NCBI GenBank assembly: GCA_024696945.1
Contig: JAILGF010000225.1
Span: 1-62,701, forward strand
DNA from: Lachnospiraceae bacterium
GTDB lineage: Bacteria; Bacillota; Clostridia; Lachnospirales; Lachnospiraceae
DNA length: 62,701 bases
Reading direction: 5' to 3'
Positions within the stretch are counted from its first letter, which is position 1. Each line of letters opens with the position of its first letter. This document shows positions 1-62,701 of this stretch, piece after piece. The translations under genes and the position numbers were made by a program. The notes under the pieces were generated by a model. It had not been told where the DNA came from, made no database searches, and worked only from the letters and a program-made list of their open reading frames with translations.

Positions 1-1
1 T

Positions 2-685
2 GCCATGGGTCGTGCTATCGTTCGTAATCCTAAGGTATTCCTTATGGACGAGCCTCTTTCAAACCTTGATGCTAAGCTTCGTGTACAGATGAGAATTGAG
101 ATCTCAAAGCTCCATCAGAGACTTGAGACCACCATCATCTACGTTACACATGACCAGACAGAGGCTATGACACTTGGTACCCGTATCGTTGTTATGAAGG
201 ACGGTGTTATCCAGCAGGTTGATACTCCTCAGAATCTTTATGATGCTCCTAACAACCTCTTCGTTGCAGGTTTCATGGGATCACCTCAGATGAACTTCAT
301 CAACTCCATCGTTGGTCGTGAGGGCAACAAGGTTACTCTTACATTTGGTTCAACAACCATTACCATTCCTGAGATCAAGGCTAAGAAGCTTATCGATGCA
401 GGCTATGAAGGAAAGACCGTTGTTCTTGGTATCCGTCCCGAGGATATTAAGGATGAGGAAATGTTCATCAGCAATTCACCTGAGAGTATCGTAGAAGTTA
501 CCGTTCGTGTATACGAGCTTCTCGGTGCTGAAGTATTCCTTTATCTCGATGTTGACAACTACGAGATTACCGCTCGTGTTAATCCTCGTACAACCGCTCG
601 TCCCGGCGACCAGATCAGAGTTGCTATGGACCTTAGCAAGCTTCACATCTTCGATAAGGAAACAGAGCAGGTTATCACACACTAA
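2..685 (+). CDS. ABC transporter ATP-binding subunit, UgpC/MsmK/MalK type (5'-truncated)
   Basis: C-terminal part of the ATPase that powers carbohydrate ABC importers; the 5' end lies outside the window. Visible parts are Walker B with D-loop (FLMDEPLSNLDAKLR), the switch His (YVTHDQTEAM) and the C-terminal TOBE-like regulatory domain (GIRPEDI onward). Walker A and the signature motif are upstream of the edge. Codon use is strongly biased (CTT, GTT, CGT, AAG), unlike most neighbours and like the secreted-protein gene at 21.2 kb, which suggests high expression. No permease or binding-protein gene follows and a terminator comes directly after, so it may be a shared ATPase of the MsmX kind; that is inference. 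The family assignment is firm, the sugar is unknown. Confidence 0.93.
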   Translation, partial: AMGRAIVRNPKVFLMDEPLSNLDAKLRVQMRIEISKLHQRLETTIIYVTHDQTEAMTLGTRIVVMKDGVIQQVDTPQNLYDAPNNLFVAGFMGSPQMNFINSIVGREGNKVTLTFGSTTITIPEIKAKKLIDAGYEGKTVVLGIRPEDIKDEEMFISNSPESIVEVTVRVYELLGAEVFLYLDVDNYEITARVNPRTTARPGDQIRVAMDLSKLHIFDKETEQVITH

Positions 686-704
686 TAATAATCATTTTAG
701 TAAG

Positions 705-735
705 ATCCCGGTCAACGAATGGCCGGGATTTTTGT
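705..735 (+). terminator. Rho-independent terminator after the sugar ATPase gene
   Basis: Stem ATCCCGG (705-711) pairs with CCGGGAT (723-729), followed by a T-rich run. It lies 20 nt after the stop codon and closes the upstream unit. Confidence 0.85.
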
Positions 736-858
736 TTTTTGTTGATTTTTTTTTGGAAGTGTGATATGCTATATATTGCAGTATTGTGATTTTTCAAGAA
801 AAATCATGGTTTTGAGCACTTACACAGCTCAAAGTCTTATATCAGGGGGATCAGAAAA

Positions 859-1386
859 ATGTTAAAGAAAGCGGCTTTACTTGCAGCACTGGTTTTATCG
901 ATGACCACGCTTTTCGGATGCGGTCCGAGTTCTATTGAAGAAGTCGAAGGAACAGTATTTGAATGCACTCAGTTCTCGGCATTATGTCCCGAAGGCTGGT
1001 CTAATTATCCTGTCACCGAGCTTAATGATGATACTACATTGTCCATGAATTATCTTCGTTTTTATAAGGCGGAGCCTGAAGAAGGCGATAATGCTTCTAC
1101 GCTTTTGTACTCTAATGCATATATAAACATCGGTCATTATTCTCCCGAATCCGAAGTTTTTATTTCTAAGGATATCTATAAGGATGTTGAGGATGTTGAA
1201 CTGGAGGTTGCCGGCAAGAAATGGAAGGGTTATACCGGAGTTCTTGCAGGTATCAAGAAGGCTGAAATGTGGGCTGACGGAACAGGCGAATGGCAGGTAA
1301 GCATCTGTCTTTCAGATGTAGACGGGGATATTGAAATTGATGATATGGAATTACAGGCAATACTTGCAAGCCTGAAGAAGAAATAA
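859..1386 (+). CDS. Putative lipoprotein of unknown function (175 aa)
   Basis: The product begins with a signal peptide (MLKKAALLAALVLS) ending in the lipobox LFGC, so it should be lipidated at Cys21 and displayed on the outer face of the membrane. The rest is an acidic, soluble domain with no motif I recognise. Start: ATG at 859 behind GGGGGAT (844-850). It follows a terminator and is followed after 46 nt by the PucR-type regulator gene, so it may be a short unit or lead into that operon. The lipoprotein call is well supported; the role is unknown. Confidence 0.8.
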   Translation: MLKKAALLAALVLSMTTLFGCGPSSIEEVEGTVFECTQFSALCPEGWSNYPVTELNDDTTLSMNYLRFYKAEPEEGDNASTLLYSNAYINIGHYSPESEVFISKDIYKDVEDVELEVAGKKWKGYTGVLAGIKKAEMWADGTGEWQVSICLSDVDGDIEIDDMELQAILASLKKK

Positions 1387-1432
1387 TAATAAACGTGCTT
1401 TGGTTATTATATGAGAAAGGTAGAAACGGGGT

Positions 1433-2524
1433 ATGATATCAAACCAGATTTTGCAGAATGTTATTGAGGGTATCAAAGCTATATCAAGAGTGGATATATG
1501 CATTATGGATACCGAAGCCAAGCCGGTTGCGGCTACGGTCGGCAAGACAGAAGAGTATGAAGCATCGGTCCTGGCTTTTGTAGGTTCGCCCGCAGAGAGC
1601 CAGTCACTTCAGAATACACATTATTTCAAGGTTTTTGACGATAGGCAGCTCGAGTACATTCTTGTAGTTAAGGGTGATTCGGACGATGTGTACATGGTCG
1701 GCAAGATGGCAGCATTCCAGATTCAGAGCCTTATCGTAGCGTACAAGGAAAGATACGACAAGGATAACTTCATAAAAAATCTGTTGCTCGATAACCTTCT
1801 TTTGGTTGATATTTATAACAGGGCAAAGAAGCTTCACATTGACGTTGAGTCAAGACGTGTTGTTTTTATCGTTGAAACGAGCATAGAAAAGGATAATATG
1901 GCCTTAGAGACCGTAAGAACCATGTTTACCGGAAGCAAATCCAAGGATTTTATTACGGCGGTTGATGAGAAGAATATTATTATCGTAAAGGAACTCCGCT
2001 CAAACGATACCTATGAGGATCTGGAGAAAATAGGAAAGGTTGTATTGGACATGCTGAATACCGAGGCAATGTCAAAGGCACGCGTTTCCTACGGAACCAT
2101 TATCACAGAACTTAAGGATGTTTCAAGGTCTTATAAGGAAGCTAAGATGGCTCTTGATGTCGGAAGGATATTCTATACAGAGAGAAATATAATCGCCTAT
2201 TCAAATCTCGGTATCGGAAGGCTTATCTATCAGCTTCCCATGCCTCTTTGCAAAATGTTTATCAGGGAGATCTTTGACGGCCAGATGCCGAGTGATTTCG
2301 ACGAAGAAACTATCGTTACGATCAACAAGTTCTTTGAGAACAACCTGAATGTATCGGAGACTTCGAGACAGCTGTATATCCACAGAAATACACTGGTTTA
2401 CCGTCTTGATAAAATCCAGAAGATGACAAATCTTGATCTTAGGACCTTTGAGGACGCCATTACCTTTAAGATGGCCCTTATGGTCGTTAAGTACATGGAC
2501 TATATGGAAAAGACGGATTTCTGA
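1433..2524 (+). CDS. CdaR/PucR-family transcriptional regulator
   Basis: 363-aa regulator. The C-terminal ~60 residues are a PucR-type helix-turn-helix (NNLNVSETSRQLYIHRNTLVYRLDKI), characteristic of CdaR-like activators of sugar-diacid and purine catabolism. The middle holds a degenerate GGDEF-like segment typical of the family (ARVSYGTIITELKDVSRSYKEA). The N-terminal ~130 residues look like a sensory domain. ATG at 1433 follows AAACGGGG. It ends 24 nt before ftsE, so it may be co-transcribed with the cell-division genes rather than with a sugar operon; its ligand and targets cannot be read from sequence. Confidence 0.82.
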   Translation: MISNQILQNVIEGIKAISRVDICIMDTEAKPVAATVGKTEEYEASVLAFVGSPAESQSLQNTHYFKVFDDRQLEYILVVKGDSDDVYMVGKMAAFQIQSLIVAYKERYDKDNFIKNLLLDNLLLVDIYNRAKKLHIDVESRRVVFIVETSIEKDNMALETVRTMFTGSKSKDFITAVDEKNIIIVKELRSNDTYEDLEKIGKVVLDMLNTEAMSKARVSYGTIITELKDVSRSYKEAKMALDVGRIFYTERNIIAYSNLGIGRLIYQLPMPLCKMFIREIFDGQMPSDFDEETIVTINKFFENNLNVSETSRQLYIHRNTLVYRLDKIQKMTNLDLRTFEDAITFKMALMVVKYMDYMEKTDF

Positions 2525-2548
2525 TATTGTAAATAAAAAGGATCATAT

Positions 2549-3289
2549 ATGCGTAAAATAGAACTTGAAAGGGCCTTGAGCGGAGAAATCGAGCCGCCTG
2601 TGATCAGACTGGACGATGTTTGCAAGGATTATGATGATGACATGCATGCCTTGAAGCATCTGAACCTGATAGTCAATAAGGGCGAGTTTGTATTTGTTGT
2701 CGGCAGCAGCGGTTCGGGAAAATCAACGCTTATCAAGCTCCTTCTAAAGGAAATAGGTCCCACATCCGGTAAGATATATGTCATGGGTAAGGACATTTCC
2801 AGATTAAAGAAAAATGCCGTGGCAAAGTACCGCAGGAATATCGGTATCGTATTCCAGGACTTCAGGCTCCTGCCCGAAATGACGGTATTTGAAAATGTCG
2901 CATTTGCTCAGAGAGTCATAGAAACACCCATAAAAAAGATAAAAAGGGACGTTCCGAATATACTTTCAATTATGGGCCTTTCTGAAAGACTTGATGCCCA
3001 CCCTTCCGAACTTTCCGGAGGAGAACAGCAGAGAGTGGCACTTGCAAGGGCTTTGGTAAATAACCCCATGCTTTTGCTTGCTGATGAACCTACCGGTAAT
3101 CTTGATCCGAGAAATTCATGGGAGATCATGAGACTGCTGGAGGATGTTAATAAACGCGGCACTACGGTTATCGTTGTTACACACAACAAGGAAATAGTTG
3201 ATATGATGCAGAAGAGAGTTGTGCATCTGAACAAGGGTGTGCTTACCAACGATTACGAAAAGGGCGGATATTCGAATGTCAAAAATTAG
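2549..3289 (+). CDS. ftsE: Cell-division ABC ATPase FtsE
   Basis: 246-aa ATPase of the FtsEX complex, which sits at the division site and transmits ATP-driven conformational change to periplasmic or extracellular hydrolases rather than transporting a solute. Walker A is GSSGSGKST (about residues 52-60), the signature LSGGEQQR and Walker B LLLADEPTG, with H-loop VTHN. The family is usually about 228 aa; this one has roughly 15 extra N-terminal residues. It overlaps ftsX by 14 nt, implying translational coupling. The pairing with FtsX and a coiled-coil M23 hydrolase downstream makes the assignment secure. Confidence 0.95.
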   Translation: MRKIELERALSGEIEPPVIRLDDVCKDYDDDMHALKHLNLIVNKGEFVFVVGSSGSGKSTLIKLLLKEIGPTSGKIYVMGKDISRLKKNAVAKYRRNIGIVFQDFRLLPEMTVFENVAFAQRVIETPIKKIKRDVPNILSIMGLSERLDAHPSELSGGEQQRVALARALVNNPMLLLADEPTGNLDPRNSWEIMRLLEDVNKRGTTVIVVTHNKEIVDMMQKRVVHLNKGVLTNDYEKGGYSNVKN

Positions 3290-4196
3290 TACCTTTTTTT
3301 ACGGAATAGGACAAGGTTTAAAAAACATTTTCAGGAACAGGATGTTTTCGCTGGCATCTATTGCTACGATGGCGGCATGTCTGTTCCTTTTTGGCGTTTT
3401 TTACGCTGTTATCGCCAATTTCAGAGCAATGATCTCAAAGGCTGAAACAAGGGTGGGCTTTACGGTTTTCTTTGATGAAGGCATAAGCGATGAGGAAATT
3501 GCCGAGATAGGAGAAAAGATAACCTATCGTGCTGAGGTGTCGGAGATAGTGCTGACTACGGCGGATGAAGCCTGGGAGCAGTATAAGAGCGAGAAGCTTT
3601 CTCCGGAGCTTATACAGACCTTCGGAAATGATAATCCTCTTGAGAATTCCGCATCATACACAGTGTATCTGAACGATATTTCAATGCAGGAATCACTGGT
3701 GCGATATATCAGGAGTATTGAAGGAGTAAGAAAGGTTAACAATAAGAAGGACGTGTCAGAGAGCCTTACGAGCATTAATAAAGTACTGACAGTGCTCGCA
3801 ATCGCGATTATCATTATACTTCTCGGAGTTGCGGTATTCCTTATAGGTATAACTATTTCCACGGGCGTTTCCATAAGAAAGCAGGAAATATCCATAATGA
3901 AGCTTATCGGAGCGACAAATTTCTTTATAAGGATCCCTTACATAGTGGAAGGTATCCTGATAGGACTTATCGGGGCAGCCATTCCTTTGATCATTCTTAA
4001 TTTCAGCTATGGCGTGATCATAAATGCACTGCAGAACAACTTTGCACTTTTGCTTTCCGGTACCGATTTTGTTGATTCCGGAAGCATTATGAAGGTCCTG
4101 ATCCCCCTGTCGATAGGCTTGGGAGTAGGGATTGGCTTTTTGGGAAGCAATATTACACTTGGGAAGCAGCTTAAGAAGATCGAAGTTAAGACTTAA
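3276..4196 (+). CDS. ftsX: Cell-division membrane protein FtsX
   Basis: 306-aa partner of FtsE. One transmembrane segment near residues 25-45 is followed by an extracellular loop of about 150 residues, then three more membrane segments at the C-terminus: the FtsX/MacB topology. I place the start at ATG 3276, inside the end of ftsE and behind AGGGCGG (3261-3267). An earlier in-frame start at 3237 would add 13 residues with no membrane or family character. The large loop is the part known in Gram-positives to contact PcsB/CwlO-type hydrolases, and such a gene follows directly. Confidence 0.95.
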   Translation: MSKISTFFYGIGQGLKNIFRNRMFSLASIATMAACLFLFGVFYAVIANFRAMISKAETRVGFTVFFDEGISDEEIAEIGEKITYRAEVSEIVLTTADEAWEQYKSEKLSPELIQTFGNDNPLENSASYTVYLNDISMQESLVRYIRSIEGVRKVNNKKDVSESLTSINKVLTVLAIAIIIILLGVAVFLIGITISTGVSIRKQEISIMKLIGATNFFIRIPYIVEGILIGLIGAAIPLIILNFSYGVIINALQNNFALLLSGTDFVDSGSIMKVLIPLSIGLGVGIGFLGSNITLGKQLKKIEVKT

Positions 4197-4267
4197 GTGT
4201 AACGGACAGCGGCAGACATAGCTGCTCGATGGAATCTGAGAGAAACGGAGGGAAGCAGAAGGATACT

Positions 4268-5644
4268 ATGATAAATATTAGGAAAATAGTGTTTTCAACA
4301 ATCCTTATATTAAGCATACTTGCGCAGCTGGTATGTTTGCTTCCGTCTGCTTTAGTCGGAGCCGAATCCTCCGATCCCAGAAAAGCATACGAGGAGAAAC
4401 TGAAGGCCGCACAGGACCAGAAGAAGGAGTTGGAGGAAAAGAAGAAGGAGCAGGAGGCTCTGATCGCGGAGTTTACTTCCGAAAAGGAAAATATCGAAAC
4501 CTATATACAGGAGCTCGATCTTAAGCTTAACGATATAACCTTAAGGATTTTCGAATTAAAGCAAGAGATTGAAAAGACGGAAGGCGAGCTGGAGCAGACA
4601 AGGCTTGATCTGATCGAGGCAAAGGAGAGGGAGCAGGAGCAGTACGAAACCATGAAGAAAAGGATCGCCTACATGTATGAGAACGGCGAGACCTCGTATA
4701 TAGATCTCCTATTAAACTCCGGAAGTGTTTCCGATTTCTTAAATCAGGTGGAGTACGCACAGGATATTGCAAGATATGACAACAGTCTTCTGGACAGATA
4801 CAAGGAAGCAAAGAAGGATGTTGAGGATCATGAGGCGCTGCTTGAGGCATCCCTGGATGAGCTTAGTCTTATCAGGGAATCGGAAGAACTGGAGCAGTCA
4901 ACCGTATCGGAACTTATGGAGCTTAAAGCTAACGAGATAGATAAGCTTACAGAGCAGCTTGGAATAGCTGATGAATACCTTTTCAATTATATGTCGGAGA
5001 TCAGCAGCAAAGAGGTCGAGATAGACCAGATCATTGAGGCTGAACAGAAGCGTATAGAGGAAGAGGAAAGAAAGAGAAAGGAAGAAGAGGAAAGGCGCAA
5101 GCGCGAAGAGGAGGCTCAGAGAAAGGCTGCCGAGGAAGCAAGAAAGGCGGCACAGGAATCGGGGAATATTACCAAGCCTTCTTCCACATCGGGGTATGAT
5201 GCTGATGCAATTAATCATGTTGTTCTGACGGATGAAACCGATATTTACAAGATGATATGGCCTCTTCCGGGAGATCACAGGACTTATTCGAAATTCGGTC
5301 CCAGAAAGGCCCCGACAGCCGGAGCGTCCACTTATCACAAGGGATGGGATATAGGCGGTGAATTCGGAGCGCCGATGGTTTCGGTTCTTGCCGGAACGGT
5401 TTATGCGGTCGGATACAATTCTTCGGCGGGAAATTTTGTAAAAGTGGAACATCAGCCCGGATTTATCTCGGTATACTGCCATTGTTCAAAAATATTGGTA
5501 AGCGAGGGTGAGTATGTAAAACAGGGCCAGCAGATAGCCCTTGTTGGTTCGACCGGAGTATCAACAGGACCCCACCTGCATTTTGCTATTCAGAAGGACG
5601 GGGAATATATCGATCCCGATCCTTATATCGGGTATCTTGAATAG
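4268..5644 (+). CDS. PcsB/EnvC-like murein hydrolase: coiled coil plus M23 domain
   Basis: Secreted 458-aa protein: N-terminal signal/anchor segment (VFSTILILSILAQLVCLL), a long coiled coil rich in Glu, Lys and Gln (about residues 35-300, ending in a KREEE-type charged stretch), then a LytM/M23 metallopeptidase domain. Zinc-site motifs are HKGWD (H-x3-D) and GPHLHF (HxH). This architecture belongs to hydrolases or activators gated by FtsEX. ATG 4268 is preferred over 4229, because the upstream 13 residues precede the signal peptide and GGAGGG / GAAGG lie just before 4268. As the motif is complete it is probably an active endopeptidase, unlike EnvC. Confidence 0.9.
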   Translation: MINIRKIVFSTILILSILAQLVCLLPSALVGAESSDPRKAYEEKLKAAQDQKKELEEKKKEQEALIAEFTSEKENIETYIQELDLKLNDITLRIFELKQEIEKTEGELEQTRLDLIEAKEREQEQYETMKKRIAYMYENGETSYIDLLLNSGSVSDFLNQVEYAQDIARYDNSLLDRYKEAKKDVEDHEALLEASLDELSLIRESEELEQSTVSELMELKANEIDKLTEQLGIADEYLFNYMSEISSKEVEIDQIIEAEQKRIEEEERKRKEEEERRKREEEAQRKAAEEARKAAQESGNITKPSSTSGYDADAINHVVLTDETDIYKMIWPLPGDHRTYSKFGPRKAPTAGASTYHKGWDIGGEFGAPMVSVLAGTVYAVGYNSSAGNFVKVEHQPGFISVYCHCSKILVSEGEYVKQGQQIALVGSTGVSTGPHLHFAIQKDGEYIDPDPYIGYLE

Positions 5645-5674
5645 GGAATTTTTTTAGAGGATTAAGAGTAACAG

Positions 5675-6916
5675 ATGGACGATAAATATGTTAAGGGATT
5701 CCTGCACGGGATCATTCTCACGATATCGATTATTGCCGCTTCAGTGTTGGTTTATTTTGTTTTTTTTAATGATGCGTTAAAGAACTCAAGTAAACCGGAT
5801 TCATCAACAACTGCGAGCAATAATGACGGTGCTTTAAAAGAGGATGGGGATTATAACTCATTTTCGATCAAGCAGCAGAACATCATAAAGATTATTAATG
5901 AAAAGTATTATCAGGATGTGGATGAGGGAGTTCTTTACCGCGGGGCTATAGATGGGATGATGGCCGCTCTGGACGATCCGTATTCCTGTTATTATTCAAA
6001 AGATGAGCTTGATACGATCACTCAGACAACTGACGGTGAGTATGTGGGCATAGGTTGCTATGTCGCAATTCTCAAGGAAGAAAGCGGGATCAGGGTTATA
6101 TCGGTTATAGAAGGAAGCCCCGCCGAAAAAGCCGGAATGCATGCGAATGATATTATTACAGCAGTAGACGGAACTGATGTCAGTAATCTTGATATAGATT
6201 ATGCCTTATCTTTAGTAAAAGGTAAGGCCGGAACCAAGGTTGTGATCACGGTAAAGCGTGAAAATGAAACCTTAGAGCTTACCATGACCAGGGAAAAGAT
6301 AGAGCCGAAGACCATTGCTTATGAAATGCTTGACAGTAACGTTGGATATATTTATGTGTCATCGTTCTATGGTCATACGGCTGAACAGTTTAAGAATGCA
6401 TTGGCAGACCTTGAAAGTCAGGGGATGGAGAAGTTGATAGTTGATTTAAGGGACGATCCGGGCGGACTTTATGACTCTGCCGTAGATATGCTTGACATAT
6501 TCCTGGGTAAGGATCTGCTCGTGGCCTATATTGAGAATACGGATGGTACCAAGGAACACAGCTATACAGAGGACGAGGATGAATTTACAAAGCCGGTGGT
6601 AATTCTTATAAACGGCAATTCTGCCAGTGCTTCTGAGCTCTTTACTCAGACCATGAGGGAATACGGAAAGGCGACGGTCATAGGCACAAAGTCCTTTGGA
6701 AAGGGAGTTTACCAAAATATCTATCCCGTTTCAAATGACGGCTCCGCCGTAAAGGTAACCGGTGGAAGATACTTCTCTCCGAACGGCGTATGTATCCACG
6801 GCGTAGGCATAGAACCGGACATAACCGTGGAATATATCGAACCCGGCGAGGATGCAGACAGCTGGGAGGCCGATAACCAGATAGTGGCGGCGATGGAGTT
6901 TTTTGAAAACAGATAA
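5675..6916 (+). CDS. S41 C-terminal processing peptidase (CtpA/CtpB type)
   Basis: 413-aa membrane-anchored serine protease. One N-terminal transmembrane helix (about residues 10-31) is followed by a PDZ domain (around GIRVISVIEGSPAEKAG) and an S41 catalytic domain. The Ser/Lys dyad is visible as SASASE and SFGKG about 25 residues apart; GG of DDPGG is the usual oxyanion neighbourhood. Such enzymes process or degrade cell-envelope proteins. It follows the M23 hydrolase gene by 30 nt, presumably in one operon, so it may mature or turn over that hydrolase; that link is inference. A terminator follows. Confidence 0.92.
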   Translation: MDDKYVKGFLHGIILTISIIAASVLVYFVFFNDALKNSSKPDSSTTASNNDGALKEDGDYNSFSIKQQNIIKIINEKYYQDVDEGVLYRGAIDGMMAALDDPYSCYYSKDELDTITQTTDGEYVGIGCYVAILKEESGIRVISVIEGSPAEKAGMHANDIITAVDGTDVSNLDIDYALSLVKGKAGTKVVITVKRENETLELTMTREKIEPKTIAYEMLDSNVGYIYVSSFYGHTAEQFKNALADLESQGMEKLIVDLRDDPGGLYDSAVDMLDIFLGKDLLVAYIENTDGTKEHSYTEDEDEFTKPVVILINGNSASASELFTQTMREYGKATVIGTKSFGKGVYQNIYPVSNDGSAVKVTGGRYFSPNGVCIHGVGIEPDITVEYIEPGEDADSWEADNQIVAAMEFFENR

Positions 6917-6952
6917 TACAGATAAATCAGATATGTGTTAACTTGTGAATTG

Positions 6953-6983
6953 GGCTGCCAATACCCCGGCAGCCTATATTTTT
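6953..6983 (+). terminator. Terminator closing the ftsEX-hydrolase-protease unit
   Basis: Perfect 7-bp stem GGCTGCC (6953-6959) / GGCAGCC (6968-6974), then TATATTTTT. Confidence 0.85.
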
Positions 6984-6997
6984 ACAGGATATTTAGT

Positions 6998-7026
6998 TTG
7001 ACACTTTAGGATTTCTTTGATATAAT
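6998..7026 (+). promoter_or_regulatory. Consensus sigma-A promoter for the aminotransferase gene
   Basis: TTGACA (6998-7003), 17-nt spacer, TATAAT (7021-7026): a full match to consensus, 60 nt before the start codon. Confidence 0.9.
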
Positions 7027-7085
7027 GACTTTGATTTTTGTTGAAAGGAAGCGGCATATTTTTTTGTTGCCATAGGGTGTGTATT

Positions 7086-8273
7086 ATGATATCTAAAAAA
7101 ATGGAAAATATGGTGAAGAATGGTTCTGCAATAAGGGCTATGTTTGAGGAAGGCAAGAAGATGGCCGAGAAGTACGGAGCTGAGAATGTGTATGATTTCT
7201 CACTCGGAAATCCGTCTGTAGAGCCGCCTATTGAGATAAAGAACGCAATAAATGAGGTGCTTGAGAGCTACAAGCCTAACTATATCCACGGATATATGCT
7301 GAATCCCGGATATGAAGAGGTTAGGGATGCCATTGCAAAGAATATAAATAAAAGGTTTGGGACGAATTTTGCCGCAAAGAATATAGTAATGACCGTTGGT
7401 GCAGCAGGCGGCATGAATGTTATCATGAAATCCCTGCTCAACCCCGGAGATGAGGTGGTAGTATTCAGCCCGTACTTTGGCGAGTATAGAAGTTATGCTT
7501 CAAATTTCGATGCAAAGATTGTAGAGATATCTCCTGATACGTCCAGTTTCCAGCCAAAGCTTGATGAATTTGAGGCTAAACTCACCGACAAGGCAAGAAT
7601 TGTTATCGTTAATTCTCCGAATAACCCTACAGGTGTTGTTTATTCTGAGGAAACCATAAAGAAGATTGCGGCAATTTTAGAGAAGAAGCAGAAGGAATTT
7701 GGTGCTCCGATTTATCTGCTTTCCGATGAGCCATACAGAGAGCTTGCTTTTGACGGTGTTGAGGTACCTTATCTTACAAAGTACTACAACAATACCATAG
7801 TGGGATATTCCTTCAGTAAGTCGCTTTCACTTCCGGGTGATCGTATAGGTTATCTGGTAATCCCGGATGAAGCTGAGGATTCTGAGAACATAATCTCGGC
7901 AGCAGGTGTTGCTACCAGAATATTAGGATTCGTTAATGCTCCTTCACTGGCACAGCTTTTTGTTTCTAAGTGCCTTGATGCAAAGGTGGATGTCGAGATA
8001 TATAACAGGAACAGGGAGCTACTGTACAACGCTCTCCTTGAATACGGATACGAGTGTGTAAAACCCGAGGGCGCGTTTTATCTGTTTGTAAAGGCTTTAG
8101 AGCCCGATGACAAGGCCTTCGTTGCCAAAGCTAAGGAACACAGGCTTCTTATAGTTCCCGGATCGACGTTTGGATGTGCAGGATATGTAAGAATAGCTTA
8201 TTGTGTTGACTATGAGATGATAAAGAGGGCATTGCCCGAGTTTAAAAAGCTTGCTGAGGAGTATGGGAAGTAA
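7086..8273 (+). CDS. Pyridoxal-phosphate aminotransferase, class I/II (AspB-like)
   Basis: 395-aa fold-type I aminotransferase. Key family motifs are NSPNNPTG, the PLP-lysine region SFSKSLSLPGDRIGY, and a substrate-carboxylate Arg in VRIAYCV near the C-terminus. It probably transfers the amino group of an amino acid to a 2-oxo acid; the exact substrate (aspartate or another) is not readable. Start: ATG 7086 behind AGGGTG (7074-7079). An upstream TTG at 7038 would add 16 poorly fitting residues. It has its own consensus promoter and is followed by a palindromic repeat that separates it from the HisC-like gene. Confidence 0.88.
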   Translation: MISKKMENMVKNGSAIRAMFEEGKKMAEKYGAENVYDFSLGNPSVEPPIEIKNAINEVLESYKPNYIHGYMLNPGYEEVRDAIAKNINKRFGTNFAAKNIVMTVGAAGGMNVIMKSLLNPGDEVVVFSPYFGEYRSYASNFDAKIVEISPDTSSFQPKLDEFEAKLTDKARIVIVNSPNNPTGVVYSEETIKKIAAILEKKQKEFGAPIYLLSDEPYRELAFDGVEVPYLTKYYNNTIVGYSFSKSLSLPGDRIGYLVIPDEAEDSENIISAAGVATRILGFVNAPSLAQLFVSKCLDAKVDVEIYNRNRELLYNALLEYGYECVKPEGAFYLFVKALEPDDKAFVAKAKEHRLLIVPGSTFGCAGYVRIAYCVDYEMIKRALPEFKKLAEEYGK

Positions 8274-8297
8274 ATCCTGAGCGTAACGGAGCAATAT

Positions 8298-8369
8298 TGT
8301 CATCCTGAGCGTATGCGAAGGATCTTTGAACTTGAAATCATAAGATTCTTCGCTGCGCTCAGAATGACA
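8298..8369. repeat. 72-bp imperfect palindromic intergenic repeat (MITE/REP-like)
   Basis: Left arm TGTCATCCTGAGCG... (8298-8326) and right arm ending ...GCGCTCAGAATGACA (8342-8369) are near-perfect reverse complements around a central ~15 nt. Related half-copies occur at 54679-54706 and, more diverged, 47558-47585. Sequences with GTCATCCTGAGCG / GAAGGATCTT are common intergenic repeats in many bacterial genomes. The transcript would fold into one long hairpin between two genes. Confidence 0.75.
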
Positions 8370-8410
8370 TAAAAGTGCGGAGTTTAGATAGAGAAAAAGG
8401 ACTTATTAAC

Positions 8411-9466
8411 ATGGGATTTGAAAACAATCTTCGAAAAATAGCCCCTTATGTTCCCGGCGAACAGCCGAAGAATGCGAACAAGGTCATTAAGTTGAATACA
8501 AACGAGAACCCTTACCCTGCAGCACCGGGTGCGGAAGAGATCGCCTGCAATCTGAAGGATACGGACATGCGTCTTTATCCTCCTACCGATGCGGGAAAGC
8601 TTTCAAGAGCCATAGCGGGCTACTATGGGATTGACCCGAAGAATATTTTTGTGGGAGTAGGATCGGATGATGTTTTAGCTACAGCATTCCTTACCTGTTT
8701 TAATTCCGAAAAGCCCATATTATTCCCAGATGTAACGTATTCCTTCTATGATGTATGGGCAGAATTATACAGGATACCTTATAAGACTGTGCCGCTTGAT
8801 AAAGACTTTAAGATTATCAAAGAGGATTATCTGCAGGAAAACGGCGGCATCGTAATAGCAAATCCTAACGCTCCGACATCGATAGCCATGCCTCTTGAGG
8901 ATATTGAGTTCATAATAAAGAACAACCCGGATTCGGTAGTGATTATTGATGAGGCATATGTGGATTTTGGCGGGGAGAGTGCTATTCCGTTGCTTAAGAA
9001 GTATGAAAACCTTATGGTTGTTCAGACTTTTTCAAAGTCGAGATCCATGGCGGGAATGAGGATCGGATATGCATTCGCTTCCGATAAGATCATTCAGGCG
9101 ATGAACGATGTAAAGTTTTCGATCAATTCCTATACAATGAATTACCCCGCAGTTGAAATGGGTGTTGCAGCCATAGAAGACGAAGAGTATTATAAGGCAA
9201 CCATAGCAAAGATAGTTAAAACCCGTAAGAAAGCAGTCGAGGAACTGACCAAGCTCGGATTTAAGGTTTTGGATTCCAGTACAAATTTTTTATTTATTTC
9301 GCATAAAGGGGTTAAGGCTAAAGACATTTTTGCCGATTTAAGAAATAGAGGTATTTTCGTGCGCCATTGGGATAAGCCGAGGATTGATAATTATCTGAGG
9401 GTGACTATCGGTACCGATGCACAGATGAAGAAACTGTACGAAGCCCTAAAAGAAATCTTGGGATAA
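8411..9466 (+). CDS. hisC: Histidinol-phosphate aminotransferase-like protein (HisC family)
   Basis: 351-aa PLP enzyme of the HisC subgroup. Typical features are an N-terminal LNTNENPYP motif, NPNAPTS, IIDEAYVDF and the PLP-lysine segment TFSKSRSMAGMRIGYA. HisC converts imidazole-acetol phosphate to histidinol phosphate, and members also act on aromatic amino acids. No other his gene is nearby, so histidine synthesis is likely but not proved by context. Start: ATG 8411 with AAAAAGGA upstream. A GTG at 8375 would start inside the region just after the palindromic repeat and adds 12 residues without family similarity. Confidence 0.85.
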   Translation: MGFENNLRKIAPYVPGEQPKNANKVIKLNTNENPYPAAPGAEEIACNLKDTDMRLYPPTDAGKLSRAIAGYYGIDPKNIFVGVGSDDVLATAFLTCFNSEKPILFPDVTYSFYDVWAELYRIPYKTVPLDKDFKIIKEDYLQENGGIVIANPNAPTSIAMPLEDIEFIIKNNPDSVVIIDEAYVDFGGESAIPLLKKYENLMVVQTFSKSRSMAGMRIGYAFASDKIIQAMNDVKFSINSYTMNYPAVEMGVAAIEDEEYYKATIAKIVKTRKKAVEELTKLGFKVLDSSTNFLFISHKGVKAKDIFADLRNRGIFVRHWDKPRIDNYLRVTIGTDAQMKKLYEALKEILG

Positions 9467-9495
9467 GAGTTTTTCTGTTTGCAAGGTTTCGCGGA

Positions 9496-10173
9496 ATGTC
9501 ATATATGGAAAATAAGGTCAACTACCATAAAGAATTAGAAAAGGAGATTAAGAAATGGTCGGATAAGGAAATGTGTCCGACCATACTTTTGCATTCCTGC
9601 TGTGCGCCCTGCAGTTCATATTGCATGGAGTATCTGAGTAAGTATGCAGAGATTACAGCCTTCTACTATAACCCCAATATAACTGACGAAAATGAGTACA
9701 GGCATCGTGTGGCGGAACTAAAACGCTTAATAGATGAGATGTTCGTGGGTCAGACTGATGAGGTGTTTATAAAAGATAAAACTTCGACGGTACATAAACC
9801 GAGTTTCATAGAGGGTGAATATGATCCGGATTACTTTTACAATATAGCAAAAGGACTTGAAAGCGAACCGGAATGTGGAAGACGCTGTATAAAGTGTTAT
9901 GAACTGCGCCTCAGGAAAACAGCCGAGGAAGCTGCAAAAGGTGGGTATGACTATTTTACGACTACGCTTACCATAAGTCCTTTAAAGGATGCTCAGGTTC
10001 TAAACCGTCTGGGGATCAAGCTTGGTGAGGAATACGGAGTGAAGTATCTTCCGTCAGATTTTAAGAAGAATGGGGGATACCAGAGATCCATCGAGTTATC
10101 ACGAGAGTACAACTTATATAGACAGAACTATTGCGGATGTGAGTTTTCAAAGACATTAAAACCTTCACTTTAA
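9496..10173 (+). CDS. queH: Epoxyqueuosine reductase QueH
   Basis: 225-aa protein of the DUF208/QueH family, the non-B12 enzyme that reduces epoxyqueuosine to queuosine in tRNA. Conserved cysteines are visible in HSCCAPCSSYC (about residues 31-42), CGRRCIKCYELR and NYCGCEFS; in QueH these hold a 4Fe-4S cluster and a second metal site. Start choice is ATG 9496 or 9505 (MSYMENK); the RBS is weak for both. Tgt, which inserts the queuosine precursor base, is encoded 22 kb away at 31706, so the pathway is consistent even though the genes are unlinked. Confidence 0.9.
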   Translation: MSYMENKVNYHKELEKEIKKWSDKEMCPTILLHSCCAPCSSYCMEYLSKYAEITAFYYNPNITDENEYRHRVAELKRLIDEMFVGQTDEVFIKDKTSTVHKPSFIEGEYDPDYFYNIAKGLESEPECGRRCIKCYELRLRKTAEEAAKGGYDYFTTTLTISPLKDAQVLNRLGIKLGEEYGVKYLPSDFKKNGGYQRSIELSREYNLYRQNYCGCEFSKTLKPSL

Positions 10174-10221
10174 GGGAAAGCCATATTAGAGTCGGAAAAA
10201 TACATCAGATGGGGAGGGTCC

Positions 10222-11229
10222 ATGGAGAAGAGCATACGTGAACTTCAGGAAGAACGAGAGCATTTGATACTTAGCCCTTATGCAATGTTTAGTGATGCTT
10301 CGAAGGGGCGTGCGATAGATGAACCGCAGTGTGATATCCGTACCTGCTTCCAGCGTGACAGGGATCGCATCATTCACTCCAAAGCATTCAGGAGGCTCAA
10401 TGGAAAGACCCAGGTATTTCTTACCCCGATGGGTGACCATTACAGAACACGTATGACACATACCTTGGAAGTGGCACAGATTGCACGTACCATTGCAAAG
10501 GCTTTGAGACTGAACGAAGACCTGACTGAAGCGATAGCCCTTGGGCATGATCTTGGACATACTCCTTTCGGACATGCGGGCGAAAGAGCTTTGAATACCG
10601 TTTGCCCCGGAGGATTTGAACATCATCTCCAGAGCATTAGGGTAGTAGATTTTATTGAGAGAAAAAACGGAAAGCCTATGAACCTCACTTGGGAGGTAAA
10701 GGACGGGATACTAAATCACCAGACCGAAGGCAACCCGGCTACACTGGAAGGAAAGATAGTCAGGCTTTCGGATAAGATAGCTTATGTTAACCATGATATA
10801 GATGATGCAACAAGGGGACATATCATCGAGGAAAGCGATATTCCTGGTGAATATACCGAAATATTGGGTCATTCGCTGAGTGAGAGACTGAATACTTTGA
10901 TCCATGACATTGTTTCAAACAGTGAAGGAAAAAATGATATCGTAATGTCTCCCATGGTTTATCAGGCTATGCAGGATTTAAGAAAGTTTATGTTCCAGAA
11001 TGTATATACCAATCCTGTAGCCAAGAGCCAGGAGAAAAAGGCGGAAAAGATGCTCGTTGATATGTTTGCATATTATATGGAGCATACGGATGCCGTACCT
11101 GCGGAACACAGGGAAGCACCCGAGGGGATTGAAAGGGCGATAGTTGATTATATTGCATGCATGACGGACAGGTATGCGGTTACAAAGTATAACGAGCTGA
11201 TGGTTCCTACGGGGTGGCAGGTATATTGA
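10222..11229 (+). CDS. dgt: Deoxyguanosinetriphosphate triphosphohydrolase-like HD protein
   Basis: 335-aa HD-domain phosphohydrolase that in this family removes triphosphate from dNTPs. Metal-binding motifs are RMTHTLEVAQIA (first His) and LGHDLGHTPFGHAGE (HD pair and following His). Start: ATG 10222 behind GGGGAGGG. It leads dnaG and rpoD with short gaps, a gene order frequent in Clostridia; the link with primase suggests dNTP-pool control, which is inference. Confidence 0.93.
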   Translation: MEKSIRELQEEREHLILSPYAMFSDASKGRAIDEPQCDIRTCFQRDRDRIIHSKAFRRLNGKTQVFLTPMGDHYRTRMTHTLEVAQIARTIAKALRLNEDLTEAIALGHDLGHTPFGHAGERALNTVCPGGFEHHLQSIRVVDFIERKNGKPMNLTWEVKDGILNHQTEGNPATLEGKIVRLSDKIAYVNHDIDDATRGHIIEESDIPGEYTEILGHSLSERLNTLIHDIVSNSEGKNDIVMSPMVYQAMQDLRKFMFQNVYTNPVAKSQEKKAEKMLVDMFAYYMEHTDAVPAEHREAPEGIERAIVDYIACMTDRYAVTKYNELMVPTGWQVY

Positions 11230-11256
11230 TCGATTTTAGGAAGGTGAGATGCACGG

Positions 11257-13044
11257 GTGTATTATAATGAGGATGTAATAGAACAGGTGCGCTCTTCGAA
11301 TGATATAGTCGACGTCGTATCAACATATGTTCAGTTACGGCGAAGGGGAGCTAATTTTGTCGGACTTTGTCCGTTTCACAACGAAAAAACCGGATCGTTT
11401 TCCGTGAATCGGAATATGCAGATTTTTAAGTGTTTTGGCTGCGGTGTTAGTGGAAACGTTTTTACATTTATAGAAAGAATAGAAAACCTCGGGTTTGGGG
11501 AGGCGGTTGAATTCCTTGCCGACAGAGCAGGGATCACACTTCCTAAGGGGGAGGATAACCCCAAATACGATGCACGAAGAAATATCAAGGAAAGCATAGC
11601 CCGTATCAATAAGGAAGCAGCAACCTTTTATTACAGGATGCTCAGATGTCCTGAGGGGCAGCATGCCTATGAGTATCTTAGGAACAGAGGGCTTTCGGAT
11701 GAAACCATAAACAATTTTGGTCTCGGATTTGCGGGACGGTATTCCGATGCCCTTTATAAACACCTCAAAGGACTGGGACATTCCGATGATGAGCTGTATA
11801 AAAGCGGGCTTTTTAACTTCAGCGAGCGCGGGGCATCCGATAAATTCTGGGACAGGGTTATTTTCCCTATAATGGATTACCGTTCGCGCGTGGTTGCGTT
11901 TGGCGGAAGGATAATGAGTAAGGCTGAGAATGCTCCGAAATATCTGAATTCCCCGGAAACTGAGCTTTTTATTAAGAGCGAGAATATTTACGGTATCCAG
12001 CTCGCAAGAAAGACAAAGGAAAAATTCTTTCTGCTCTGCGAGGGTTACATGGATGTGATCGCACTTCATCAGGCAGGTTTCAATAATGCCGTGGCATCGT
12101 TAGGAACATCGCTTACCGAACGTCAGGCCAGGAAGATAAAAAGCTATACCGACGAAGCGATCATTACATATGACAGTGACGGGGCAGGCCAGAAGGCAGC
12201 GCTCCGCGCAATCCCGATCCTTAAAAATGCGGGGCTTACAGTTAGGGTACTCGACATGAAGCCATACAAGGACCCTGATGAGTTTATCCTTAATCTCGGA
12301 GCCGAAGAGTACAGGAAGCGGATAGAGAGTTCGGTTAATGGATTTGATTTTGAAGCGGCGGTTTTGGAAGCAAGCCATGATATGGAAGATCCCGATTCCA
12401 AAACAAAATTCGATCACAAGATCGCGGAAACAATTGCAGGCATCGATGACCCGTTTGCAAGGCATAATCATATATTGGCAGCAGCAAAGAAATACAATAT
12501 CGATGAGTCTGATCTTAAGAGGCGCGTAAATGAGATCGGAGCAATGCTCAAGGTACGCGAAGAGAATGAGATTGAGAAAGAGAAGCAGAAGCGCAACCGT
12601 GAGGTTAAGCCCGAAGCAGCGCGATCGAACGCAGAGCACATCTTATTGAATATACTTGCAACGGACAAGGATATGTTCCTTGCTGCAAAGGATATATTAA
12701 AGCCGGAGGATTTTCCGGAAGGGATTGAAAGAAAGATTTTTGAATATATTGTTAAGGATTACGAAAGAACCGGACAGACAGTGGGTGCCAGAATAGTCGA
12801 AAAATTTGATGACGCAGATGAGCGCCGAACGGTGGCAGACATACTGATGACATCCGGGGATTTTGACGATACAAGCGAGGACGAAAGGAGGAAGGCGTTT
12901 GCTGATTACGTTTGGGGTCTGAAAAAATCCGGACTTGAGCGTGAGATCGCGGAGGCAATAAGTAAAAAGGATAACGACAGGCTAAGATGCCTGCTCGAAG
13001 AAGAGAGCGGCCTCGAGACTCTCCGCAAGAAGCTTGGAAAATAG
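11257..13044 (+). CDS. dnaG: DNA primase DnaG
   Basis: 595-aa primase. The N-terminal CHC2 zinc finger is visible as CPFHNEKTGSFS...FKCFGCG (about residues 38-65), then the catalytic core and TOPRIM domain (FLLCEGYMDVIALHQAG and TYDSDGAGQKAA), and a C-terminal helicase-interaction region. The start is GTG at 11257 with AGGAAGGTGAG upstream; the ATG at 11249 is out of frame and closes quickly. It sits between dgt and rpoD in the classic macromolecular-synthesis arrangement. Confidence 0.96.
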   Translation: MYYNEDVIEQVRSSNDIVDVVSTYVQLRRRGANFVGLCPFHNEKTGSFSVNRNMQIFKCFGCGVSGNVFTFIERIENLGFGEAVEFLADRAGITLPKGEDNPKYDARRNIKESIARINKEAATFYYRMLRCPEGQHAYEYLRNRGLSDETINNFGLGFAGRYSDALYKHLKGLGHSDDELYKSGLFNFSERGASDKFWDRVIFPIMDYRSRVVAFGGRIMSKAENAPKYLNSPETELFIKSENIYGIQLARKTKEKFFLLCEGYMDVIALHQAGFNNAVASLGTSLTERQARKIKSYTDEAIITYDSDGAGQKAALRAIPILKNAGLTVRVLDMKPYKDPDEFILNLGAEEYRKRIESSVNGFDFEAAVLEASHDMEDPDSKTKFDHKIAETIAGIDDPFARHNHILAAAKKYNIDESDLKRRVNEIGAMLKVREENEIEKEKQKRNREVKPEAARSNAEHILLNILATDKDMFLAAKDILKPEDFPEGIERKIFEYIVKDYERTGQTVGARIVEKFDDADERRTVADILMTSGDFDDTSEDERRKAFADYVWGLKKSGLEREIAEAISKKDNDRLRCLLEEESGLETLRKKLGK

Positions 13045-13071
13045 TGACCTTACGAGCAAAAGCCAAAGAGA

Positions 13072-14328
13072 ATGGAACAGTCGGCACAGCAGAAATTTCA
13101 GGAGAAGCTTAGAGAACTCCTGAGCATGGCCAAAAAGAAGAAGAACGTACTTGAATACCAGGAGGTAAACGACTTTTTCGAGGGTATGGAGCTGAACGAA
13201 GATCAGATCAACCATATCTATGATTACCTTGACAACAATGGTGTTGATGTCCTGAGGGAGACCATTTCCGATGAGGACGATCTGCTGGACAACATCGATC
13301 TTCTTACCGATGACGATGCTGAAGAGATTGATATCGAGAATATCGATCTTTCGGTACCTGAAGGTGTGAGCATCGAGGATCCTGTCAGAATGTACTTAAA
13401 GGAAATCGGTAAGGTTCAGCTCTTAAGCGCAGATGAGGAGATCAATCTTGCCAAAGTTATCGAGGAAGGGTTTGAGTACAAGCAGAAGTGCCATGATATC
13501 GAGAAAAAGCTGCGCAAACCCGAAAGTCCGGAAGTGAAGGAGGAGCTCACAAAGAAGCTTGAAGCCCTTAAAAAGGAAGGAAAAAAGAAGATCGATGCAG
13601 GGGAGGCAGCAAAGAAGCGTCTTGCGGAGGCAAACTTAAGGCTTGTAGTTTCCATAGCCAAGAGATACGTTGGACGCGGAATGCAGTTTCTTGATCTGAT
13701 CCAGGAGGGTAACCTCGGACTTATCAAGGCCGTTGAGAAGTTTGACTACAACAAGGGCTATAAGTTCAGTACCTATGCTACATGGTGGATCAGACAGGCA
13801 ATAACGAGAGCCATTGCCGATCAGGCACGTACCATAAGAATTCCCGTTCATATGGTAGAAACCATCAACAGACTGATGCGTACCCAGAGAACTCTGCTTC
13901 AGGAGTTAGGACGCGAACCTACCCAGGAAGAGGTTGCAAGGGAAATGAAGATGCCTATCGAGAGAGTGGCAGAGATCCAGAAGATCTCCCAGGAGCCTGT
14001 ATCGTTGGAGACTCCTATCGGTGAGGAGGAGGACAGCCACCTTGGCGATTTCATCCAGGATGACAACGTTCCGATGCCTGCCGATGCTGCAGCATACACG
14101 CTTCTTAAGGAGCAGCTGCTCGATGTCTTAGGAACTCTTACCGATCGTGAGCAGAGAGTACTGAGACTCAGATTCGGTCTTGATGACGGAAGAGCAAGAA
14201 CCTTGGAGGAAGTCGGCAAGGTATTTGATGTCACCAGAGAGCGTATCAGACAGATAGAGGCAAAGGCCTTAAGAAAGCTCAGACATCCGAGCCGCAGCAG
14301 GAAGCTGAGGGATTTCCTTGAGCAGTGA
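13072..14328 (+). CDS. rpoD: Primary sigma factor RpoD (SigA)
   Basis: 418-aa housekeeping sigma factor. Region 1.1-like acidic N-terminus, region 1.2 ([16 protein letters not shown]), region 2 ([24 protein letters not shown]..., [15 protein letters not shown]), region 3 and region 4 with the HTH ([20 protein letters not shown]) are all present. It directs RNA polymerase to the TTGACA/TATAAT promoters seen throughout this window. It begins 27 nt after dnaG and overlaps trmK by 11 nt. Confidence 0.97.
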
Positions 14329-15082
14329 TTTGAGAAATAATATCAAGCTTTCCGACAGACTTATGATGTCTGTCGGAATGGCGGATAAGGGAAGCACGGT
14401 CGCAGACATTGGCTGCGACCATGCTCATACCTGTATATGGCTGATAAAAAACGGGCTCTTTGAAAGGGCTATAGCAATAGATGTCCGAAAAGGTCCGCTG
14501 GAGAAAGCAAAAGGAAATGTAAGCCTTTACGGACTTGCCGACAGGATTGAGCTGAGGCTTTCGGACGGTCTGGAAGCGTTGGCAGTCGGCGAAGCCGATA
14601 CCGTGATGATTGCCGGAATGGGCGGAACATTGACTAAGCTTATATTGGAAAAAGACCTGGAAAAAGCAGTCTCCGCAAAGAAGCTTATTCTTCAGCCGCA
14701 GTCGGATATAGGGCTTGTCAGACGCTTTTTGAGGGAAAGCGGATTCCGGATAATTGAAGAAAGAATGTGTATAGAATCCGGAAAGTTTTATAATTCCATG
14801 AAAGCAGTTCCGGCTTCCGATAACCGTAAAGACAATAAAGACGAAAAAGTGTGTACGGTTTCTTTGGAAACAAAAGTATTTGACGAGTACGGAGAATTCC
14901 TTTTAAAAACGAAGAATCCGGTACTTAAGGAATTGCTTTTGAATCTGCAAAGGAAAAATGAGCGTAATCTAAAGAGTATTACGGCTTCGGAGAACGAGAG
15001 AGGCAGATTGAAGAAGCTTGAGCTTGAAAAAGAATATGAGATGCTAAAGAAGGCATTTGAGTTTTTTGATACAAATAACTGA
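14318..15082 (+). CDS. trmK: tRNA (adenine22-N1)-methyltransferase TrmK
   Basis: 254-aa Rossmann methyltransferase of the TrmK family, which methylates A22 in the D-loop of bacterial tRNAs. The SAM site is [24 protein letters not shown] is the family's catalytic-site motif, and the C-terminus is a coiled helix as usual. I take the TTG start at 14318 with GAGGG (14307-14311) at good spacing; it lies inside rpoD, implying coupling. Position after rpoD is typical for Firmicutes, which supports the call. Confidence 0.9.
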
Positions 15083-15095
15083 AGGGAGAAGATGA

Positions 15096-16757
15096 ATGGG
15101 GAATTGTAAGGTTACTGTAAACGGGGTTACGGTTGAATACGAGAAAGGCTCAAAATATCTTGAGATCGCAGAAGATTACAAGGATAAGGTTAACGGAGAT
15201 ATTATCCTTGTTTTTTCAAACGGTAAACTTAAGGAATTGAGCAAGAAAATTGATGAAGACTGCACGGTAAGCTTTGTGACCACAGGGGAGACAATAGGTT
15301 ACGAGACTTATACAAGAGGCCTGATATTCCTAATGCTTAAGGCATTTGAAAACGTGCTCGGGAATGATGTTAAAAAAAGGATTACCGTAGAGCATACCTT
15401 GGGGCGCGCGATCTATTGCGATTATACGGGAGAAAAGCCTCTAAACAACGATCTTCTGACAAAGGTAAGAGCCGAAATGAAGGCACTTGCGGAGGAGAAT
15501 CTTCCTATTATAAAGAAGTCCGATTCGACCGCTAAGGTTGCAAAGATGTTTAAGGACCTTGGAATGCGTGACAAGGAGAAGCTTTTTAAGTATCGCAGTG
15601 CTTCTACAACGAACTATTACGAACTGGATGGATATAAGGATTATTTCTACGGATATATGCCGGCATCCACGGGAATACTTAAGTATTTTGACTTAAAGCT
15701 ATATCAGGAAGGCTTCCTGATACTGACTCCCGATCCTTCGGATTCCCATAAGATATGTGAAGAGGAGGATCGTCCGTTACTTTTCAGAACCCAGCATGAA
15801 GCTAATGAGTGGGGGAAGATAATGGATCTTGAATGTGTCGGAGATCTGAATGAGCAGATATGCAACGGAAATGTTGAAGACATGCTCCTTGTACAGGAGG
15901 CTCTTCAGGAGAAGCGCATCGGTGATATCGCCCAGCAGATCCAGTCGAGAGGCGGTGTCAAGTTTGTTATGATCGCCGGTCCTTCTTCTTCAGGTAAGAC
16001 TACTTTTTCACACAGGCTTTCCGTTCAGTTAAGAACCTTGGGCTTTAAGCCCCATCCGGTGGCACTTGATAATTATTTCAAGAATCGTGAGGATACCCCG
16101 AAGGATGAAAAGGGTAATTACGATTTTGAATGCCTGGGTGCGATGGATGTTGAGGGCTTCAACAAGGATATGCTGGCGCTCCTTAAAGGAGAGACGGTCC
16201 AGATGCCGACCTTTAATTTTAAGACAGGCAAACGTGAGTATAAGGGAAATACCTTAAAGCTTAATGAGGGCGATATCCTGGTGCTTGAGGGTATCCATTG
16301 CCTGAACGATGCTTTATCGTATTCACTTCCTAAAGAGAGTAAGTTCAAAATCTATATAAGTGCGTTGACTCAGCTTAATATTGATGAACATAACAGAATC
16401 CCTACTACCACTACGAGACTTATCAGACGTATCGTAAGGGATGCAAGAACCAGAGGCACTTCGGCAAAGGGTACTATTGCAATGTGGTATTCGGTACGCC
16501 GCGGTGAGGAGGAAAATATCTTTCCGTTCCAAGAGCAGGCAGACTGCATGTTCAATTCGGCACTTGTTTACGAACTGGCAGTTCTTAAGCAGTATGTTGA
16601 ACCGTTGCTTTTCCAGATAGGAGAGGATGAGCCAGAATATCAGGAGGCTAATAAACTGCTTAAGTTCCTAAAATATTTCTTAGGTGTTTCAAGTGAGGGA
16701 ATACCGCATAACTCCATCGTGAGGGAGTTTGTCGGCGGAAGTGTATTCCCGGTGTAA
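15096..16757 (+). CDS. TGS-domain nucleoside kinase (uridine kinase-like)
   Basis: 553-aa two-part protein. Residues 1-~270 resemble the TGS and second additional domain of threonyl-tRNA synthetase (TVEHTLGRAIYCDY, GMRDKEKLFKYRSAS). The C-terminal half is a phosphoribulokinase/uridine kinase P-loop domain (AGPSSSGKTTFSHRLS, then VALDNYFKNREDTP and ILVLEGIHCLND). Proteins of this architecture are annotated as nucleoside kinases; a true substrate is not established from sequence. ATG 15096 has GAAGGGAGAAGATGA upstream. A hairpin with a long loop follows, then rnpB. Confidence 0.88.
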   Translation: MGNCKVTVNGVTVEYEKGSKYLEIAEDYKDKVNGDIILVFSNGKLKELSKKIDEDCTVSFVTTGETIGYETYTRGLIFLMLKAFENVLGNDVKKRITVEHTLGRAIYCDYTGEKPLNNDLLTKVRAEMKALAEENLPIIKKSDSTAKVAKMFKDLGMRDKEKLFKYRSASTTNYYELDGYKDYFYGYMPASTGILKYFDLKLYQEGFLILTPDPSDSHKICEEEDRPLLFRTQHEANEWGKIMDLECVGDLNEQICNGNVEDMLLVQEALQEKRIGDIAQQIQSRGGVKFVMIAGPSSSGKTTFSHRLSVQLRTLGFKPHPVALDNYFKNREDTPKDEKGNYDFECLGAMDVEGFNKDMLALLKGETVQMPTFNFKTGKREYKGNTLKLNEGDILVLEGIHCLNDALSYSLPKESKFKIYISALTQLNIDEHNRIPTTTTRLIRRIVRDARTRGTSAKGTIAMWYSVRRGEEENIFPFQEQADCMFNSALVYELAVLKQYVEPLLFQIGEDEPEYQEANKLLKFLKYFLGVSSEGIPHNSIVREFVGGSVFPV

Positions 16758-16767
16758 AGTGAAAGTT

Positions 16768-16830
16768 ATTCCTGCCAAGTGCTAGAGAGTTATGTGTGAC
16801 TTCTTTGAAATATTTGGCAGGAATTTTATA
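16768..16830 (+). terminator. Long-loop hairpin between the kinase gene and rnpB
   Basis: Perfect 11-bp stem ATTCCTGCCAA (16768-16778) / TTGGCAGGAAT (16814-16824) with a 35-nt loop, followed by TTTATA. It could end the kinase transcript, but the loop is long and the T-run short, so confidence is moderate. Confidence 0.5.
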
Positions 16831-16854
16831 GAGAGAAAAAGTTAGTTATTATGA

Positions 16855-17228
16855 CAGCAGCACGGATGGTCGCGGCGAAAGCTGAGGAAAGTCCGGGCTT
16901 CATAGGGCAGGATGCCGGATAACGTCCGGTGGAGGTGACTCCCAGGAAAGTGCAACAGAAATGATACCGCTACATGCACGGATTACTTAGTGATCTGGGT
17001 ATATAGTAAGGGTGGAATGGCGGTGTAAGAGACCACCGGTCTTCCGGTAACGGAAGGCGCTGTGCAAACCCCATCTGAAGCAAGACCAAACAGAGAGCTA
17101 TACGGTTGCCCGCCGTGCTTTCGGGTAGGTCGCGTTCCGGTCCGGAAACGGTCCGGAGGAGCTGTCCGGTAACGGGCAGTCAAGATAGATGACCATCTAT
17201 TACATAACCCGGCTTATAGTGCTGCTGT
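16855..17228 (+). ncRNA. rnpB: RNase P RNA, class A
   Basis: Catalytic RNA that trims tRNA 5' leaders. The conserved core GAGGAAAGTCCGGGC lies at 16888-16902 and the 3' core ...AGATGACCATCTATTACA...AACCCGGCTTATAG near the end. P1 is formed by CAGCAGCAC (16855-16863) with GTGCTGCTG (17219-17227). The other conserved signature, the stretch around GTGCAAACCCC, is present. Length of about 374 nt fits class A. The P1 3' strand is followed by a T-run (17229-17236), which may double as the terminator. The exact 5' end is inferred from the helix. Confidence 0.95.
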
Positions 17229-17263
17229 TGTTTTTTTAGTTTTATGAAAAAAGAGGCTGGAAA

Positions 17264-18238
17264 ATGAGTTCAAGCGGAGTGTTTAGAACAAATAAGAAAG
17301 ACGGATCCATATATTTTCGTGCCTCAATAACATATAAGGATAAGCATATCAGCCTTGGCAGCTTCGATACAGAGGAAGCTGCCGGGGCTGCTTATTGTTT
17401 TGCGAAGGATTATCTGGGGGGAGAACGGGAGTACCTTCCTGAAGACTATGAAACGGTTTTAGGGAATACAATAGAAAAAGATTTTGGCGGAGTTATTTCA
17501 TTTGATAAATGGATTATGCTTCTTAATTTGAAAAAAACCGGAATGTATTGTAAAAATCCGATATACTTATATGGAAATTATTTTGTGTACTATTTGGACA
17601 GGGATTCGGAACTTAAATTTGATGCCGATGAGCTGTTTTTCTTTAGAAATCACAAACTCCAAAGAAGGGGAGGACACATTTTTTACAGTGATTACGGGAT
17701 GCAATGCGGGCTTCTCAGTAGGTTTGGTGTGAAAAATTTCGCGATCTGCGGCCGGGATTATGTATTTAAGAACGGAGATGAACTGGATTTTAGGTTCGGA
17801 AATCTGGTAATAATCAATAAATATTACGGTGTGAGTGAAAAAATTATTTCGGGAAGAAAAAAATTTTTGGTAAAAATACATTTCAGATCCGACCTGAAGG
17901 TCGGCTGTTATGATGATGAAATTGTTGCGGCAGTTTCTTACAATAAAGCTGCGGATTCTCTTGAAGAGGCTGTCAGGAGGAAGATAAATGCCGAACGGGA
18001 ACATACTCATGATACGGCTGTAGAAAACAAGATGTTGGGATTTTCTGTTGAAGAGAATACAAATTCTGGCAATCCGGGAATTGGTAAAAATATGACTTTG
18101 TACGACACAAGTAGAATGAATAAGTACAGGAAATGGAAAAGAAATTATGTGGAAAAATTGTCAAAATCTGACTATATCAGTATCTATTCATCAGTAGTAT
18201 TCTCGAAAAGTTTTAAGAACTTTTTGAGCAAAATGTAA
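17264..18238 (+). CDS. Two-AP2-domain protein with degenerate HNH-like centre
   Basis: 324-aa protein of unknown function. Residues ~5-50 look like an AP2 DNA-binding domain (GVFRTNKKDGSIYFRASIT...ISLGSFDTEEAAGAAY). A second AP2-like unit is at ~187-232 (YYGVSEKIISGRKKFLVKIHF...VGCYDDEIVAAVSYNKAA). Between them, KNGDELDFRFGNLVIIN resembles the C-half of an HNH homing endonuclease, but the catalytic His position (normally DHINGD) reads YVFKNGD. This suggests a nuclease relic now used for DNA binding. It starts 36 nt after rnpB with no promoter seen between them. Confidence 0.65.
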   Translation: MSSSGVFRTNKKDGSIYFRASITYKDKHISLGSFDTEEAAGAAYCFAKDYLGGEREYLPEDYETVLGNTIEKDFGGVISFDKWIMLLNLKKTGMYCKNPIYLYGNYFVYYLDRDSELKFDADELFFFRNHKLQRRGGHIFYSDYGMQCGLLSRFGVKNFAICGRDYVFKNGDELDFRFGNLVIINKYYGVSEKIISGRKKFLVKIHFRSDLKVGCYDDEIVAAVSYNKAADSLEEAVRRKINAEREHTHDTAVENKMLGFSVEENTNSGNPGIGKNMTLYDTSRMNKYRKWKRNYVEKLSKSDYISIYSSVVFSKSFKNFLSKM

Positions 18239-18247
18239 TATTTATGT

Positions 18248-18285
18248 AAAAAATGCTTGCAATTTTGTAATAAACGTAGTATACT
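18248..18285 (+). promoter_or_regulatory. Promoter of the SleB-like hydrolase gene
   Basis: -35 TTGCAA (18257-18262), 17-nt spacer, -10 TATACT (18280-18285). The upstream part ATGCTTGCAATTTTGTAA (18253-18270) closely matches those before the CheX gene (33233-33250) and carD (38498-38515), at the same distance from the -10. Confidence 0.75.
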
Positions 18286-18343
18286 TTGATACCGTCACCG
18301 AAAATATTGTATTCCTTATACAAGTTATGTGAGGTAAAAAAGT

Positions 18344-19156
18344 ATGCAGACTAAAAGAAGAGTTGTTTCTTTAGGTTTAATATTAAGTCTTTTGGCAGTT
18401 CTTTTCATTGTCCCTTCTGCAACAGTACGTGCCGAGGAAAGTGCTGATGCACCGGCAAACGGAACGGTTACCTATGAGATAACCGATCAGGAGCCTGTTA
18501 TGGCAGTTGATAGGGAAGCAGAGATCAAGGAGCAGCTTAGTGAAAAGATCGGTTCTTTAACAGAAAAGCTTTATGGTGGTATCACTTATCTTACTTTAAA
18601 TGATTGCGGAAAGAGAGTTTCGGGTTTTGTCGGTGCTTTTTCAGAGGGCTATGATGGTTTTAAGAAAGAGCAGGAGAAGAAAAAAGCGGCCGCAAATGCC
18701 GCAAAATCATCAAGCAACGGAAACCGTGAGCATTCGGATGTGCTTGTTTATAAGTACAATCCGGCTATGGATATTGACGTTACTGACGAAGAGTTTGAAA
18801 TCCTTTGCAGGATTACCGAGGCTGAGGCGGGAGATCAGGATGTTTACGGAAGGATTCTTGTTGTAAACGTTATTCTTAACCGTGTTAATTGGAAAAAAGA
18901 GTTTGCCAATGATATCGAAGGCGTTGTATTTGAGAAAGGTCAGTTTTCTCCTATTTCAAACGGCGCTTATTACAGAGTCGTTGTTGATGATGTGACTAAA
19001 GAGGCTGTGACCAGAGCCCTTGAAGGTGAGGACTATTCGGACGGTGCACTTTACTTCTTTATGAGATCCGGAACCTCAAAGTCTGCAGCAGCTTGGTTTG
19101 ATTCGTTGGAGTTCGTTCTTAAATACGGATGCCACGAGTTCTTCAAGGAAAATTGA
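18344..19156 (+). CDS. Secreted cell-wall hydrolase, SleB/Hydrolase_2 family
   Basis: 270-aa exported protein. The signal peptide (about residues 5-28) ends near ATVRAEE; a low-complexity Lys/Ala/Asn linker precedes the C-terminal Hydrolase_2 domain (LCRITEAEAGDQDVYGRILVVNVILNR), with the conserved catalytic-type Glu in ITEAEAG. Members such as SleB and CwlJ cut spore cortex or vegetative peptidoglycan. Here the lack of neighbouring spore genes leaves the substrate open. It has its own promoter and terminator and is a single-gene unit. Confidence 0.85.
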   Translation: MQTKRRVVSLGLILSLLAVLFIVPSATVRAEESADAPANGTVTYEITDQEPVMAVDREAEIKEQLSEKIGSLTEKLYGGITYLTLNDCGKRVSGFVGAFSEGYDGFKKEQEKKKAAANAAKSSSNGNREHSDVLVYKYNPAMDIDVTDEEFEILCRITEAEAGDQDVYGRILVVNVILNRVNWKKEFANDIEGVVFEKGQFSPISNGAYYRVVVDDVTKEAVTRALEGEDYSDGALYFFMRSGTSKSAAAWFDSLEFVLKYGCHEFFKEN

Positions 19157-19195
19157 GTTTAGATTGTTTTTAGGAATATATCGAGCTTATATAAG

Positions 19196-19232
19196 GCAAT
19201 CTTCCGAAAATGCGGGAGATTGCTTTTTGTTT
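19196..19232 (+). terminator. Terminator after the SleB-like gene
   Basis: Stem GCAATCTTCCG (19196-19206) pairs with CGGGAGATTGC (19213-19223), one T-G wobble, followed by TTTTTGTTTT. Confidence 0.88.
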
Positions 19233-19242
19233 TAAAAAATTA

Positions 19243-19271
19243 TTGTAATCCCGACGGATATGTGATATAGT
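19243..19271 (+). promoter_or_regulatory. Promoter of thrC
   Basis: TTGTAA (19243-19248), 17-nt spacer, TATAGT (19266-19271). The leader before thrC is about 85 nt and shows no T-box features. Confidence 0.65.
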
Positions 19272-19364
19272 TCGTCATAAGACATCGGCACCGATTAACG
19301 AGCCGTATCTGATGACTGTATGACAAAGAAGAAGTTTGCAGTAATTTTGCGGAAAGGTGACATT

Positions 19365-20825
19365 ATGGCAATTAAATATCATAGTACAAGAAATCCCAAG
19401 CTGACAGCTACCGCTTCGGAGGCGATTTTAAACGGAATAGCTCCCGACGGTGGATTATATGTTCCGGAGCAGATCCCGAAGCTTAAATTAACGTTTGAAG
19501 CACTTGCAAAGATGGATTATGCCCATGTAGCATACGAGGTTATGAAGCTTTTCTTTACCGACTTTACGGAAGATGAGCTTATGGCTTGCATCAAGGGGGC
19601 ATATAATCCTGAAAAGTTTGATACTGAAGATATTACAACGCTTGTTCAGGCGGGAGATGCATATTTTCTGGAACTTTTCCACGGAAGGACCATTGCTTTT
19701 AAGGATATGGCTCTTTCAATCCTTCCGTATCTTATGACGACGGCTGCAAAGAAATGCGGTGCAAAGGAAGAAATAGTCATTCTTACCGCTACATCGGGAG
19801 ATACCGGAAAAGCTGCTCTTGCAGGCTTTGCGGATGTACCGGGGACGAGTATTGTTGTTTTCTATCCCAAGCACGGTGTCAGCCGTGTGCAGGAGAAACA
19901 GATGGTCACCCAGCGCGGAAAGAATGTGAACGTTATAGGCATAGAGGGTAATTTTGATGATGCTCAGACTGCCGTTAAGGCAATGTTTACGGATGAAAAA
20001 TTGGCCGAAAGGATGAAGGCTAAGGGCTATCGTTTCTCGTCCGCAAATTCGATCAATATCGGAAGGCTTGTGCCCCAGGTGGCATATTATGTATATGCTT
20101 ATTCAAGATTGATGCCGAAAGAGATTAACTTTGTAGTCCCGACCGGAAATTTCGGGAATATCCTGGCAGCTTATTATGCATATGAGATGGGAGTTCCGGT
20201 ACATAAGCTCATCTGTGCTTCCAATAGGAACAAAGTATTAACTGACTTCTTTGAAACGGGCGTTTATGATAGAAACAGGGAATTTTATCTCACATCCTCT
20301 CCGAGTATGGATATCCTAATCTCTTCAAACCTTGAGAGACTTATTTATGAGATATCCGGAGACAAGACGGCTTCATTTATGAAGGATCTTAAGGAAAAAG
20401 GCAGATATGAAATCTCTCACGAGATGAAGAGCAAGCTTAATATATTTGTCGGTGGATACGCAGAAGACGAGGATATGGAGCAGGCCATTGCCGATTTGTA
20501 TAAGAAGGAAGAATACATTATCGATACTCATACTGCAGTTGCGGCTGCGGTATACAGCGCATACAGGAAGGAAACGGGGGACGAGACCTGTACGGTAATA
20601 GCTTCGACGGCCAGTCCTTACAAATTTACCAGGGCGGTACTGAATTCAATAGATCCTGCCTTTGATAAGAAGGACGATTTTGAACTGTTCGATGAACTGA
20701 ACAAACTTTCCGGAGTTCCAATACCACAGGCGATCAAGGATATTATCAGTGCCCCGGTATTGCATGATACGGTTTGCGCGAAGGATGGACTGGAAAAAGA
20801 AGTGGAGAGGATTTACAATTTATAG
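19365..20825 (+). CDS. thrC: Threonine synthase
   Basis: 486-aa PLP enzyme converting O-phosphohomoserine to threonine, the last step of threonine synthesis. N-terminal YHSTRNPKLTATASEAIL and GIAPDGGLYVP are typical of the longer, class-1 ThrC; the PLP lysine is in GRTIAFKDMALS, and LTATSGDTGKAAL binds the phosphate. Start: ATG 19365 with AAAGGTGA at 19353-19360; an upstream in-frame start at 19320 would add 15 residues. It is monocistronic, between a promoter and a terminator. Confidence 0.95.
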   Translation: MAIKYHSTRNPKLTATASEAILNGIAPDGGLYVPEQIPKLKLTFEALAKMDYAHVAYEVMKLFFTDFTEDELMACIKGAYNPEKFDTEDITTLVQAGDAYFLELFHGRTIAFKDMALSILPYLMTTAAKKCGAKEEIVILTATSGDTGKAALAGFADVPGTSIVVFYPKHGVSRVQEKQMVTQRGKNVNVIGIEGNFDDAQTAVKAMFTDEKLAERMKAKGYRFSSANSINIGRLVPQVAYYVYAYSRLMPKEINFVVPTGNFGNILAAYYAYEMGVPVHKLICASNRNKVLTDFFETGVYDRNREFYLTSSPSMDILISSNLERLIYEISGDKTASFMKDLKEKGRYEISHEMKSKLNIFVGGYAEDEDMEQAIADLYKKEEYIIDTHTAVAAAVYSAYRKETGDETCTVIASTASPYKFTRAVLNSIDPAFDKKDDFELFDELNKLSGVPIPQAIKDIISAPVLHDTVCAKDGLEKEVERIYNL

Positions 20826-20842
20826 TCTGTTATATAAAAAAT

Positions 20843-20898
20843 GTCATTTGGTTAGGGAAATCTTTTAATGGAGATACCTTTGTCAAATGACTTTTTTG
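20843..20898 (+). terminator. Terminator after thrC
   Basis: GTCATTTG (20843-20850) pairs with CAAATGAC (20884-20891) and is followed by TTTTTTG. The loop is 33 nt. Confidence 0.7.
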
Positions 20899-20926
20899 TA
20901 TATTTACGCAAATATTAAGAAAAAAC

Positions 20927-20949
20927 GTGAAATGTCACAAATATTTCAC
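20927..20949. promoter_or_regulatory. Inverted repeat upstream of the secreted-protein gene (possible operator)
   Basis: GTGAAAT (20927-20933) and ATTTCAC (20943-20949), 9 nt apart, lie about 100 nt upstream of the promoter in a 345-nt non-coding stretch. They could bind a dimeric regulator, but no regulator is indicated. Confidence 0.3.
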
Positions 20950-21050
20950 AAACTTGTTGAAAAAGTGTCAAACGCTGATGTTTTAATGATTCCATAGCCA
21001 TTCTGGTGTTTGGAAACGGCTTTTCTTTCATTAACGGGGGGAAAAAGTAC

Positions 21051-21079
21051 TTGAACTTTTTGCGAGTTAGTGGTACAAT
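21051..21079 (+). promoter_or_regulatory. Promoter of the major secreted-protein gene
   Basis: TTGAAC (21051-21056), 17-nt spacer, TACAAT (21074-21079). The predicted 5' leader is about 85 nt and ends in the strong ribosome-binding site AAGGAGG (21154-21160). Confidence 0.75.
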
Positions 21080-21170
21080 CTAACCGTTATTGGAATGATT
21101 TGCTATGTGTGAGTATGCAGCATATGGCATATCAACAACCATCACACTATTTTAAGGAGGAAAAAGACAC

Positions 21171-23885
21171 ATGAAGAAGTTCTTCAAGGCTCTTGCACTT
21201 GTACTTGCTCTTACTCTTGTGATCGGATCAATTCCTGTTTCCGCAGCTATTGATTTCGCATTTACAAAAGATAAGAAAGTCATCTACATTGGTGAAGCTC
21301 AAGGAACCAGAACAGATGAAGAAGGCAATGTTATTAAGTGTAAGACAAAAGAAAGCTACACTCTTTCAAAGTTCATTACTAACTTTGACTCAGATACAAT
21401 GAGATCAAAGCTTGTAAGCTCAAATGAAAACGTTGTAGCTATCGACGGCCATAAGGTTGTTGCCAAGGGTATTGGTACAGCTAAGGTGGACGTTACAATT
21501 CTTGATAAGGATACCAAGACCGATATCGGTGGTACCACTCTTTCTATCAAGATTGTTGTTAAGAAGAATGCTACATCCGTTCCCGTAAAGGTAAAGGACG
21601 CTGAGGGAAATGAAATTGAGGATGTTGCAAACTACAAGTTCGCTGCTAACACTGATTACATCTTCACTCTTACACGTAAGGATGATGAAGGTAACAGAAT
21701 AGACACTGACAAGCGTAAGCTTGAGTGCGACAGCGACAAGGTTTCTATCAAGGCTGGCGAAGCTGGTATTATGTACAGAGTAAACTTCGCTGAGGCTGGT
21801 GAGTACACTCTTAAGGCTACCGCTTTCCAGAGTACAGTATTCCCGAATCCTACAGTTGACCCTGTAGAAATCAAGGTTAAGGTTGGTTATGAGGCAGTTG
21901 CAGTTGATCAGTATTCACTGAACCAGGCAGTTGTTACATTCGAGACCAACGTTGCTAACCCTAGCAAGGATCTCTTCAAGCTTTACACCAAGGTTGTTAA
22001 CAACGGCGAGGAGAAGCTTCTTGACGATTCACAGGTTAAGGGTGTTGAAGTTCTTGCAGATGACAAGACAAAGGTTGTTGCTACATTTGAGGCTGACTTC
22101 GTTGGCGGCAGAGAGTATTTCTTATACTACGGCGAGAAGGAAGTTGGAAGCTTCGTAGCAGCTTCTGTAAATGCTGATTCTGTTGCTAGAGTTGAGATCA
22201 TTGCTGGTCAGGAATTCGAAGTAAACAAGACAGGTCAGCTTAAGTACAAGCTTTTCAATGACAAGGATGTTGATATCACAAGCGCTTACGGAAAGAGCCT
22301 TAACGGTACTATTTCAGCAGAGCTTGTTGACAAGACAGATACAACTTCTAACATCTGGGGTCTTGATGTTGTACTTGGTAAGGAAAACACCAACTATGAT
22401 GTTAAACTTACATATTCATGGTATGATTCAACAGGTATTCCTCAGTCTAAGGAAGCTACCGGCGTTATCAGATGTATCCCTCAGAAGGTATTTGAGAGAA
22501 CAGACTTCAAGGGCGTTATCGGAAGTTCTAAGACTATCTTAGGCGGAGACGGCAAGCTTAACGGCGAGTGCACAGATTCACTGTTCGCATACGGCGATGC
22601 TGATACTCAGCTTCAGGTTGCTATCGGATACACATTAAACGGAAACGTTACATATGATGTAATCGATGGTGCTGGAATCCACAACAACACTAACGTTTAT
22701 GATAGTTACAAGGTTACTAGTGCATCCGAGAGAATTATCATGGTAGTTGGTGGTTACAAGCTTTCTGCAACAGGTGAAGGCACAACCAACATCGTAATTT
22801 ACGGTGTTAAGGCTGGACAGGCTGATCAGGTTGTAGGTGTTGTAAGTGTTACTGTTAATCCTAAGAGAACTCTTGCAGACTTCAAGGTTTCTGCATCTAA
22901 GCTTGCTCTTAACATGGCTAACGCAGAAGATGCTATCACATTCGATCTTGTTGCTCTTGACCAGTATGGCGTAGAGATGGCTAAGAACGTAACTGTAAAG
23001 CAGATTTATGCTGATGCTTATACAGGTCCTGTTGCTGATGGTGCTGTTCAGGGTACTGTTGCAGCTGTTCCTGGAAACAAGGCTGAAATCACTCTTAAGG
23101 CTGCTAACCTTACTCCTAACGGACCCGATGATAAGACAACTCTTATCTTCGAATTCGATTGCGAAGGCAAGAAGTACAGAATTTCTAACCTTGATTGTGG
23201 TTATGCAACAACAGCTGACAGACAGCTCCTTGATATCAAGGGCGAGTCAGAGCTTAAGACCGGTCTTACCTCTGGTTCAACAGCTAAGACAACTACTATC
23301 GCACTTAAGGGTCTTGCAAACAACAAGTATGCAGTATCCGGTGCAGCTGTAAGCTTCTTCGCAGGAGCTCCTGCTATTGATAGAGTTGATACTTCAGCTA
23401 GATTCGTTTACACAGTTAAGAAGGACGGCGTTCTTCTTAATGGTCAGAACGCTAACTTCGTTGGCAATACATTTACCAGCGTTGTTAAGGGTACAGGTGC
23501 TGCTTCCGGTACAGCTATTAAGCTTGCTGCTGGTACATACGCAGTAGACCTTTACGAGTTCAAGACAAGCAGCGATGGAACATTCGCTACACCTTACATG
23601 ATCGATTCTGCTTCCTTCAAGGTAACAGATGATCAGGCAGGTCTTACATTTGAGAAGGTTAAGATCGAGGGTATCGGCCATAACCTTACTTCAGCTGCTG
23701 ACCTTGCTGGATGCTTCAAGTTTAAGTTTGATAACAACGATGTAACCGCAGCTGTAGTTATTGATGCTACATTTGCAGGTGACGGATCTTCAGCATACGT
23801 TAAGTCTGCTAAGTACGTTGGAACCAACGCTGAACTTGGTACATTCGAAGTAACCGTAGCTATCGACCTCGTTGTTAGAAAGTAA
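21171..23885 (+). CDS. Large secreted Ig-like protein, candidate S-layer or surface protein
   Basis: 904-aa exported protein: signal peptide MKKFFKALALVLALTLVIGSIPVSA, then an all-beta body. A Big_2-like domain is visible near residues 40-120 (SSNENVVAIDGHKVVAKGIGTAKVDVTI) and similar segments recur mid-protein (GGYKLSATGEGTTNIVIYG, ASKLALNMANAEDAITF). No SLH, LPXTG, choline- or other wall-binding motif is visible, so anchoring is unexplained. Codon use is extremely biased (CTT, GTT, AAG, AAC, GCT), and promoter and AAGGAGG site are strong, all pointing to an abundant product. It forms its own unit with a terminator. The surface-layer role is inference. Confidence 0.75.
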   Translation: MKKFFKALALVLALTLVIGSIPVSAAIDFAFTKDKKVIYIGEAQGTRTDEEGNVIKCKTKESYTLSKFITNFDSDTMRSKLVSSNENVVAIDGHKVVAKGIGTAKVDVTILDKDTKTDIGGTTLSIKIVVKKNATSVPVKVKDAEGNEIEDVANYKFAANTDYIFTLTRKDDEGNRIDTDKRKLECDSDKVSIKAGEAGIMYRVNFAEAGEYTLKATAFQSTVFPNPTVDPVEIKVKVGYEAVAVDQYSLNQAVVTFETNVANPSKDLFKLYTKVVNNGEEKLLDDSQVKGVEVLADDKTKVVATFEADFVGGREYFLYYGEKEVGSFVAASVNADSVARVEIIAGQEFEVNKTGQLKYKLFNDKDVDITSAYGKSLNGTISAELVDKTDTTSNIWGLDVVLGKENTNYDVKLTYSWYDSTGIPQSKEATGVIRCIPQKVFERTDFKGVIGSSKTILGGDGKLNGECTDSLFAYGDADTQLQVAIGYTLNGNVTYDVIDGAGIHNNTNVYDSYKVTSASERIIMVVGGYKLSATGEGTTNIVIYGVKAGQADQVVGVVSVTVNPKRTLADFKVSASKLALNMANAEDAITFDLVALDQYGVEMAKNVTVKQIYADAYTGPVADGAVQGTVAAVPGNKAEITLKAANLTPNGPDDKTTLIFEFDCEGKKYRISNLDCGYATTADRQLLDIKGESELKTGLTSGSTAKTTTIALKGLANNKYAVSGAAVSFFAGAPAIDRVDTSARFVYTVKKDGVLLNGQNANFVGNTFTSVVKGTGAASGTAIKLAAGTYAVDLYEFKTSSDGTFATPYMIDSASFKVTDDQAGLTFEKVKIEGIGHNLTSAADLAGCFKFKFDNNDVTAAVVIDATFAGDGSSAYVKSAKYVGTNAELGTFEVTVAIDLVVRK

Positions 23886-23915
23886 TTTCTGAATAATAAG
23901 TCGTAAGTTTACATT

Positions 23916-23950
23916 GAAGAGGGCTTCCTTTCGGAGGCCTTCTTCTTTTT
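23916..23950 (+). terminator. Strong terminator after the secreted-protein gene
   Basis: 13-bp stem 23916-23928 / 23933-23945 (two G-T pairs) with a TTTC tetraloop, then TTTTT. Confidence 0.92.
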
Positions 23951-23955
23951 ATGGT

Positions 23956-23984
23956 TTGACTTTTAATTTTATATGTGGTAGTAT
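23956..23984 (+). promoter_or_regulatory. Promoter of the carrier-protein/acylation operon
   Basis: TTGACT (23956-23961), 17-nt spacer, TAGTAT (23979-23984). It begins 6 nt after the preceding terminator and 40 nt before the carrier-protein start. Confidence 0.6.
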
Positions 23985-24023
23985 TAAAATCGATTAAAAA
24001 TGCACAGGAGGCAAGGATTTATT

Positions 24024-24254
24024 ATGGAAGAGAAAGTATTGGAGTTTTTATCATCGGAGTTTCCTCAGATTGATTTTACCGCATCTGATACACTGGTAGA
24101 TGACGGCATTTTAGATTCATTGACAATTGTAAGCATCATATCTGCTTTAAATATGGAATATGACATTGATATACCTTATGAGGAAATTATCGAAGAGAAT
24201 TTCAACTCTGTAGAAGGTCTTGCAAAAATGGTAGAACGCCTTCAGGATGAATGA
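24024..24254 (+). CDS. Acyl/peptidyl carrier protein (DltC-like)
   Basis: 76-aa acidic four-helix carrier protein. The phosphopantetheine attachment serine is in DGILDSLTIVSII (about residue 36). Size and the FPQIDF...LVDDGILDSL pattern resemble DltC and stand-alone carriers rather than fatty-acid AcpP (which has GADSLDT). Start: ATG 24024 behind CAAGG; an earlier start at 24000 would put the RBS inside the gene. It is first in an operon with an adenylating ligase, so it most likely carries the acyl group the ligase activates. Confidence 0.88.
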   Translation: MEEKVLEFLSSEFPQIDFTASDTLVDDGILDSLTIVSIISALNMEYDIDIPYEEIIEENFNSVEGLAKMVERLQDE

Positions 24255-24300
24255 TACAGTACCAATCGAAGAATATTAACAATACGAGGCAGAGCATAAA

Positions 24301-26343
24301 GTGTTTGATTCGCTTGTAAAAAAGATAGGATTATTAGCAGAGCAACAGCCTGAAAAACTCGCTGTTGCTTTTAAGAAGGAACAGCTTTCTTATTCTGAGC
24401 TTTTTGAAAGAATAAGAAGGTATTCTTTTGTTCTTAAAAAACATGGAGTATCAGCAGGAGACAGGATATGCCTTTCAGCTGTCTCAAAGCCTTCATTTGT
24501 AGTGACTTACCTTGCTATTGAATACTGCCATGCAATTCCGGTATTTCTTGACAAAAGCAGTACTGAGGAAAACATGCTTGTGGTCTACAGGGATTCGGAA
24601 AGTTCCTTAATGATCACCGATAAATTAAGCAGGAATGATGATCCAACTGTTAAGATATTAAGTTATAAGAGCCTGGCAGAGTTGATCGATGAAGAAAATG
24701 ATAGTAATAAAGACAAAAATTACGAAATTCCTATCGAGGACTCTCTTGCCGAGCTCTTATTTACCACAGGGACTACATCCAAACCAAAGGGAGTTATGCT
24801 TAGCTACAAGGCTGTTTATAACATCCTTCAAAATACAATAGATGGAATCGGAATAAGAGAGGATGACATAATCCTTCTTCCGCTTCCCTTAAACCATTCA
24901 TTTGCCTTAAGGGTTCTTCGTGCTTACCTATATAAAGGTGCTACGGTAGTTCTTCAGAATGGCTTCACATTTGCAAAGGAAGCGGAAAACAATATATCGA
25001 TGTACAATTGTACGTCGATGGCATGTGTACCGACTTCGTATGAGGTGATGAGATCACAGATGCAGGATGACTTCCAAAGGGTACTTGGCGGTTTGAGATA
25101 CATTGAGTTCGGTGCAGGATCTCTTTCTATAAGACAGAGAAGGGATATTACGGCACTTCTTCCAAACGTTGCCATATATAACGTATGGGGAAGCTCCGAA
25201 ACAGGCGGAGCAATTTTCTGTGATGTATGTAAAGTCGTAAAGGAAGAGGAAAATATTGGTGCATTGGGAATACCTCTCAAGGGAAAGGTTGAAGTAAAAT
25301 TCCTCGACACGGAAGGAAATGCTATAGACAGCGATGAAGCGCATCCCGGACGCATGGCGCTCAAGGGTGATATGCAGATGTCAGGGTATTGGAACGAACC
25401 GGAAAAGACAACCGATGCCATAAGGGACGGCTGGATACTTACCGGTGATATGGCATATCAAAAAAACGGATATGTATTTATGCTGGGACGTGCGGATGAT
25501 ATTATAAATGTTGGCGGAGATAAGGTTTCTCCGATAGAGGTTGAAAACTTAGCCGGACAGTATAAAGGTATACATGAATGTGCCTGTATAGGAGCTGAGG
25601 ATACAGAAGGAATGCTCGGGCAGATGCCGGTATTATTTACGGTGGTAAACAGCTCCTACAATGAGGACGAGTTTAAGCAGTATCTTGGTTCTTGTATGGA
25701 GAAATACAAGATACCGCGTGTTTTTGTAAAACTACAGGAAATACCGAGAAACAGAATGCAAAAGATAGACAGGAACGCTCTTCGCAAGCTCTGGGAGAAC
25801 AGGAGCAGCCTAGCCCTTATGAATCCGGTTATTGACAATATTCTTTCAAGAAGAAGCGTAAGAAAGTTTACAGATAAGGAAATAGACCCTGAAATACTCA
25901 ATCTTATTTTAAAATGTGGTTACAACGCACCCAGCGGTAAAAATCTTCAGACATGGAGATTTACAGTTCTTACTAAAGAAAAGGATATTGAGGCACTGAA
26001 GGCCGCCACTAAGGAGACTGCCGAGAAAAACAAAATCGGTTTCTTCGGCTTTGAGAATCCGAAGGTACTGATTTTGGTGTCAAATGATAAACGTAATGCT
26101 GACGGATGCCAGGATGCTTCGTGTGCCGCAGAGAATATGATGCTGGCAGCACTTTCCTTTGGTATTGGTTCAGTATGGCTGAACCCCCTTATGACCATCC
26201 GTGATAAGGAGCCGGTAAAGAGCGTGCTTGACAGCTACGGTATTCCGGAACAGCATACCGTTTGGGCTTCGGTTGCAATGGGATATCCTGCAATGGATAC
26301 TATTCCCATGAAGAAAAAGGAAAACGTGATCCATTTCGTATGA
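24301..26343 (+). CDS. Acyl-adenylate ligase fused to a nitroreductase domain
   Basis: 680-aa fusion. Residues ~1-500 form an ANL adenylation domain: phosphate loop LLFTTGTTSKPKG (152-164), NVWGSSETGG (294-303), TGDMAY (381-386) and catalytic Lys488 in RMQKIDR. Residues ~505-680 are a complete FMN nitroreductase fold (ILSRRSVRKFTDKEI, NAPSGKNLQTWRF, GIGSVWLN). The A4 region reads LPLNHSFALRVL without the Asp that binds the amino group in DltA and NRPS domains, suggesting a non-amino carboxylic acid. GTG start at 24301 with GAGG 11 nt upstream. It lies 46 nt after the carrier gene. What the nitroreductase does to the acyl group is unknown. Confidence 0.9.
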   Translation: MFDSLVKKIGLLAEQQPEKLAVAFKKEQLSYSELFERIRRYSFVLKKHGVSAGDRICLSAVSKPSFVVTYLAIEYCHAIPVFLDKSSTEENMLVVYRDSESSLMITDKLSRNDDPTVKILSYKSLAELIDEENDSNKDKNYEIPIEDSLAELLFTTGTTSKPKGVMLSYKAVYNILQNTIDGIGIREDDIILLPLPLNHSFALRVLRAYLYKGATVVLQNGFTFAKEAENNISMYNCTSMACVPTSYEVMRSQMQDDFQRVLGGLRYIEFGAGSLSIRQRRDITALLPNVAIYNVWGSSETGGAIFCDVCKVVKEEENIGALGIPLKGKVEVKFLDTEGNAIDSDEAHPGRMALKGDMQMSGYWNEPEKTTDAIRDGWILTGDMAYQKNGYVFMLGRADDIINVGGDKVSPIEVENLAGQYKGIHECACIGAEDTEGMLGQMPVLFTVVNSSYNEDEFKQYLGSCMEKYKIPRVFVKLQEIPRNRMQKIDRNALRKLWENRSSLALMNPVIDNILSRRSVRKFTDKEIDPEILNLILKCGYNAPSGKNLQTWRFTVLTKEKDIEALKAATKETAEKNKIGFFGFENPKVLILVSNDKRNADGCQDASCAAENMMLAALSFGIGSVWLNPLMTIRDKEPVKSVLDSYGIPEQHTVWASVAMGYPAMDTIPMKKKENVIHFV

Positions 26344-26389
26344 GAGGATTGAGGCGTATAAATTAGTTGGATCGATTGAGGAGAACAAA

Positions 26390-28885
26390 GTGAAAGACTA
26401 CGGGACTGTAAGAGTAAGTGTAATAATCCCATTCAATAAAGGCGATGAATTCCTGACGGATTGTCTTAACAGCCTTTCCGCACAGGAATATACGGATTAT
26501 GAGGCGATAATCATAGCCGATCATTATGAGGGAGATATAAGAAAACTCATAGCTCCTTTTGAGGATAAAATAAATATAAAACTACTTGAGTTAAACGGTG
26601 AGAAATGCGGTGTGGCAGCTACCAGAAACGCAGGACTTGACAAGGCTCGGGGTGAATTTGTATACTTTCTTGACGCGGACGATTATATTTTCCAGGATGC
26701 AATCAGGACCATGGTTGAAACCTCCGACGACACAAACGAAGATATGGTATACGGAAAAAAGCACTTTACATATTTCCGTAGGGACGTGTTCCTTCCTATA
26801 TATATAGAAAAGCGTGAAGCACTTATCGCGCAGAAATACCTGGAAAATGGCGGAACTCCGGCCGGCATGGACGATATCTATTCAGAAACATCCTTTGATG
26901 CAGATTCCGACAGCGACAGTGATAATGATGACAATGATGACGATGAGGATTCTGAGGACATGGCATCCGGGGAATCCGAGGATATGGGTGATGATGAAAA
27001 CGATCCAGAGGATGGCGACGAAGAAAGCTGCGCTTCGGGAAAAGTTTCCATATATGACAGATTCCCCAGGCTGAAGGATTTTGACACACAGGAAGAAAAA
27101 GACCAGTGGCTCGTAAGGCATTATAACAGAGCAAGACGAAAGGCCGTTAAAAGACTGATCTATAAAAAGAAAAGGTTTCGTAATATCTCCATACTTCATA
27201 TGCTTATCAGAAGGAGCGTCATAGAGGGACTTCAGCTCCGCTTTGATGAGAACATGAAGTATTATTCCGATCTGCCTTTCCTTGCAGCACTTCTTAATAA
27301 AGAAGATCTTCACATAAGAAAAAGATTTGCTTCGCATTATATAAAGCGAAGACATCAAGATATAGTAAATCATCCGGCACTTACGCAGATTCAGGATGAG
27401 GGACGCTTTGATGAGATGACCAGAGCCTTCGAAAAGATGCTTGAGATTTCCGGTGACGAGGGTTATGTAAGGAGGGCCACAGAACATCAGATAGCCTTCT
27501 ACTGTTCGGGATATTTCCTGAAAAAAGTTAAAAGGAGCGAGGCTAAGAGGTGGAAGAACGAACGCTTCAAAAAAATGACCGAGCTTACTCAGGGTGTATC
27601 GGATGAAACCCTGAAAAAGATGGATCGCTGGCGCAGAAATGCGGTTAAAGCTGTAAGAGCGGGCGACCTTGAAAAAAGCATCAGGGTCATTACAAGAAGA
27701 CTGATATATAAAAAGCTCATAAAACGGCTCAGAGGTAAAAATACCTGGAACCGACATTTGTACGTACAGTATCTGAAAAGAAAGAAGGTATCGGACAATG
27801 TCATAATGTTTGAGACCTTCTTCGGAAAAAGCTATTCGGACAGTCCGAAGTACATTTATGAGTATATAGGTAAGAATTATCCCGGAAAATACAAATTTGT
27901 ATGGGTTCTTGACAAAAAAGTCGATCTTCCGTACGGCGGAAAGATAATAAAACGGTCCGGCAGGAACTATATGTATTATCTGGCAACATCGAAATACTTT
28001 GTGTTCAACGTCCGCCAGCCACAGTGGTTTAAGAAGAGAAGCGGTCAGGTTTTCTTTGAGACCTGGCACGGAACACCGCTTAAACGTCTCGGATTTGACT
28101 TGAAGGATGTGTTCGGGGCAGCACCGAACAATAAGAAGAGGATAAATAAAGCCACAAAGGGCTGGGATTATCTTCTTTCTCCTAATGAATTTTCTACAGG
28201 CTGTTTTAATACCTGCTTCCTGTTCGACAAAAAGAAGATCGTGGAATACGGATATCCGAGAAATGATATCCTTCATAATGAGGAAGGAAAAGAACTGGCG
28301 GTAAAGGTAAAAGAAAAGCTCGGAATTGATCCGGGTAAAAAACTTATATTATATGCGCCCACTTGGCGTGATGATGAGTGCTACGGACCGGGACTTTATA
28401 AGTTTGAACTAAAGCTTGAACTGGACAAGATGAAGGAAGCTTTGGGCGATGAATACATTGTTCTTTTAAGAACCCATTACTTCATTGCTGATTCTGTGGA
28501 TACTGCAGCGTACGGCGGGTTTGCGGTAAATGTAAGCCGTTATGACGATATTGCCGAGCTGTATCTGATATCCGATATACTAATAACCGATTATTCCTCC
28601 GTATTCTTTGATTTCGGAGGACTTAGACGGCCGATGCTTTTTTATACCTATGATCTTGACAGGTACAGGGATATCCTCCACGGGTTTTATATGGATATGG
28701 AGCAGGAGGTTCCGGGCCCCATGCTTTATACAACCGAAGAAGTAATTGACGCCATTAAGAATATAGATGACATCTCTTTAAAATACAAGGATAGGTACGA
28801 GGAATTTTACCGGAAATACTGCAGCCTTGAAGACGGAAGGGCTGCTGAGAGATGCGTCAAGACTATATTAGGAACAGAAAATTAA
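26390..28885 (+). CDS. Bifunctional GT2 glycosyltransferase / CDP-glycerol glycerophosphotransferase
   Basis: 831-aa protein. The N-terminus is a GT-A family 2 fold (VRVSVIIPFNKGDEFLTDCL, nucleotide-binding FLDADD at 94-99), interrupted by a very acidic Asp/Glu/Ser stretch (about 160-217) before the GT2 remainder. Residues ~470-831 are a TagF-like glycerophosphotransferase with ETWHGTPLKRLG (His560), YAPTWRDD, LLRTHYF (His696) and DILITDYSS. Such enzymes extend poly(polyol-phosphate) teichoic-acid-like chains. GTG start at 26390 with GAGGAG at ideal spacing. It supplies the likely acceptor polymer for the acylation genes around it. Confidence 0.9.
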   Translation: MKDYGTVRVSVIIPFNKGDEFLTDCLNSLSAQEYTDYEAIIIADHYEGDIRKLIAPFEDKINIKLLELNGEKCGVAATRNAGLDKARGEFVYFLDADDYIFQDAIRTMVETSDDTNEDMVYGKKHFTYFRRDVFLPIYIEKREALIAQKYLENGGTPAGMDDIYSETSFDADSDSDSDNDDNDDDEDSEDMASGESEDMGDDENDPEDGDEESCASGKVSIYDRFPRLKDFDTQEEKDQWLVRHYNRARRKAVKRLIYKKKRFRNISILHMLIRRSVIEGLQLRFDENMKYYSDLPFLAALLNKEDLHIRKRFASHYIKRRHQDIVNHPALTQIQDEGRFDEMTRAFEKMLEISGDEGYVRRATEHQIAFYCSGYFLKKVKRSEAKRWKNERFKKMTELTQGVSDETLKKMDRWRRNAVKAVRAGDLEKSIRVITRRLIYKKLIKRLRGKNTWNRHLYVQYLKRKKVSDNVIMFETFFGKSYSDSPKYIYEYIGKNYPGKYKFVWVLDKKVDLPYGGKIIKRSGRNYMYYLATSKYFVFNVRQPQWFKKRSGQVFFETWHGTPLKRLGFDLKDVFGAAPNNKKRINKATKGWDYLLSPNEFSTGCFNTCFLFDKKKIVEYGYPRNDILHNEEGKELAVKVKEKLGIDPGKKLILYAPTWRDDECYGPGLYKFELKLELDKMKEALGDEYIVLLRTHYFIADSVDTAAYGGFAVNVSRYDDIAELYLISDILITDYSSVFFDFGGLRRPMLFYTYDLDRYRDILHGFYMDMEQEVPGPMLYTTEEVIDAIKNIDDISLKYKDRYEEFYRKYCSLEDGRAAERCVKTILGTEN

Positions 28886-28892
28886 AGGATGT

Positions 28893-29909
28893 ATGAAAGA
28901 ATTTATTAAAAAATACTGGAAAGGCACCTTAAAGACGGTACTTTTCGTAGGTATTTTCCTTATATTGTTCTCATATGTTCAGGACATATTTGAACTGAAA
29001 GGTCAGGGCTACGGGAAGTACAGGTGCTTTAACTGGGAAGAAAGAAACGCTTTAAATGTCATCTTCTTCGGAAATTCCAGAACAAACAGAGGAGTTAACC
29101 CTGTTGTTGTCGATGAGATTGCAGGAACAAGGTCGTTTAACTACGGACTGCAGGGACTGAGAGCGAACCAGGTTTACTATAGGGTTGTGGATGCGTTTAA
29201 AACACAGAGCCCCAAGCTGATAGTGCTTGAATCGTCCATCTGTGTATCCGCAAGTGCCAGACTTGAGGAATCCTATGCCCAGCGTGCACTGGTTTCCCTA
29301 CCGCTTTCGGTGAACAAGGTTGAAGCGGCACTTGATCTGGGAGAGAATGATAAGAAGAAGGCGGAACTGATCCTGCCTTTGCTCAGATTCCATATGCGTT
29401 ACAGAGAACTTGAGGCTGTTGATTTCCGATATATAATGGACATTAATTCTGAGTATCCGTATATGAACCAGCCGGCTGAAGAGGTTATGGAGGTAAGCCG
29501 AGGATATACTCCATACGAAACCGATATGAGCCTCGAGGATGACGGAAAAGGCTTCTTTGATAAGGACTACTCCAAGATTACTAAGGTTAAGGCCCCCGAT
29601 GAGAAGCTGGAACGCTATTTTAAGATGATAGTTGATTATGCGGAAGAACACGGTGCAAAGGTACTGATACTGTCGATACCTTCCATGGATAAGAAAGAAA
29701 CTCCCAAGGATATTATTCCGCTGACAAATTATTTAAGACAGCTTTATGCTGATGATGAGAACGTGGCTTTTCTTGATGCGTCTGTCTGTATGAAGGACTA
29801 TGGACTTTCGTATGACTGTTACCATAATACCGGGCACTTAAACAGACTCGGAGCTAAGAAATTATCCGAATTTATCGGACAGTTTTTAAGGGATAATTAT
29901 TCGTTCTGA
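28893..29909 (+). CDS. Membrane-anchored SGNH-type acyltransferase partner (DltD-like role)
   Basis: 338-aa protein with one N-terminal transmembrane helix (about residues 13-32) and an extracellular SGNH-hydrolase-like domain. Block I is IFFGNSRTNRG (nucleophile Ser in GNSR) and block V is DCYHNTGHLNRLGA (Asp/His). It lies 7 nt after the glycerophosphotransferase gene and 10 nt before an MBOAT gene. SGNH plus MBOAT is the DltD/DltB or AlgX/AlgI arrangement for moving an acyl group onto an exported polymer. Sequence similarity to DltD itself is not obvious to me, so the role is by context. Confidence 0.8.
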   Translation: MKEFIKKYWKGTLKTVLFVGIFLILFSYVQDIFELKGQGYGKYRCFNWEERNALNVIFFGNSRTNRGVNPVVVDEIAGTRSFNYGLQGLRANQVYYRVVDAFKTQSPKLIVLESSICVSASARLEESYAQRALVSLPLSVNKVEAALDLGENDKKKAELILPLLRFHMRYRELEAVDFRYIMDINSEYPYMNQPAEEVMEVSRGYTPYETDMSLEDDGKGFFDKDYSKITKVKAPDEKLERYFKMIVDYAEEHGAKVLILSIPSMDKKETPKDIIPLTNYLRQLYADDENVAFLDASVCMKDYGLSYDCYHNTGHLNRLGAKKLSEFIGQFLRDNYSF

Positions 29910-29919
29910 AAGGATAGAA

Positions 29920-31512
29920 ATGAGTGTTACTTCGTTAAACTATTTCGGTTTTGTGGCGGTGCTGCTCCTTTTGTACTATATACTTCCGAAAAAATGCCAA
30001 TGGGTGATACTGCTGCTCGGAAGCATAGTCTTTTACCTGACCTATGACATCAGGTACTTTATATTCCTGTGTTCCTCGATACTTATAACCTGGCTGATCG
30101 CTCTGTTTATGCAGAAAAAGAACGACAGGCAGAAGGAGGAGCTTAAGGCGGAAGGACTTGATAAGGAGGGTAAGACCGCTATAAAAAACAGGTACAAGAA
30201 GAAAAAGCGCAGGCTTCTTGTGCTCAATGTCATAATACTTGTAGGAATCTTATATTTCTGCAAGTATACCAATTTTACACTTGATAATATTAAGGCATTA
30301 TCGAAGCTTTTTGGTTTTAAATTCAAAAAGCCGGAGGTTAATATAATACTTCCTCTTGGAATTTCCTTTTATACCTTCCAGGCAATAGGGTATATAGTTG
30401 ATGTCCAGAAGGAAAAGGTTACGGCGGAAAAGAATCCGTTAAAATACGCACTGTTTATTTCATTCTTCCCACAGGTTGTGCAAGGCCCTATAGCGAGGTT
30501 CAAGGATCTGGCTCCACAGCTTTCGGGAGAGCATAAATTTGAATTTAAAAATCTTGAGTTCGGTTTTGAACTGATGCTGTACGGTCTGTTCAAAAAGCTT
30601 GTGCTCGCAGACAGGATATCTGTTATTGTCAGTACGACGCTTGGGAATTGGTCAACCTTTGGGGGATTTGAACTTATACTTGCCATAGTTCTCTATTCCG
30701 TGCAGATATATGCCGATTTTTCAGGCTGCATGGACATTATTACGGGTGTGGCAAAGATGTTCGGAATAGATCTTTCAAAGAACTTTGACCATCCGTATTT
30801 CTCGAAAACCATACCGGAATTCTGGAGAAGATGGCATATTTCACTCGGAACGTGGTTCAAGGATTATGTATTTTTCCCGATATCCGTATCCGGCTGGTTC
30901 CAGAATCTAAACCGCAAGATAAGGAAAGGCATGGGTGCGGAAGCATCGAGGATTATCACCGGTATTATCCCGATAACGGTAGTGTGGTTCGTTACGGGCT
31001 TTTGGCACGGTGCCTCATGGAAATTCATAGCATGGGGCTTGTATCACGGGCTGCTGATCGCGCTTGGAATGGCTTTGGGGCCATATATAAACAAGCTTTG
31101 CGATAAGCTTAAGATGAAAAGGGACTGTTTCAGCTTCCGCCTGTTCCAGATGACAAGAACCTTTATTTTATGCTGTATAGGAAGAGTTTTCTTTATTTCG
31201 AACGGTTTAAAGGACGGCTTTAATCTTCTGGGTCATATCTGGACGCACAACGATCCCTGGGTATTGCTGAACGGAACGCTTTTTGACAATACAGGGCTGG
31301 ATGTTTACGATTACGTAATCGTTTTCCTTTCAATTCTTGTTGTATGGGCGGTCAGCATGATGCAGGAGAGGTTTAAGGTAAGGGAGAAACTGTCCGAACA
31401 GAACCTGGTATTCAGGTGGCTGATAGTTTATGCGGCAATATTCATCATCCTGATATTCGGAATGTACGGCGAGGGTTATGTAGCCAGTGATTTCTTATAC
31501 AGAGATTTTTAA
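29920..31512 (+). CDS. MBOAT-family membrane O-acyltransferase (DltB/AlgI-like)
   Basis: 530-aa polytopic membrane protein. The MBOAT signature includes FWRRWHISLGTWFKDYVFFPI and the catalytic His in FVTGFWHGASWKF; about ten or more hydrophobic segments are visible. MBOATs transfer acyl groups from a carrier across the membrane, in Dlt from D-alanyl-DltC. Last gene of the operon that starts at the carrier protein. No terminator is evident; the tRNA-Trp promoter begins 8 nt after the stop. Confidence 0.92.
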   Translation: MSVTSLNYFGFVAVLLLLYYILPKKCQWVILLLGSIVFYLTYDIRYFIFLCSSILITWLIALFMQKKNDRQKEELKAEGLDKEGKTAIKNRYKKKKRRLLVLNVIILVGILYFCKYTNFTLDNIKALSKLFGFKFKKPEVNIILPLGISFYTFQAIGYIVDVQKEKVTAEKNPLKYALFISFFPQVVQGPIARFKDLAPQLSGEHKFEFKNLEFGFELMLYGLFKKLVLADRISVIVSTTLGNWSTFGGFELILAIVLYSVQIYADFSGCMDIITGVAKMFGIDLSKNFDHPYFSKTIPEFWRRWHISLGTWFKDYVFFPISVSGWFQNLNRKIRKGMGAEASRIITGIIPITVVWFVTGFWHGASWKFIAWGLYHGLLIALGMALGPYINKLCDKLKMKRDCFSFRLFQMTRTFILCCIGRVFFISNGLKDGFNLLGHIWTHNDPWVLLNGTLFDNTGLDVYDYVIVFLSILVVWAVSMMQERFKVREKLSEQNLVFRWLIVYAAIFIILIFGMYGEGYVASDFLYRDF

Positions 31513-31520
31513 AAATGTTG

Positions 31521-31549
31521 TTGACAATCATTTGATTATGTAGTATTAT
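31521..31549 (+). promoter_or_regulatory. Promoter of tRNA-Trp
   Basis: TTGACA (31521-31526), 17-nt spacer, TATTAT (31544-31549); the mature tRNA begins 19 nt later. Confidence 0.88.
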
Positions 31550-31568
31550 ATTCTGGCTGGCGTAGTCT

Positions 31569-31641
31569 AGGGGTATAGTTCAGCTGGTAGAATAACGGTC
31601 TCCAAAACCGCAGGTCGTGGGTTCGAATCCTACTGCCCCTG
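31569..31641 (+). tRNA. tRNA-Trp (anticodon CCA)
   Basis: 73-nt tRNA. Acceptor AGGGGTA (31569-31575) pairs with TGCCCCT (31634-31640) with one T-G pair; anticodon loop CTCCAAA; T-arm GTGGG TTCGAAT CCTAC. The discriminator base is G and the 3' CCA is not encoded. It matches known Firmicute tRNA-Trp throughout. Confidence 0.97.
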
Positions 31642-31642
31642 T

Positions 31643-31676
31643 AAAAAAAGAATCGGGTACCCCGATTCTTTTTTTG
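31643..31676 (+). terminator. Terminator after tRNA-Trp
   Basis: AAGAATCGGG / CCCGATTCTT stem with a TAC loop, A-run before and T-run after, so it may also work on the minus strand. Confidence 0.92.
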
Positions 31677-31705
31677 TAAATCCGAATACAGAACAGGCGG
31701 CAATA

Positions 31706-32854
31706 ATGTTTAAAATATTAAAAAAGGACGGCAGAGCGAAACGGGGCGAGTTCATCACCGTGCACGGAACGGTTCAGACTCCTGTATTTATGAATGTGGG
31801 AACTGCCGCAGCCATAAAGGGAGCCGTTTCTACGGAAGATTTAAAAGAAATAGGAACACAGATAGAGCTTTCGAATACTTATCATCTTCATGTACGTCCC
31901 GGGGATGAGGTAATAAAAAAGCTCGGCGGTCTGCATAAGTTCATGAATTGGGACAGACCCATCCTTACGGATTCCGGCGGATTCCAGGTTTTTTCTCTGG
32001 CAAAGCTTCGTAAAATAAAGGAAGAAGGTGTTTCCTTCAATTCGCATGTTGATGGACGTAAGATTTTTATGGGTCCCGAAGAAAGCATGCAGATCCAGTC
32101 AAATCTAGGCTCCACCATTGCAATGGCATTTGACGAATGCCCCTCGAGCGTGGCAGAAAAGGCTTACATAAGGGATTCGGTTGACAGGACCACCAGATGG
32201 CTCGAGAGATGCATTAAAAAGATGAAGGAGCTTAATGCCTTAGAAGATACCGTAAATCCCCATCAGCTCCTGTTTGGTATAAACCAGGGCGGGATATACG
32301 AGGATGTAAGGATAGAGCATGCTAAACGGATCGGAGAATTTGACCTTCCCGGATATGCCATAGGAGGACTTGCCGTTGGTGAGGAGCATTCCGAGATGTA
32401 CAGGATCCTGGATGCGGTTGTGCCCGAGCTTCCCGGAAACAAGCCGGTATATCTGATGGGCGTGGGAACGCCGGAGAACATACTTGAAGCGGTTGAACGC
32501 GGAGTTGATTTCTTTGATTGTGTATATCCGTCGAGAAACGGACGACACGGACATGCATATACTTCCTTCGGAAAGATAAATCTGATGAATGCAAAATTCG
32601 AGACCGATGACCGCCCCATTGACGAAGGATGCGGATGCCCTGTATGCAGAAACCATTCGAGGGCATATATAAGACATCTTCTTAAAGCGGGTGAAATGCT
32701 CGGCATGAGATTTATGGTGACACATAATCTTTACTTCTATAACAACCTGATGGCAGAGATCAGGGATGCGATTGATGAGGGAAGATACAGTGAATATAAA
32801 AAGAATAAAATAAATGGCTTCCGTATGGGAGAAGAAGGAGAAAAAAATGTTTAG
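31706..32854 (+). CDS. tgt: tRNA-guanine transglycosylase
   Basis: 382-aa TIM-barrel enzyme that swaps guanine for the queuosine precursor preQ1 at position 34 of GUN tRNAs. Nucleophile-region motifs are LTDSGGFQVFSL and DCVYPSRNGRHGHA; the zinc site is CGCPVCRNHSRAYIRHL. ATG 31706 with AGGCGG upstream. It overlaps yajC by 8 nt, the common tgt-yajC order. Together with QueH at 9496 it supports a queuosine pathway. Confidence 0.96.
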   Translation: MFKILKKDGRAKRGEFITVHGTVQTPVFMNVGTAAAIKGAVSTEDLKEIGTQIELSNTYHLHVRPGDEVIKKLGGLHKFMNWDRPILTDSGGFQVFSLAKLRKIKEEGVSFNSHVDGRKIFMGPEESMQIQSNLGSTIAMAFDECPSSVAEKAYIRDSVDRTTRWLERCIKKMKELNALEDTVNPHQLLFGINQGGIYEDVRIEHAKRIGEFDLPGYAIGGLAVGEEHSEMYRILDAVVPELPGNKPVYLMGVGTPENILEAVERGVDFFDCVYPSRNGRHGHAYTSFGKINLMNAKFETDDRPIDEGCGCPVCRNHSRAYIRHLLKAGEMLGMRFMVTHNLYFYNNLMAEIRDAIDEGRYSEYKKNKINGFRMGEEGEKNV

Positions 32855-33194
32855 AGTATTTGCAGATGCTGCAGCGGCAACACAGGAGACTTCGGGACTG
32901 AACGGTATGATAGTACCTATCATATATCTTGCCATCATCGCTCTTGTTTTCTATTTTGTTATCTTAAGACCGCAGAAGAAAGAACAGAAAAAGATGGATG
33001 CCATGGTGGCTGCACTTGAGATCGGTGACAGTGTCCTTACCACAAGTGGATTCTACGGAGTTGTTATAGATGTAATGGACGAGGTTGTCATTGTTGAGTT
33101 CGGAAGCAACAAGAACTGCCGTATCCCTATGAAGAAAACTGCCATAGTTGAAGTTGAAAAACCCGGTTCTGCACAGGAGACTGAAAGTAAGTAA
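32847..33194 (+). CDS. yajC: Preprotein translocase subunit YajC
   Basis: 115-aa small membrane protein accessory to SecDF/SecYEG. One transmembrane helix (MIVPIIYLAIIALVFYFVIL, about residues 21-40) is followed by the signature RPQKKEQKKMDAMV and a short beta domain (GDSVLTTSGFYGVV). ATG 32847 lies inside the end of tgt behind GAAGGAG (32834-32840); an upstream TTG is less likely. secD and secF are not in the window. Confidence 0.95.
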   Translation: MFRVFADAAAATQETSGLNGMIVPIIYLAIIALVFYFVILRPQKKEQKKMDAMVAALEIGDSVLTTSGFYGVVIDVMDEVVIVEFGSNKNCRIPMKKTAIVEVEKPGSAQETESK

Positions 33195-33226
33195 TCCATA
33201 AAAAGTAAAAATAGTCAAAAAATATC

Positions 33227-33265
33227 AAAAAAATGCTTCCATTTTTGTAAAATTTGTGATATACT
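33227..33265 (+). promoter_or_regulatory. Promoter of the CheX-like gene
   Basis: -10 TATACT (33260-33265) with a weak -35 TTCCAT (33237-33242, 17-nt spacer). ATGCTTCCATTTTTGTAA (33233-33250) is nearly identical to the segment before the SleB-like gene and sits at the same distance from the -10. Confidence 0.7.
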
Positions 33266-33299
33266 ATTGTCGGCGAATTAACACACATGGAGGTATGTT

Positions 33300-34196
33300 A
33301 TGATTAATCAACTATTCGGTAATTATCTCGTAAAGACAGGTGCGCTGTCAAGGGACCAGCTTGAGCGTGCCTTTGAAACACAGAAAAAAGTCAGGGTTAA
33401 GCTCGGACTTATAGCTGTAACGGAAAAACTCATGACACTCGAGCAGTCTGAAGAGGTTAACAAGCTTCAGGCCGTTATGGATAAAAGGTTCGGTGATATA
33501 GCTATTGAAAAGGGATATCTGACTGATGATCAGGTCGGAAGACTTTTGGGACTTCAGGGAAATCAGTACCTCACATTTGCACAAGCTGTTACCGACAACG
33601 GTTTTATGACATTAAAGGAATTTGAAAATGCTTTCAGTGACTATCAGAAGGCACTTGCATTTACCTTAACAGATATGGAGTCGTTGAAATCAGGTGATTC
33701 CGACAGGATTGTTCCGCTGTTCCTTCCGAATGACGTGGATGAACTCCAGAAAGAACATGTCCTTATTGCGGTACGTACACTGCTCCGTCTTATTGACAGC
33801 GATGCATATATCGGACGTGCATCATGGGTTTCCTCCATCCCCGCAAAGGGAGTGGCTTTCCAGTGCCTTGCAGGGGAAAAGAATCAGGATACGAAAGTTG
33901 CGCTCGGATTGATCGGTGAAGAAGACGGACTTCTCCGTGTAGCAGGAACATTTGCAAAGGAAGAATTTGAGAAGGTTGATCTTGACAGCCTTGATGCGGT
34001 TGCCGAATTTATCAACTGTATAAACGGAATGTTTGCAACAAAGGTTTCTTCCAAGGTATTCCTTGACATGCTTCCTCCTATATACAGGGAAGAAAATGTC
34101 ACCGTCAGCGGCGGCAGGATGCTTAAGCTTCCGATATTTGTCGACGGAAATGAGCTTCAGTTATTATCTACATATGACGGCATGATCAATATTTAA
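33300..34196 (+). CDS. MshEN-like/CheX-domain chemotaxis or signalling protein
   Basis: 298-aa cytoplasmic protein. Residues ~5-120 contain four 24-25-residue units in two pairs (FGNYLVKTGALSRDQLERAF, then KLGLIAV..., RFGDIAIEKGYLTDDQVGRL, TFAQAVTDNGFMT...) with 5-residue spacers, the layout of the c-di-GMP-binding MshEN domain. The C-terminal ~150 residues look like CheX/CheC (DSLDAVAEFINCINGMFATKVSS, then LDMLPP), a phosphatase fold acting on CheY-P. The adjacent CheY gene fits. No MCP, CheA or flagellar gene is nearby. CheX is fairly sure; c-di-GMP binding is inference. Confidence 0.72.
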   Translation: MINQLFGNYLVKTGALSRDQLERAFETQKKVRVKLGLIAVTEKLMTLEQSEEVNKLQAVMDKRFGDIAIEKGYLTDDQVGRLLGLQGNQYLTFAQAVTDNGFMTLKEFENAFSDYQKALAFTLTDMESLKSGDSDRIVPLFLPNDVDELQKEHVLIAVRTLLRLIDSDAYIGRASWVSSIPAKGVAFQCLAGEKNQDTKVALGLIGEEDGLLRVAGTFAKEEFEKVDLDSLDAVAEFINCINGMFATKVSSKVFLDMLPPIYREENVTVSGGRMLKLPIFVDGNELQLLSTYDGMINI

Positions 34197-34214
34197 GGAC
34201 AAGGGGTGAGTTAT

Positions 34215-34577
34215 ATGAGCAGAATACTTATAGTTGACGATTCGAGAACCTCGAGAAAAATACTTCGCAGCATCTTAGAGGATGCAGGCCATGATGTGGT
34301 CGGTGAGGCCATGGACGGACAGGACGGAGTAAATAAATATAAAGAGATGAGACCTGACCTCGTTACACTTGATATCACCATGCCGGTCATGGATGGACTG
34401 GAGGCATTAAAGTGCATCCGTGAAGTAAATGCTGAAGCAAAGGTGATCATGGTTACGGCCGCAGGTCAGCAGAATAAAATGATAGATGCCATCAAGCTTG
34501 GCGCTTCGGAGTTTGTAACTAAACCCTTCGAGCCGGATGAGATAGTTAAGATGGTAAATAAACTTGCTAACAACTAA
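34215..34577 (+). CDS. CheY-like single-domain response regulator
   Basis: 120-aa receiver domain without output. Phospho-acceptor Asp53 in LVTLDITMPVMDG, acidic pair in IVDDS, Thr in VTAAG and Lys in TKPF are all present. Start: ATG 34215 with AAGGGGTGAG upstream; an in-frame GTG at 34206 is possible. It follows the CheX-like gene by 18 nt, so the two likely form a kinase-substrate/phosphatase pair; the kinase must be encoded elsewhere. Confidence 0.92.
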   Translation: MSRILIVDDSRTSRKILRSILEDAGHDVVGEAMDGQDGVNKYKEMRPDLVTLDITMPVMDGLEALKCIREVNAEAKVIMVTAAGQQNKMIDAIKLGASEFVTKPFEPDEIVKMVNKLANN

Positions 34578-34601
34578 AAAACTATAGATGGATTGGGAAA
34601 A

Positions 34602-34630
34602 GGCATCGGCGTTTCGTCGATGTCTTTTTA
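34602..34630 (+). terminator. Terminator after the cheX/cheY pair
   Basis: GGCATCG (34602-34608) pairs with CGATGTC (34618-34624), one G-T pair, followed by TTTTTA. Confidence 0.7.
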
Positions 34631-34667
34631 TTTTGTGCTTTTTATACTCATTAACATATATATTTTT

Positions 34668-34746
34668 CGGTTTAAGCCAGAAGGTGGCTGCGAAGCAGCC
34701 GGATGAGGTGTAATTAAATTCGTTAATCAGTATAAGCCTCAAACCG
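34668..34746. repeat. Palindromic intergenic element (MITE-like)
   Basis: CGGTTT (34668-34673) pairs with AAACCG (34741-34746); inside are the perfect hairpin GGCTGC-GAA-GCAGCC (34686-34700) and ATTAA-ATTCG-TTAAT. The reverse strand contains CACCTCATCC...GCAGCCACCTTCT, a phrase I know from repeats scattered in gut Clostridia. It separates a terminator from the next promoter. Confidence 0.5.
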
Positions 34747-34775
34747 ACAAAAATAAAAAAAATATAAAAAAGTGC

Positions 34776-34804
34776 TTGACAACCAACTGTAATTGGTGTA
34801 TATA
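34776..34804 (+). promoter_or_regulatory. Promoter of the small-protein/ABC exporter operon
   Basis: TTGACA (34776-34781), 17-nt spacer, TATATA (34799-34804). An inverted repeat AACTGT (34785-34790) / ACAGTT (34815-34820) brackets the -10 and could be an operator. Confidence 0.8.
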
Positions 34805-34823
34805 TAACACATAAACAGTTAGA

Positions 34824-34937
34824 GCGAAATACAAATCCTTATTTCGCACAAAAAACGATTTACAGTTTTAAATTCGATGCTATTATGGTAGAAGTAGAAA
34901 GGGTGCAGGCGCGTCACCGACGGATACCATGCCTGCA
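34824..34937 (+). promoter_or_regulatory. Structured 5' leader before the 74-aa gene
   Basis: The ~140-nt leader holds two clean hairpins: GCGAAATA (34824-34831) / TATTTCGC (34840-34847), and TGCAGGC (34904-34910) / GCCTGCA (34931-34937) enclosing CGTC-ACC-GACG. The second ends 2 nt before the AAAGG ribosome-binding site, so it could control translation. It matches no riboswitch consensus I recognise. Confidence 0.45.
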
Positions 34938-34951
34938 TAAAGGTATAAGAT

Positions 34952-35176
34952 ATGAATATTTCAGCAATTTGGAAGTTAAAGGGCGCATGGGAAAAGTTCA
35001 CAACAAACCATCCGAAATTTCCTCTGTTCCTGGATGCGATGCAGAGAAAAGGCATACAGGAGGGAACGGTAATAGCAATTTCTTTTACGGATGTCGAAGG
35101 GAAAACCATTGAAACCAACATAAAGGTTACGGCCTCGGATATCGAACTGTATGAATCGCTTAAGGATTTAAGGTAA
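34952..35176 (+). CDS. Small conserved-looking protein of unknown function (74 aa)
   Basis: Short soluble protein (MNISAIWKLKGAWEKFTTNH start) with amphipathic helices and a beta segment; no signal peptide or membrane segment. ATG 34952 follows AAAGG by 8 nt, and the gene ends 20 nt before the ABC ATPase gene, in the same direction and under the same promoter. Another frame (34885-35112) overlaps it but has a poor composition and no RBS. Function is unknown; operon position suggests a link to the exporter. Confidence 0.68.
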   Translation: MNISAIWKLKGAWEKFTTNHPKFPLFLDAMQRKGIQEGTVIAISFTDVEGKTIETNIKVTASDIELYESLKDLR

Positions 35177-35196
35177 TTTAATAGGAGGGAAAAAAA

Positions 35197-35970
35197 GTGA
35201 TACAGATCAACGGACTTACAAAAATCTACAAGCTCAATGCAAAGAAAATGGCGGAGCTTAAGACAAAGAAGAATACGAAAATAGCCGTAGATAACCTGTC
35301 TTTAGAGGCAAGACCCGGCGAGATTTTCGGACTTTTGGGACCTAACGGAGCCGGAAAGACCACGACTCTTCGAACTGTGGCTACACTGCTCAAGCCTACC
35401 AAGGGTGACATTAAGGTCTGCGGCTTTGATACCCAAAAGGAAGGCCAGAAGGTTAGGGACAGCATTGCTTTCCTTACCAATGAGATCAAGCTTGATCCTA
35501 ATTTCTCGGCGGACTATATGTTTAAATTCTTCGGCCGTCTCCACGGTATGAGCGAAGAACAGATAGTAGCACGCCAGGAAGAGCTCTTCAATGTATTCGG
35601 GATCAATGATTTCAAGAATAAAAAGATTGAAGAACTTTCAACCGGTATGAAGCAGAAGGCAGCGATCGCAGTAAGCCTTGTCCATGACCCGAAGGTGGTT
35701 ATCTTTGATGAGCCTACATCCGGACTTGATATTGTAACGGCAAGAAGCGTTACCGACTATCTTAAGTATTTAAGAGACCAGGGAAAGACGGTTATCGTTT
35801 CCACGCATATCATGAGTGAGGCAGAAAAACTTAGTGATCGTATCGGAGTCATTATCGGCGGAAAGAAAGTGGAAGAGGGTACTCTTTCGGAAATCCTTGA
35901 AAAGAATGAGGCAGAAGATCTCGAGGATGCATTCTTCAAACTATACAGTAAATATGGTACTGAGAAATAA
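35197..35970 (+). CDS. ABC exporter ATP-binding protein (NatA-like)
   Basis: 257-aa ATPase: Walker A LLGPNGAGKTTT, signature LSTGMKQKAAIA (with STGMK in place of SGGQ), Walker B VVIFDEPTSGLDI and H-loop VSTHIM. The group includes NatA (sodium export) and similar ABC-2 ATPases. GTG start at 35197 behind AGGAGGG (35183-35189). It is followed 18 nt later by its ABC-2 permease. The exported substrate is not readable. Confidence 0.9.
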   Translation: MIQINGLTKIYKLNAKKMAELKTKKNTKIAVDNLSLEARPGEIFGLLGPNGAGKTTTLRTVATLLKPTKGDIKVCGFDTQKEGQKVRDSIAFLTNEIKLDPNFSADYMFKFFGRLHGMSEEQIVARQEELFNVFGINDFKNKKIEELSTGMKQKAAIAVSLVHDPKVVIFDEPTSGLDIVTARSVTDYLKYLRDQGKTVIVSTHIMSEAEKLSDRIGVIIGGKKVEEGTLSEILEKNEAEDLEDAFFKLYSKYGTEK

Positions 35971-35988
35971 GCACAGGAGAGAGAAAAA

Positions 35989-37263
35989 ATGAGTGGAATG
36001 TCAATTATTTTAAAAAAGGAATTAAAAAGAGTGTTCGGTGATAAAAAGCTGGTGTTCAGCATGTTTATCCTTCCGGCCATCATAATGATAGCCCTTTACG
36101 GACTTATGGGTTTTGCGATAGGCGCTATGAACAGCGATATCGAGGAACATGTAAACAAGGTTTATATTGTAAATGCAGATGCCAGATTAAAAAATGCAAT
36201 TCAGGCAAGCGGCTTTGAAAAAAATGAAAACGGTGAAACGGTAAACGATATCACCTACATGACAGAAGCTGAGTATAGAGCAGATGAGCAGAAGTTAAGC
36301 GATGAGATATTAAACGGCGATTCTCAGATGATAGTTTATCTGGATCCTGAATTTGAGAAGAAATTTACCTCGTATAAAAATGCAGGGGATGCTATTCCTC
36401 AGCTGATCATTTCATATAATACTACAGAGAATTATTCACAAAATACATATTCGGTATTTGCAGCCGGTTCCGGGATAAATCCCGGCGTGCTCGACACGTA
36501 CAGGACCATGCTTCTTCAGGAGCGTGTAGGAAATCTGGACCTTTTAAACGTATTTGATCTGCAGCAGAACATCATCGAGAAGGAAGAAAAAGCAAAATCA
36601 CAGTTCATCTCCATGATGCTTCCTTATATGATCATCATCATGCTCTTTGCAGGAGCAATGAGCGTCGGTGTAGATGCCATGGCAGGAGAAAAGGAAAGAG
36701 GAACTCTTGCAAGCATGCTTCTTTCTCCCATTAAGCGTACATCCATTGCAGGCGGTAAGGTTGTTGCGATGATGATCCTGAGCGGCCTTTCGGCAATAGT
36801 TTACGTAGCATCTATGATGATCGCAATGCCTGTCATGAGTGCACTTGGCGGAGAAAATTCCCCTATGGGACAGGGATTCGGCGGATTATCACTCGACCTT
36901 GTTCAGGGGTTGCAGCTCGGCGCCATCATGCTTGCACTGGTATTCCTTTTCGTAGCGGTTATTTCCTTCCTTGCTATCAGGGCAAAGGATACAAAGGCAG
37001 CAGCGTCTCTTATCTCACCCGTTTATATCGTTGTTATGGTAGCAGGTATGCTAACAATGTTTATGAGCGGAAAGAATGTTCCGATATCCAGATACTTCAT
37101 TCCTGTTTACGGAAATGCGGTAGCTATCAAGGATATCTGCAACAATGAGCTTGTAGGAACCAACTTCCTGGCTTCACTTGCAGGAACAGTAATTATTGCA
37201 GTAGCTCTTACCATCGGAATCGCAAGATCATTCGATGACGAGAAGATCATGTTTAATGCTTAA
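35989..37263 (+). CDS. ABC-2 type permease (NatB-like)
   Basis: 424-aa membrane partner of the preceding ATPase. One N-terminal transmembrane helix, a long extracellular domain (about residues 45-200), then five to six helices including LPYMIIIMLFAGAMSVGVDAMAGEKERGTLASMLLSP, the ABC-2 signature region. This topology matches NatB/YhaP-type permeases. A structured repeat and a strong terminator follow. Confidence 0.9.
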   Translation: MSGMSIILKKELKRVFGDKKLVFSMFILPAIIMIALYGLMGFAIGAMNSDIEEHVNKVYIVNADARLKNAIQASGFEKNENGETVNDITYMTEAEYRADEQKLSDEILNGDSQMIVYLDPEFEKKFTSYKNAGDAIPQLIISYNTTENYSQNTYSVFAAGSGINPGVLDTYRTMLLQERVGNLDLLNVFDLQQNIIEKEEKAKSQFISMMLPYMIIIMLFAGAMSVGVDAMAGEKERGTLASMLLSPIKRTSIAGGKVVAMMILSGLSAIVYVASMMIAMPVMSALGGENSPMGQGFGGLSLDLVQGLQLGAIMLALVFLFVAVISFLAIRAKDTKAAASLISPVYIVVMVAGMLTMFMSGKNVPISRYFIPVYGNAVAIKDICNNELVGTNFLASLAGTVIIAVALTIGIARSFDDEKIMFNA

Positions 37264-37303
37264 TGTCGCAAGGTGTCACCGCAGGTGACGGAACCTTACG
37301 ACA
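37264..37303. repeat. Structured intergenic repeat, copy 1
   Basis: Outer arms TGTCGCAAGGT (37264-37274) and ACCTTACGACA (37293-37303) pair except for one C-A mismatch; between them is the perfect hairpin GTCACC-GCA-GGTGAC. Copy 2 is at 46601-46640. A G-C pair in this outer stem is an A-T pair in copy 2, showing that the fold is conserved. The flanking CGGCCCCAT is also shared. Confidence 0.75.
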
Positions 37304-37328
37304 CGGCCCCATATTATAATTATTATCG

Positions 37329-37391
37329 CTTGCAGGGAAATACCGACGACTGTATCAAAATCACGGTATATCCCTGCAAGTTTTATATTTT
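37329..37391 (+). terminator. Strong terminator after the NatAB-like exporter
   Basis: CTTGCAGGGA-A-ATACCG (37329-37345) pairs with CGGTAT-A-TCCCTGCAAG (37364-37380), one A-A mismatch, followed by TTTTATATTTT. Confidence 0.88.
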
Positions 37392-37465
37392 AATATGGAG
37401 CCGTTATGCTCTCTGCTTGCAGTAATTGCCTCTATGTGGTATAAAAAAGATGGAGGTAGATGAAG

Positions 37466-38470
37466 ATGGTATCAAGAGAGATTGGATATTTTAACTTAAG
37501 AAAAATAATGAACAGTGGTCAGATTTTCAGGATGTACGAGCCTGAAAACGGCCGCTTTGTTGTGTTTTCGGGTAATAAAAGACTTGAACTTTGTGAGCGT
37601 ACCGGCGAATCAAAAGGTAACGGATACGTGGATTTTTATTGTTCGCAAAAAGAGTTTGAGGAGTATTGGGAAGATTATTTTGATTTAAAAAGGGATTACG
37701 GTGCCATAGTAAAATCTGCTGAAGAGCATTGCCGAAAATCAGCCGGAATTAATGAAATGCGGGGAGCGGAATTCCTTAAAAATGCGTGCAGATACGGAGC
37801 GGATATAAGGGTTCTTAAACAGAATGTCTGGGAGATGATGATTTCTTTTATTATATCCCAGCAGAAACAGATTCCTTCGATCAGGAAGTGTATAGAAGCT
37901 CTGTGTGAAAGATTCGGAGAGAAACACGTTACCGAAGATATGGGGACTCAGCCGGATTTTTGGCATGGATTCCCGAGTGCGGAAGCTATAGCCGCTGCAG
38001 GACCGGACGGACTGAAAGGACTTTCACTGGGGTATCGGGAAAGATACATATATGAAACAGCGGTTAAATATCTTACGGACGGACTGACTGATGAAACTAT
38101 AAGGGAAATGACCGCAGATGAAGCTAAGAAATATTTCTGCTCATTTACAGGAATAGGCAATAAGGTAGCAGATTGCATCTGCCTTTTCGGAGCAGGCTTT
38201 ACCGATGCCTTTCCCATTGATGTTCACATTAAGGATATTCTGTACAGGGAATTTGTTCCTTATGAAAGACAGATAAAATTGGAAAAATCCCTAAAGGAGA
38301 GACTGAAAACGGAAGACATTCCGAGGAAAAAACTGTTGGAAGCTTTATCATACAGGGATTACTTACAGATAATAGATAATGATTTCTCTGCGTTCAACGG
38401 TGTAAAAGGCATAATCCAGCAGTGGATATTTGCTTACGAGATAAGCAGGATAAGATCTGATGATAAATAA
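37466..38470 (+). CDS. 8-oxoguanine DNA glycosylase, OGG1 type
   Basis: 334-aa base-excision repair enzyme. N-terminal OGG_N domain, then HhH-GPD fold: helix-hairpin-helix FTGIGNKVADCICLFG with the catalytic Lys in GNKVADC and the catalytic Asp in FPIDVHI. It removes 8-oxoguanine and cuts the strand. GGAGGT (37452-37457) is 8 nt from ATG 37466 but only 2 nt from ATG 37460, so 37466 is the likely start. It stands alone between a terminator and the carD promoter. Confidence 0.93.
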   Translation: MVSREIGYFNLRKIMNSGQIFRMYEPENGRFVVFSGNKRLELCERTGESKGNGYVDFYCSQKEFEEYWEDYFDLKRDYGAIVKSAEEHCRKSAGINEMRGAEFLKNACRYGADIRVLKQNVWEMMISFIISQQKQIPSIRKCIEALCERFGEKHVTEDMGTQPDFWHGFPSAEAIAAAGPDGLKGLSLGYRERYIYETAVKYLTDGLTDETIREMTADEAKKYFCSFTGIGNKVADCICLFGAGFTDAFPIDVHIKDILYREFVPYERQIKLEKSLKERLKTEDIPRKKLLEALSYRDYLQIIDNDFSAFNGVKGIIQQWIFAYEISRIRSDDK

Positions 38471-38497
38471 CAAAAAAGTTTTAGGAAATAAAAAATA

Positions 38498-38530
38498 ATA
38501 CTTACATTTTTCTAAAGAATGTGCTATAAT
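38498..38530 (+). promoter_or_regulatory. Extended -10 promoter of carD
   Basis: TATAAT (38525-38530) preceded by TGC (extended -10) with weak -35 TTACAT (38502-38507). ATACTTACATTTTTCTAA (38498-38515) resembles the segments before the SleB-like and CheX-like genes at identical spacing. Confidence 0.75.
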
Positions 38531-38605
38531 TATCATTGCAAGGTATCGGCTTTTGCCGACAGAAACGGATAGTTTGGGACAGCTTGGAAGAAATGGAGGT
38601 ATTGC

Positions 38606-39115
38606 ATGTTTGATGTTGGCGAATTTGTTGTTTTCGGAAGTGACGGAGTATGCCGTGTAGAGTCAGTCGGTCCGCTTGATATGGACGGAATATCCAATGA
38701 CAGGATATATTATACATTAGCACCTGTGGGAAAAACAGGAAACGGAAGAATTTATGCACCGGTAGATGGCAAAAGAGTTACCATCAGACGTGTTTTAAAT
38801 AAAGAAGAGGCAAACAGCCTCATAAATGACATAAAGAGTATTGAAAAGCTGATAATCACAGATGAGAAAAAGAGGGAAGAACGTTACAAGCAGGTTATCC
38901 AGAACTGTGATCTTCGTGAAGTGGTTCAGCTTATAAAAGAAATACACGCAAGGAAGGAAATGCGTGAGACGATCGGCAAGAAGCTTACGGCACTCGACGA
39001 AAGATATTTTGGGATAGCCGAAAATTGTCTTTTTAGTGAGTTAAGTCTTCCTTTGGAAATGGAAAAATCACAGATAAAGGATTATATCACCAGTAAATGT
39101 GAACAGGACAGATAA
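38606..39115 (+). CDS. CarD-family transcriptional regulator
   Basis: 169-aa protein. The N-terminal CarD/TRCF-RID domain (MFDVGEFVVFGSDGVCRVESV) binds the RNA polymerase beta subunit; the helical C-terminal half (ANSLINDIKSIEKL onward) would contact promoter DNA. CarD proteins stabilise open complexes. It starts at ATG 38606 behind ATGGAGGT. It has its own extended -10 promoter and a strong terminator. Confidence 0.93.
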   Translation: MFDVGEFVVFGSDGVCRVESVGPLDMDGISNDRIYYTLAPVGKTGNGRIYAPVDGKRVTIRRVLNKEEANSLINDIKSIEKLIITDEKKREERYKQVIQNCDLREVVQLIKEIHARKEMRETIGKKLTALDERYFGIAENCLFSELSLPLEMEKSQIKDYITSKCEQDR

Positions 39116-39121
39116 TTTGGG

Positions 39122-39149
39122 TCCGGTCCGGCAGGACCGGATTTTTTTT
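39122..39149 (+). terminator. Terminator after carD
   Basis: Perfect 8-bp stem TCCGGTCC (39122-39129) / GGACCGGA (39134-39141) with a GGCA loop and eight T residues. Confidence 0.93.
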
Positions 39150-39175
39150 ACAAAGAGATAAAGAAGGCATAACAG

Positions 39176-40390
39176 ATGAATATAATATCATATCTTGAAT
39201 GGCGGGGAGATATAAGCCTCGCAAGGCTTCCTTTGTGCGAGGCGGATTATGCGGTCATCGGCTGCATTTCATATTTCCCGTTTGATGGTATAGTGCCTGA
39301 AGGCTTTACAGCTCAGCCTATAAATATGTGGAATGCCATCAGCAGGGTAAGGGAGCTTGAAGATTTAGAGGGAGACGGCAGAAGCTTTCATTACAGGGAA
39401 GATGACGAAATGACGCAAAAGCTGCTTGTATCACCTCGGTTTACAAGCTTACAGCTTATCGGGTTCAGAAATATAATAGACGAAGAAAAACAGGAACAGT
39501 TTTCCGCCATGACACTGCTACTGCCGAACAAACAGAGTCTTATTGTGTTCCGCGGAACCGACAGAACGCTTACCGGATGGAAGGAAGATTTTAATATGCT
39601 TTACCTGGAAAACGTTCCTTCCCAGGAGGAAGCATTGAGATATCTGGAAGAATCCGCAGACTATACCTCAACGTTTGCACCGGGAGATATTTTTGTGTGC
39701 GGTCATTCAAAAGGCGGTAATCTGGCCATGTTTTCGGCGGCTTATTCGAAGGATGAGGTTAAGCATAGGATAAAGGCTGTTGTGAGCCTGGACGGTCCGG
39801 GTTTTTCAAAAGAAAGAACGGAGTCTCAAGAATTTCAATCAATAAAGGACAGGATATTCAGCTTTGTTCCGCAGCAGTCAATAGTGGGAATGCTTTTGGA
39901 ACACCCTGAAAAACACAGCGTTGTTCACAGTTCAAAGGTAGCATTCTGGCAGCATTCGCTTTATTCCTGGGAGATACGGAGGGGAGACTTTATTCGTGAA
40001 ACCGATGTAAAGAACCTAAGCCGTAACGTGGATGCCACTCTCAAAAACTGGTTCGTTTCCATGGAAAGGGATAAAAGGGAAAAGATGGTAGAGGGCTTCT
40101 GGAAGGTTGTAGAGGCATCGGGAGCCGATAATACGGAGGATCTTTTTACCTTCAGATCTACTTTCAATATGATGAAGTCGATGGGCAAGATCGATGATGA
40201 AACAAAACAGATCATGAGCGAAGCCACAAAGCTTTTCATGAAAGCTATAAGAAAGATGCAGACGGACAATCGTGTAGTGAGACGTGAAAACCGTCGTAAG
40301 AAGAAGCAGCTGGAACCCGGAAAGGATGCAAAGCTCGCTACAAAAAAACGCGGACGGAAATCCGAAGATATAGTAACACCGGAGCCGTAA
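39176..40390 (+). CDS. DUF2974/Mbeg1-like alpha/beta-hydrolase
   Basis: 404-aa cytoplasmic alpha/beta-hydrolase. The nucleophile elbow is VCGHSKGGNLA and an oxyanion-side motif is IVFRGTDRTLTGWKEDF; the C-terminus is a basic tail rich in Arg and Lys (RRENRRKKKQ). No signal peptide is visible. The family, with similarity to lipases, has no fixed substrate. It begins 27 nt after the carD terminator with no clear promoter and is followed by the rnf promoter. Confidence 0.82.
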   Translation: MNIISYLEWRGDISLARLPLCEADYAVIGCISYFPFDGIVPEGFTAQPINMWNAISRVRELEDLEGDGRSFHYREDDEMTQKLLVSPRFTSLQLIGFRNIIDEEKQEQFSAMTLLLPNKQSLIVFRGTDRTLTGWKEDFNMLYLENVPSQEEALRYLEESADYTSTFAPGDIFVCGHSKGGNLAMFSAAYSKDEVKHRIKAVVSLDGPGFSKERTESQEFQSIKDRIFSFVPQQSIVGMLLEHPEKHSVVHSSKVAFWQHSLYSWEIRRGDFIRETDVKNLSRNVDATLKNWFVSMERDKREKMVEGFWKVVEASGADNTEDLFTFRSTFNMMKSMGKIDDETKQIMSEATKLFMKAIRKMQTDNRVVRRENRRKKKQLEPGKDAKLATKKRGRKSEDIVTPEP

Positions 40391-40417
40391 CGGGATAGGA
40401 AAACTTGTATAAAAGGC

Positions 40418-40446
40418 TTGACAAAAATATTGCATAGGTGTAAAAT
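40418..40446 (+). promoter_or_regulatory. Promoter of the rnf operon
   Basis: TTGACA (40418-40423), 17-nt spacer, TAAAAT (40441-40446). Confidence 0.88.
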
Positions 40447-40461
40447 TCATGCTTGTTTGGG

Positions 40462-40489
40462 GGCAAAGGTACAAGGGGGTACTTTGCCT
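40462..40489 (+). promoter_or_regulatory. Hairpin at the 5' end of the rnf transcript
   Basis: GGCAAA / TTTGCC and GTAC / GTAC stems with one bulged G and an AAGGGG loop, starting about 10 nt after the predicted transcription start. TATTTT follows. It may stabilise the mRNA or act as an attenuator. Confidence 0.5.
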
Positions 40490-40530
40490 ATTTTGTGCGT
40501 CTTGATTTTTTAAGGAAGGATTAAAACATT

Positions 40531-41853
40531 ATGACAAAAGGAACATTCAAGGGTGGCGTACATCCTTACGAGGGCAAGGAGCTGTCAATGGACAAGCCCA
40601 CGGTAAAGCTTCTTCCCGGGAAAGAGCTTGTATATCCGATGTCACAGCATATCGGTGCGCCTTCAAAGCCCATAGTCGCAGTAGGTGACCACGTGCTTAT
40701 GGGGCAGAAGATTGCTGAAGCATCGGCATTTGTTTCGGTACCTATTGCCGCATCTGTTTCAGGTACCGTAAAGGACATAAAGCCGACCCTTACAGTTTCG
40801 GGAAGCATAGTGGATGCAATTTATATAGAAAATGATGAAAAATATACTCCGATAGAAGGACTTGGAGCAAAGCGTGACTATACAAAGCTCTCCAAGCAGG
40901 AGATAAGGGATATCGTAAAAGAAGCCGGAATCGTAGGAATGGGCGGTGCAGGTTTCCCGACACATATAAAACTTACTCCTAAGGATGAAAACGCAATAGA
41001 TTACATCATAGTAAACGGTTCGGAATGTGAGCCCTATCTTACATCAGATTATCGTATGATGATGGAAGAGGGAGAAAAACTGGTAGATGGAGTACGTATT
41101 ATCTTAAGGCTTTTTGATAACGCCCAGGGTGTTATAGCCATAGAGGATAATAAGCCAAAGGCGATCGAGCACATCAGCGAGCTTGTACAGAACGAAGACC
41201 GGATCAGAGTTCAGGTTGTAAGGACCAAATATCCTGAGGGCAGCGAGCGTCAGCTGATAAAGGCAGTAACCGGGAGAAAGATCAATTCCTCGATGCTCCC
41301 CGCAGATGCAGGATGCATCGTAAACAATGTGGATACGGTTATTTCCGTACACATGGCAGTGGCTGAGAGCACACCTCTTATGCGAAGAGTGGTTACCGTT
41401 TCGGGAGATGCGATAGTAAATCCTCAGAACTTCAATGTAAAGACCGGAACAAAATATTCAGAGGTGCTTGAAGCAGCCGGCGGATTTAAGGTAAAGCCCG
41501 AAAAGCTTATTTCAGGCGGAACAATGATGGGAATGGGACTTTTCGATGTGAATATCCCCGTAACCAAAACCTCATCGGCACTCTTGGCTTTTATTAAAGA
41601 TCCGATGCTGCTGGTTCCCGAAGGACCTTGCATACGTTGCGGAAGATGTGTTGAGGCATGCCCCGAGAATCTGATACCGCAGATGATGATGGAGGCAGCG
41701 GAACGTTTTGATGATGCATCGTTTGAAGCCATCAGCGGTATGGAATGTATGGAGTGCGGTTCATGTACATTCGTATGTCCTGCAGGCAGAAAACTCACAC
41801 AGAGTCTGAAGCAGACAAGAAGAAGTATCTTAGATAACAGGAAGAAAAAGTAA
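40531..41853 (+). CDS. rnfC: Rnf complex subunit RnfC
   Basis: 440-aa peripheral subunit that takes electrons to NAD+ via FMN and iron-sulfur clusters. The N-terminal barrel-sandwich (HPYEGKELSMDKPTVKLLP), the NADH/FMN-binding GMGGAGFPTHIKL and two C-terminal 4Fe-4S motifs (CIRCGRCVEACPENL and CMECGSCTFVCP) are visible. First gene of rnfCDGEAB. The complex oxidises reduced ferredoxin with NAD+ and pumps Na+ or H+. Confidence 0.97.
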   Translation: MTKGTFKGGVHPYEGKELSMDKPTVKLLPGKELVYPMSQHIGAPSKPIVAVGDHVLMGQKIAEASAFVSVPIAASVSGTVKDIKPTLTVSGSIVDAIYIENDEKYTPIEGLGAKRDYTKLSKQEIRDIVKEAGIVGMGGAGFPTHIKLTPKDENAIDYIIVNGSECEPYLTSDYRMMMEEGEKLVDGVRIILRLFDNAQGVIAIEDNKPKAIEHISELVQNEDRIRVQVVRTKYPEGSERQLIKAVTGRKINSSMLPADAGCIVNNVDTVISVHMAVAESTPLMRRVVTVSGDAIVNPQNFNVKTGTKYSEVLEAAGGFKVKPEKLISGGTMMGMGLFDVNIPVTKTSSALLAFIKDPMLLVPEGPCIRCGRCVEACPENLIPQMMMEAAERFDDASFEAISGMECMECGSCTFVCPAGRKLTQSLKQTRRSILDNRKKK

Positions 41854-41878
41854 GAGCTAAAATTATTAGGAGAATATC

Positions 41879-42898
41879 ATGAAAGACTTATACAATGTCT
41901 CAGCTTCACCCCATGTGAGAAGCGGAGTCACAACGCGCTCGATAATGAGGGATGTGGCGATAGCCCTGATCCCCGCAAGTGCTTTCGGAGTATACCAGTT
42001 TGGATTTAAAGCGTTCCTGGTACTCCTTTCAAGCGTAGCATCAGCTTGTCTTTGCGAGTTCTTATGGAAAAAATTCGTAGTAAAAAAGAGCACTCCTTAT
42101 GAGTGCAGTGCCTTAGTTACCGGACTTCTCCTTGGAATGAACCTTCCTGCATCGGTACCGCTCTGGATACCTATAGTAGGCAGCGCATTCGCAATCCTGG
42201 TAGTAAAGGAAATGTTCGGAGGACTCGGACAGAACTTTATGAATCCCGCACTTGGTGCAAGATGTTTTTTGCTTATCTGTTTCGCAGGCAGGATGACAGC
42301 TTTCGGAGTGGCGCAGTCCGGTTCACACTTTATGGACGGAGCAGCTTCGATCGACGGACTTTCTTCTGCTACTCCTCTGGCAGTTATTAAGAATCTTGAA
42401 GCAGGGCAGAGTATTTCGGGAAGTGTTTCCCTGTGTGATATGTTCTTTGGATTTACAGGCGGTGTTATCGGTGAGACCAGCACCCTGGCAATCCTCATCG
42501 GTGCAGCATATCTTCTTGTAAAGAAGATCATCAGCTTGAGAATTCCCGTTGCTTACATTGCAACATTTGCAGTATTTGTTTATATCTTTGGCGGACATGC
42601 TTTTGAGAGTGACGGCTGTTACTATCTTGCATGTGAGCTCTGCGGCGGCGGACTTATGCTCGGTGCGTGGTTTATGGCGACCGATTATGTAACAAGCCCT
42701 ATTACAAAGGGAGGACAGATAGTATTTGGTATACTTTTAGGACTCCTTACAGGTATCATAAGGGTCTGCGGCAACTCTGCAGAGGGTGTTTCCTACGCTA
42801 TCATCTTCTGTAACCTGCTCGTACCTTTCATTGAGAAATTTACAATGCCACGTGCATTCGGTGTGGTTAAGAAGAAAAAGGGAGGTGCTGCAAAATGA
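41879..42898 (+). CDS. rnfD: Rnf complex subunit RnfD
   Basis: 339-aa membrane subunit with about nine to ten helices. The covalent-FMN motif is visible as DGLSSATPLA, where the Thr carries FMN. Start motif SASPHVRSGVTTRSIMRDV is characteristic. It overlaps rnfG by 4 nt (ATGA). Confidence 0.96.
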   Translation: MKDLYNVSASPHVRSGVTTRSIMRDVAIALIPASAFGVYQFGFKAFLVLLSSVASACLCEFLWKKFVVKKSTPYECSALVTGLLLGMNLPASVPLWIPIVGSAFAILVVKEMFGGLGQNFMNPALGARCFLLICFAGRMTAFGVAQSGSHFMDGAASIDGLSSATPLAVIKNLEAGQSISGSVSLCDMFFGFTGGVIGETSTLAILIGAAYLLVKKIISLRIPVAYIATFAVFVYIFGGHAFESDGCYYLACELCGGGLMLGAWFMATDYVTSPITKGGQIVFGILLGLLTGIIRVCGNSAEGVSYAIIFCNLLVPFIEKFTMPRAFGVVKKKKGGAAK

Positions 42899-43545
42899 GT
42901 GAGAATAAGCAGAAAAGCTCCCTGATAAAAGATGCGCTGATATTATTTGCCATAACCATTATAGCTGCATTCGCATTAGGCGCTGTTTATGAAATAACAA
43001 AGGACCCGATAGCAGAAGCAGAGGCAAAGGCTAAGACCGAAGCGGCACAGGCAGTGTTCGCCGAGATGAAAGAAACCTCCGAGGCTTCTGCGGAAGAAGT
43101 ATCAAAGGCTCAGGCACTTATAGATCAGAATAATAAAAACAAAGAATTTGATACAATAACAATCGATGAAGTGCTTCAGGCACTTGATGAGAACGGAAAC
43201 AAGATCGGTGATATCATCACCGTGACTTCCAAGAAGGGATACGGCGGACAGATAACCATCATCATGGGTGTATCCGATGATGAAACCTTAAAGGGAATCG
43301 AGTTCTTAAGCATCAGCGAAACTCCCGGACTTGGCATGAAGGCAAAGGATGATGATCCTGACAAGGACAGCGATTTCAAAGATCAGTTTAAAGGCGTTCA
43401 GCCCGGAAGCTACAAGCTTACAAAAAGAAATATAAATATGAGCGGAACCACTGAAATAGATGCTATATCAAGTGCAACCATCACTACATCGGCAGTTACC
43501 AATATGCTGAATGCAGGCCTTATGGTTGCAGCATCGATAGATTAA
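42895..43545 (+). CDS. rnfG: Rnf complex subunit RnfG
   Basis: 216-aa subunit with one N-terminal transmembrane helix and an extracytoplasmic FMN-binding domain. The flavinylation motif is DAISSATITTSAV near the C-terminus. An Ala/Glu/Lys-rich segment follows the membrane helix. The flavin transferase ApbE, needed for RnfD and RnfG, is not in the window. Confidence 0.95.
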   Translation: MSENKQKSSLIKDALILFAITIIAAFALGAVYEITKDPIAEAEAKAKTEAAQAVFAEMKETSEASAEEVSKAQALIDQNNKNKEFDTITIDEVLQALDENGNKIGDIITVTSKKGYGGQITIIMGVSDDETLKGIEFLSISETPGLGMKAKDDDPDKDSDFKDQFKGVQPGSYKLTKRNINMSGTTEIDAISSATITTSAVTNMLNAGLMVAASID

Positions 43546-43563
43546 GGAAGGAGGATTTTCAAC

Positions 43564-44367
43564 GTGAATAAATGTACAGAACGTCTGTATAACGGACTTG
43601 TAAAGGAAAATCCTACTCTTGTCTTAATGCTTGGTATGTGTCCTACACTGGCAGTAACCACTTCTGCATTTAACGGACTCGGTATGGGTCTTTCGACCAC
43701 AGCAGTACTTGTTATGTCAAATCTTATGATATCTGCACTTAGAAAGATTATCCCTGACAAAGTCAGGATGCCTGCATTTATCGTAATAGTAGCTTCTTTC
43801 GTAACCATAGTAGAGTTGTTGGTAAAGGGCTTCCTTCCTTCACTAAATGATTCTTTGGGAATTTACATTCCTCTTATCGTTGTAAACTGTATCATCTTAG
43901 GACGTGCAGAGGCATATGCCAGCAAGAATCCCGTGCTTCCATCCATCTTTGACGGAATAGGAATGGGACTTGGATTTACCTGCTCACTTACGGTTATCGG
44001 ACTTATCCGTGAGCTGATCGGCGCGGGAACAGCATTCGGAGTACAGATATTACCTGATGCTTACGAGCCTTTCTCGATTTTTGTAATGGCTCCCGGAGCA
44101 TTCTTCGTATTGGCAATTCTTACCGCAGTACAGAACAAGTTAAAGCTTAAGAGTGCAACAAACGGCGACGCACCTGTTTCCCAGTCAACACTTGCATGCG
44201 GCGGAAACTGTGCGGAGTGTGTGGGCGAGGTTTGTACCCAGAACCGTATGCGTATAGAGCAGAAGCTTGATGAAGCAAAGGCAGTAAAAGCTGATGTAAA
44301 GGCTGATACTAAAAACGCTTTCCCTGAGACTGCGGGAGATAAGGTAGAAAAAGGAGGTAATAAGTAA
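43564..44367 (+). CDS. rnfE: Rnf complex subunit RnfE with Cys-rich C-terminal tail
   Basis: 267-aa membrane subunit with about six helices (ENPTLVLMLGMCPTLAVT start region; a further motif is NPVLPSIFDGIGMGLGF). After the last helix it has an unusual ~60-residue tail containing CGGNCAECVGEVC (four cysteines, about residues 211-223) and a Lys/Ala-rich end. Ordinary RnfE is about 200 aa and lacks this tail. GTG start at 43564 behind GGAGGA. It overlaps rnfA by 1 nt (TAATG). Confidence 0.94.
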   Translation: MNKCTERLYNGLVKENPTLVLMLGMCPTLAVTTSAFNGLGMGLSTTAVLVMSNLMISALRKIIPDKVRMPAFIVIVASFVTIVELLVKGFLPSLNDSLGIYIPLIVVNCIILGRAEAYASKNPVLPSIFDGIGMGLGFTCSLTVIGLIRELIGAGTAFGVQILPDAYEPFSIFVMAPGAFFVLAILTAVQNKLKLKSATNGDAPVSQSTLACGGNCAECVGEVCTQNRMRIEQKLDEAKAVKADVKADTKNAFPETAGDKVEKGGNK

Positions 44368-44942
44368 TGAAAGAAATGCTCCTCCTTTTAGTAAGTACCG
44401 CGTTGGTAAATAATGTAGTACTAAGCCAGTTCCTTGGAATATGCCCTTTCCTCGGAGTATCAAAGAAAACAAAAACTGCCGTAGGTATGGGCAGTGCGGT
44501 TATATTTGTCGTAACAGTAGCATCAGCAGTAGCAAGTCTGATTTACAATTTCATACTTATACCCTGCGAGCTCGAATACATGAAGACGATCGTATTCATC
44601 GCAGTTATAGCAGCACTTGTTCAGCTGGTAGAAATGATATTAAAGAAGTTCATCCCTTCGCTTTATAAGGCATTGGGTGTTTATCTTCCTCTTATCACCA
44701 CCAACTGCTGTGTGCTCGGTGTAGCACTCTTAAACGTTCAAAATAATTACAATTTCTTGGAGAGCGTTATAAACGGACTCGGAACTTCAGTAGGTTTCTG
44801 TATTTCAATCGTGCTGATGTCAGGTATCCGTGAGAGAACCGAGAATAACGATATCCCTCATGTACTTAAAGGATCACCTATTCTGTTGATTACCGCCGGT
44901 CTTATGGCAATCGCATTCTGCGGCTTCGCAGGACTGATCTAA
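44367..44942 (+). CDS. rnfA: Rnf complex subunit RnfA
   Basis: 191-aa membrane subunit, homologous to RnfE, with six helices (LLLVSTALVNNVVLSQFLGICPFLGVS). RnfA and RnfE hold a membrane-embedded 2Fe-2S cluster through conserved cysteines such as the one in LGICPFLG and ITTNCCVLG. Coupled to rnfE by overlap. Confidence 0.96.
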   Translation: MKEMLLLLVSTALVNNVVLSQFLGICPFLGVSKKTKTAVGMGSAVIFVVTVASAVASLIYNFILIPCELEYMKTIVFIAVIAALVQLVEMILKKFIPSLYKALGVYLPLITTNCCVLGVALLNVQNNYNFLESVINGLGTSVGFCISIVLMSGIRERTENNDIPHVLKGSPILLITAGLMAIAFCGFAGLI

Positions 44943-44956
44943 GAAAGGACAAAGAA

Positions 44957-45760
44957 ATGATATTTTTAGCCTTTAATATAAACGGTGTATTGATCGCCGG
45001 CGGTGTAGTCGGAGCCGTAGGTCTTATAATCGGCCTTCTCCTCGGGGTAGCCGCAAAAAAATTCGCCGTAGAAACGGATGAAAGAGTTGGACTTGTCAGG
45101 GAATGCCTTCCCGGAAGCAACTGTGGCGGCTGCGGCTTTGCAGGCTGTGATGCCTGCGCTGAGGCCATAGTAAAAGGCGATGCAGCCATCAACCAGTGTC
45201 CCGGCGGACGTCATGCTGATATAGCAGCTATCATGGGAACTGAGGCAACAGAGTCCGTAAAACTTGCAGCATATGTAAAGTGCAGCGGAACCTGTGATAA
45301 GACTACAGTAAAATACAGATATCAGGGTATAGCTGATTGTAGAAAGCTTGCACTTATCCCCGGCCATGGAGAGAAGGAATGTGTATATGGCTGTATGGGA
45401 TACGGCAGCTGTGTCAGTGTCTGTAAGTTTGATGCCATCCATATCGTAAACGGTGTGGCAGTAGTTGATACAGATAAGTGTACCGGCTGTGGCGTATGTA
45501 CAAGGACATGCCCTAACCACTTGATAGAGCTTCGTCCCGTAACTTCAAAGTATGCGGTAGGCTGTAACTCTAAGGACAAGGGCAAGGACACCAGAGCATT
45601 CTGTACAGCAGGATGTATCGGCTGCGGTTTATGTGCAAAGCAGTGTGAGGCAGGAGCCATCACAGTAGAAAACAACCTTGCGCATATCGATTACGAGAAG
45701 TGCGTAGGCTGCGGCAAGTGCGCCGAGAAGTGCCCGAGAAAGATAATCATTGTAAGATAA
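44957..45760 (+). CDS. rnfB: Rnf complex subunit RnfB (multi-cluster ferredoxin)
   Basis: 267-aa subunit that accepts electrons from ferredoxin. N-terminal transmembrane helix; the Fe-S domain CLPGSNCGGCGFAGCDACAEA; then several ferredoxin-type motifs, including CTGCGVCTRTCP, CIGCGLCAKQC and CVGCGKCAEKCP. This cluster-rich form is typical of clostridial RnfB. Last gene of the operon, with a terminator downstream. Confidence 0.96.
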   Translation: MIFLAFNINGVLIAGGVVGAVGLIIGLLLGVAAKKFAVETDERVGLVRECLPGSNCGGCGFAGCDACAEAIVKGDAAINQCPGGRHADIAAIMGTEATESVKLAAYVKCSGTCDKTTVKYRYQGIADCRKLALIPGHGEKECVYGCMGYGSCVSVCKFDAIHIVNGVAVVDTDKCTGCGVCTRTCPNHLIELRPVTSKYAVGCNSKDKGKDTRAFCTAGCIGCGLCAKQCEAGAITVENNLAHIDYEKCVGCGKCAEKCPRKIIIVR

Positions 45761-45781
45761 ATAGTATAAAAAGTTTACTTT

Positions 45782-45821
45782 GGGAGCTATGTGGAAACAG
45801 ACATGCTCCCTTATTTTTTTT
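45782..45821 (+). terminator. Terminator of the rnf operon
   Basis: GGGAGC-T-ATGT / ACAT-GCTCCC (45782-45810) with one bulge, then TTATTTTTTTT. The rest of the gap to 46000 has a possible TTGTTT (45931-45936) / TATAAT (45954-45959) promoter and a TGTTGCAACA palindrome (45914-45923). Confidence 0.85.
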
Positions 45822-45913
45822 AGTCACCTCCATGCTTTTATAATTTGCCAACCGACTTAATTTATCTAAATGTGTTACAGAAGCAGAGATAAAGACAGAT
45901 AATCAGTTTACAT

Positions 45914-45959
45914 TGTTGCAACATTATCCATTGTTTTATTGGCAAATCTCAGTTATAAT
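45914..45959 (+). promoter_or_regulatory. Possible promoter and operator for the methyltransferase/lar genes
   Basis: TTGTTT (45931-45936), 17-nt spacer, TATAAT (45954-45959). The perfect palindrome TGTTGCAACA (45914-45923) lies just upstream of the -35. Binding protein unknown. Confidence 0.45.
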
Positions 45960-45999
45960 AAAAGAAAAATGTATTCATAAGTAAACGAGATGGAGCTTT

Positions 46000-46608
46000 A
46001 TGATAGATACAAATGAAGTAATACAATTCTTTGACCGTCTGGCACCGAATTGGGATGCTGATATGGTTAGAAATGAGAATGTAATAAAGACTATATTGGA
46101 TAATGCAGGTGTACAGGAAGGAAAGGATATACTGGATGTAGCCTGCGGTACCGGAGTGCTGATACCTGACTATATATCAAGAGGTGTGGCATCGGTTACA
46201 GCAATAGACATTTCTCCTAAGATGGTAGAAATTGCTCAAAGCAAGTTTATATCAAAAAATATGGATATTACATCCTCTAAGATATCAATCATATGTGGAG
46301 ATGTTGAAACATATGATTTTGAGGAGCAATTTGACAGCATAGTGGTTTACAATGCGTTTCCGCATTTCCCGAATCCGGACAGACTTATAGCCGGGCTCGT
46401 AAAGAAACTTAAATCCGGTGGAATACTTACAATAGCACACGGTATGAGCAGGGAAAAGATTAACTCTCACCACAAGGGCTCTGCGTCACATGTGTCAAAC
46501 GGACTGATGCCTGTAGGGATACTGGTCGGGATATTTGCTAAATATCTATCTGTAGATATGTACATTTCAGATGATAGGATGTATCAAGTTTGCGGTAATA
46601 TGTCATAA
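46000..46608 (+). CDS. Class I SAM-dependent methyltransferase
   Basis: 202-aa Rossmann methyltransferase (SAM motif ILDVACGTGVLIP, AIDISPKMVEIAQ, and IVVYNAFPHFPNPD). A short His-containing stretch (NSHHKGSASHV) follows the core. It precedes larE by ~150 nt of repeat DNA with no terminator. Its position suggests a connection with nickel-pincer cofactor or metal handling, but substrate is not readable. Its last codons lie inside repeat copy 2. Confidence 0.82.
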   Translation: MIDTNEVIQFFDRLAPNWDADMVRNENVIKTILDNAGVQEGKDILDVACGTGVLIPDYISRGVASVTAIDISPKMVEIAQSKFISKNMDITSSKISIICGDVETYDFEEQFDSIVVYNAFPHFPNPDRLIAGLVKKLKSGGILTIAHGMSREKINSHHKGSASHVSNGLMPVGILVGIFAKYLSVDMYISDDRMYQVCGNMS

Positions 46609-46640
46609 GGTGTCACCGAAGGTGACGGAACCTTGTGACA
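46601..46640. repeat. Structured intergenic repeat, copy 2
   Basis: TGTCATAAGGT (46601-46611) pairs with ACCTTGTGACA (46630-46640), with one T-G wobble and the A-T pair that replaces copy 1's G-C. Inner hairpin GTCACC-GAA-GGTGAC is perfect. TGACGGAACCTT recurs at 46717-46728, where GTCAGC / GCTGAC also pair, so the 46641-46757 gap may hold a decayed relative. A GTTCCC-GTCA-GGGAAC hairpin lies between. Confidence 0.75.
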
Positions 46641-46758
46641 CGGCTCCATTGTATGTCCGTTCCCGTCAGGGAACGAGACCGGTAACGTCAGCAGTGGGGT
46701 AATGTACGTCATAGGCTGACGGAACCTTGAAACTAAGCTTAGGAAGGAACAAGAGAGT

Positions 46759-47505
46759 ATGGATTTAAAGGAGTTTTTTGAAAAATATCCAGAAGTAGCC
46801 ATAGCCTTTTCAGGTGGAGTTGACTCTTCGTATCTGCTCTATGCTGCAAAACAATATGCCAAACGGTGTACTGCATACTATGTGAAATCCGATTTCCAGC
46901 CTGAATTTGAATACAGGGACGCAAAAAAGCTGGCAGAAGAATTGAAAGCAGATATGTGCGTTATTAATGTAGATGTACTTGATAGCGAAGATGTAAGACG
47001 AAATCCCGAAAACCGGTGTTACTATTGTAAGCAACTGATTTTTTCTACCATAAAGGAAAAGGCGGCATCTGATGGATATACAGTCCTTTTAGATGGTACT
47101 AATGCATCGGATGATGTAAATGACCGTCCGGGGATGAAGGCATTACAAGAACTTGAAGTAAAGTCACCTCTCAGAGAATGCGGACTTACAAAGGATGTTG
47201 TACGGAAACTTTCGAAAGAAGCAGGTCTGTTTACTTGGGATAAGCCTGCATACGCATGCCTTGCAACAAGGATACCCGCAAATGAGCCGATAGATAGGAA
47301 AAAGCTTGAACGAATAGAAAAAGCAGAGGATTATCTGTTTTCTATGGGGTTCACGGATTTTAGGGTAAGGACTGTTAACGAACATGCAAGACTTGAAGTA
47401 ACCGAAAACCAATGGATGAAAGTGGCAGAAAAAAAAGAAGAGATTTATAATGGATTAAAAGGAATGTTTAAAACTGTATCTTTGAGTTTATCTACACGAA
47501 AATGA
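46759..47505 (+). CDS. larE: LarE, sulfur donor in nickel-pincer cofactor synthesis
   Basis: 248-aa ATP-pyrophosphatase-fold enzyme. P-loop IAFSGGVDSSYL; activates and sulfurates the pyridinium carboxylate made by LarB. The sacrificial cysteine is present as Cys167 in YACLATRIP, so this looks like the single-Cys (L. plantarum) type, not the 4Fe-4S three-Cys type. RCYYCK is the other conserved family motif. Start ATG 46759 with AGGAAGGA upstream. Followed by larB and larC. Confidence 0.93.
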   Translation: MDLKEFFEKYPEVAIAFSGGVDSSYLLYAAKQYAKRCTAYYVKSDFQPEFEYRDAKKLAEELKADMCVINVDVLDSEDVRRNPENRCYYCKQLIFSTIKEKAASDGYTVLLDGTNASDDVNDRPGMKALQELEVKSPLRECGLTKDVVRKLSKEAGLFTWDKPAYACLATRIPANEPIDRKKLERIEKAEDYLFSMGFTDFRVRTVNEHARLEVTENQWMKVAEKKEEIYNGLKGMFKTVSLSLSTRK

Positions 47506-47557
47506 CCTATGTATTATTTGGAGATGGTATATTTGAATTTAAGAAAAGATTTCTTAT

Positions 47558-47585
47558 TGTCATTCTGAATGAAGTAAAGAAGCTT
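47558..47585. repeat. Diverged half-copy of the 8.3-kb palindromic repeat
   Basis: TGTCATTCTGAATGAAGTAAAGAAGCTT resembles one arm of the repeat at 8298-8369 (TGTCAT-CTGA-...-AAG-TCTT frame). It lies between larE and larB, just upstream of the TTG start. Confidence 0.4.
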
Positions 47586-47608
47586 AATAAAATATGGGGG
47601 TAGTATAA

Positions 47609-48364
47609 TTGGAAAATGAAACGAGGCAACTGCTTGAGAAACTGGCAAAGGGTGAGATTTCAGTAGACGATGCATTGCTTAGATTGAAACTTAAGCCCTT
47701 TGAGGATATAGGGTATGCCAAAGTAGACACACACAGATCCATCCGCCAGGGCGTAGCAGAAGTTATATACGGTGCGGGCAAAACTACGGGACAGATACTG
47801 GGCATTGCTCAGAAGATGATGGAAAACGGTCAGAAGACCATACTTATCACAAGACTGTCAAAGGAAAGCGCCGAAGAGATTAAAAAAGAACTTCCGCTCG
47901 ATTATAGAGAAGAAGCTCGGATAGGTATCATCGGGGAAAAGCCTGAAGCAACAGGTATAGGAAAAATCGTAGTTGCAACCGGCGGAACCAGTGATATACC
48001 TGTGGCAGAAGAAGCGGCCATTACGGCCGAAACCTTCGGAAATGAAGTGTTAAGGCTTTATGACGTAGGTGTGGCCGGACTTCACAGACTTCTTTCCCGG
48101 TTGGAGGATATCATGGGAGCCGGCGTGATCATAGCAATAGCCGGAATGGAGGGGGCTCTAGCCAGTGTAATAGGCGGTCTGGCTGACTGCCCTGTGATAG
48201 CGGTACCGACAAGTGTCGGATATGGGGCATCGTTTAACGGATTATCAGCATTGCTTTCAATGTTAAACTCATGTGCCAGCGGAGTTTCAGTGGTTAATAT
48301 CGATAATGGTTTTGGAGCAGGTTATCTGGCACATATGATAAATCATATGAAATCCAGAGAATAG
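47609..48364 (+). CDS. larB: LarB, pyridinium-3,5-biscarboxylate mononucleotide synthase
   Basis: 251-aa enzyme that carboxylates nicotinic acid adenine dinucleotide in the first step of the cofactor path. The C-terminal PurE-like domain shows VVATGGTSDIPVAEEA, GVAGLHRLL and PTSVGYGASFNG, the family's core motifs. The start is TTG 47609, with TGGGGG 8 nt upstream; no in-frame ATG lies near the N-terminal family motif. The next gene, larC, begins 56 nt downstream. Confidence 0.93.
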   Translation: MENETRQLLEKLAKGEISVDDALLRLKLKPFEDIGYAKVDTHRSIRQGVAEVIYGAGKTTGQILGIAQKMMENGQKTILITRLSKESAEEIKKELPLDYREEARIGIIGEKPEATGIGKIVVATGGTSDIPVAEEAAITAETFGNEVLRLYDVGVAGLHRLLSRLEDIMGAGVIIAIAGMEGALASVIGGLADCPVIAVPTSVGYGASFNGLSALLSMLNSCASGVSVVNIDNGFGAGYLAHMINHMKSRE

Positions 48365-48420
48365 AAGCGGAGAAATCTGTGGTATCACAGATACAGAAGG
48401 CAGGAGGTAAGAAAAATAAG

Positions 48421-49728
48421 ATGAAGAGCTTATACATTGATTGCAGCATGGGAGCAGCAGGGGATATGCTGACAGCAGCATTGCTGGAACTTTTCCCTGA
48501 CAAAGATAAAATAGTTGAGGAATTAAATGCTATAGGAGTACCGGGAGTCAGATTCGAAAAGGAAAAATCCGTCAAATGCGGTATCGTTGGAACTCATATG
48601 AGAGTGTTGGTGGACGGTGAAGAAGAATTGAGTGAGGATGTTCATTTACATGATCATGAGCATGAACATCACCATCATGACCATGAGCATGATCACGGTA
48701 ACCATGAGGCTGACCATGACCATCACGATGAAGAGCATGAGCATTATCATGAACACCATCATGAGCATACTCATCATCACACATCTATGCATGATATAGA
48801 ACATATCGTAAAAGACCATCTTAAAGTGTCAGAAAAAGTGAAGAAAGATATCATCGCAGTCTATAACCTTATTGCTGAAGCAGAAAGCACGGCACATGAC
48901 CGTCCGGTGAACGAAATACATTTCCATGAAGTTGGAAACAAGGATGCGATAGCGGATATATCGGCTGTCTGTTATCTCTTAGATAAGCTTTCTGTGGAGA
49001 ACATCGTAGTTTCTCCTATTCACGTGGGAGTGGGTCAGGTAAAATGTGCCCATGGGATACTTCCCGTACCGGCACCTGCCACAGCTTATATTTTAAAAGA
49101 TGTTCCGATATATGGGGGAAGCATACTCGGTGAGCTCTGTACTCCTACCGGAGCCGCACTTTTGAAACATTTTGCAACATTCTTTGGACCAATGCCTATG
49201 ATGAAAACGGAACAGATAGGTTATGGAATGGGAAAGAAGGACTTTGAAGCAGCAAATTGTGTGAGGATCATGCTTGGGGAAACGGGGGACAAGACGGATA
49301 CCATAAAGCATCTTTCATGCAACGTGGATGACATGACCGGTGAAGAGATAGGCTTCTGCATGGAGAAAATATTTGAAGCAGGTGCAAGGGATGTATACAC
49401 CGAATCGGTCTATATGAAGAAAAACCGACCGGGGACGGTAATAAATGTTATCTGTTCAGATAAGGATAAAGAGAATATTGTCAGGACCATGTTTAAATAT
49501 TCATCAACTATCGGGATCAGGGAAACCGAGATGAACAGATATGTTCTTGAAAGGAACATGGAAACACTGGAAACGAAATACGGACCGGTCAGAAGCAAGG
49601 TGTCATCCGGTTACGGAGTTGTACGCAAAAAATTTGAATATGAAGATCTGGCTCAGATAGCCAATAAAAATAATTTAAGTATAGAAGATATAGAGGCATA
49701 CCTTAATGGAATTCATTCATCTGACTGA
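48421..49728 (+). CDS. larC: LarC, nickel insertase, single uninterrupted frame
   Basis: 435-aa nickel-pincer cofactor synthase. Begins YIDCSMGAAGDM, the family start. Residues ~75-124 are a His-rich nickel store with 26 His in 50 positions. The C-terminal LarC2 portion (HLSCNVDDMTGEEIGF, KKNRPGTVINVIC) is in the same frame, unlike Lactiplantibacillus, where LarC1/LarC2 need a frameshift. ATG 48421 follows AGGAGGT with long spacing (12 nt). Overlaps the SpoU-type gene by 23 nt. Confidence 0.94.
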   Translation: MKSLYIDCSMGAAGDMLTAALLELFPDKDKIVEELNAIGVPGVRFEKEKSVKCGIVGTHMRVLVDGEEELSEDVHLHDHEHEHHHHDHEHDHGNHEADHDHHDEEHEHYHEHHHEHTHHHTSMHDIEHIVKDHLKVSEKVKKDIIAVYNLIAEAESTAHDRPVNEIHFHEVGNKDAIADISAVCYLLDKLSVENIVVSPIHVGVGQVKCAHGILPVPAPATAYILKDVPIYGGSILGELCTPTGAALLKHFATFFGPMPMMKTEQIGYGMGKKDFEAANCVRIMLGETGDKTDTIKHLSCNVDDMTGEEIGFCMEKIFEAGARDVYTESVYMKKNRPGTVINVICSDKDKENIVRTMFKYSSTIGIRETEMNRYVLERNMETLETKYGPVRSKVSSGYGVVRKKFEYEDLAQIANKNNLSIEDIEAYLNGIHSSD

Positions 49729-50548
49729 TATACGAAATCCCGAATTGGAGGTTTATACAAAACTGTCCGAAAACCAGCTGTACCATTATTTTGAACCGGA
49801 TATCGGGATATTTGTTTCCGAAAGTGCCAATGTGGTCCTGCGTGCCTTAGAGGCAGGATATGAGCCGTTATCACTCCTTGTCGAATCCCAGAGAATGGAG
49901 AAGGAAGCAAGACCTGTGATAGACTTCATTGAAGAGAAGTATCCGGATAACAGGGTAAAGGTATATGTTGCGGATCACGAAACCGTAAAGGATCTTACCG
50001 GATACGCTTTAGTCCGTGGGCTTTGGGCGGTGCTTAGAAGAAAAACGCTCGAAAGGCTTGAATGTTTTTGCAGGAATAAGAAAAAGATAGCCGTATTATA
50101 TGATACCATGAACCCTACAAATGCAGGGGCGATGATACGTTCGGCAGCAGCTTTGGGAGTTGAAGGTGTTGTGCTTACAAGCGGTTCGGTAAATCCGTTT
50201 TCGAGAAGATCGGCCAGGGTCAGTATGGGAACTGTGTTTCAGGTTCCGTGGACAATGGCTTTACCGGAGGAAAATGGCTGCAGACTGATCAGGCTGCTCC
50301 ATTCCTACGGCTTTAAAACTGCAGCAATGGCTCTTTCCGATAACTCTGTTTCGGTAAGCGATAAGGCTCTGAAGGAAGCAGAAAAGCTTGCCATAGTACT
50401 CGGAACCGAAGGAGACGGACTTCCGGAGGATGTTATCAAAGAATGTACATATACAGTAAAAATCCCTATGTATAACAATGTCGATTCCTTAAATGTGGCA
50501 GCAGCAAGCGCGGTTGCGTTTTGGGAAATACTTGGGAAAAACAGATAA
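49706..50548 (+). CDS. TrmH/SpoU-family RNA 2'-O-methyltransferase
   Basis: 280-aa SPOUT methyltransferase. Motif 1 NPTNAGAMIRSAAALG, motif 2 VLGTEGDGLPEDVI and motif 3 IPMYNNVDSLNVAAASAVAFWE make the knotted SAM site. N-terminal ~110 residues form the substrate-binding part. Such proteins methylate rRNA or tRNA ribose; the target site is unknown. It starts inside larC, so it belongs to that transcription unit, though probably not to that pathway. Confidence 0.9.
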   Translation: MEFIHLTDIRNPELEVYTKLSENQLYHYFEPDIGIFVSESANVVLRALEAGYEPLSLLVESQRMEKEARPVIDFIEEKYPDNRVKVYVADHETVKDLTGYALVRGLWAVLRRKTLERLECFCRNKKKIAVLYDTMNPTNAGAMIRSAAALGVEGVVLTSGSVNPFSRRSARVSMGTVFQVPWTMALPEENGCRLIRLLHSYGFKTAAMALSDNSVSVSDKALKEAEKLAIVLGTEGDGLPEDVIKECTYTVKIPMYNNVDSLNVAAASAVAFWEILGKNR

Positions 50549-50552
50549 AAAT

Positions 50553-50594
50553 ATACCGACTCTCGAAGGCTAAAGCTTGAGAGTCGGTATTTTC
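50553..50594. terminator. Bidirectional terminator between convergent genes
   Basis: Perfect 12-bp stem ATACCGACTCTC (50553-50564) / GAGAGTCGGTAT (50579-50590); TTTT after it on the + strand and a T-rich stretch on the minus strand. It serves the SpoU gene and the minus-strand thioredoxin gene. Confidence 0.9.
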
Positions 50595-50622
50595 ATAATG
50601 AAAGATTATTTAGCTTGATAAA

Positions 50623-51447
50623 TTATAAACAGTATTCTTTTATCAGGTTAAGCAGTTTTGTCTCTGTAATGGCACCGGGTTTGTTGTAAACGATCTTTCC
50701 GTTCTTATCGATGATTATGGTAATGGGAATAACCGTTCCGCCATATGTAAGATATGCTTTATTATCATGATCGAAATAGTAAGGGAAAGAATAGCCCTGC
50801 TTTTTAACAAAGTTGATCACGGTTTGATCGGTGACATCATAATAAGCTTCGTCGTTTGTGAGGTTTATCATAAAGAATTTTATTTTCTCGCCGTATTTCT
50901 TGTAATATTTATCGAAATGAGGAAGTTCCTGTACACAGGGATCGCACCATGTTGTCCATAGATTTATGATGATGGGCTGTCCGAGGTATTCTTCAAGATG
51001 ATATGTTTTTTCCTTACTGTCAAAAACATAAAAATCATTGATGCTCATGTTTTGAGCTTTTTTTGTTTTTATCTCTATGAGGCTGGATTTTGCCTGCACA
51101 ACCTGCTTTTTGCCTTTTTTTACATATGCAGCAACCGCAAATTGATATGTGGTGTTGCTTTTTAACCCTCTTATTTCGGTGATGGTCGTTTTCTTTGATT
51201 TTACGGTTTTGATAAGTTTATAGGTCTTTTTGTTGGCGTTATATTTGTAAATCTTATAGCCGGAAGCACCTGAAACCTTTTTCCACTTAAGGGTTACGGT
51301 GGACTGTGTTGAGCCTTTGCCCGAAATGGTGGGTGCCGGAAGCTGAGTTGCAGCACGACCGGATCTGTATCCCATGAATGAGACTAAGGTAAATGCCAAC
51401 ATAGCAAATAAAGTTGCCGATACAAGTTTCTTTACAGTTTTTTTCAT
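50623..51447 (-). CDS. Secreted FN3-thioredoxin (TlpA/ResA-like) fusion
   Basis: 274-aa exported protein on the minus strand: signal peptide (about residues 5-32, ending GRAA), a fibronectin type III-like domain (residues ~38-125, TVTLKWKKVSGASGYKIYKY...), then a TlpA/ResA-type thioredoxin domain (~135-274) with active site WTTWCDPCVQELP. It lacks a lipobox. It would reduce or reorganise disulfides or transfer reducing power outside the cell; no CcdA-like partner is in the window. Only minus-strand gene here. Confidence 0.88.
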   Translation of the reverse strand: MKKTVKKLVSATLFAMLAFTLVSFMGYRSGRAATQLPAPTISGKGSTQSTVTLKWKKVSGASGYKIYKYNANKKTYKLIKTVKSKKTTITEIRGLKSNTTYQFAVAAYVKKGKKQVVQAKSSLIEIKTKKAQNMSINDFYVFDSKEKTYHLEEYLGQPIIINLWTTWCDPCVQELPHFDKYYKKYGEKIKFFMINLTNDEAYYDVTDQTVINFVKKQGYSFPYYFDHDNKAYLTYGGTVIPITIIIDKNGKIVYNKPGAITETKLLNLIKEYCL

Positions 51448-51493
51448 AAGCAGATGCCTTTCTCTAATGTTTTATTCTGGTGAAGATATCTAT

Positions 51494-51523
51494 ATTTTAC
51501 CTTAAAACCACCCTATTTGTCAA
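51494..51523 (-). promoter_or_regulatory. Promoter of the FN3-thioredoxin gene
   Basis: On the minus strand, TTGACA (51523-51518), 18-nt spacer and TAAAAT (51499-51494), about 46 nt before the start codon. Confidence 0.75.
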
Positions 51524-51654
51524 TCCCCTGATGTTAAGTCGTAATTTTGCATAAATTTAGTATTTTATGTATATATCAAATCCTTTGCCTTTATAATACA
51601 ATAGCAATATCAAAATGATGGTTGATCAAAATTGCATCGGGAAAGGATTTTTTT

Positions 51655-52809
51655 ATGGATAAACTGAGACTTGGAATAATAGGTATTGGAGGGATGGGAA
51701 CAAATCACGCAAACAGCCTGATAAAAGGACTTGTTCCGAAAATAAAGCTTACCGCGGTTGCAGATACGGACGAAAAAAGGCTGAGTTTTGCTAAAGAGAA
51801 TTTCCCTTCTGATATTGCGGTCTTTAATGACGGAAAACAGCTTATAGATTCAGGAAAATGCGATGCTGTACTTATTGCCACACCCCATTATTTTCATCCT
51901 GAATTTGTGATCTATGCACTAAGGCACGGGCTTCATGCCATCAGTGAGAAACCTGCGGGTGTTTATACAAAACAGGTCAGGGAAATGAACGAGGTAGCTG
52001 AAAAGAGTGACAGGGTATTTGCCATTATGTTCAATCAGAGAACAAACTGCGTTTATCGAAAACTTCATGAAATGATAGGTAGTCAAGAACTGGGAAAATT
52101 AAAAAGAGTAAACTGGATAATCACCGATTGGTACCGTACCCAGAGCTATTATGATGCCGCGGGGTGGAAAGCAACATGGGACGGAGAAGGCGGAGGCGTA
52201 CTCTTAAACCAGTGTCCTCATCAGTTGGATCTGCTTCAATGGCTTTGCGGGATGCCTGTAAAGGTAAGAGCGTTTTGCCATGAGGCGAAATGGCATGATA
52301 TAGAGGTAGAGGATGACGTGACTGCATACATGGAGTTTGGGGGCGGAGCTACGGGCGTATTTGTTACCAGCACAGGAGATGCACCCGGAACAAACCGCTT
52401 GGAACTGACCTTTGAGATGGGAAAGATAGTCTGCGAAGGGGATAAACTGATATTTGACAAGCTTTCCGAGAACGAACGCGAATTCTGCAGGACATGCCCG
52501 GATGGATTCAGAAAACCCGAAATGACTCGCAGGGAAATAGAAACCGATGGGAAAAACGAGCAGCATATAGGAGTACTTAAAGCCTTTGCTGATAGGATCC
52601 TTAACGGAGGAAAGCTTATCGCTGAGGGCAGGGAAGGAATAAACGGGCTTACACTGTCGAATGCGATGTTTTTATCATCGTGGCTTGACAAAACTGTGAG
52701 TATCCCTTTTGATGAAGACCTGTTTTTGGAGGAACTGAATAAAAGACGTGCCGGGTCTGTAAAAAAAGAAGGAACGGGAGTTGTTTTTGATACCACGGGG
52801 ACATATTAA
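51655..52809 (+). CDS. Gfo/Idh/MocA-family oxidoreductase
   Basis: 384-aa NAD(P)-dependent dehydrogenase. N-terminal Rossmann motif GIIGIGGMGTNHA, EKPAG motif (ISEKPAGVYTKQV) with the family Lys, and a C-terminal alpha/beta domain. Start ATG 51655 behind GGGAAAGGA; an in-frame start at 51622 would add 11 residues. It is followed 18 nt downstream by a TIM-barrel isomerase, a pair common in inositol and rare-sugar catabolism. Substrate not known. Confidence 0.9.
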   Translation: MDKLRLGIIGIGGMGTNHANSLIKGLVPKIKLTAVADTDEKRLSFAKENFPSDIAVFNDGKQLIDSGKCDAVLIATPHYFHPEFVIYALRHGLHAISEKPAGVYTKQVREMNEVAEKSDRVFAIMFNQRTNCVYRKLHEMIGSQELGKLKRVNWIITDWYRTQSYYDAAGWKATWDGEGGGVLLNQCPHQLDLLQWLCGMPVKVRAFCHEAKWHDIEVEDDVTAYMEFGGGATGVFVTSTGDAPGTNRLELTFEMGKIVCEGDKLIFDKLSENEREFCRTCPDGFRKPEMTRREIETDGKNEQHIGVLKAFADRILNGGKLIAEGREGINGLTLSNAMFLSSWLDKTVSIPFDEDLFLEELNKRRAGSVKKEGTGVVFDTTGTY

Positions 52810-52827
52810 CAAAGAGAGGTTTGCAGG

Positions 52828-53718
52828 ATGAATAAAAAATACAAAATATCCGGATTCGCGGATGAAATAGCGCAGGATCTTAATACACAGACAGAGAGCT
52901 TAACTAAACTCGACATTCATTACGTGGAAATGCGCGGGGTAGACGGAAATAACCTGATCTTTCACTCTGACGAAAAGGTTAAGGAGATAAAGAATAAGCT
53001 GGATGCATCGGGAATATCCCTTTCAGCGATAGGCTCTCCGTTGGGGAAGATAGGTATAGAAGAGCCTTTTGAAAAGCATTTCGAAGATTTTAAACGTGCA
53101 GTTGAGATAGCACATAAAATGGACACCGGTAATATTCGTATGTTCAGTTTTTATGTTCCGGAAAGCTCTGCCAAGGAATCGGAACTTCCGTCTTTAAAAA
53201 ATGCGTTTATAAAGGAACAGGTATTTGAACGTATCGGAAGATTTGTCGAATATGCTTCCGAAAACGATATATTGCTTCTTCATGAAAATGAAAAGGGTAT
53301 TTACGGTGAAAAGGCTAACGAATGCCTTGAACTGATGAAGGCTTTCGGAGGAGATCACTTTAAGGCCATTTTTGATTTCGCCAATTTCGTTCAGGCGGGG
53401 CAGGATACTTTGGAAGCATATAGCCTGCTTAAGGATTATATCTTCTATGTTCATGTTAAGGATGCTTATGCGGATAACGGAAATGTAGTTCCCGCAGGCT
53501 TTGGGGACGGAAACGTCAGTACTATCATACACAATATGCTTAAAAACGGATATGACGGTTTCTTTTCGCTGGAACCCCATCTATTTAATTTTACAGGGTT
53601 CGCCGGGCTTGAAAGGAACAATAAAAAGATCGGTAAGATTCCGGGAAAAGCTCTAACGGGTTTTGAGGCATTTTCCTTGGCCCACAAAGCTCTCCTAAAG
53701 ATATTTTCGGAAGCATGA
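52828..53718 (+). CDS. Sugar-phosphate isomerase/epimerase (AP endonuclease 2 superfamily TIM barrel)
   Basis: 296-aa TIM barrel of the IolE/IolI type (ISGFADEIAQDL start; metal-ligand-type residues in LLLHENEKGIYG, IFDFANFVQAG, FYVHVKDAYAD and FSLEPHL). It likely isomerises a keto sugar or inositol derivative and acts with the upstream dehydrogenase. Last gene of the pair; the exact reaction is not determined. Confidence 0.87.
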   Translation: MNKKYKISGFADEIAQDLNTQTESLTKLDIHYVEMRGVDGNNLIFHSDEKVKEIKNKLDASGISLSAIGSPLGKIGIEEPFEKHFEDFKRAVEIAHKMDTGNIRMFSFYVPESSAKESELPSLKNAFIKEQVFERIGRFVEYASENDILLLHENEKGIYGEKANECLELMKAFGGDHFKAIFDFANFVQAGQDTLEAYSLLKDYIFYVHVKDAYADNGNVVPAGFGDGNVSTIIHNMLKNGYDGFFSLEPHLFNFTGFAGLERNNKKIGKIPGKALTGFEAFSLAHKALLKIFSEA

Positions 53719-53796
53719 TCAGATACGATAGTGACTAAAGTCATGTCAGGAAGTGTCTTTTTTCACTACAAAAGTAAAAAATCACGGTCTATAATG

Positions 53797-53839
53797 AGTG
53801 TGTCAAAGAACGGAACCGGTTCGAGGCACACTTTTTTTG
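53797..53839 (+). terminator. Terminator after the sugar-catabolism pair
   Basis: AGTGTG (53797-53802) pairs with CACACT (53827-53832), enclosing GAAC-C-GGTTC-type pairing, and is followed by TTTTTTT. A TATAAT at 53790-53795 overlaps the region but has no good -35. Confidence 0.65.
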
Positions 53840-53915
53840 GGTTTAACTTCTCTGCTTAGAACGAAAATAAAGCAGCGACTCAAATACTATAAACATAGAA
53901 AGAGAGAAAGAAAAA

Positions 53916-54668
53916 ATGAGCACGATTTTAAGAACAAAGGATCTGACAAAAAAGTATGGCAGCAAGGTGGTAGTCGACAATCTGAATATCGAGATAGAGG
54001 AAGGAGAGGTTTTCGGACTGCTAGGACCAAACGGCGCAGGAAAAAGTACCACAATGAACATGATCTGTGACATAGTAAGACCCACCCTTGGAAGCGTTGA
54101 GTTTTACGGAAAGGATTTTAAGAAAAACAGAAAAGAGCTTCTTTCTAAGCTTGGATATATACCACAGGATCTGGCAATACATGGGAGACTTAAAGCATGG
54201 GAAAACGTTGAACTGTTCACCTCCTTGTATGGGATAAAGGGGGCAGAGCTTAAGAAAAGAATAGATGAGTCATTGGAATACGTTGGTCTTACAGAAAAGA
54301 AAAATGATTATGCCAAAACATTTTCCGGAGGTATGAAAAGGAGGCTGAACATAGCATGTGCTTTAGGCCATCATCCGAGCCTATTGATATTCGATGAACC
54401 CACAGTAGGTATTGACGCACAGTCCAGAAATTTCATTATGGAGAAGATCAAGGAATCAAACAGGAATGGTGCGACAGTGATATACACCAGCCATTATATG
54501 GAAGAAGTGGAAGCAATCTGTACCAGGATAGCGATAATGGATAACGGCAAGATTATTGCGATCGGTACTGTAGAGGAGCTAAAAAAGATGGTAGTTGAGG
54601 ACACTTCAAAGATTACTCTGGAAGAAGTATTCCTGACATTGACGGGTAAGAAGCTTAGAGATTATTAA
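53916..54668 (+). CDS. ABC exporter ATP-binding protein
   Basis: 250-aa ATPase: Walker A LLGPNGAGKSTT, signature FSGGMKRRLNIA, Walker B LLIFDEPTVGIDA, H-loop YTSHYM. The DrrA/CcmA-type C-terminus (SKITLEEVFLTLTGKKL) is typical of ABC-2 exporters for drugs, lipids or antibiotics. First gene of an exporter-two-component cluster. Start ATG 53916 behind AGAAAGAGAGAAAG. Confidence 0.9.
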   Translation: MSTILRTKDLTKKYGSKVVVDNLNIEIEEGEVFGLLGPNGAGKSTTMNMICDIVRPTLGSVEFYGKDFKKNRKELLSKLGYIPQDLAIHGRLKAWENVELFTSLYGIKGAELKKRIDESLEYVGLTEKKNDYAKTFSGGMKRRLNIACALGHHPSLLIFDEPTVGIDAQSRNFIMEKIKESNRNGATVIYTSHYMEEVEAICTRIAIMDNGKIIAIGTVEELKKMVVEDTSKITLEEVFLTLTGKKLRDY

Positions 54669-54678
54669 TTGTGTGGAT

Positions 54679-54706
54679 GTTATCCTGAGCAGATGCGAAG
54701 GATCTT
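54679..54706. repeat. Half-copy of the 8.3-kb palindromic repeat
   Basis: ATCCTGAGC(AG)ATGCGAAGGATCTT matches 8303-8326 with two differences; it lies between the ATPase and the first permease gene, and the permease ribosome-binding site AGGTG follows immediately. Confidence 0.75.
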
Positions 54707-54720
54707 AATAGGTGAAAATA

Positions 54721-55848
54721 ATGATACGATATTTGATAAAAAACAATTTTAAAATAATATCCAGGAATGCAATAAACATTCTTGTGCTGACCTTGGCTCC
54801 GATAATTGTAAGCGCCGTGCTTATCAGTGCTTTTTCGGCCATGATGGAGAAGTACGAGGAAGTTGGTGCTTTTAAAGTGGGGTACAGCTGCAACCATGAC
54901 GATATTACGGATCAGTATATAGATGGTTTAAAGTCTGTAGCCGAAGGACAAGGTATTTCGTTTGTGGAGTATGAGGGAACAAACGCTGAAGAGGCTGTGG
55001 CAGATTATAAGCTTGCCGGTTTTGTGGAATTCGGAAAAGACAGCTACACTGTATACAAGACGGATGAAAACACAGCAGAGGGTCAGATATTGGAATATCT
55101 GCTGCATGCATATTATGAGAATATGTCCCTGGCAATTTCAGAGCAGTTGATGGCTGCAGGATCCGAGAATGTGGCAGAAAACAATGCTAAGGATGAAACC
55201 ATTGGCTCAAAAATGAAGGTTGAGACCGCTGATTTCATACCTGCTGTGGATTCTACCGATTATTACGGGATAATATATATGATATATTTCAGCTGGTGCT
55301 GTATAGTCTGTGGTGCAGGCCTGTTCACAGCCGAGAAAAAATACGGCATCGAGAAAAGACAGATGGTTTCGGGCATCTCGGATTTTAAGGAATACCTGTC
55401 AAAGTTCATACCCATGGTGCTGATGGCTTGCGGAGGACTCGCAATTTATGGTGTTTTATCCATTGCACTGCTTGATGTGCACTGGGGGAATATAGCACTT
55501 TCGGCCCTGTTGGTAGTTCTGGGGATAATGGCTGCTACAGCTTTGGGACTTATGGTTTATGCAATCTGCGACAACATGGTGGTTACAGTCATAATTGTAT
55601 TCATGCTTGTATGGGTATGGGGATTTGTCGGAGGAAGTTTCGAAACATATATATTCTCTTCAACTTCGGAAACCCTTAAAAATCTTTCACCTATCTATTA
55701 TGAAAACAGAGCACTTGTGGAGCTCTCCTGCATGGGAGAAAGTGACTATGTAATAAAGAGTATTATCTGCTCAAGTACAATTACTGCTGTATGTTCCGGT
55801 ATAGCAGTTCTGGCAGGTGCTATAAGAAGAAAAGGAGGAAAGAAATAA
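54721..55848 (+). CDS. ABC-2 exporter permease 1
   Basis: 375-aa membrane protein: one N-terminal helix, an extracellular domain (about residues 35-180), then five or six helices (IIYMIYFSWCCIVCGAGLF, MVLMACGGLAIYGVLSIALL, MVVTVIIVFMLVWVWGFVGG). Start ATG 54721 with AGGTG 6 nt upstream; an earlier GTG at 54712 lies on the RBS itself. Partner of permease 2. Confidence 0.87.
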   Translation: MIRYLIKNNFKIISRNAINILVLTLAPIIVSAVLISAFSAMMEKYEEVGAFKVGYSCNHDDITDQYIDGLKSVAEGQGISFVEYEGTNAEEAVADYKLAGFVEFGKDSYTVYKTDENTAEGQILEYLLHAYYENMSLAISEQLMAAGSENVAENNAKDETIGSKMKVETADFIPAVDSTDYYGIIYMIYFSWCCIVCGAGLFTAEKKYGIEKRQMVSGISDFKEYLSKFIPMVLMACGGLAIYGVLSIALLDVHWGNIALSALLVVLGIMAATALGLMVYAICDNMVVTVIIVFMLVWVWGFVGGSFETYIFSSTSETLKNLSPIYYENRALVELSCMGESDYVIKSIICSSTITAVCSGIAVLAGAIRRKGGKK

Positions 55849-55849
55849 A

Positions 55850-57130
55850 GTGAGTGCACTAGTTAAATCAACCTTAAAACTTTTGATAAGGATGAAGGGC
55901 TTCTGGTTTTTCCTCCTGATAACCCCGTTTTTAACCACTTTGATTCTAAGAACAAAAGAAAACTATATTTCTTTTTATGACAGCGATGCTCCGGAAATGA
56001 TTACAGAACTGGACGGCGCAGAAGAAAAAGTTGCCTATTTCAATGGAAAGGGCAAATGCGTTATCAAGGTTTATGATGCTTCAAAGGATGCTTTTTCCGA
56101 ATATATGCTGAACAAAATACAACAGAGCGGACTCTTTCAGGTGTGCAGGGTTTACCTGCCTGATTATGACGATGGAAAATTTGATGAACTGATAAAAGAA
56201 AGACTCGAAGTAGACGGATCAAATGACAGGATGGGTGCTGCCTTGTGTATCCGCCCTGGATTTACGGAAAGTCTTGGCAAAGCAGAAAGTAAAGATGCGC
56301 TTGCCATCTACAAACTTTCGGAAGACAGCAGAACCTACATCCTTGAGAGCGAAATAAAAACAATACTTACTAAAATTGAGTCAGTTCTTAAAGCTCACTT
56401 TGGGGATGCAGCCGGAACACTTGATGCATTAGAGGTTATTGACAGTATTATTCCTGGGAAAAAGACTGTAGCCCTGTCCACTGCCGATAATAATTCTCTG
56501 ACATTGGAACAGACCAATCAGAAATCCAGGATGGGATATGCACTGGCAATCCTTACCTTAGGTTATGTGTTTGGCGGGATATTTGTGGCTCATATATGCA
56601 TAAACGAGCAGAAGGACCGTGTATTTACCAGGATCAAGCTGGCAGGTATGGGCATGACGGAGTACTTTTTCTCTAAAATACTCGCAGTGATCTTTGTTAC
56701 TTTGATGCTTACGGGTATAATGGCAATCTGCACATTCTTTATTGATGTCGAATCGATGGGTATGAGCATTCCTAACTTCCTTTTGGTCATATCTCTTATG
56801 GGATTAATATTCAGTACTCTGAGCTTGATGATCGGGCTGCTTATCGGAGATGTAATGAGTTCAAACGTAGCGGCATTCACACTTTGGAGTATGTCGGCAT
56901 TGCTCAGTGGATTGTATTTCCCTATTGACGGGACAACGGAAGTCATTAAGACTTTATCGTATATCATGCCGCATAAATGGTTCCTGGACGGCACCGAATT
57001 AATATTAATAGGTGACAAAATGGGTCAGATTATGATATTATGTGTTACAGTAGCATATCTGATAATCATAGGCAGTATAGGGAGTATGTGCCTTAAGGTA
57101 AAAAGGGTAGACGAATGGGGGAGCAATTAA
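55850..57130 (+). CDS. ABC-2 exporter permease 2
   Basis: 426-aa homologous permease: N-terminal helix, long extracellular domain, then about six C-terminal helices (YALAILTLGYVFGGIFVAHIC, MTGIMAICTFF..., SNVAAFTLWSMSALLSGLYFP). GTG start at 55850 with AGGAGGAA. It overlaps the histidine kinase gene by 16 nt. Confidence 0.88.
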   Translation: MSALVKSTLKLLIRMKGFWFFLLITPFLTTLILRTKENYISFYDSDAPEMITELDGAEEKVAYFNGKGKCVIKVYDASKDAFSEYMLNKIQQSGLFQVCRVYLPDYDDGKFDELIKERLEVDGSNDRMGAALCIRPGFTESLGKAESKDALAIYKLSEDSRTYILESEIKTILTKIESVLKAHFGDAAGTLDALEVIDSIIPGKKTVALSTADNNSLTLEQTNQKSRMGYALAILTLGYVFGGIFVAHICINEQKDRVFTRIKLAGMGMTEYFFSKILAVIFVTLMLTGIMAICTFFIDVESMGMSIPNFLLVISLMGLIFSTLSLMIGLLIGDVMSSNVAAFTLWSMSALLSGLYFPIDGTTEVIKTLSYIMPHKWFLDGTELILIGDKMGQIMILCVTVAYLIIIGSIGSMCLKVKRVDEWGSN

Positions 57131-58290
57131 AAAAGAACTATTTTATGATAGTCAGAATAATTCTTATGCTGAGCTTCGGTATAGGTGGTTATCTGAAGAT
57201 GGACAAAGCAACGACAGGAGTATCTGTACTGATACTCCTGCTTATTGCGTTCTTTATTGCTGCTATGTCGTTACTTGCGACAAATGAGAAAACCCCCGAA
57301 TATGACAATACCCGATCCGATTTATCAAAAAATATATTAGGGATAATAGCTCTTTTAGTCGGTGCCGGCTTGTTTACCGCTATGATGCTGATCGGTGGGA
57401 AAAGCTTTATATTGCTTGGCTTTTACCTTATCTATGAGGCTTTTATATTCTTTAAGGTTCCGGCTTACTGTTTCTTTTTGCCACTCGGACTGGTCTTCAT
57501 AGATACCCCGATAGGTTTTCTGGCACAGTTCCTTATACTGTCAATGATGACCGGGTGTTATATACAGCAGGAATTCGTTGTCTCATCATATAAGAAACAG
57601 ATACAGGAAGAAACAATACTTGAGCAGGGCCTGAAACGTGATATGGAAACCCGGGAGCAGGCGACCAAGGCGGAACTGAAGAGAAACATGTTGGCTGCAA
57701 GCAATCAGATACTTGAAGAAAGATCGAATCTGGCACAGGCTTTGCATGATAAACTCGGACACAATATAAACGGCTCGATATATCAACTTGAAGCAATAAA
57801 ACTTATGATGGACAAAGACCCGGAAAAATCAAAGCAGATGACACAGGCAGTCATTGATCAGCTTCGTACCGGCATGGATGAGATAAGGGCGATACTCCGA
57901 AAAGAGAGACCGGAAAAGAAAGACCTAGCACTTCTGCAGATTTATAAGCTTTGTGAGGACTGCAATCAGAAGGGGGTAGAGACAAACCTTGAAATTGAAG
58001 GCGATGTAACTCAGATCACGGACCGACTGTGGGAGGTAATACTTGACAATGCTTTTGAGGCGGTATCAAATTCTATGAAATATGCCCGTTGTAAGAATAT
58101 CCTGATAAAGATAAACATATTGAACAAGTTTATAAGATGCAGCATAACAGATGACGGTGTGGGCTGTGAGAAAATAAAAGACGGTATGGGCATATCCGGT
58201 ATGCGCAGCCGTGTACGCAGCGTAAACGGGACACTGGATTTTGTGTCTGAAGCAGGTTTTGCAGTAAATATGCTGCTTCCAATTGGGTGA
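57115..58290 (+). CDS. Sensor histidine kinase, HisKA_3/NarX type
   Basis: 391-aa kinase with about five N-terminal membrane helices (residues ~10-160) and no large extracellular domain, typical of intramembrane-sensing kinases beside exporters. Dimerisation/phosphorylation helix ERSNLAQALHDKLGHNINGS contains the phospho-His; the ATPase part has EVILDNAFEAVSNSMKYA and DGVGCEKIKDGMGISGM. Its stop codon lies inside the palindrome at 58285. Confidence 0.92.
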   Translation: MGEQLKKNYFMIVRIILMLSFGIGGYLKMDKATTGVSVLILLLIAFFIAAMSLLATNEKTPEYDNTRSDLSKNILGIIALLVGAGLFTAMMLIGGKSFILLGFYLIYEAFIFFKVPAYCFFLPLGLVFIDTPIGFLAQFLILSMMTGCYIQQEFVVSSYKKQIQEETILEQGLKRDMETREQATKAELKRNMLAASNQILEERSNLAQALHDKLGHNINGSIYQLEAIKLMMDKDPEKSKQMTQAVIDQLRTGMDEIRAILRKERPEKKDLALLQIYKLCEDCNQKGVETNLEIEGDVTQITDRLWEVILDNAFEAVSNSMKYARCKNILIKINILNKFIRCSITDDGVGCEKIKDGMGISGMRSRVRSVNGTLDFVSEAGFAVNMLLPIG

Positions 58291-58355
58291 CAGTGGGGAC
58301 GGTTCTCTTTGTCACCTTGCCAAGGTGACAAAGAGAACCGTCCCCACTGTCACCC
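58285..58355. repeat. Perfect 71-bp palindrome between kinase and regulator genes
   Basis: 35-nt arms 58285-58319 and 58321-58355 are exact reverse complements around a single base. They contain GGGGACGGTTCTCTTTGTC, a phrase I recognise from REP/RAYT-type elements in several phyla. The left arm begins in the last two codons of the kinase. Confidence 0.85.
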
Positions 58356-58391
58356 CCGAGATTGAGAATCAACCTGTGCTAGGAGGAAAAC

Positions 58392-59057
58392 ATGGACAAA
58401 ATAAAAGTAATAATTGCCGACGACAGCGACTTTGTGCGTGACGGCATGAAGATTATTCTTGGTGTGGATGACGATTTTGAGGTTATAGGATGCGCATCAA
58501 ACGGGAGGGAAGCTATAGAACTTGCCGAAAGGAACAAACCCGACATATTCCTGATGGACATCCAGATGCCTGAAATGGACGGTATAGAAGCTACGAAATA
58601 TATAGTGGAGCATGATTTGGGAAAGGTACTTATTCTAACAACATTCGATGATGATGATCTCGTAAAGCGTGCTTTAAAAAACGGAGCCAAGGGTTATCTC
58701 ATCAAGAATCACACACCGGATCATCTAAAGCAGATGATTAAGTCCGTATATCATGGAACAGGGGTTATGGATGAGAGCATCCTGGAAACATTTATCAATC
58801 AGAAGGATGCTTCTTCTATTGACCGTGATATTGATAAGAGGGACAGTTCTTCGGTTGGTTTCGATCTTTCAGGGTACTCTGAAAGGGAACTCGATATTAT
58901 CAAGGCAGTAGCCGAAGGACTCTCAAACAGACAGATAGCAGAAAAACTGTTCATTTCCGAAGGCACAGTCAAGAATTATATAACCAATATCCTATCAAAA
59001 GAAAACCTGTCACACCGTACCGCTCTGGCCGTATATTATCTTACAGGTAAGAAATGA
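58392..59057 (+). CDS. NarL/FixJ-family response regulator
   Basis: 221-aa regulator: receiver domain with phospho-acceptor Asp56 (DIFLMDIQMPEMDG), Thr/Lys switch residues (LILTTFD; YLIKN) and a LuxR-type HTH (YSERELDIIKAVAEGLSNRQIAEKL). Pairs with the upstream kinase and likely controls the exporter genes. ATG 58392 behind AGGAGGA. Confidence 0.93.
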   Translation: MDKIKVIIADDSDFVRDGMKIILGVDDDFEVIGCASNGREAIELAERNKPDIFLMDIQMPEMDGIEATKYIVEHDLGKVLILTTFDDDDLVKRALKNGAKGYLIKNHTPDHLKQMIKSVYHGTGVMDESILETFINQKDASSIDRDIDKRDSSSVGFDLSGYSERELDIIKAVAEGLSNRQIAEKLFISEGTVKNYITNILSKENLSHRTALAVYYLTGKK

Positions 59058-59082
59058 TTGACAGACAGCTTATATTTTTTAC

Positions 59083-59109
59083 TTGATTTATTCTCGGTTT
59101 TGGTATAAA
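59083..59109 (+). promoter_or_regulatory. Possible promoter of the HerA-like gene
   Basis: TTGATT (59083-59088) and extended -10 TGG-TATAAA (59104-59109) with a short 15-nt spacer. Confidence 0.45.
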
Positions 59110-59151
59110 TTATAATATATATGTTCATTAACTATTTAGCGGAGGTAGTTT

Positions 59152-60969
59152 ATGTATTGTGATGGGAAAATTCTTATAGGAAGATCGGGCGACGAAGATA
59201 TTTACATATACCCTAAGATGGCTAACCGCCACGGGCTTATTGCCGGTGCAACTGGTACAGGTAAGACCGTATCCTTAAAGGTTATGGCGGAATCCTTCAG
59301 TGACATAGGAGTACCCGTATTCCTTGCAGACGTAAAGGGTGACCTTTCGGGTATGTGCCAGGCCGGAGTCGAAGGCGGCAGCGCTATGGAACGCGTACAG
59401 AAAATGGGGCTTTTTGATCGCGGCTTCACTTTTAAGAGCTTCCCTTCGAATTACTGGGATGTATATGCTGAAAAAGGCATGCCTCTCCGTACCACCGTTT
59501 CGGAAATGGGTCCTCTTCTTTTGGCGAGAATTTTGGAACTGAATGATACCCAGACAGATATCCTTACCGTTATCTTTAAAATTGCGGATGACGAAGGCTT
59601 ATTACTGATAGATACAAAGGATCTCCGTTCCATGCTCCAGTTTGTAAGCGAGCATTCAAAGGATTACAGCAGACAGTACGGAAATATGTCCGCAACAAGT
59701 ATTGCAGCTATCATGCGTGCGGTTATAGCACTTGAGACAGACGGCGGCGAGGTTTTCATCGGAGAGCCGGCACTTAATATAAGGGATTGGATTGCTACGG
59801 ATTATAACGGCAAGGGTATGATACAGATACTTGACTGCCAGAAACTTATCCTGCATCCCAAGATGTATTCAACCTTCCTTCTTTGGCTTATGTCTGAATT
59901 ATATGAGACATTGCCCGAGGTGGGAGATCTTGAAAGACCCAGAATGGTATTCTTCTTTGATGAAGCACATATGTTGTTTAATTCGGCATCAAAGGCTCTT
60001 TTGGAGAAGATTGAACAGGTTGTTAAGCTTATCCGTTCAAAGGGTGTGGGCATTTACTTTATTACACAGAACCCCAAGGATATCCCCGACGGCGTACTTG
60101 CACAGCTTGGAAACAAGGTTCAGCATGCTCTCCGTGCTTACACACCGGCAGATCAGAAGGGCTTGAAGGCGGCAGCTTCATCCTTCAGGGAAAATCCTGA
60201 GTTTGACACATTACAGACCTTACAGGAGCTTGGAACAGGTGAGGCACTTGTTTCGGTTCTCGATGAAAAGGGTATTCCTACAATAGTAAAGAGGGCAAAG
60301 ATACTTCCTCCTCAAAGCTATATGGGAATGATAGATGACGGCGAACGTCAGAGGCAGATCAATTCATGTATGCTGTTTACCAAGTATCAGGAAACCTACG
60401 ACAGGGATTCGGCATATGAATTCTTCCAGAGATTAAACATCGAACAGCAGGAAGCTTTTGAGGCAGCAGCCCTTGAAGCACAGCGTGCAAAGGAAGAAGA
60501 ACTGGCCAGAAAGCAAGCCGAAAAAGAAGAACTCTTAAGACAAAAGGAAGAGGAAAAAGCTGCTAAGGAACAGGCTAAAGCCGATGAACGTGCAGCAAAG
60601 GAGCAGCAGCGGGAAGAGGAACGTCAGGCTCGAGAGCAGCAGAGAGAAGAAGAGAGAGCTGCTAAGGAACGAGCAAAGCTTGAAGAAAAATACCGTAAGG
60701 AACAGGAAAAGGCTCAGGAAAAGCTTTTAAAAGAGCAGCAGAAGGCTCAGGAAAAGGCTCTGAAGGAAGCACAGAAGGAAAAGGACAGACAGGACCGTGC
60801 GGTACGGCAGGCTATCAAGGGAACGGCTTCCGCAGCTACAGGCACCATCGGAAGAGAAGTGGGAAAGAATCTCGGTGCATCCTTCGGCTCATTCGGAAAG
60901 ACCCTGGGCGGTAATGTCGGGGCTTCACTCGGACGCGGTATTATCGGTACACTGTTCGCCAAGAAGTAA
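59152..60969 (+). CDS. HerA/DUF853-family ATPase with charged coiled-coil tail
   Basis: 605-aa HerA-FtsK-type ATPase. Walker A is AGATGTGKTVSL (about residues 31-42) and Walker B MVFFFDEAHMLF. After ~residue 430 a highly charged Glu/Lys/Gln/Ala repeat (coiled coil, about 435-545) leads to a Gly-rich C-terminus (GREVGKNLGASFGSFGKTLG). Family members are DNA-translocase-like; function is unsettled. ATG 59152 with GGAGGT. Confidence 0.88.
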   Translation: MYCDGKILIGRSGDEDIYIYPKMANRHGLIAGATGTGKTVSLKVMAESFSDIGVPVFLADVKGDLSGMCQAGVEGGSAMERVQKMGLFDRGFTFKSFPSNYWDVYAEKGMPLRTTVSEMGPLLLARILELNDTQTDILTVIFKIADDEGLLLIDTKDLRSMLQFVSEHSKDYSRQYGNMSATSIAAIMRAVIALETDGGEVFIGEPALNIRDWIATDYNGKGMIQILDCQKLILHPKMYSTFLLWLMSELYETLPEVGDLERPRMVFFFDEAHMLFNSASKALLEKIEQVVKLIRSKGVGIYFITQNPKDIPDGVLAQLGNKVQHALRAYTPADQKGLKAAASSFRENPEFDTLQTLQELGTGEALVSVLDEKGIPTIVKRAKILPPQSYMGMIDDGERQRQINSCMLFTKYQETYDRDSAYEFFQRLNIEQQEAFEAAALEAQRAKEEELARKQAEKEELLRQKEEEKAAKEQAKADERAAKEQQREEERQAREQQREEERAAKERAKLEEKYRKEQEKAQEKLLKEQQKAQEKALKEAQKEKDRQDRAVRQAIKGTASAATGTIGREVGKNLGASFGSFGKTLGGNVGASLGRGIIGTLFAKK

Positions 60970-61026
60970 TACAGGGCGTATCAGCGAAGAATCTGCAAAA
61001 ATATACGTTGTATCTTGGAGGAAGAA

Positions 61027-61383
61027 ATGAAAAGAATGTTTAAAAAGGCGGTTGCTCTTATAATGGTGGCAGTTCTGGCAATGTCTCTCTGTGCATGCAG
61101 TGCGGATCCCAATTGCGGAAAATATATCTGTAAAAGTGTTAAGGTTGGGGACATAACTACATCAGCATCGGAAACATATCCTAATGGAGCCAGTATTGAG
61201 CTTAAGACAGCCGGAGCATGTACCGTAATACTTGACGGAGCTGAATATAAAGGATCCTGGAAAAGTGATAACAATAATGTTACCATAACTCTTGAAGGTG
61301 AAGAATCCAAAGGTACGGTTTCAGGAAATACTTTGACTATCGATATTTATGATGTCGGAATGGAAATGACTTTTGAGAAATAA
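61027..61383 (+). CDS. Small putative lipoprotein (118 aa)
   Basis: Signal peptide (about residues 8-24) ends in lipobox LCAC, giving a lipidated, surface-exposed beta-rich protein ([23 protein letters not shown] at the end; Gly/Thr-rich core). Start ATG 61027 behind GGAGGAAG; an upstream in-frame start at 61015 is less likely. No family recognised. Followed 24 nt later by gltX. Confidence 0.75.
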
Positions 61384-61406
61384 AGAAAGGCAGTAAGGGA
61401 ATAGAA

Positions 61407-62701
61407 ATGGAAAGAGTAAGAAGCAGATATGCACCTTCTCCTACGGGTAAGATGCATGTCGGGAATCTCCGTACCGCTTTGTACGAGTTTTTGATCGCAA
61501 AGCATGCGGGAGGAGATTTTATATTAAGAATAGAGGACACCGACCAGGGAAGATTGGTTGAGGGTTCGGTAGATATTATTTACAAGACATTGGCGGAGGC
61601 CGGCATCATACATGATGAGGGTCCCGATAAGGATAAGGGTTACGGCCCTTACGTACAGAGCGAGAGAGTAAAGTCCGGACTTTATATGGAATATGCAAAA
61701 AAACTTGTAGAGCAGGGCGATGCTTACTACTGTTTCTGTACAAAAGAGAGACTTGAGACACTTAAGACTGAGGTTAACGGCGAGACCATAACACATTATG
61801 ACAAGCACTGCTTATCCCTCTCCAAAGAGGAGGTTGAGGCAAAACTTGCAGCCGGAGAGCCCTTCGTTATCAGGCAGAACATACCGAGAGAAGGCACCAC
61901 GACATTTACTGATGCCAACTACGGAGAGGTTACGATCAACAACTCCGAGATGGATGACCAGATACTTATCAAGTCTGACGGATTCCCCACGTACAATTTT
62001 GCTAACGTAGTGGATGACCATTTGATGAAGATAAGCCATGTAGTCAGAGGCAACGAGTATATCACATCCACTCCCAAGTATACGAGGCTGTATAAGGCGT
62101 TCGGCTGGGAGGAGCCCACATATGTACATCTTCCGCTCATCACCAACGAGGAGCATCAGAAGTTATCAAAGCGCAGCGGGCATTCTTCGTTTGAGGACCT
62201 CATCGAGCAGGGCTTTGTGGCAGAGGCGATAGTGAATTTCGTAGCACTCCTTGGCTGGAGCGGCCCGGATAACCGCGAGATATTCTCACTGGATGAGCTT
62301 ATAGAGCTTTTTGATTACACTCACATCAACAAGGCTCCTTCAGTATTTGACATGGTGAAACTCCGCTGGATGAACGGCGAGTACTTAAAGGCCATGGACA
62401 ACGAGAAGTATTACAAGCTGGCACTTCCTTATATCGATAAGGTGATCACCAAGCCTTATGACAAGAAAAAGATCGCGGATCTCGTAAAAACTCGTATCGA
62501 GACATTGTGTGACATCGCCGAGAAGATCGATTTCTTCGAGGAGCTGCCCGAGTACGACATAGAGATGTATACCCACAAGAAGATGAAGACGAATTCGGAG
62601 AATTCGCTCGAGTCTCTAAAGGATCTTCTGCCGAGGTTAGAGGCACTTGATGACTTCACCATAGACGGTATCCAGGCACTGGTACAAAGTTATGTGGAGG
62701 A
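61407..62701 (+). CDS. gltX: Glutamyl-tRNA synthetase (3'-truncated)
   Basis: First 431 codons of a class I synthetase; the end is outside the window. HIGH-type motif is [20 protein letters not shown], and KMSKS-type is [20 protein letters not shown] and [14 protein letters not shown] are conserved in GltX. It charges tRNA-Glu. ATG 61407 behind AGTAAGGG. The reading frame stays open to the window edge. Confidence 0.96.

Follow-up and report, generated by a model that had tools for sequence, protein, structure and literature searches.

A probable carrier-protein-dependent surface acylation cassette with an exchangeable ligase in a Lachnospiraceae bacterium

Gene content and features of the locus

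The window analysed here is a stretch of 62,701 nt from a gut or rumen Lachnospiraceae bacterium (assembly GCA_024696945.1, contig JAILGF010000225.1, positions 1–62,701 of the forward strand). Five open reading frames, all on the plus strand between positions 24024 and 31512, encode in order a carrier protein, a ligase-nitroreductase, a GT2/glycerophosphotransferase, an SGNH-like protein and an MBOAT, with successive gaps of 46, 46, 7, and 10 bases (Table 1). The reading frames and family searches bear out the original prediction of five co-directional genes with short gaps. Promoter-like sites in the region are not above shuffles (23 against a shuffle mean of 19.8); because their frequency does not exceed the shuffle level, the site 5′ of the carrier gene carries no evidential weight.

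Table 1. Coordinates of the genes, domains, motifs and flanking signals of the cassette
Feature	Position	Strand	Basis
Terminator-like hairpin, between upstream surface-protein gene and cassette	23916..23945	+	13-pair stem then T run; consensus match only
Weak promoter-like site 5′ of carrier gene	23956..23984	+	TTGACT-17-TAGTAT, 9/12
Acyl carrier protein, 76 aa	24024..24254	+	PF00550 (PP-binding) 27.3 bits, cut-off 20.8
AMP-forming acyl ligase fused to nitroreductase, 680 aa	24301..26343	+	PF00501, PF13193, PF00881; 38-row alignment
Ligase pocket stretch, Ser200 and Arg204	24898..24912	+	Alignment; DltA has Asp at the Ser200 position
Nitroreductase domain, residues 514–662	25840..26286	+	PF00881 92 bits, cut-off 23.5
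GT2 and CDP-glycerol glycerophosphotransferase	26390..28885	+	Glycos_transf_2 72.8 bits; Glyphos_transf (PF04464) 394.5 bits
Membrane-anchored SGNH-type putative transferase	28893..29909	+	DltD-like model; N-terminal helix 2–32
MBOAT acyltransferase	29920..31512	+	PF03062 56.2 bits, cut-off 27; FWRRWH 301–306, FWHG 361–364
C-terminal acyl-shuttle motif FLYRDF, Tyr527 (codon 31498–31500)	31492..31509	+	Motif as described in the available text of PMC12148441

The ligase polypeptide scores 203.7 bits for AMP-binding, 33.7 bits for AMP-binding_C, and 92 bits for nitroreductase, and its predicted structure has a mean pLDDT of 87.4. The predicted phosphopantetheine site of the carrier is Ser32 (codon 24117–24119), assigned by the DSL motif. 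Against the Dlt models, the carrier reaches 30.6 bits with DltC (NF003464, cut-off 68), the MBOAT 154.8 bits with DltB (TIGR04091, cut-off 375), and the ligase 124.3 bits with DltA (TIGR01734, cut-off 559.85). The best NCBIfam match of the carrier, AmcB, scores 30.9 bits, below the cut-off of 80, and the polymerase scores 370.4 bits with the TarF equivalog NF041712, under the cut-off of 550.

The SGNH protein matched no Pfam or NCBIfam family. Its Ser62 (29076–29078) and His315 (29835–29837) are invariant across 27 aligned sequences, while the block-V position carries Asn in the window and Asp in most homologues. Its fold assignment rests on the predicted structure (mean pLDDT 86.5), for which the six best PDB matches are all DltD (best 6pfx_B, E 4.8e-6), with low TM-scores of 0.32–0.38 to the DltD structures. 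The designed protein Top7, its sole PDB sequence match below 0.001, was taken as chance.

The MBOAT matches the DltB structures 8jem and 6bug, and the histidines of its FWRRWH and FWHG motifs align to those of DltB. The C-terminal tail F-x-Y-x-x-[F/Y] is present on each of the 48 module MBOATs; its last residue is F in 29 and Y in 19. Neither DltB control has this C-terminal shuttle motif; instead, in both true dlt loci a short frame 3′ of dltD ends in it. No such DltX-like frame was found in the window between 23886 and 31705. Short-frame matches occurred in 18 of 50 related loci, of which one is an MBOAT end piece and the others were judged by eye to be chance. In a tree of 63 MBOATs, the label of module member was given to the window's MBOAT and to any MBOAT with a ligase no more than 4.5 kb away; 45 of the 48 so labelled fall into one group of 48 rows, separate from DltB and from the AlgI-like group. 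The MBOATs near the ligases of L076 and L097 are AlgI-like and lie outside the module group.

The ligase pocket and the fused nitroreductase

The pocket was mapped with PheA position numbers; the Asp of DltA falls in the same column, which served as the sole check of the mapping. As originally predicted, the ligase lacks the amino-binding Asp: Ser occupies this position in 43/43 fused ligases and in 2/2 further ligases in PKS/NRPS clusters, whereas both true DltA controls have Asp there and Met at the Arg204 position. Across the whole ligase group (59/59), Ser or Ala, and once Thr, replaces the Asp, and Arg follows four positions later. The Arg204 position carries Met or Leu in nine other ligases and Asn in the more distant ligase of L034 (208.7 bits). 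Arg204 itself is assigned to the pocket by alignment, not from a ligand-bound structure. The pocket residues F201 and V205 of the fused ligases are not shared by their near unfused relatives.

The folds ranked highest for the ligase model belong to feruloyl-CoA, malonyl-CoA, coumarate, and succinylbenzoate ligases. The ranking leaves the substrate class undecided because amino-acid domains such as 6p1j and PheA (1amu) also appear, at ranks 19 and 24. From the families and the pocket, we infer that the ligase activates a carboxylic acid without an alpha-amino group. As a tentative first guess, its substrate may be a dicarboxylic acid bound through Arg204.

A divergent but genuine Dlt system, which would place a D-alanine ester on teichoic acid, shares the overall logic and folds; its carrier, MBOAT, and SGNH protein have resembling counterparts here, and TagD in the genus means that CDP-glycerol is probably available. 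However, the ligase, MBOAT, and carrier fall under the Dlt cut-offs by the scores given above, and Ser replaces Asp throughout the fused ligases. Furthermore, the genomes G356 and G384 each have a true dlt operon as well as a ligase of this group, which in G356 is adjoined by carrier, MBOAT, and SGNH genes. D-alanine transfer was rejected on the pocket residues and the tested Dlt cut-offs, and we regard such a system as extremely improbable.

In the nitroreductase domain, the conserved family positions R-x-S-x-R (517, 519, 521) and P-x-G-x-N (544, 546, 548) are columns invariant in 38 rows. The domain is kept in 46 of 50 loci found with ligase-part patterns, a proportion biased toward fused forms since the patterns were derived from fused ligases. 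Because fused ligase-nitroreductases are also encoded in KS/NRPS-type clusters that have no MBOAT (L040 and L112), the flavin step seems to belong to acyl preparation rather than to transfer. Alternatively, the nitroreductase could be a passenger through which the ligase dimerises, or one that reduces unrelated compounds, with the acyl group transferred unchanged. Nitroreductases are often promiscuous, and unfused relatives (L111, L113, L118, and type ii of the genus survey below) have apparently complete cassettes without the domain. The retention of the domain, even allowing for the lean of the patterns, and the invariance of its family positions argue against a passenger role, as do the differences at F201 and V205, which would be expected with a different substrate; we consider this alternative somewhat unlikely. 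The acyl group of the window's cassette probably has no amino function, may be a dicarboxylic acid, and would be adjusted by the flavin domain.

Conserved core and exchangeable parts

To describe linkage, 47 loci were counted, drawn from 50 by excluding L111, L113, and L118 (without nitroreductase), L120 (cut by a contig end), and L121 (two pieces below the 600-bit threshold); the window and L040 are the remaining two rows that complete the 47. Within 6 kb of the fused ligase, and with profiles for ACP, MBOAT, and SGNH made from the same loci, a carrier is found in 41/47, an MBOAT in 38/47, an SGNH protein in 29/47, and a glycerophosphotransferase in 3/47. Nine rows have no MBOAT. Six of these (L072, L079, L086, L095, L103, and L106) come from contigs between 3.3 and 12.8 kb long, two of which (L072 and L086) carry sub-threshold MBOAT end pieces; in L040, L112, and L119 no MBOAT lies within reach. 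The rows without a carrier are L040, L084, L090, L103, L106, and L112, with none within reach in L084 and none within 6 kb in L090. The 18 rows without an SGNH protein may include true as well as contig-end absences. Collectively, the parts that belong together are a carrier, an AMP-ligase fused to a nitroreductase, and an MBOAT, in most cases joined by an SGNH protein.

Of 14 unfused ligases, 4 have a solute transporter beside them, which in two cases is of the DASS/citrate type. Among fused ligases, only L102 and L103 have any of the four transporter kinds sought, both with an adjacent unfused ligase. A dicarboxylate need not be the cargo of the sodium:solute symporter of L103 or the Asp-Al_Ex permease of L111. 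Among the subset of neighbours annotated, the fused ligases had no biosynthetic gene as a recurring neighbour, and the attempt to identify the acyl group from neighbour genes was dropped. In viral contigs, 89 pattern matches yielded 0 confirmed.

The polymerase is a neighbour of the cassette and not a conserved core part, because a glycerophosphotransferase lies near the fused ligase in so few loci. The original claim that a teichoic-acid polymerase belongs to the system is therefore not sustained: in G008 the polymerase gene adjoins tgt, on a different contig from the acylation genes, and G022 has it beside tgt but shows neither a module-type MBOAT nor a fused ligase. Scattering of the genes among homologues, which had been named as evidence against the original prediction, is thus seen in part, for the polymerase only. 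The earlier proposal that the five genes are one functional operon, making and decorating its own teichoic-acid-like polymer, draws on their shared direction and short gaps. It also draws on co-occurrence in the genus: a close polymerase orthologue (at least 72%) is present in 4 of 24 genomes, and three of these four have a fused ligase versus none of the other 20 (Fisher p 0.002, uncorrected for kinship). In contrast, besides the unlinked and solitary polymerases of G008 and G022, the order and orientation differ in G012. The four polymerase-bearing genomes are also close kin, the tgt of the other three being 89–91% identical to the window's, although G016, with a tgt 89% identical, has no polymerase orthologue. 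On balance, a single five-gene operon is possible but doubtful.

TagD scored over its cut-off in 8/8 genus genomes searched, and a second locus of the window's own genome encodes three glycerophosphotransferase proteins beside a TagGH-type ABC exporter. A teichoic-acid-like acceptor is therefore plausible in this genus.

In the genus survey, 17 of 24 genomes have a module-type MBOAT, paired with ligase type i in three, type ii in seven, type iii in six, and type iv in one; G003 is counted by its ligase and MBOAT search matches, with locus and pocket unread. Type i is fused with Ser/Arg in the pocket, type ii is unfused with Ala/Arg where read, type iii has Asp/Lys, and type iv has Val/Ser. The MBOAT of G016 is 57–71% identical to type ii MBOATs, while its ligase is only 20–22% identical to type ii ligases. 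An Asp/Glu racemase lies within about 1 kb of the type iii ligase in 5/6 loci, the sixth contig beginning at the ligase, and in 0/76 other loci, a number that includes nine tgt regions and some places fetched twice. Since the carrier, MBOAT, and SGNH protein are constant while the ligase changes, the cassette appears to be a delivery machine for swappable acyl groups. Relatives keep this machine and use other loading enzymes, so the system is probably modular and its decoration probably differs between species.

The same exchange bears on whether the loaded carrier instead supplies a small-molecule or lipid pathway, with the MBOAT and SGNH protein using acetyl-CoA independently. The MBOAT does have a PatA-type tail, and in L040, L112, and L119 the fusion stands alongside KS, NRPS-type, and KSIII genes. 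However, a carrier and ligase accompany this MBOAT group even though the ligases change, and a family scan of the five cassette genes and two upstream genes found no KS or NRPS gene among these seven, which makes a separate pathway improbable.

Proposed mechanism and relation to known systems

Taken together, the locus is probably a carrier-protein-dependent surface acylation cassette with a constant delivery part and an exchangeable ligase and acyl group. The Dlt-like logic, the non-alanine acyl group, and the possible redox step originally proposed are all supported, and the built-in polymerase is not. In such a cassette, the ligase would adenylate a carboxylic acid without an alpha-amino group and load it on the carrier, as its families and pocket suggest. 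The fused FMN nitroreductase may alter the oxidation state of the acid, either before loading or on the carrier. The MBOAT would then receive the acyl group of the carrier, and its histidine would be the site where this group is handed on to the protein's own Tyr527 in FLYRDF on the outer face; the motif and histidines are observed, and the step to Tyr527 is proposed by analogy with the PatA/DltX mechanism. Finally, the SGNH protein would accept the acyl group on Ser62 and transfer it to a surface polymer, perhaps a glycerol-phosphate polymer in the window species.

As in Dlt, an AMP-ligase would charge a carrier, and an MBOAT and an SGNH protein, the latter nearest DltD in its predicted structure, would pass the acyl group outward. 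Unlike Dlt, the cassette ligase lacks the amino-binding Asp and is fused to a nitroreductase, the shuttle motif is on the MBOAT itself with no DltX-like frame in the window unit, the ligase, carrier, and MBOAT score below the Dlt cut-offs, and the gene order differs and varies. The F-x-Y-x-x-F at the MBOAT C-terminus and the SGNH partner instead resemble PatA/PatB and AlgI-type acetylation. According to the available text of PMC12148441, these pathways use acyl-CoA and no carrier protein, and the rule is that a carrier pairs with DltX and a fused shuttle with acyl-CoA. In contrast, genes for a carrier and its ligase accompany that of the cassette MBOAT.

Two further systems share single parts. 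In cispentacin biosynthesis, the stand-alone ligase AmcH loads a dicarboxylic acid (2-oxoglutaryl) on the stand-alone carrier AmcB; unlike the cassette, this is a natural-product pathway, and the portion of PMC10698177 available mentions no MBOAT. In FbiB, as the accessible part of PMC6450877 describes, a C-terminal nitroreductase-fold domain is likewise fused to a ligase and uses FMNH2 to reduce the enolpyruvyl double bond of dehydro-F420-0; however, that ligase is a gamma-glutamyl ligase and not AMP-forming, acts on another substrate, and uses no carrier. Among the matches listed from open-licence papers, we recognised no account of this ligase-nitroreductase fusion or of this carrier-fed MBOAT.

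A bolder reading, which we think rather unlikely, is that the cassette represents a third arrangement of bacterial surface acylation. It would be fed by a carrier like Dlt but have its shuttle as part of the MBOAT, and exchange of the ligase would give each species its own acyl group, an acidic D-amino acid or a dicarboxylic acid; in the window type, the built-in flavoenzyme would reduce or oxidise a carrier-bound dicarboxylic acid. On this reading the surface would become more negatively charged, contrary to the effect of D-alanylation. If the carrier-fed cassette itself is correctly interpreted, the rule in the available text of PMC12148441 would have an exception that is widespread among Clostridia, including many gut or rumen Lachnospiraceae, and related commensals could vary a surface group that may be readable by phages, immune lectins, and antimicrobial peptides.

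Gene content of the unit and its site near tgt

All five co-directional genes of the original prediction were recovered on the same strand and in the same order, separated in turn by 46, 46, 7, and 10 bases and followed on the 3′ flank by tgt and yajC. The upstream gene adjoining the cassette encodes a 904-aa protein for which the Pfam scan found no domain and NCBIfam gave only a sub-threshold match; homologues lie at the same position near tgt in several genus members. As read from the translation, the polymerase carries a long Asp/Glu/Ser-rich acidic insert between its GT2 and glycerophosphotransferase domains.

A profile scan of genome contigs yielded 50 related loci, 46 of which contain the nitroreductase domain. 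Most of the records carry the label Lachnospiraceae or another clostridial name; Chloroflexi is the label of two, and two others are given only as "bacterium". For co-occurrence, 62 sources were scanned in six frames with profiles, and neighbors were counted around 47 fused ligases, that is, AMP-forming ligases with a C-terminal nitroreductase. Within 6 kb, an ACP occurs in 41/47, an MBOAT in 38/47, an SGNH protein in 29/47, and a glycerophosphotransferase in 3/47, namely, the window, L073 (the contig of genus member G012), and L099 (71 bits). Because of this last count, we place the polymerase outside the unit, and the claim that a teichoic-acid polymerase is part of the system was not borne out. 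The site between a surface-protein gene and tgt carries the cassette in G012, but inverted and with a different gene order; the polymerase without the cassette in G022; the polymerase in G008, with the cassette on other contigs; and neither in G006 and G019. In G008, the MBOAT and ligase genes are convergent, and a Wzy-like protein gene adjoins the carrier gene.

Features of the cassette and related loci (pocket pair: residue at the amino-binding Asp column of DltA/residue four positions on)
Feature	Locus or genome	Positions
Upstream gene	window	21171-23885
Carrier	window	24024-24254 (+)
Ligase-nitroreductase	window	24301-26343 (+)
Polymerase	window	26390-28885 (+)
Acidic insert of polymerase	window	~26880-27050
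SGNH protein	window	28893-29909 (+)
MBOAT	window	29920-31512 (+)
Second polymer locus, own genome	L130 (C185)	2845-10978
Butyrivibrio locus	L037 (L076 contig)	4008-18125
NRPS/PKS-type cluster, fusion beside KS-carrier protein	L112	3-14456
NRPS/PKS-type cluster, fusion beside KS-carrier protein	L040	1772-10457
Second, separate nitroreductase gene directly downstream of fused one	L101	12069-12638
Second, separate nitroreductase gene directly downstream of fused one	L114	12073-12669
DASS/CitMHS transporter beside unfused ligase	L046, L102	
Asp-Al_Ex permease beside unfused ligase	L111	
Sodium:solute symporter, single open frame shared with ligase	L103	
Type i (fused, Ser/Arg)	G000, G008, G012	
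Type ii (unfused; Ala/Arg in six read)	G001, G003, G006, G007, G013, G015, G018	
Type iii (Asp/Lys)	G004, G010, G011, G014, G017, G023	
Type iii cassettes with Asp/Glu (cysteate-like) racemase	L144, L145, L146, L148, L150	
Type iv (Val/Ser)	G016 (L147)	5607-10894

MBOAT, SGNH protein, and acceptor

A tree built from 63 MBOATs places 45 of the 48 labelled module members, from fused and unfused loci, within one starred group (48 rows), apart from two DltB proteins and an AlgI-like group. The other three (two from L076, one from L097) are AlgI-like. The Butyrivibrio locus on the L076 contig combines two AlgI-like MBOATs with a fused ligase, an ABC exporter, and an FkbH-like protein. F-x-Y-x-x-[F/Y] forms the C-terminal end of all 48 labelled module MBOATs. 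In both true dlt loci, DltB lacks this motif and a short frame after dltD ends in it; the same search, positive in these controls, found no such frame in the window's unit. In PMC12148441, an F-x-Y-x-x-F-type motif is the acyl shuttle, located on DltX with a carrier donor and on the MBOAT with an acyl-CoA donor, and non-Dlt pathways are said to have no carrier protein. Compared with the arrangements described there, the window-type cassette joins a carrier protein with an MBOAT-fused shuttle motif.

Assignment of the window protein to the SGNH type rests on its predicted structure (mean pLDDT 86.5, pTM 0.87), for which DltD is the top match; Ser62, His315, and Asn317 are invariant in 27 aligned sequences.

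TagD was found in 8/8 genus genomes searched, and the second polymer locus of the window's own genome encodes three glycerophosphotransferase proteins and a TagGH-like exporter. Genes resembling ybbR and cdaA adjoin this locus. A glycerol-phosphate polymer is a possible acceptor in the genus. Several other cassettes have genes for glycosyltransferases, Wzy-like proteins, and ABC exporters around them; thus, the acceptor probably differs between cassettes.

Ligase pocket and nitroreductase fusion

At the DltA Asp column, Ser occurs in 43/43 fused ligases and Asp in both DltA controls. Four positions on, Arg is present in all 59 ligases of the group, of which 43 are fused, 14 are unfused, and 2 come from PKS/NRPS-type clusters. 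The residue there is Met in DltA, Met or Leu in nine other ligases, and Asn in the distant relative L034. For the predicted ligase model (mean pLDDT 87.4), the top-ranked folds are feruloyl-CoA, malonyl-CoA, coumarate, and succinylbenzoate ligases, with amino-acid domains close behind (ranks 19 and 24). An acid without an α-amino group is supported as the window-type substrate, and Arg204 of the window ligase may hold a negative group.

Solute transporters adjoin 4/14 unfused ligases. Two of these loci, L102 and L103, have a fused ligase in the same gene row; beyond them, none of the four transporter kinds (the DASS/CitMHS, Asp-Al_Ex, and sodium:solute symporter set) was found near fused ligases. 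Together with the pocket Arg or Lys of types i-iii, the adjoining transporters favor a second negative group on the acids of these types. PMC10698177 describes AmcH as a ligase loading 2-oxoglutarate on a stand-alone carrier.

In L040 and L112 ([Clostridium] polysaccharolyticum), the fusion lies beside KS-carrier and NRPS-type genes, and no MBOAT was found there; in L119, it occurs with KSIII, SDR, and carboxyltransferase genes. From these settings, the ligase-nitroreductase pair seems to prepare an acyl starter, whichever pathway uses it next. With regard to the fused domain, FbiB shows that reduction of an enoyl acid is possible for a nitroreductase fold linked to a ligase (PMC6450877).

Probable ligase exchange within the genus

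A module-type MBOAT is present in 17 of 24 genomes of the window's genus, with the ligase on the same contig in each except G008, where it lies on the contig with an MBOAT end piece; a carrier is also present in all 16 genus loci read. Both type iii ligases scanned passed the amino-acid adenylation model and scored 255 and 291 bits against the DltA model (cut-off 560). Five of the six type iii loci contain an Asp/Glu racemase no more than ~1 kb from the ligase, and the contig of the sixth begins at the ligase; no such racemase was found in the other 76 loci searched, a set including nine tgt regions and some doubly fetched places. Of three racemases scanned, all passed the Asp/Glu racemase model and two the cysteate racemase cut-off. 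Based on the pocket, adenylation model, and adjoining racemase, type iii cassettes probably transfer an acidic D-amino acid and are candidates for esterifying a surface polymer with it.

The MBOAT of G016 is 57-71% identical to those of type ii and falls together with them in a starred group, whereas its ligase is unrelated (20-22%); this pairing is the clearest sign of ligase exchange. A hexapeptide acetyltransferase-like gene lies between its ligase and carrier genes.

No DltA exceeded the cut-off in eight genus genomes searched, nor DltB in five; a true Dlt system plus a ligase of this group occurs in two genomes of other genera (G356 and G384). Collectively, the Dlt-like logic first proposed is retained without the polymerase as part of the unit: the cassette works like Dlt yet is no Dlt member, and it is best filed as a new form of MBOAT-SGNH surface acylation in which a carrier takes part and the ligases are exchangeable.
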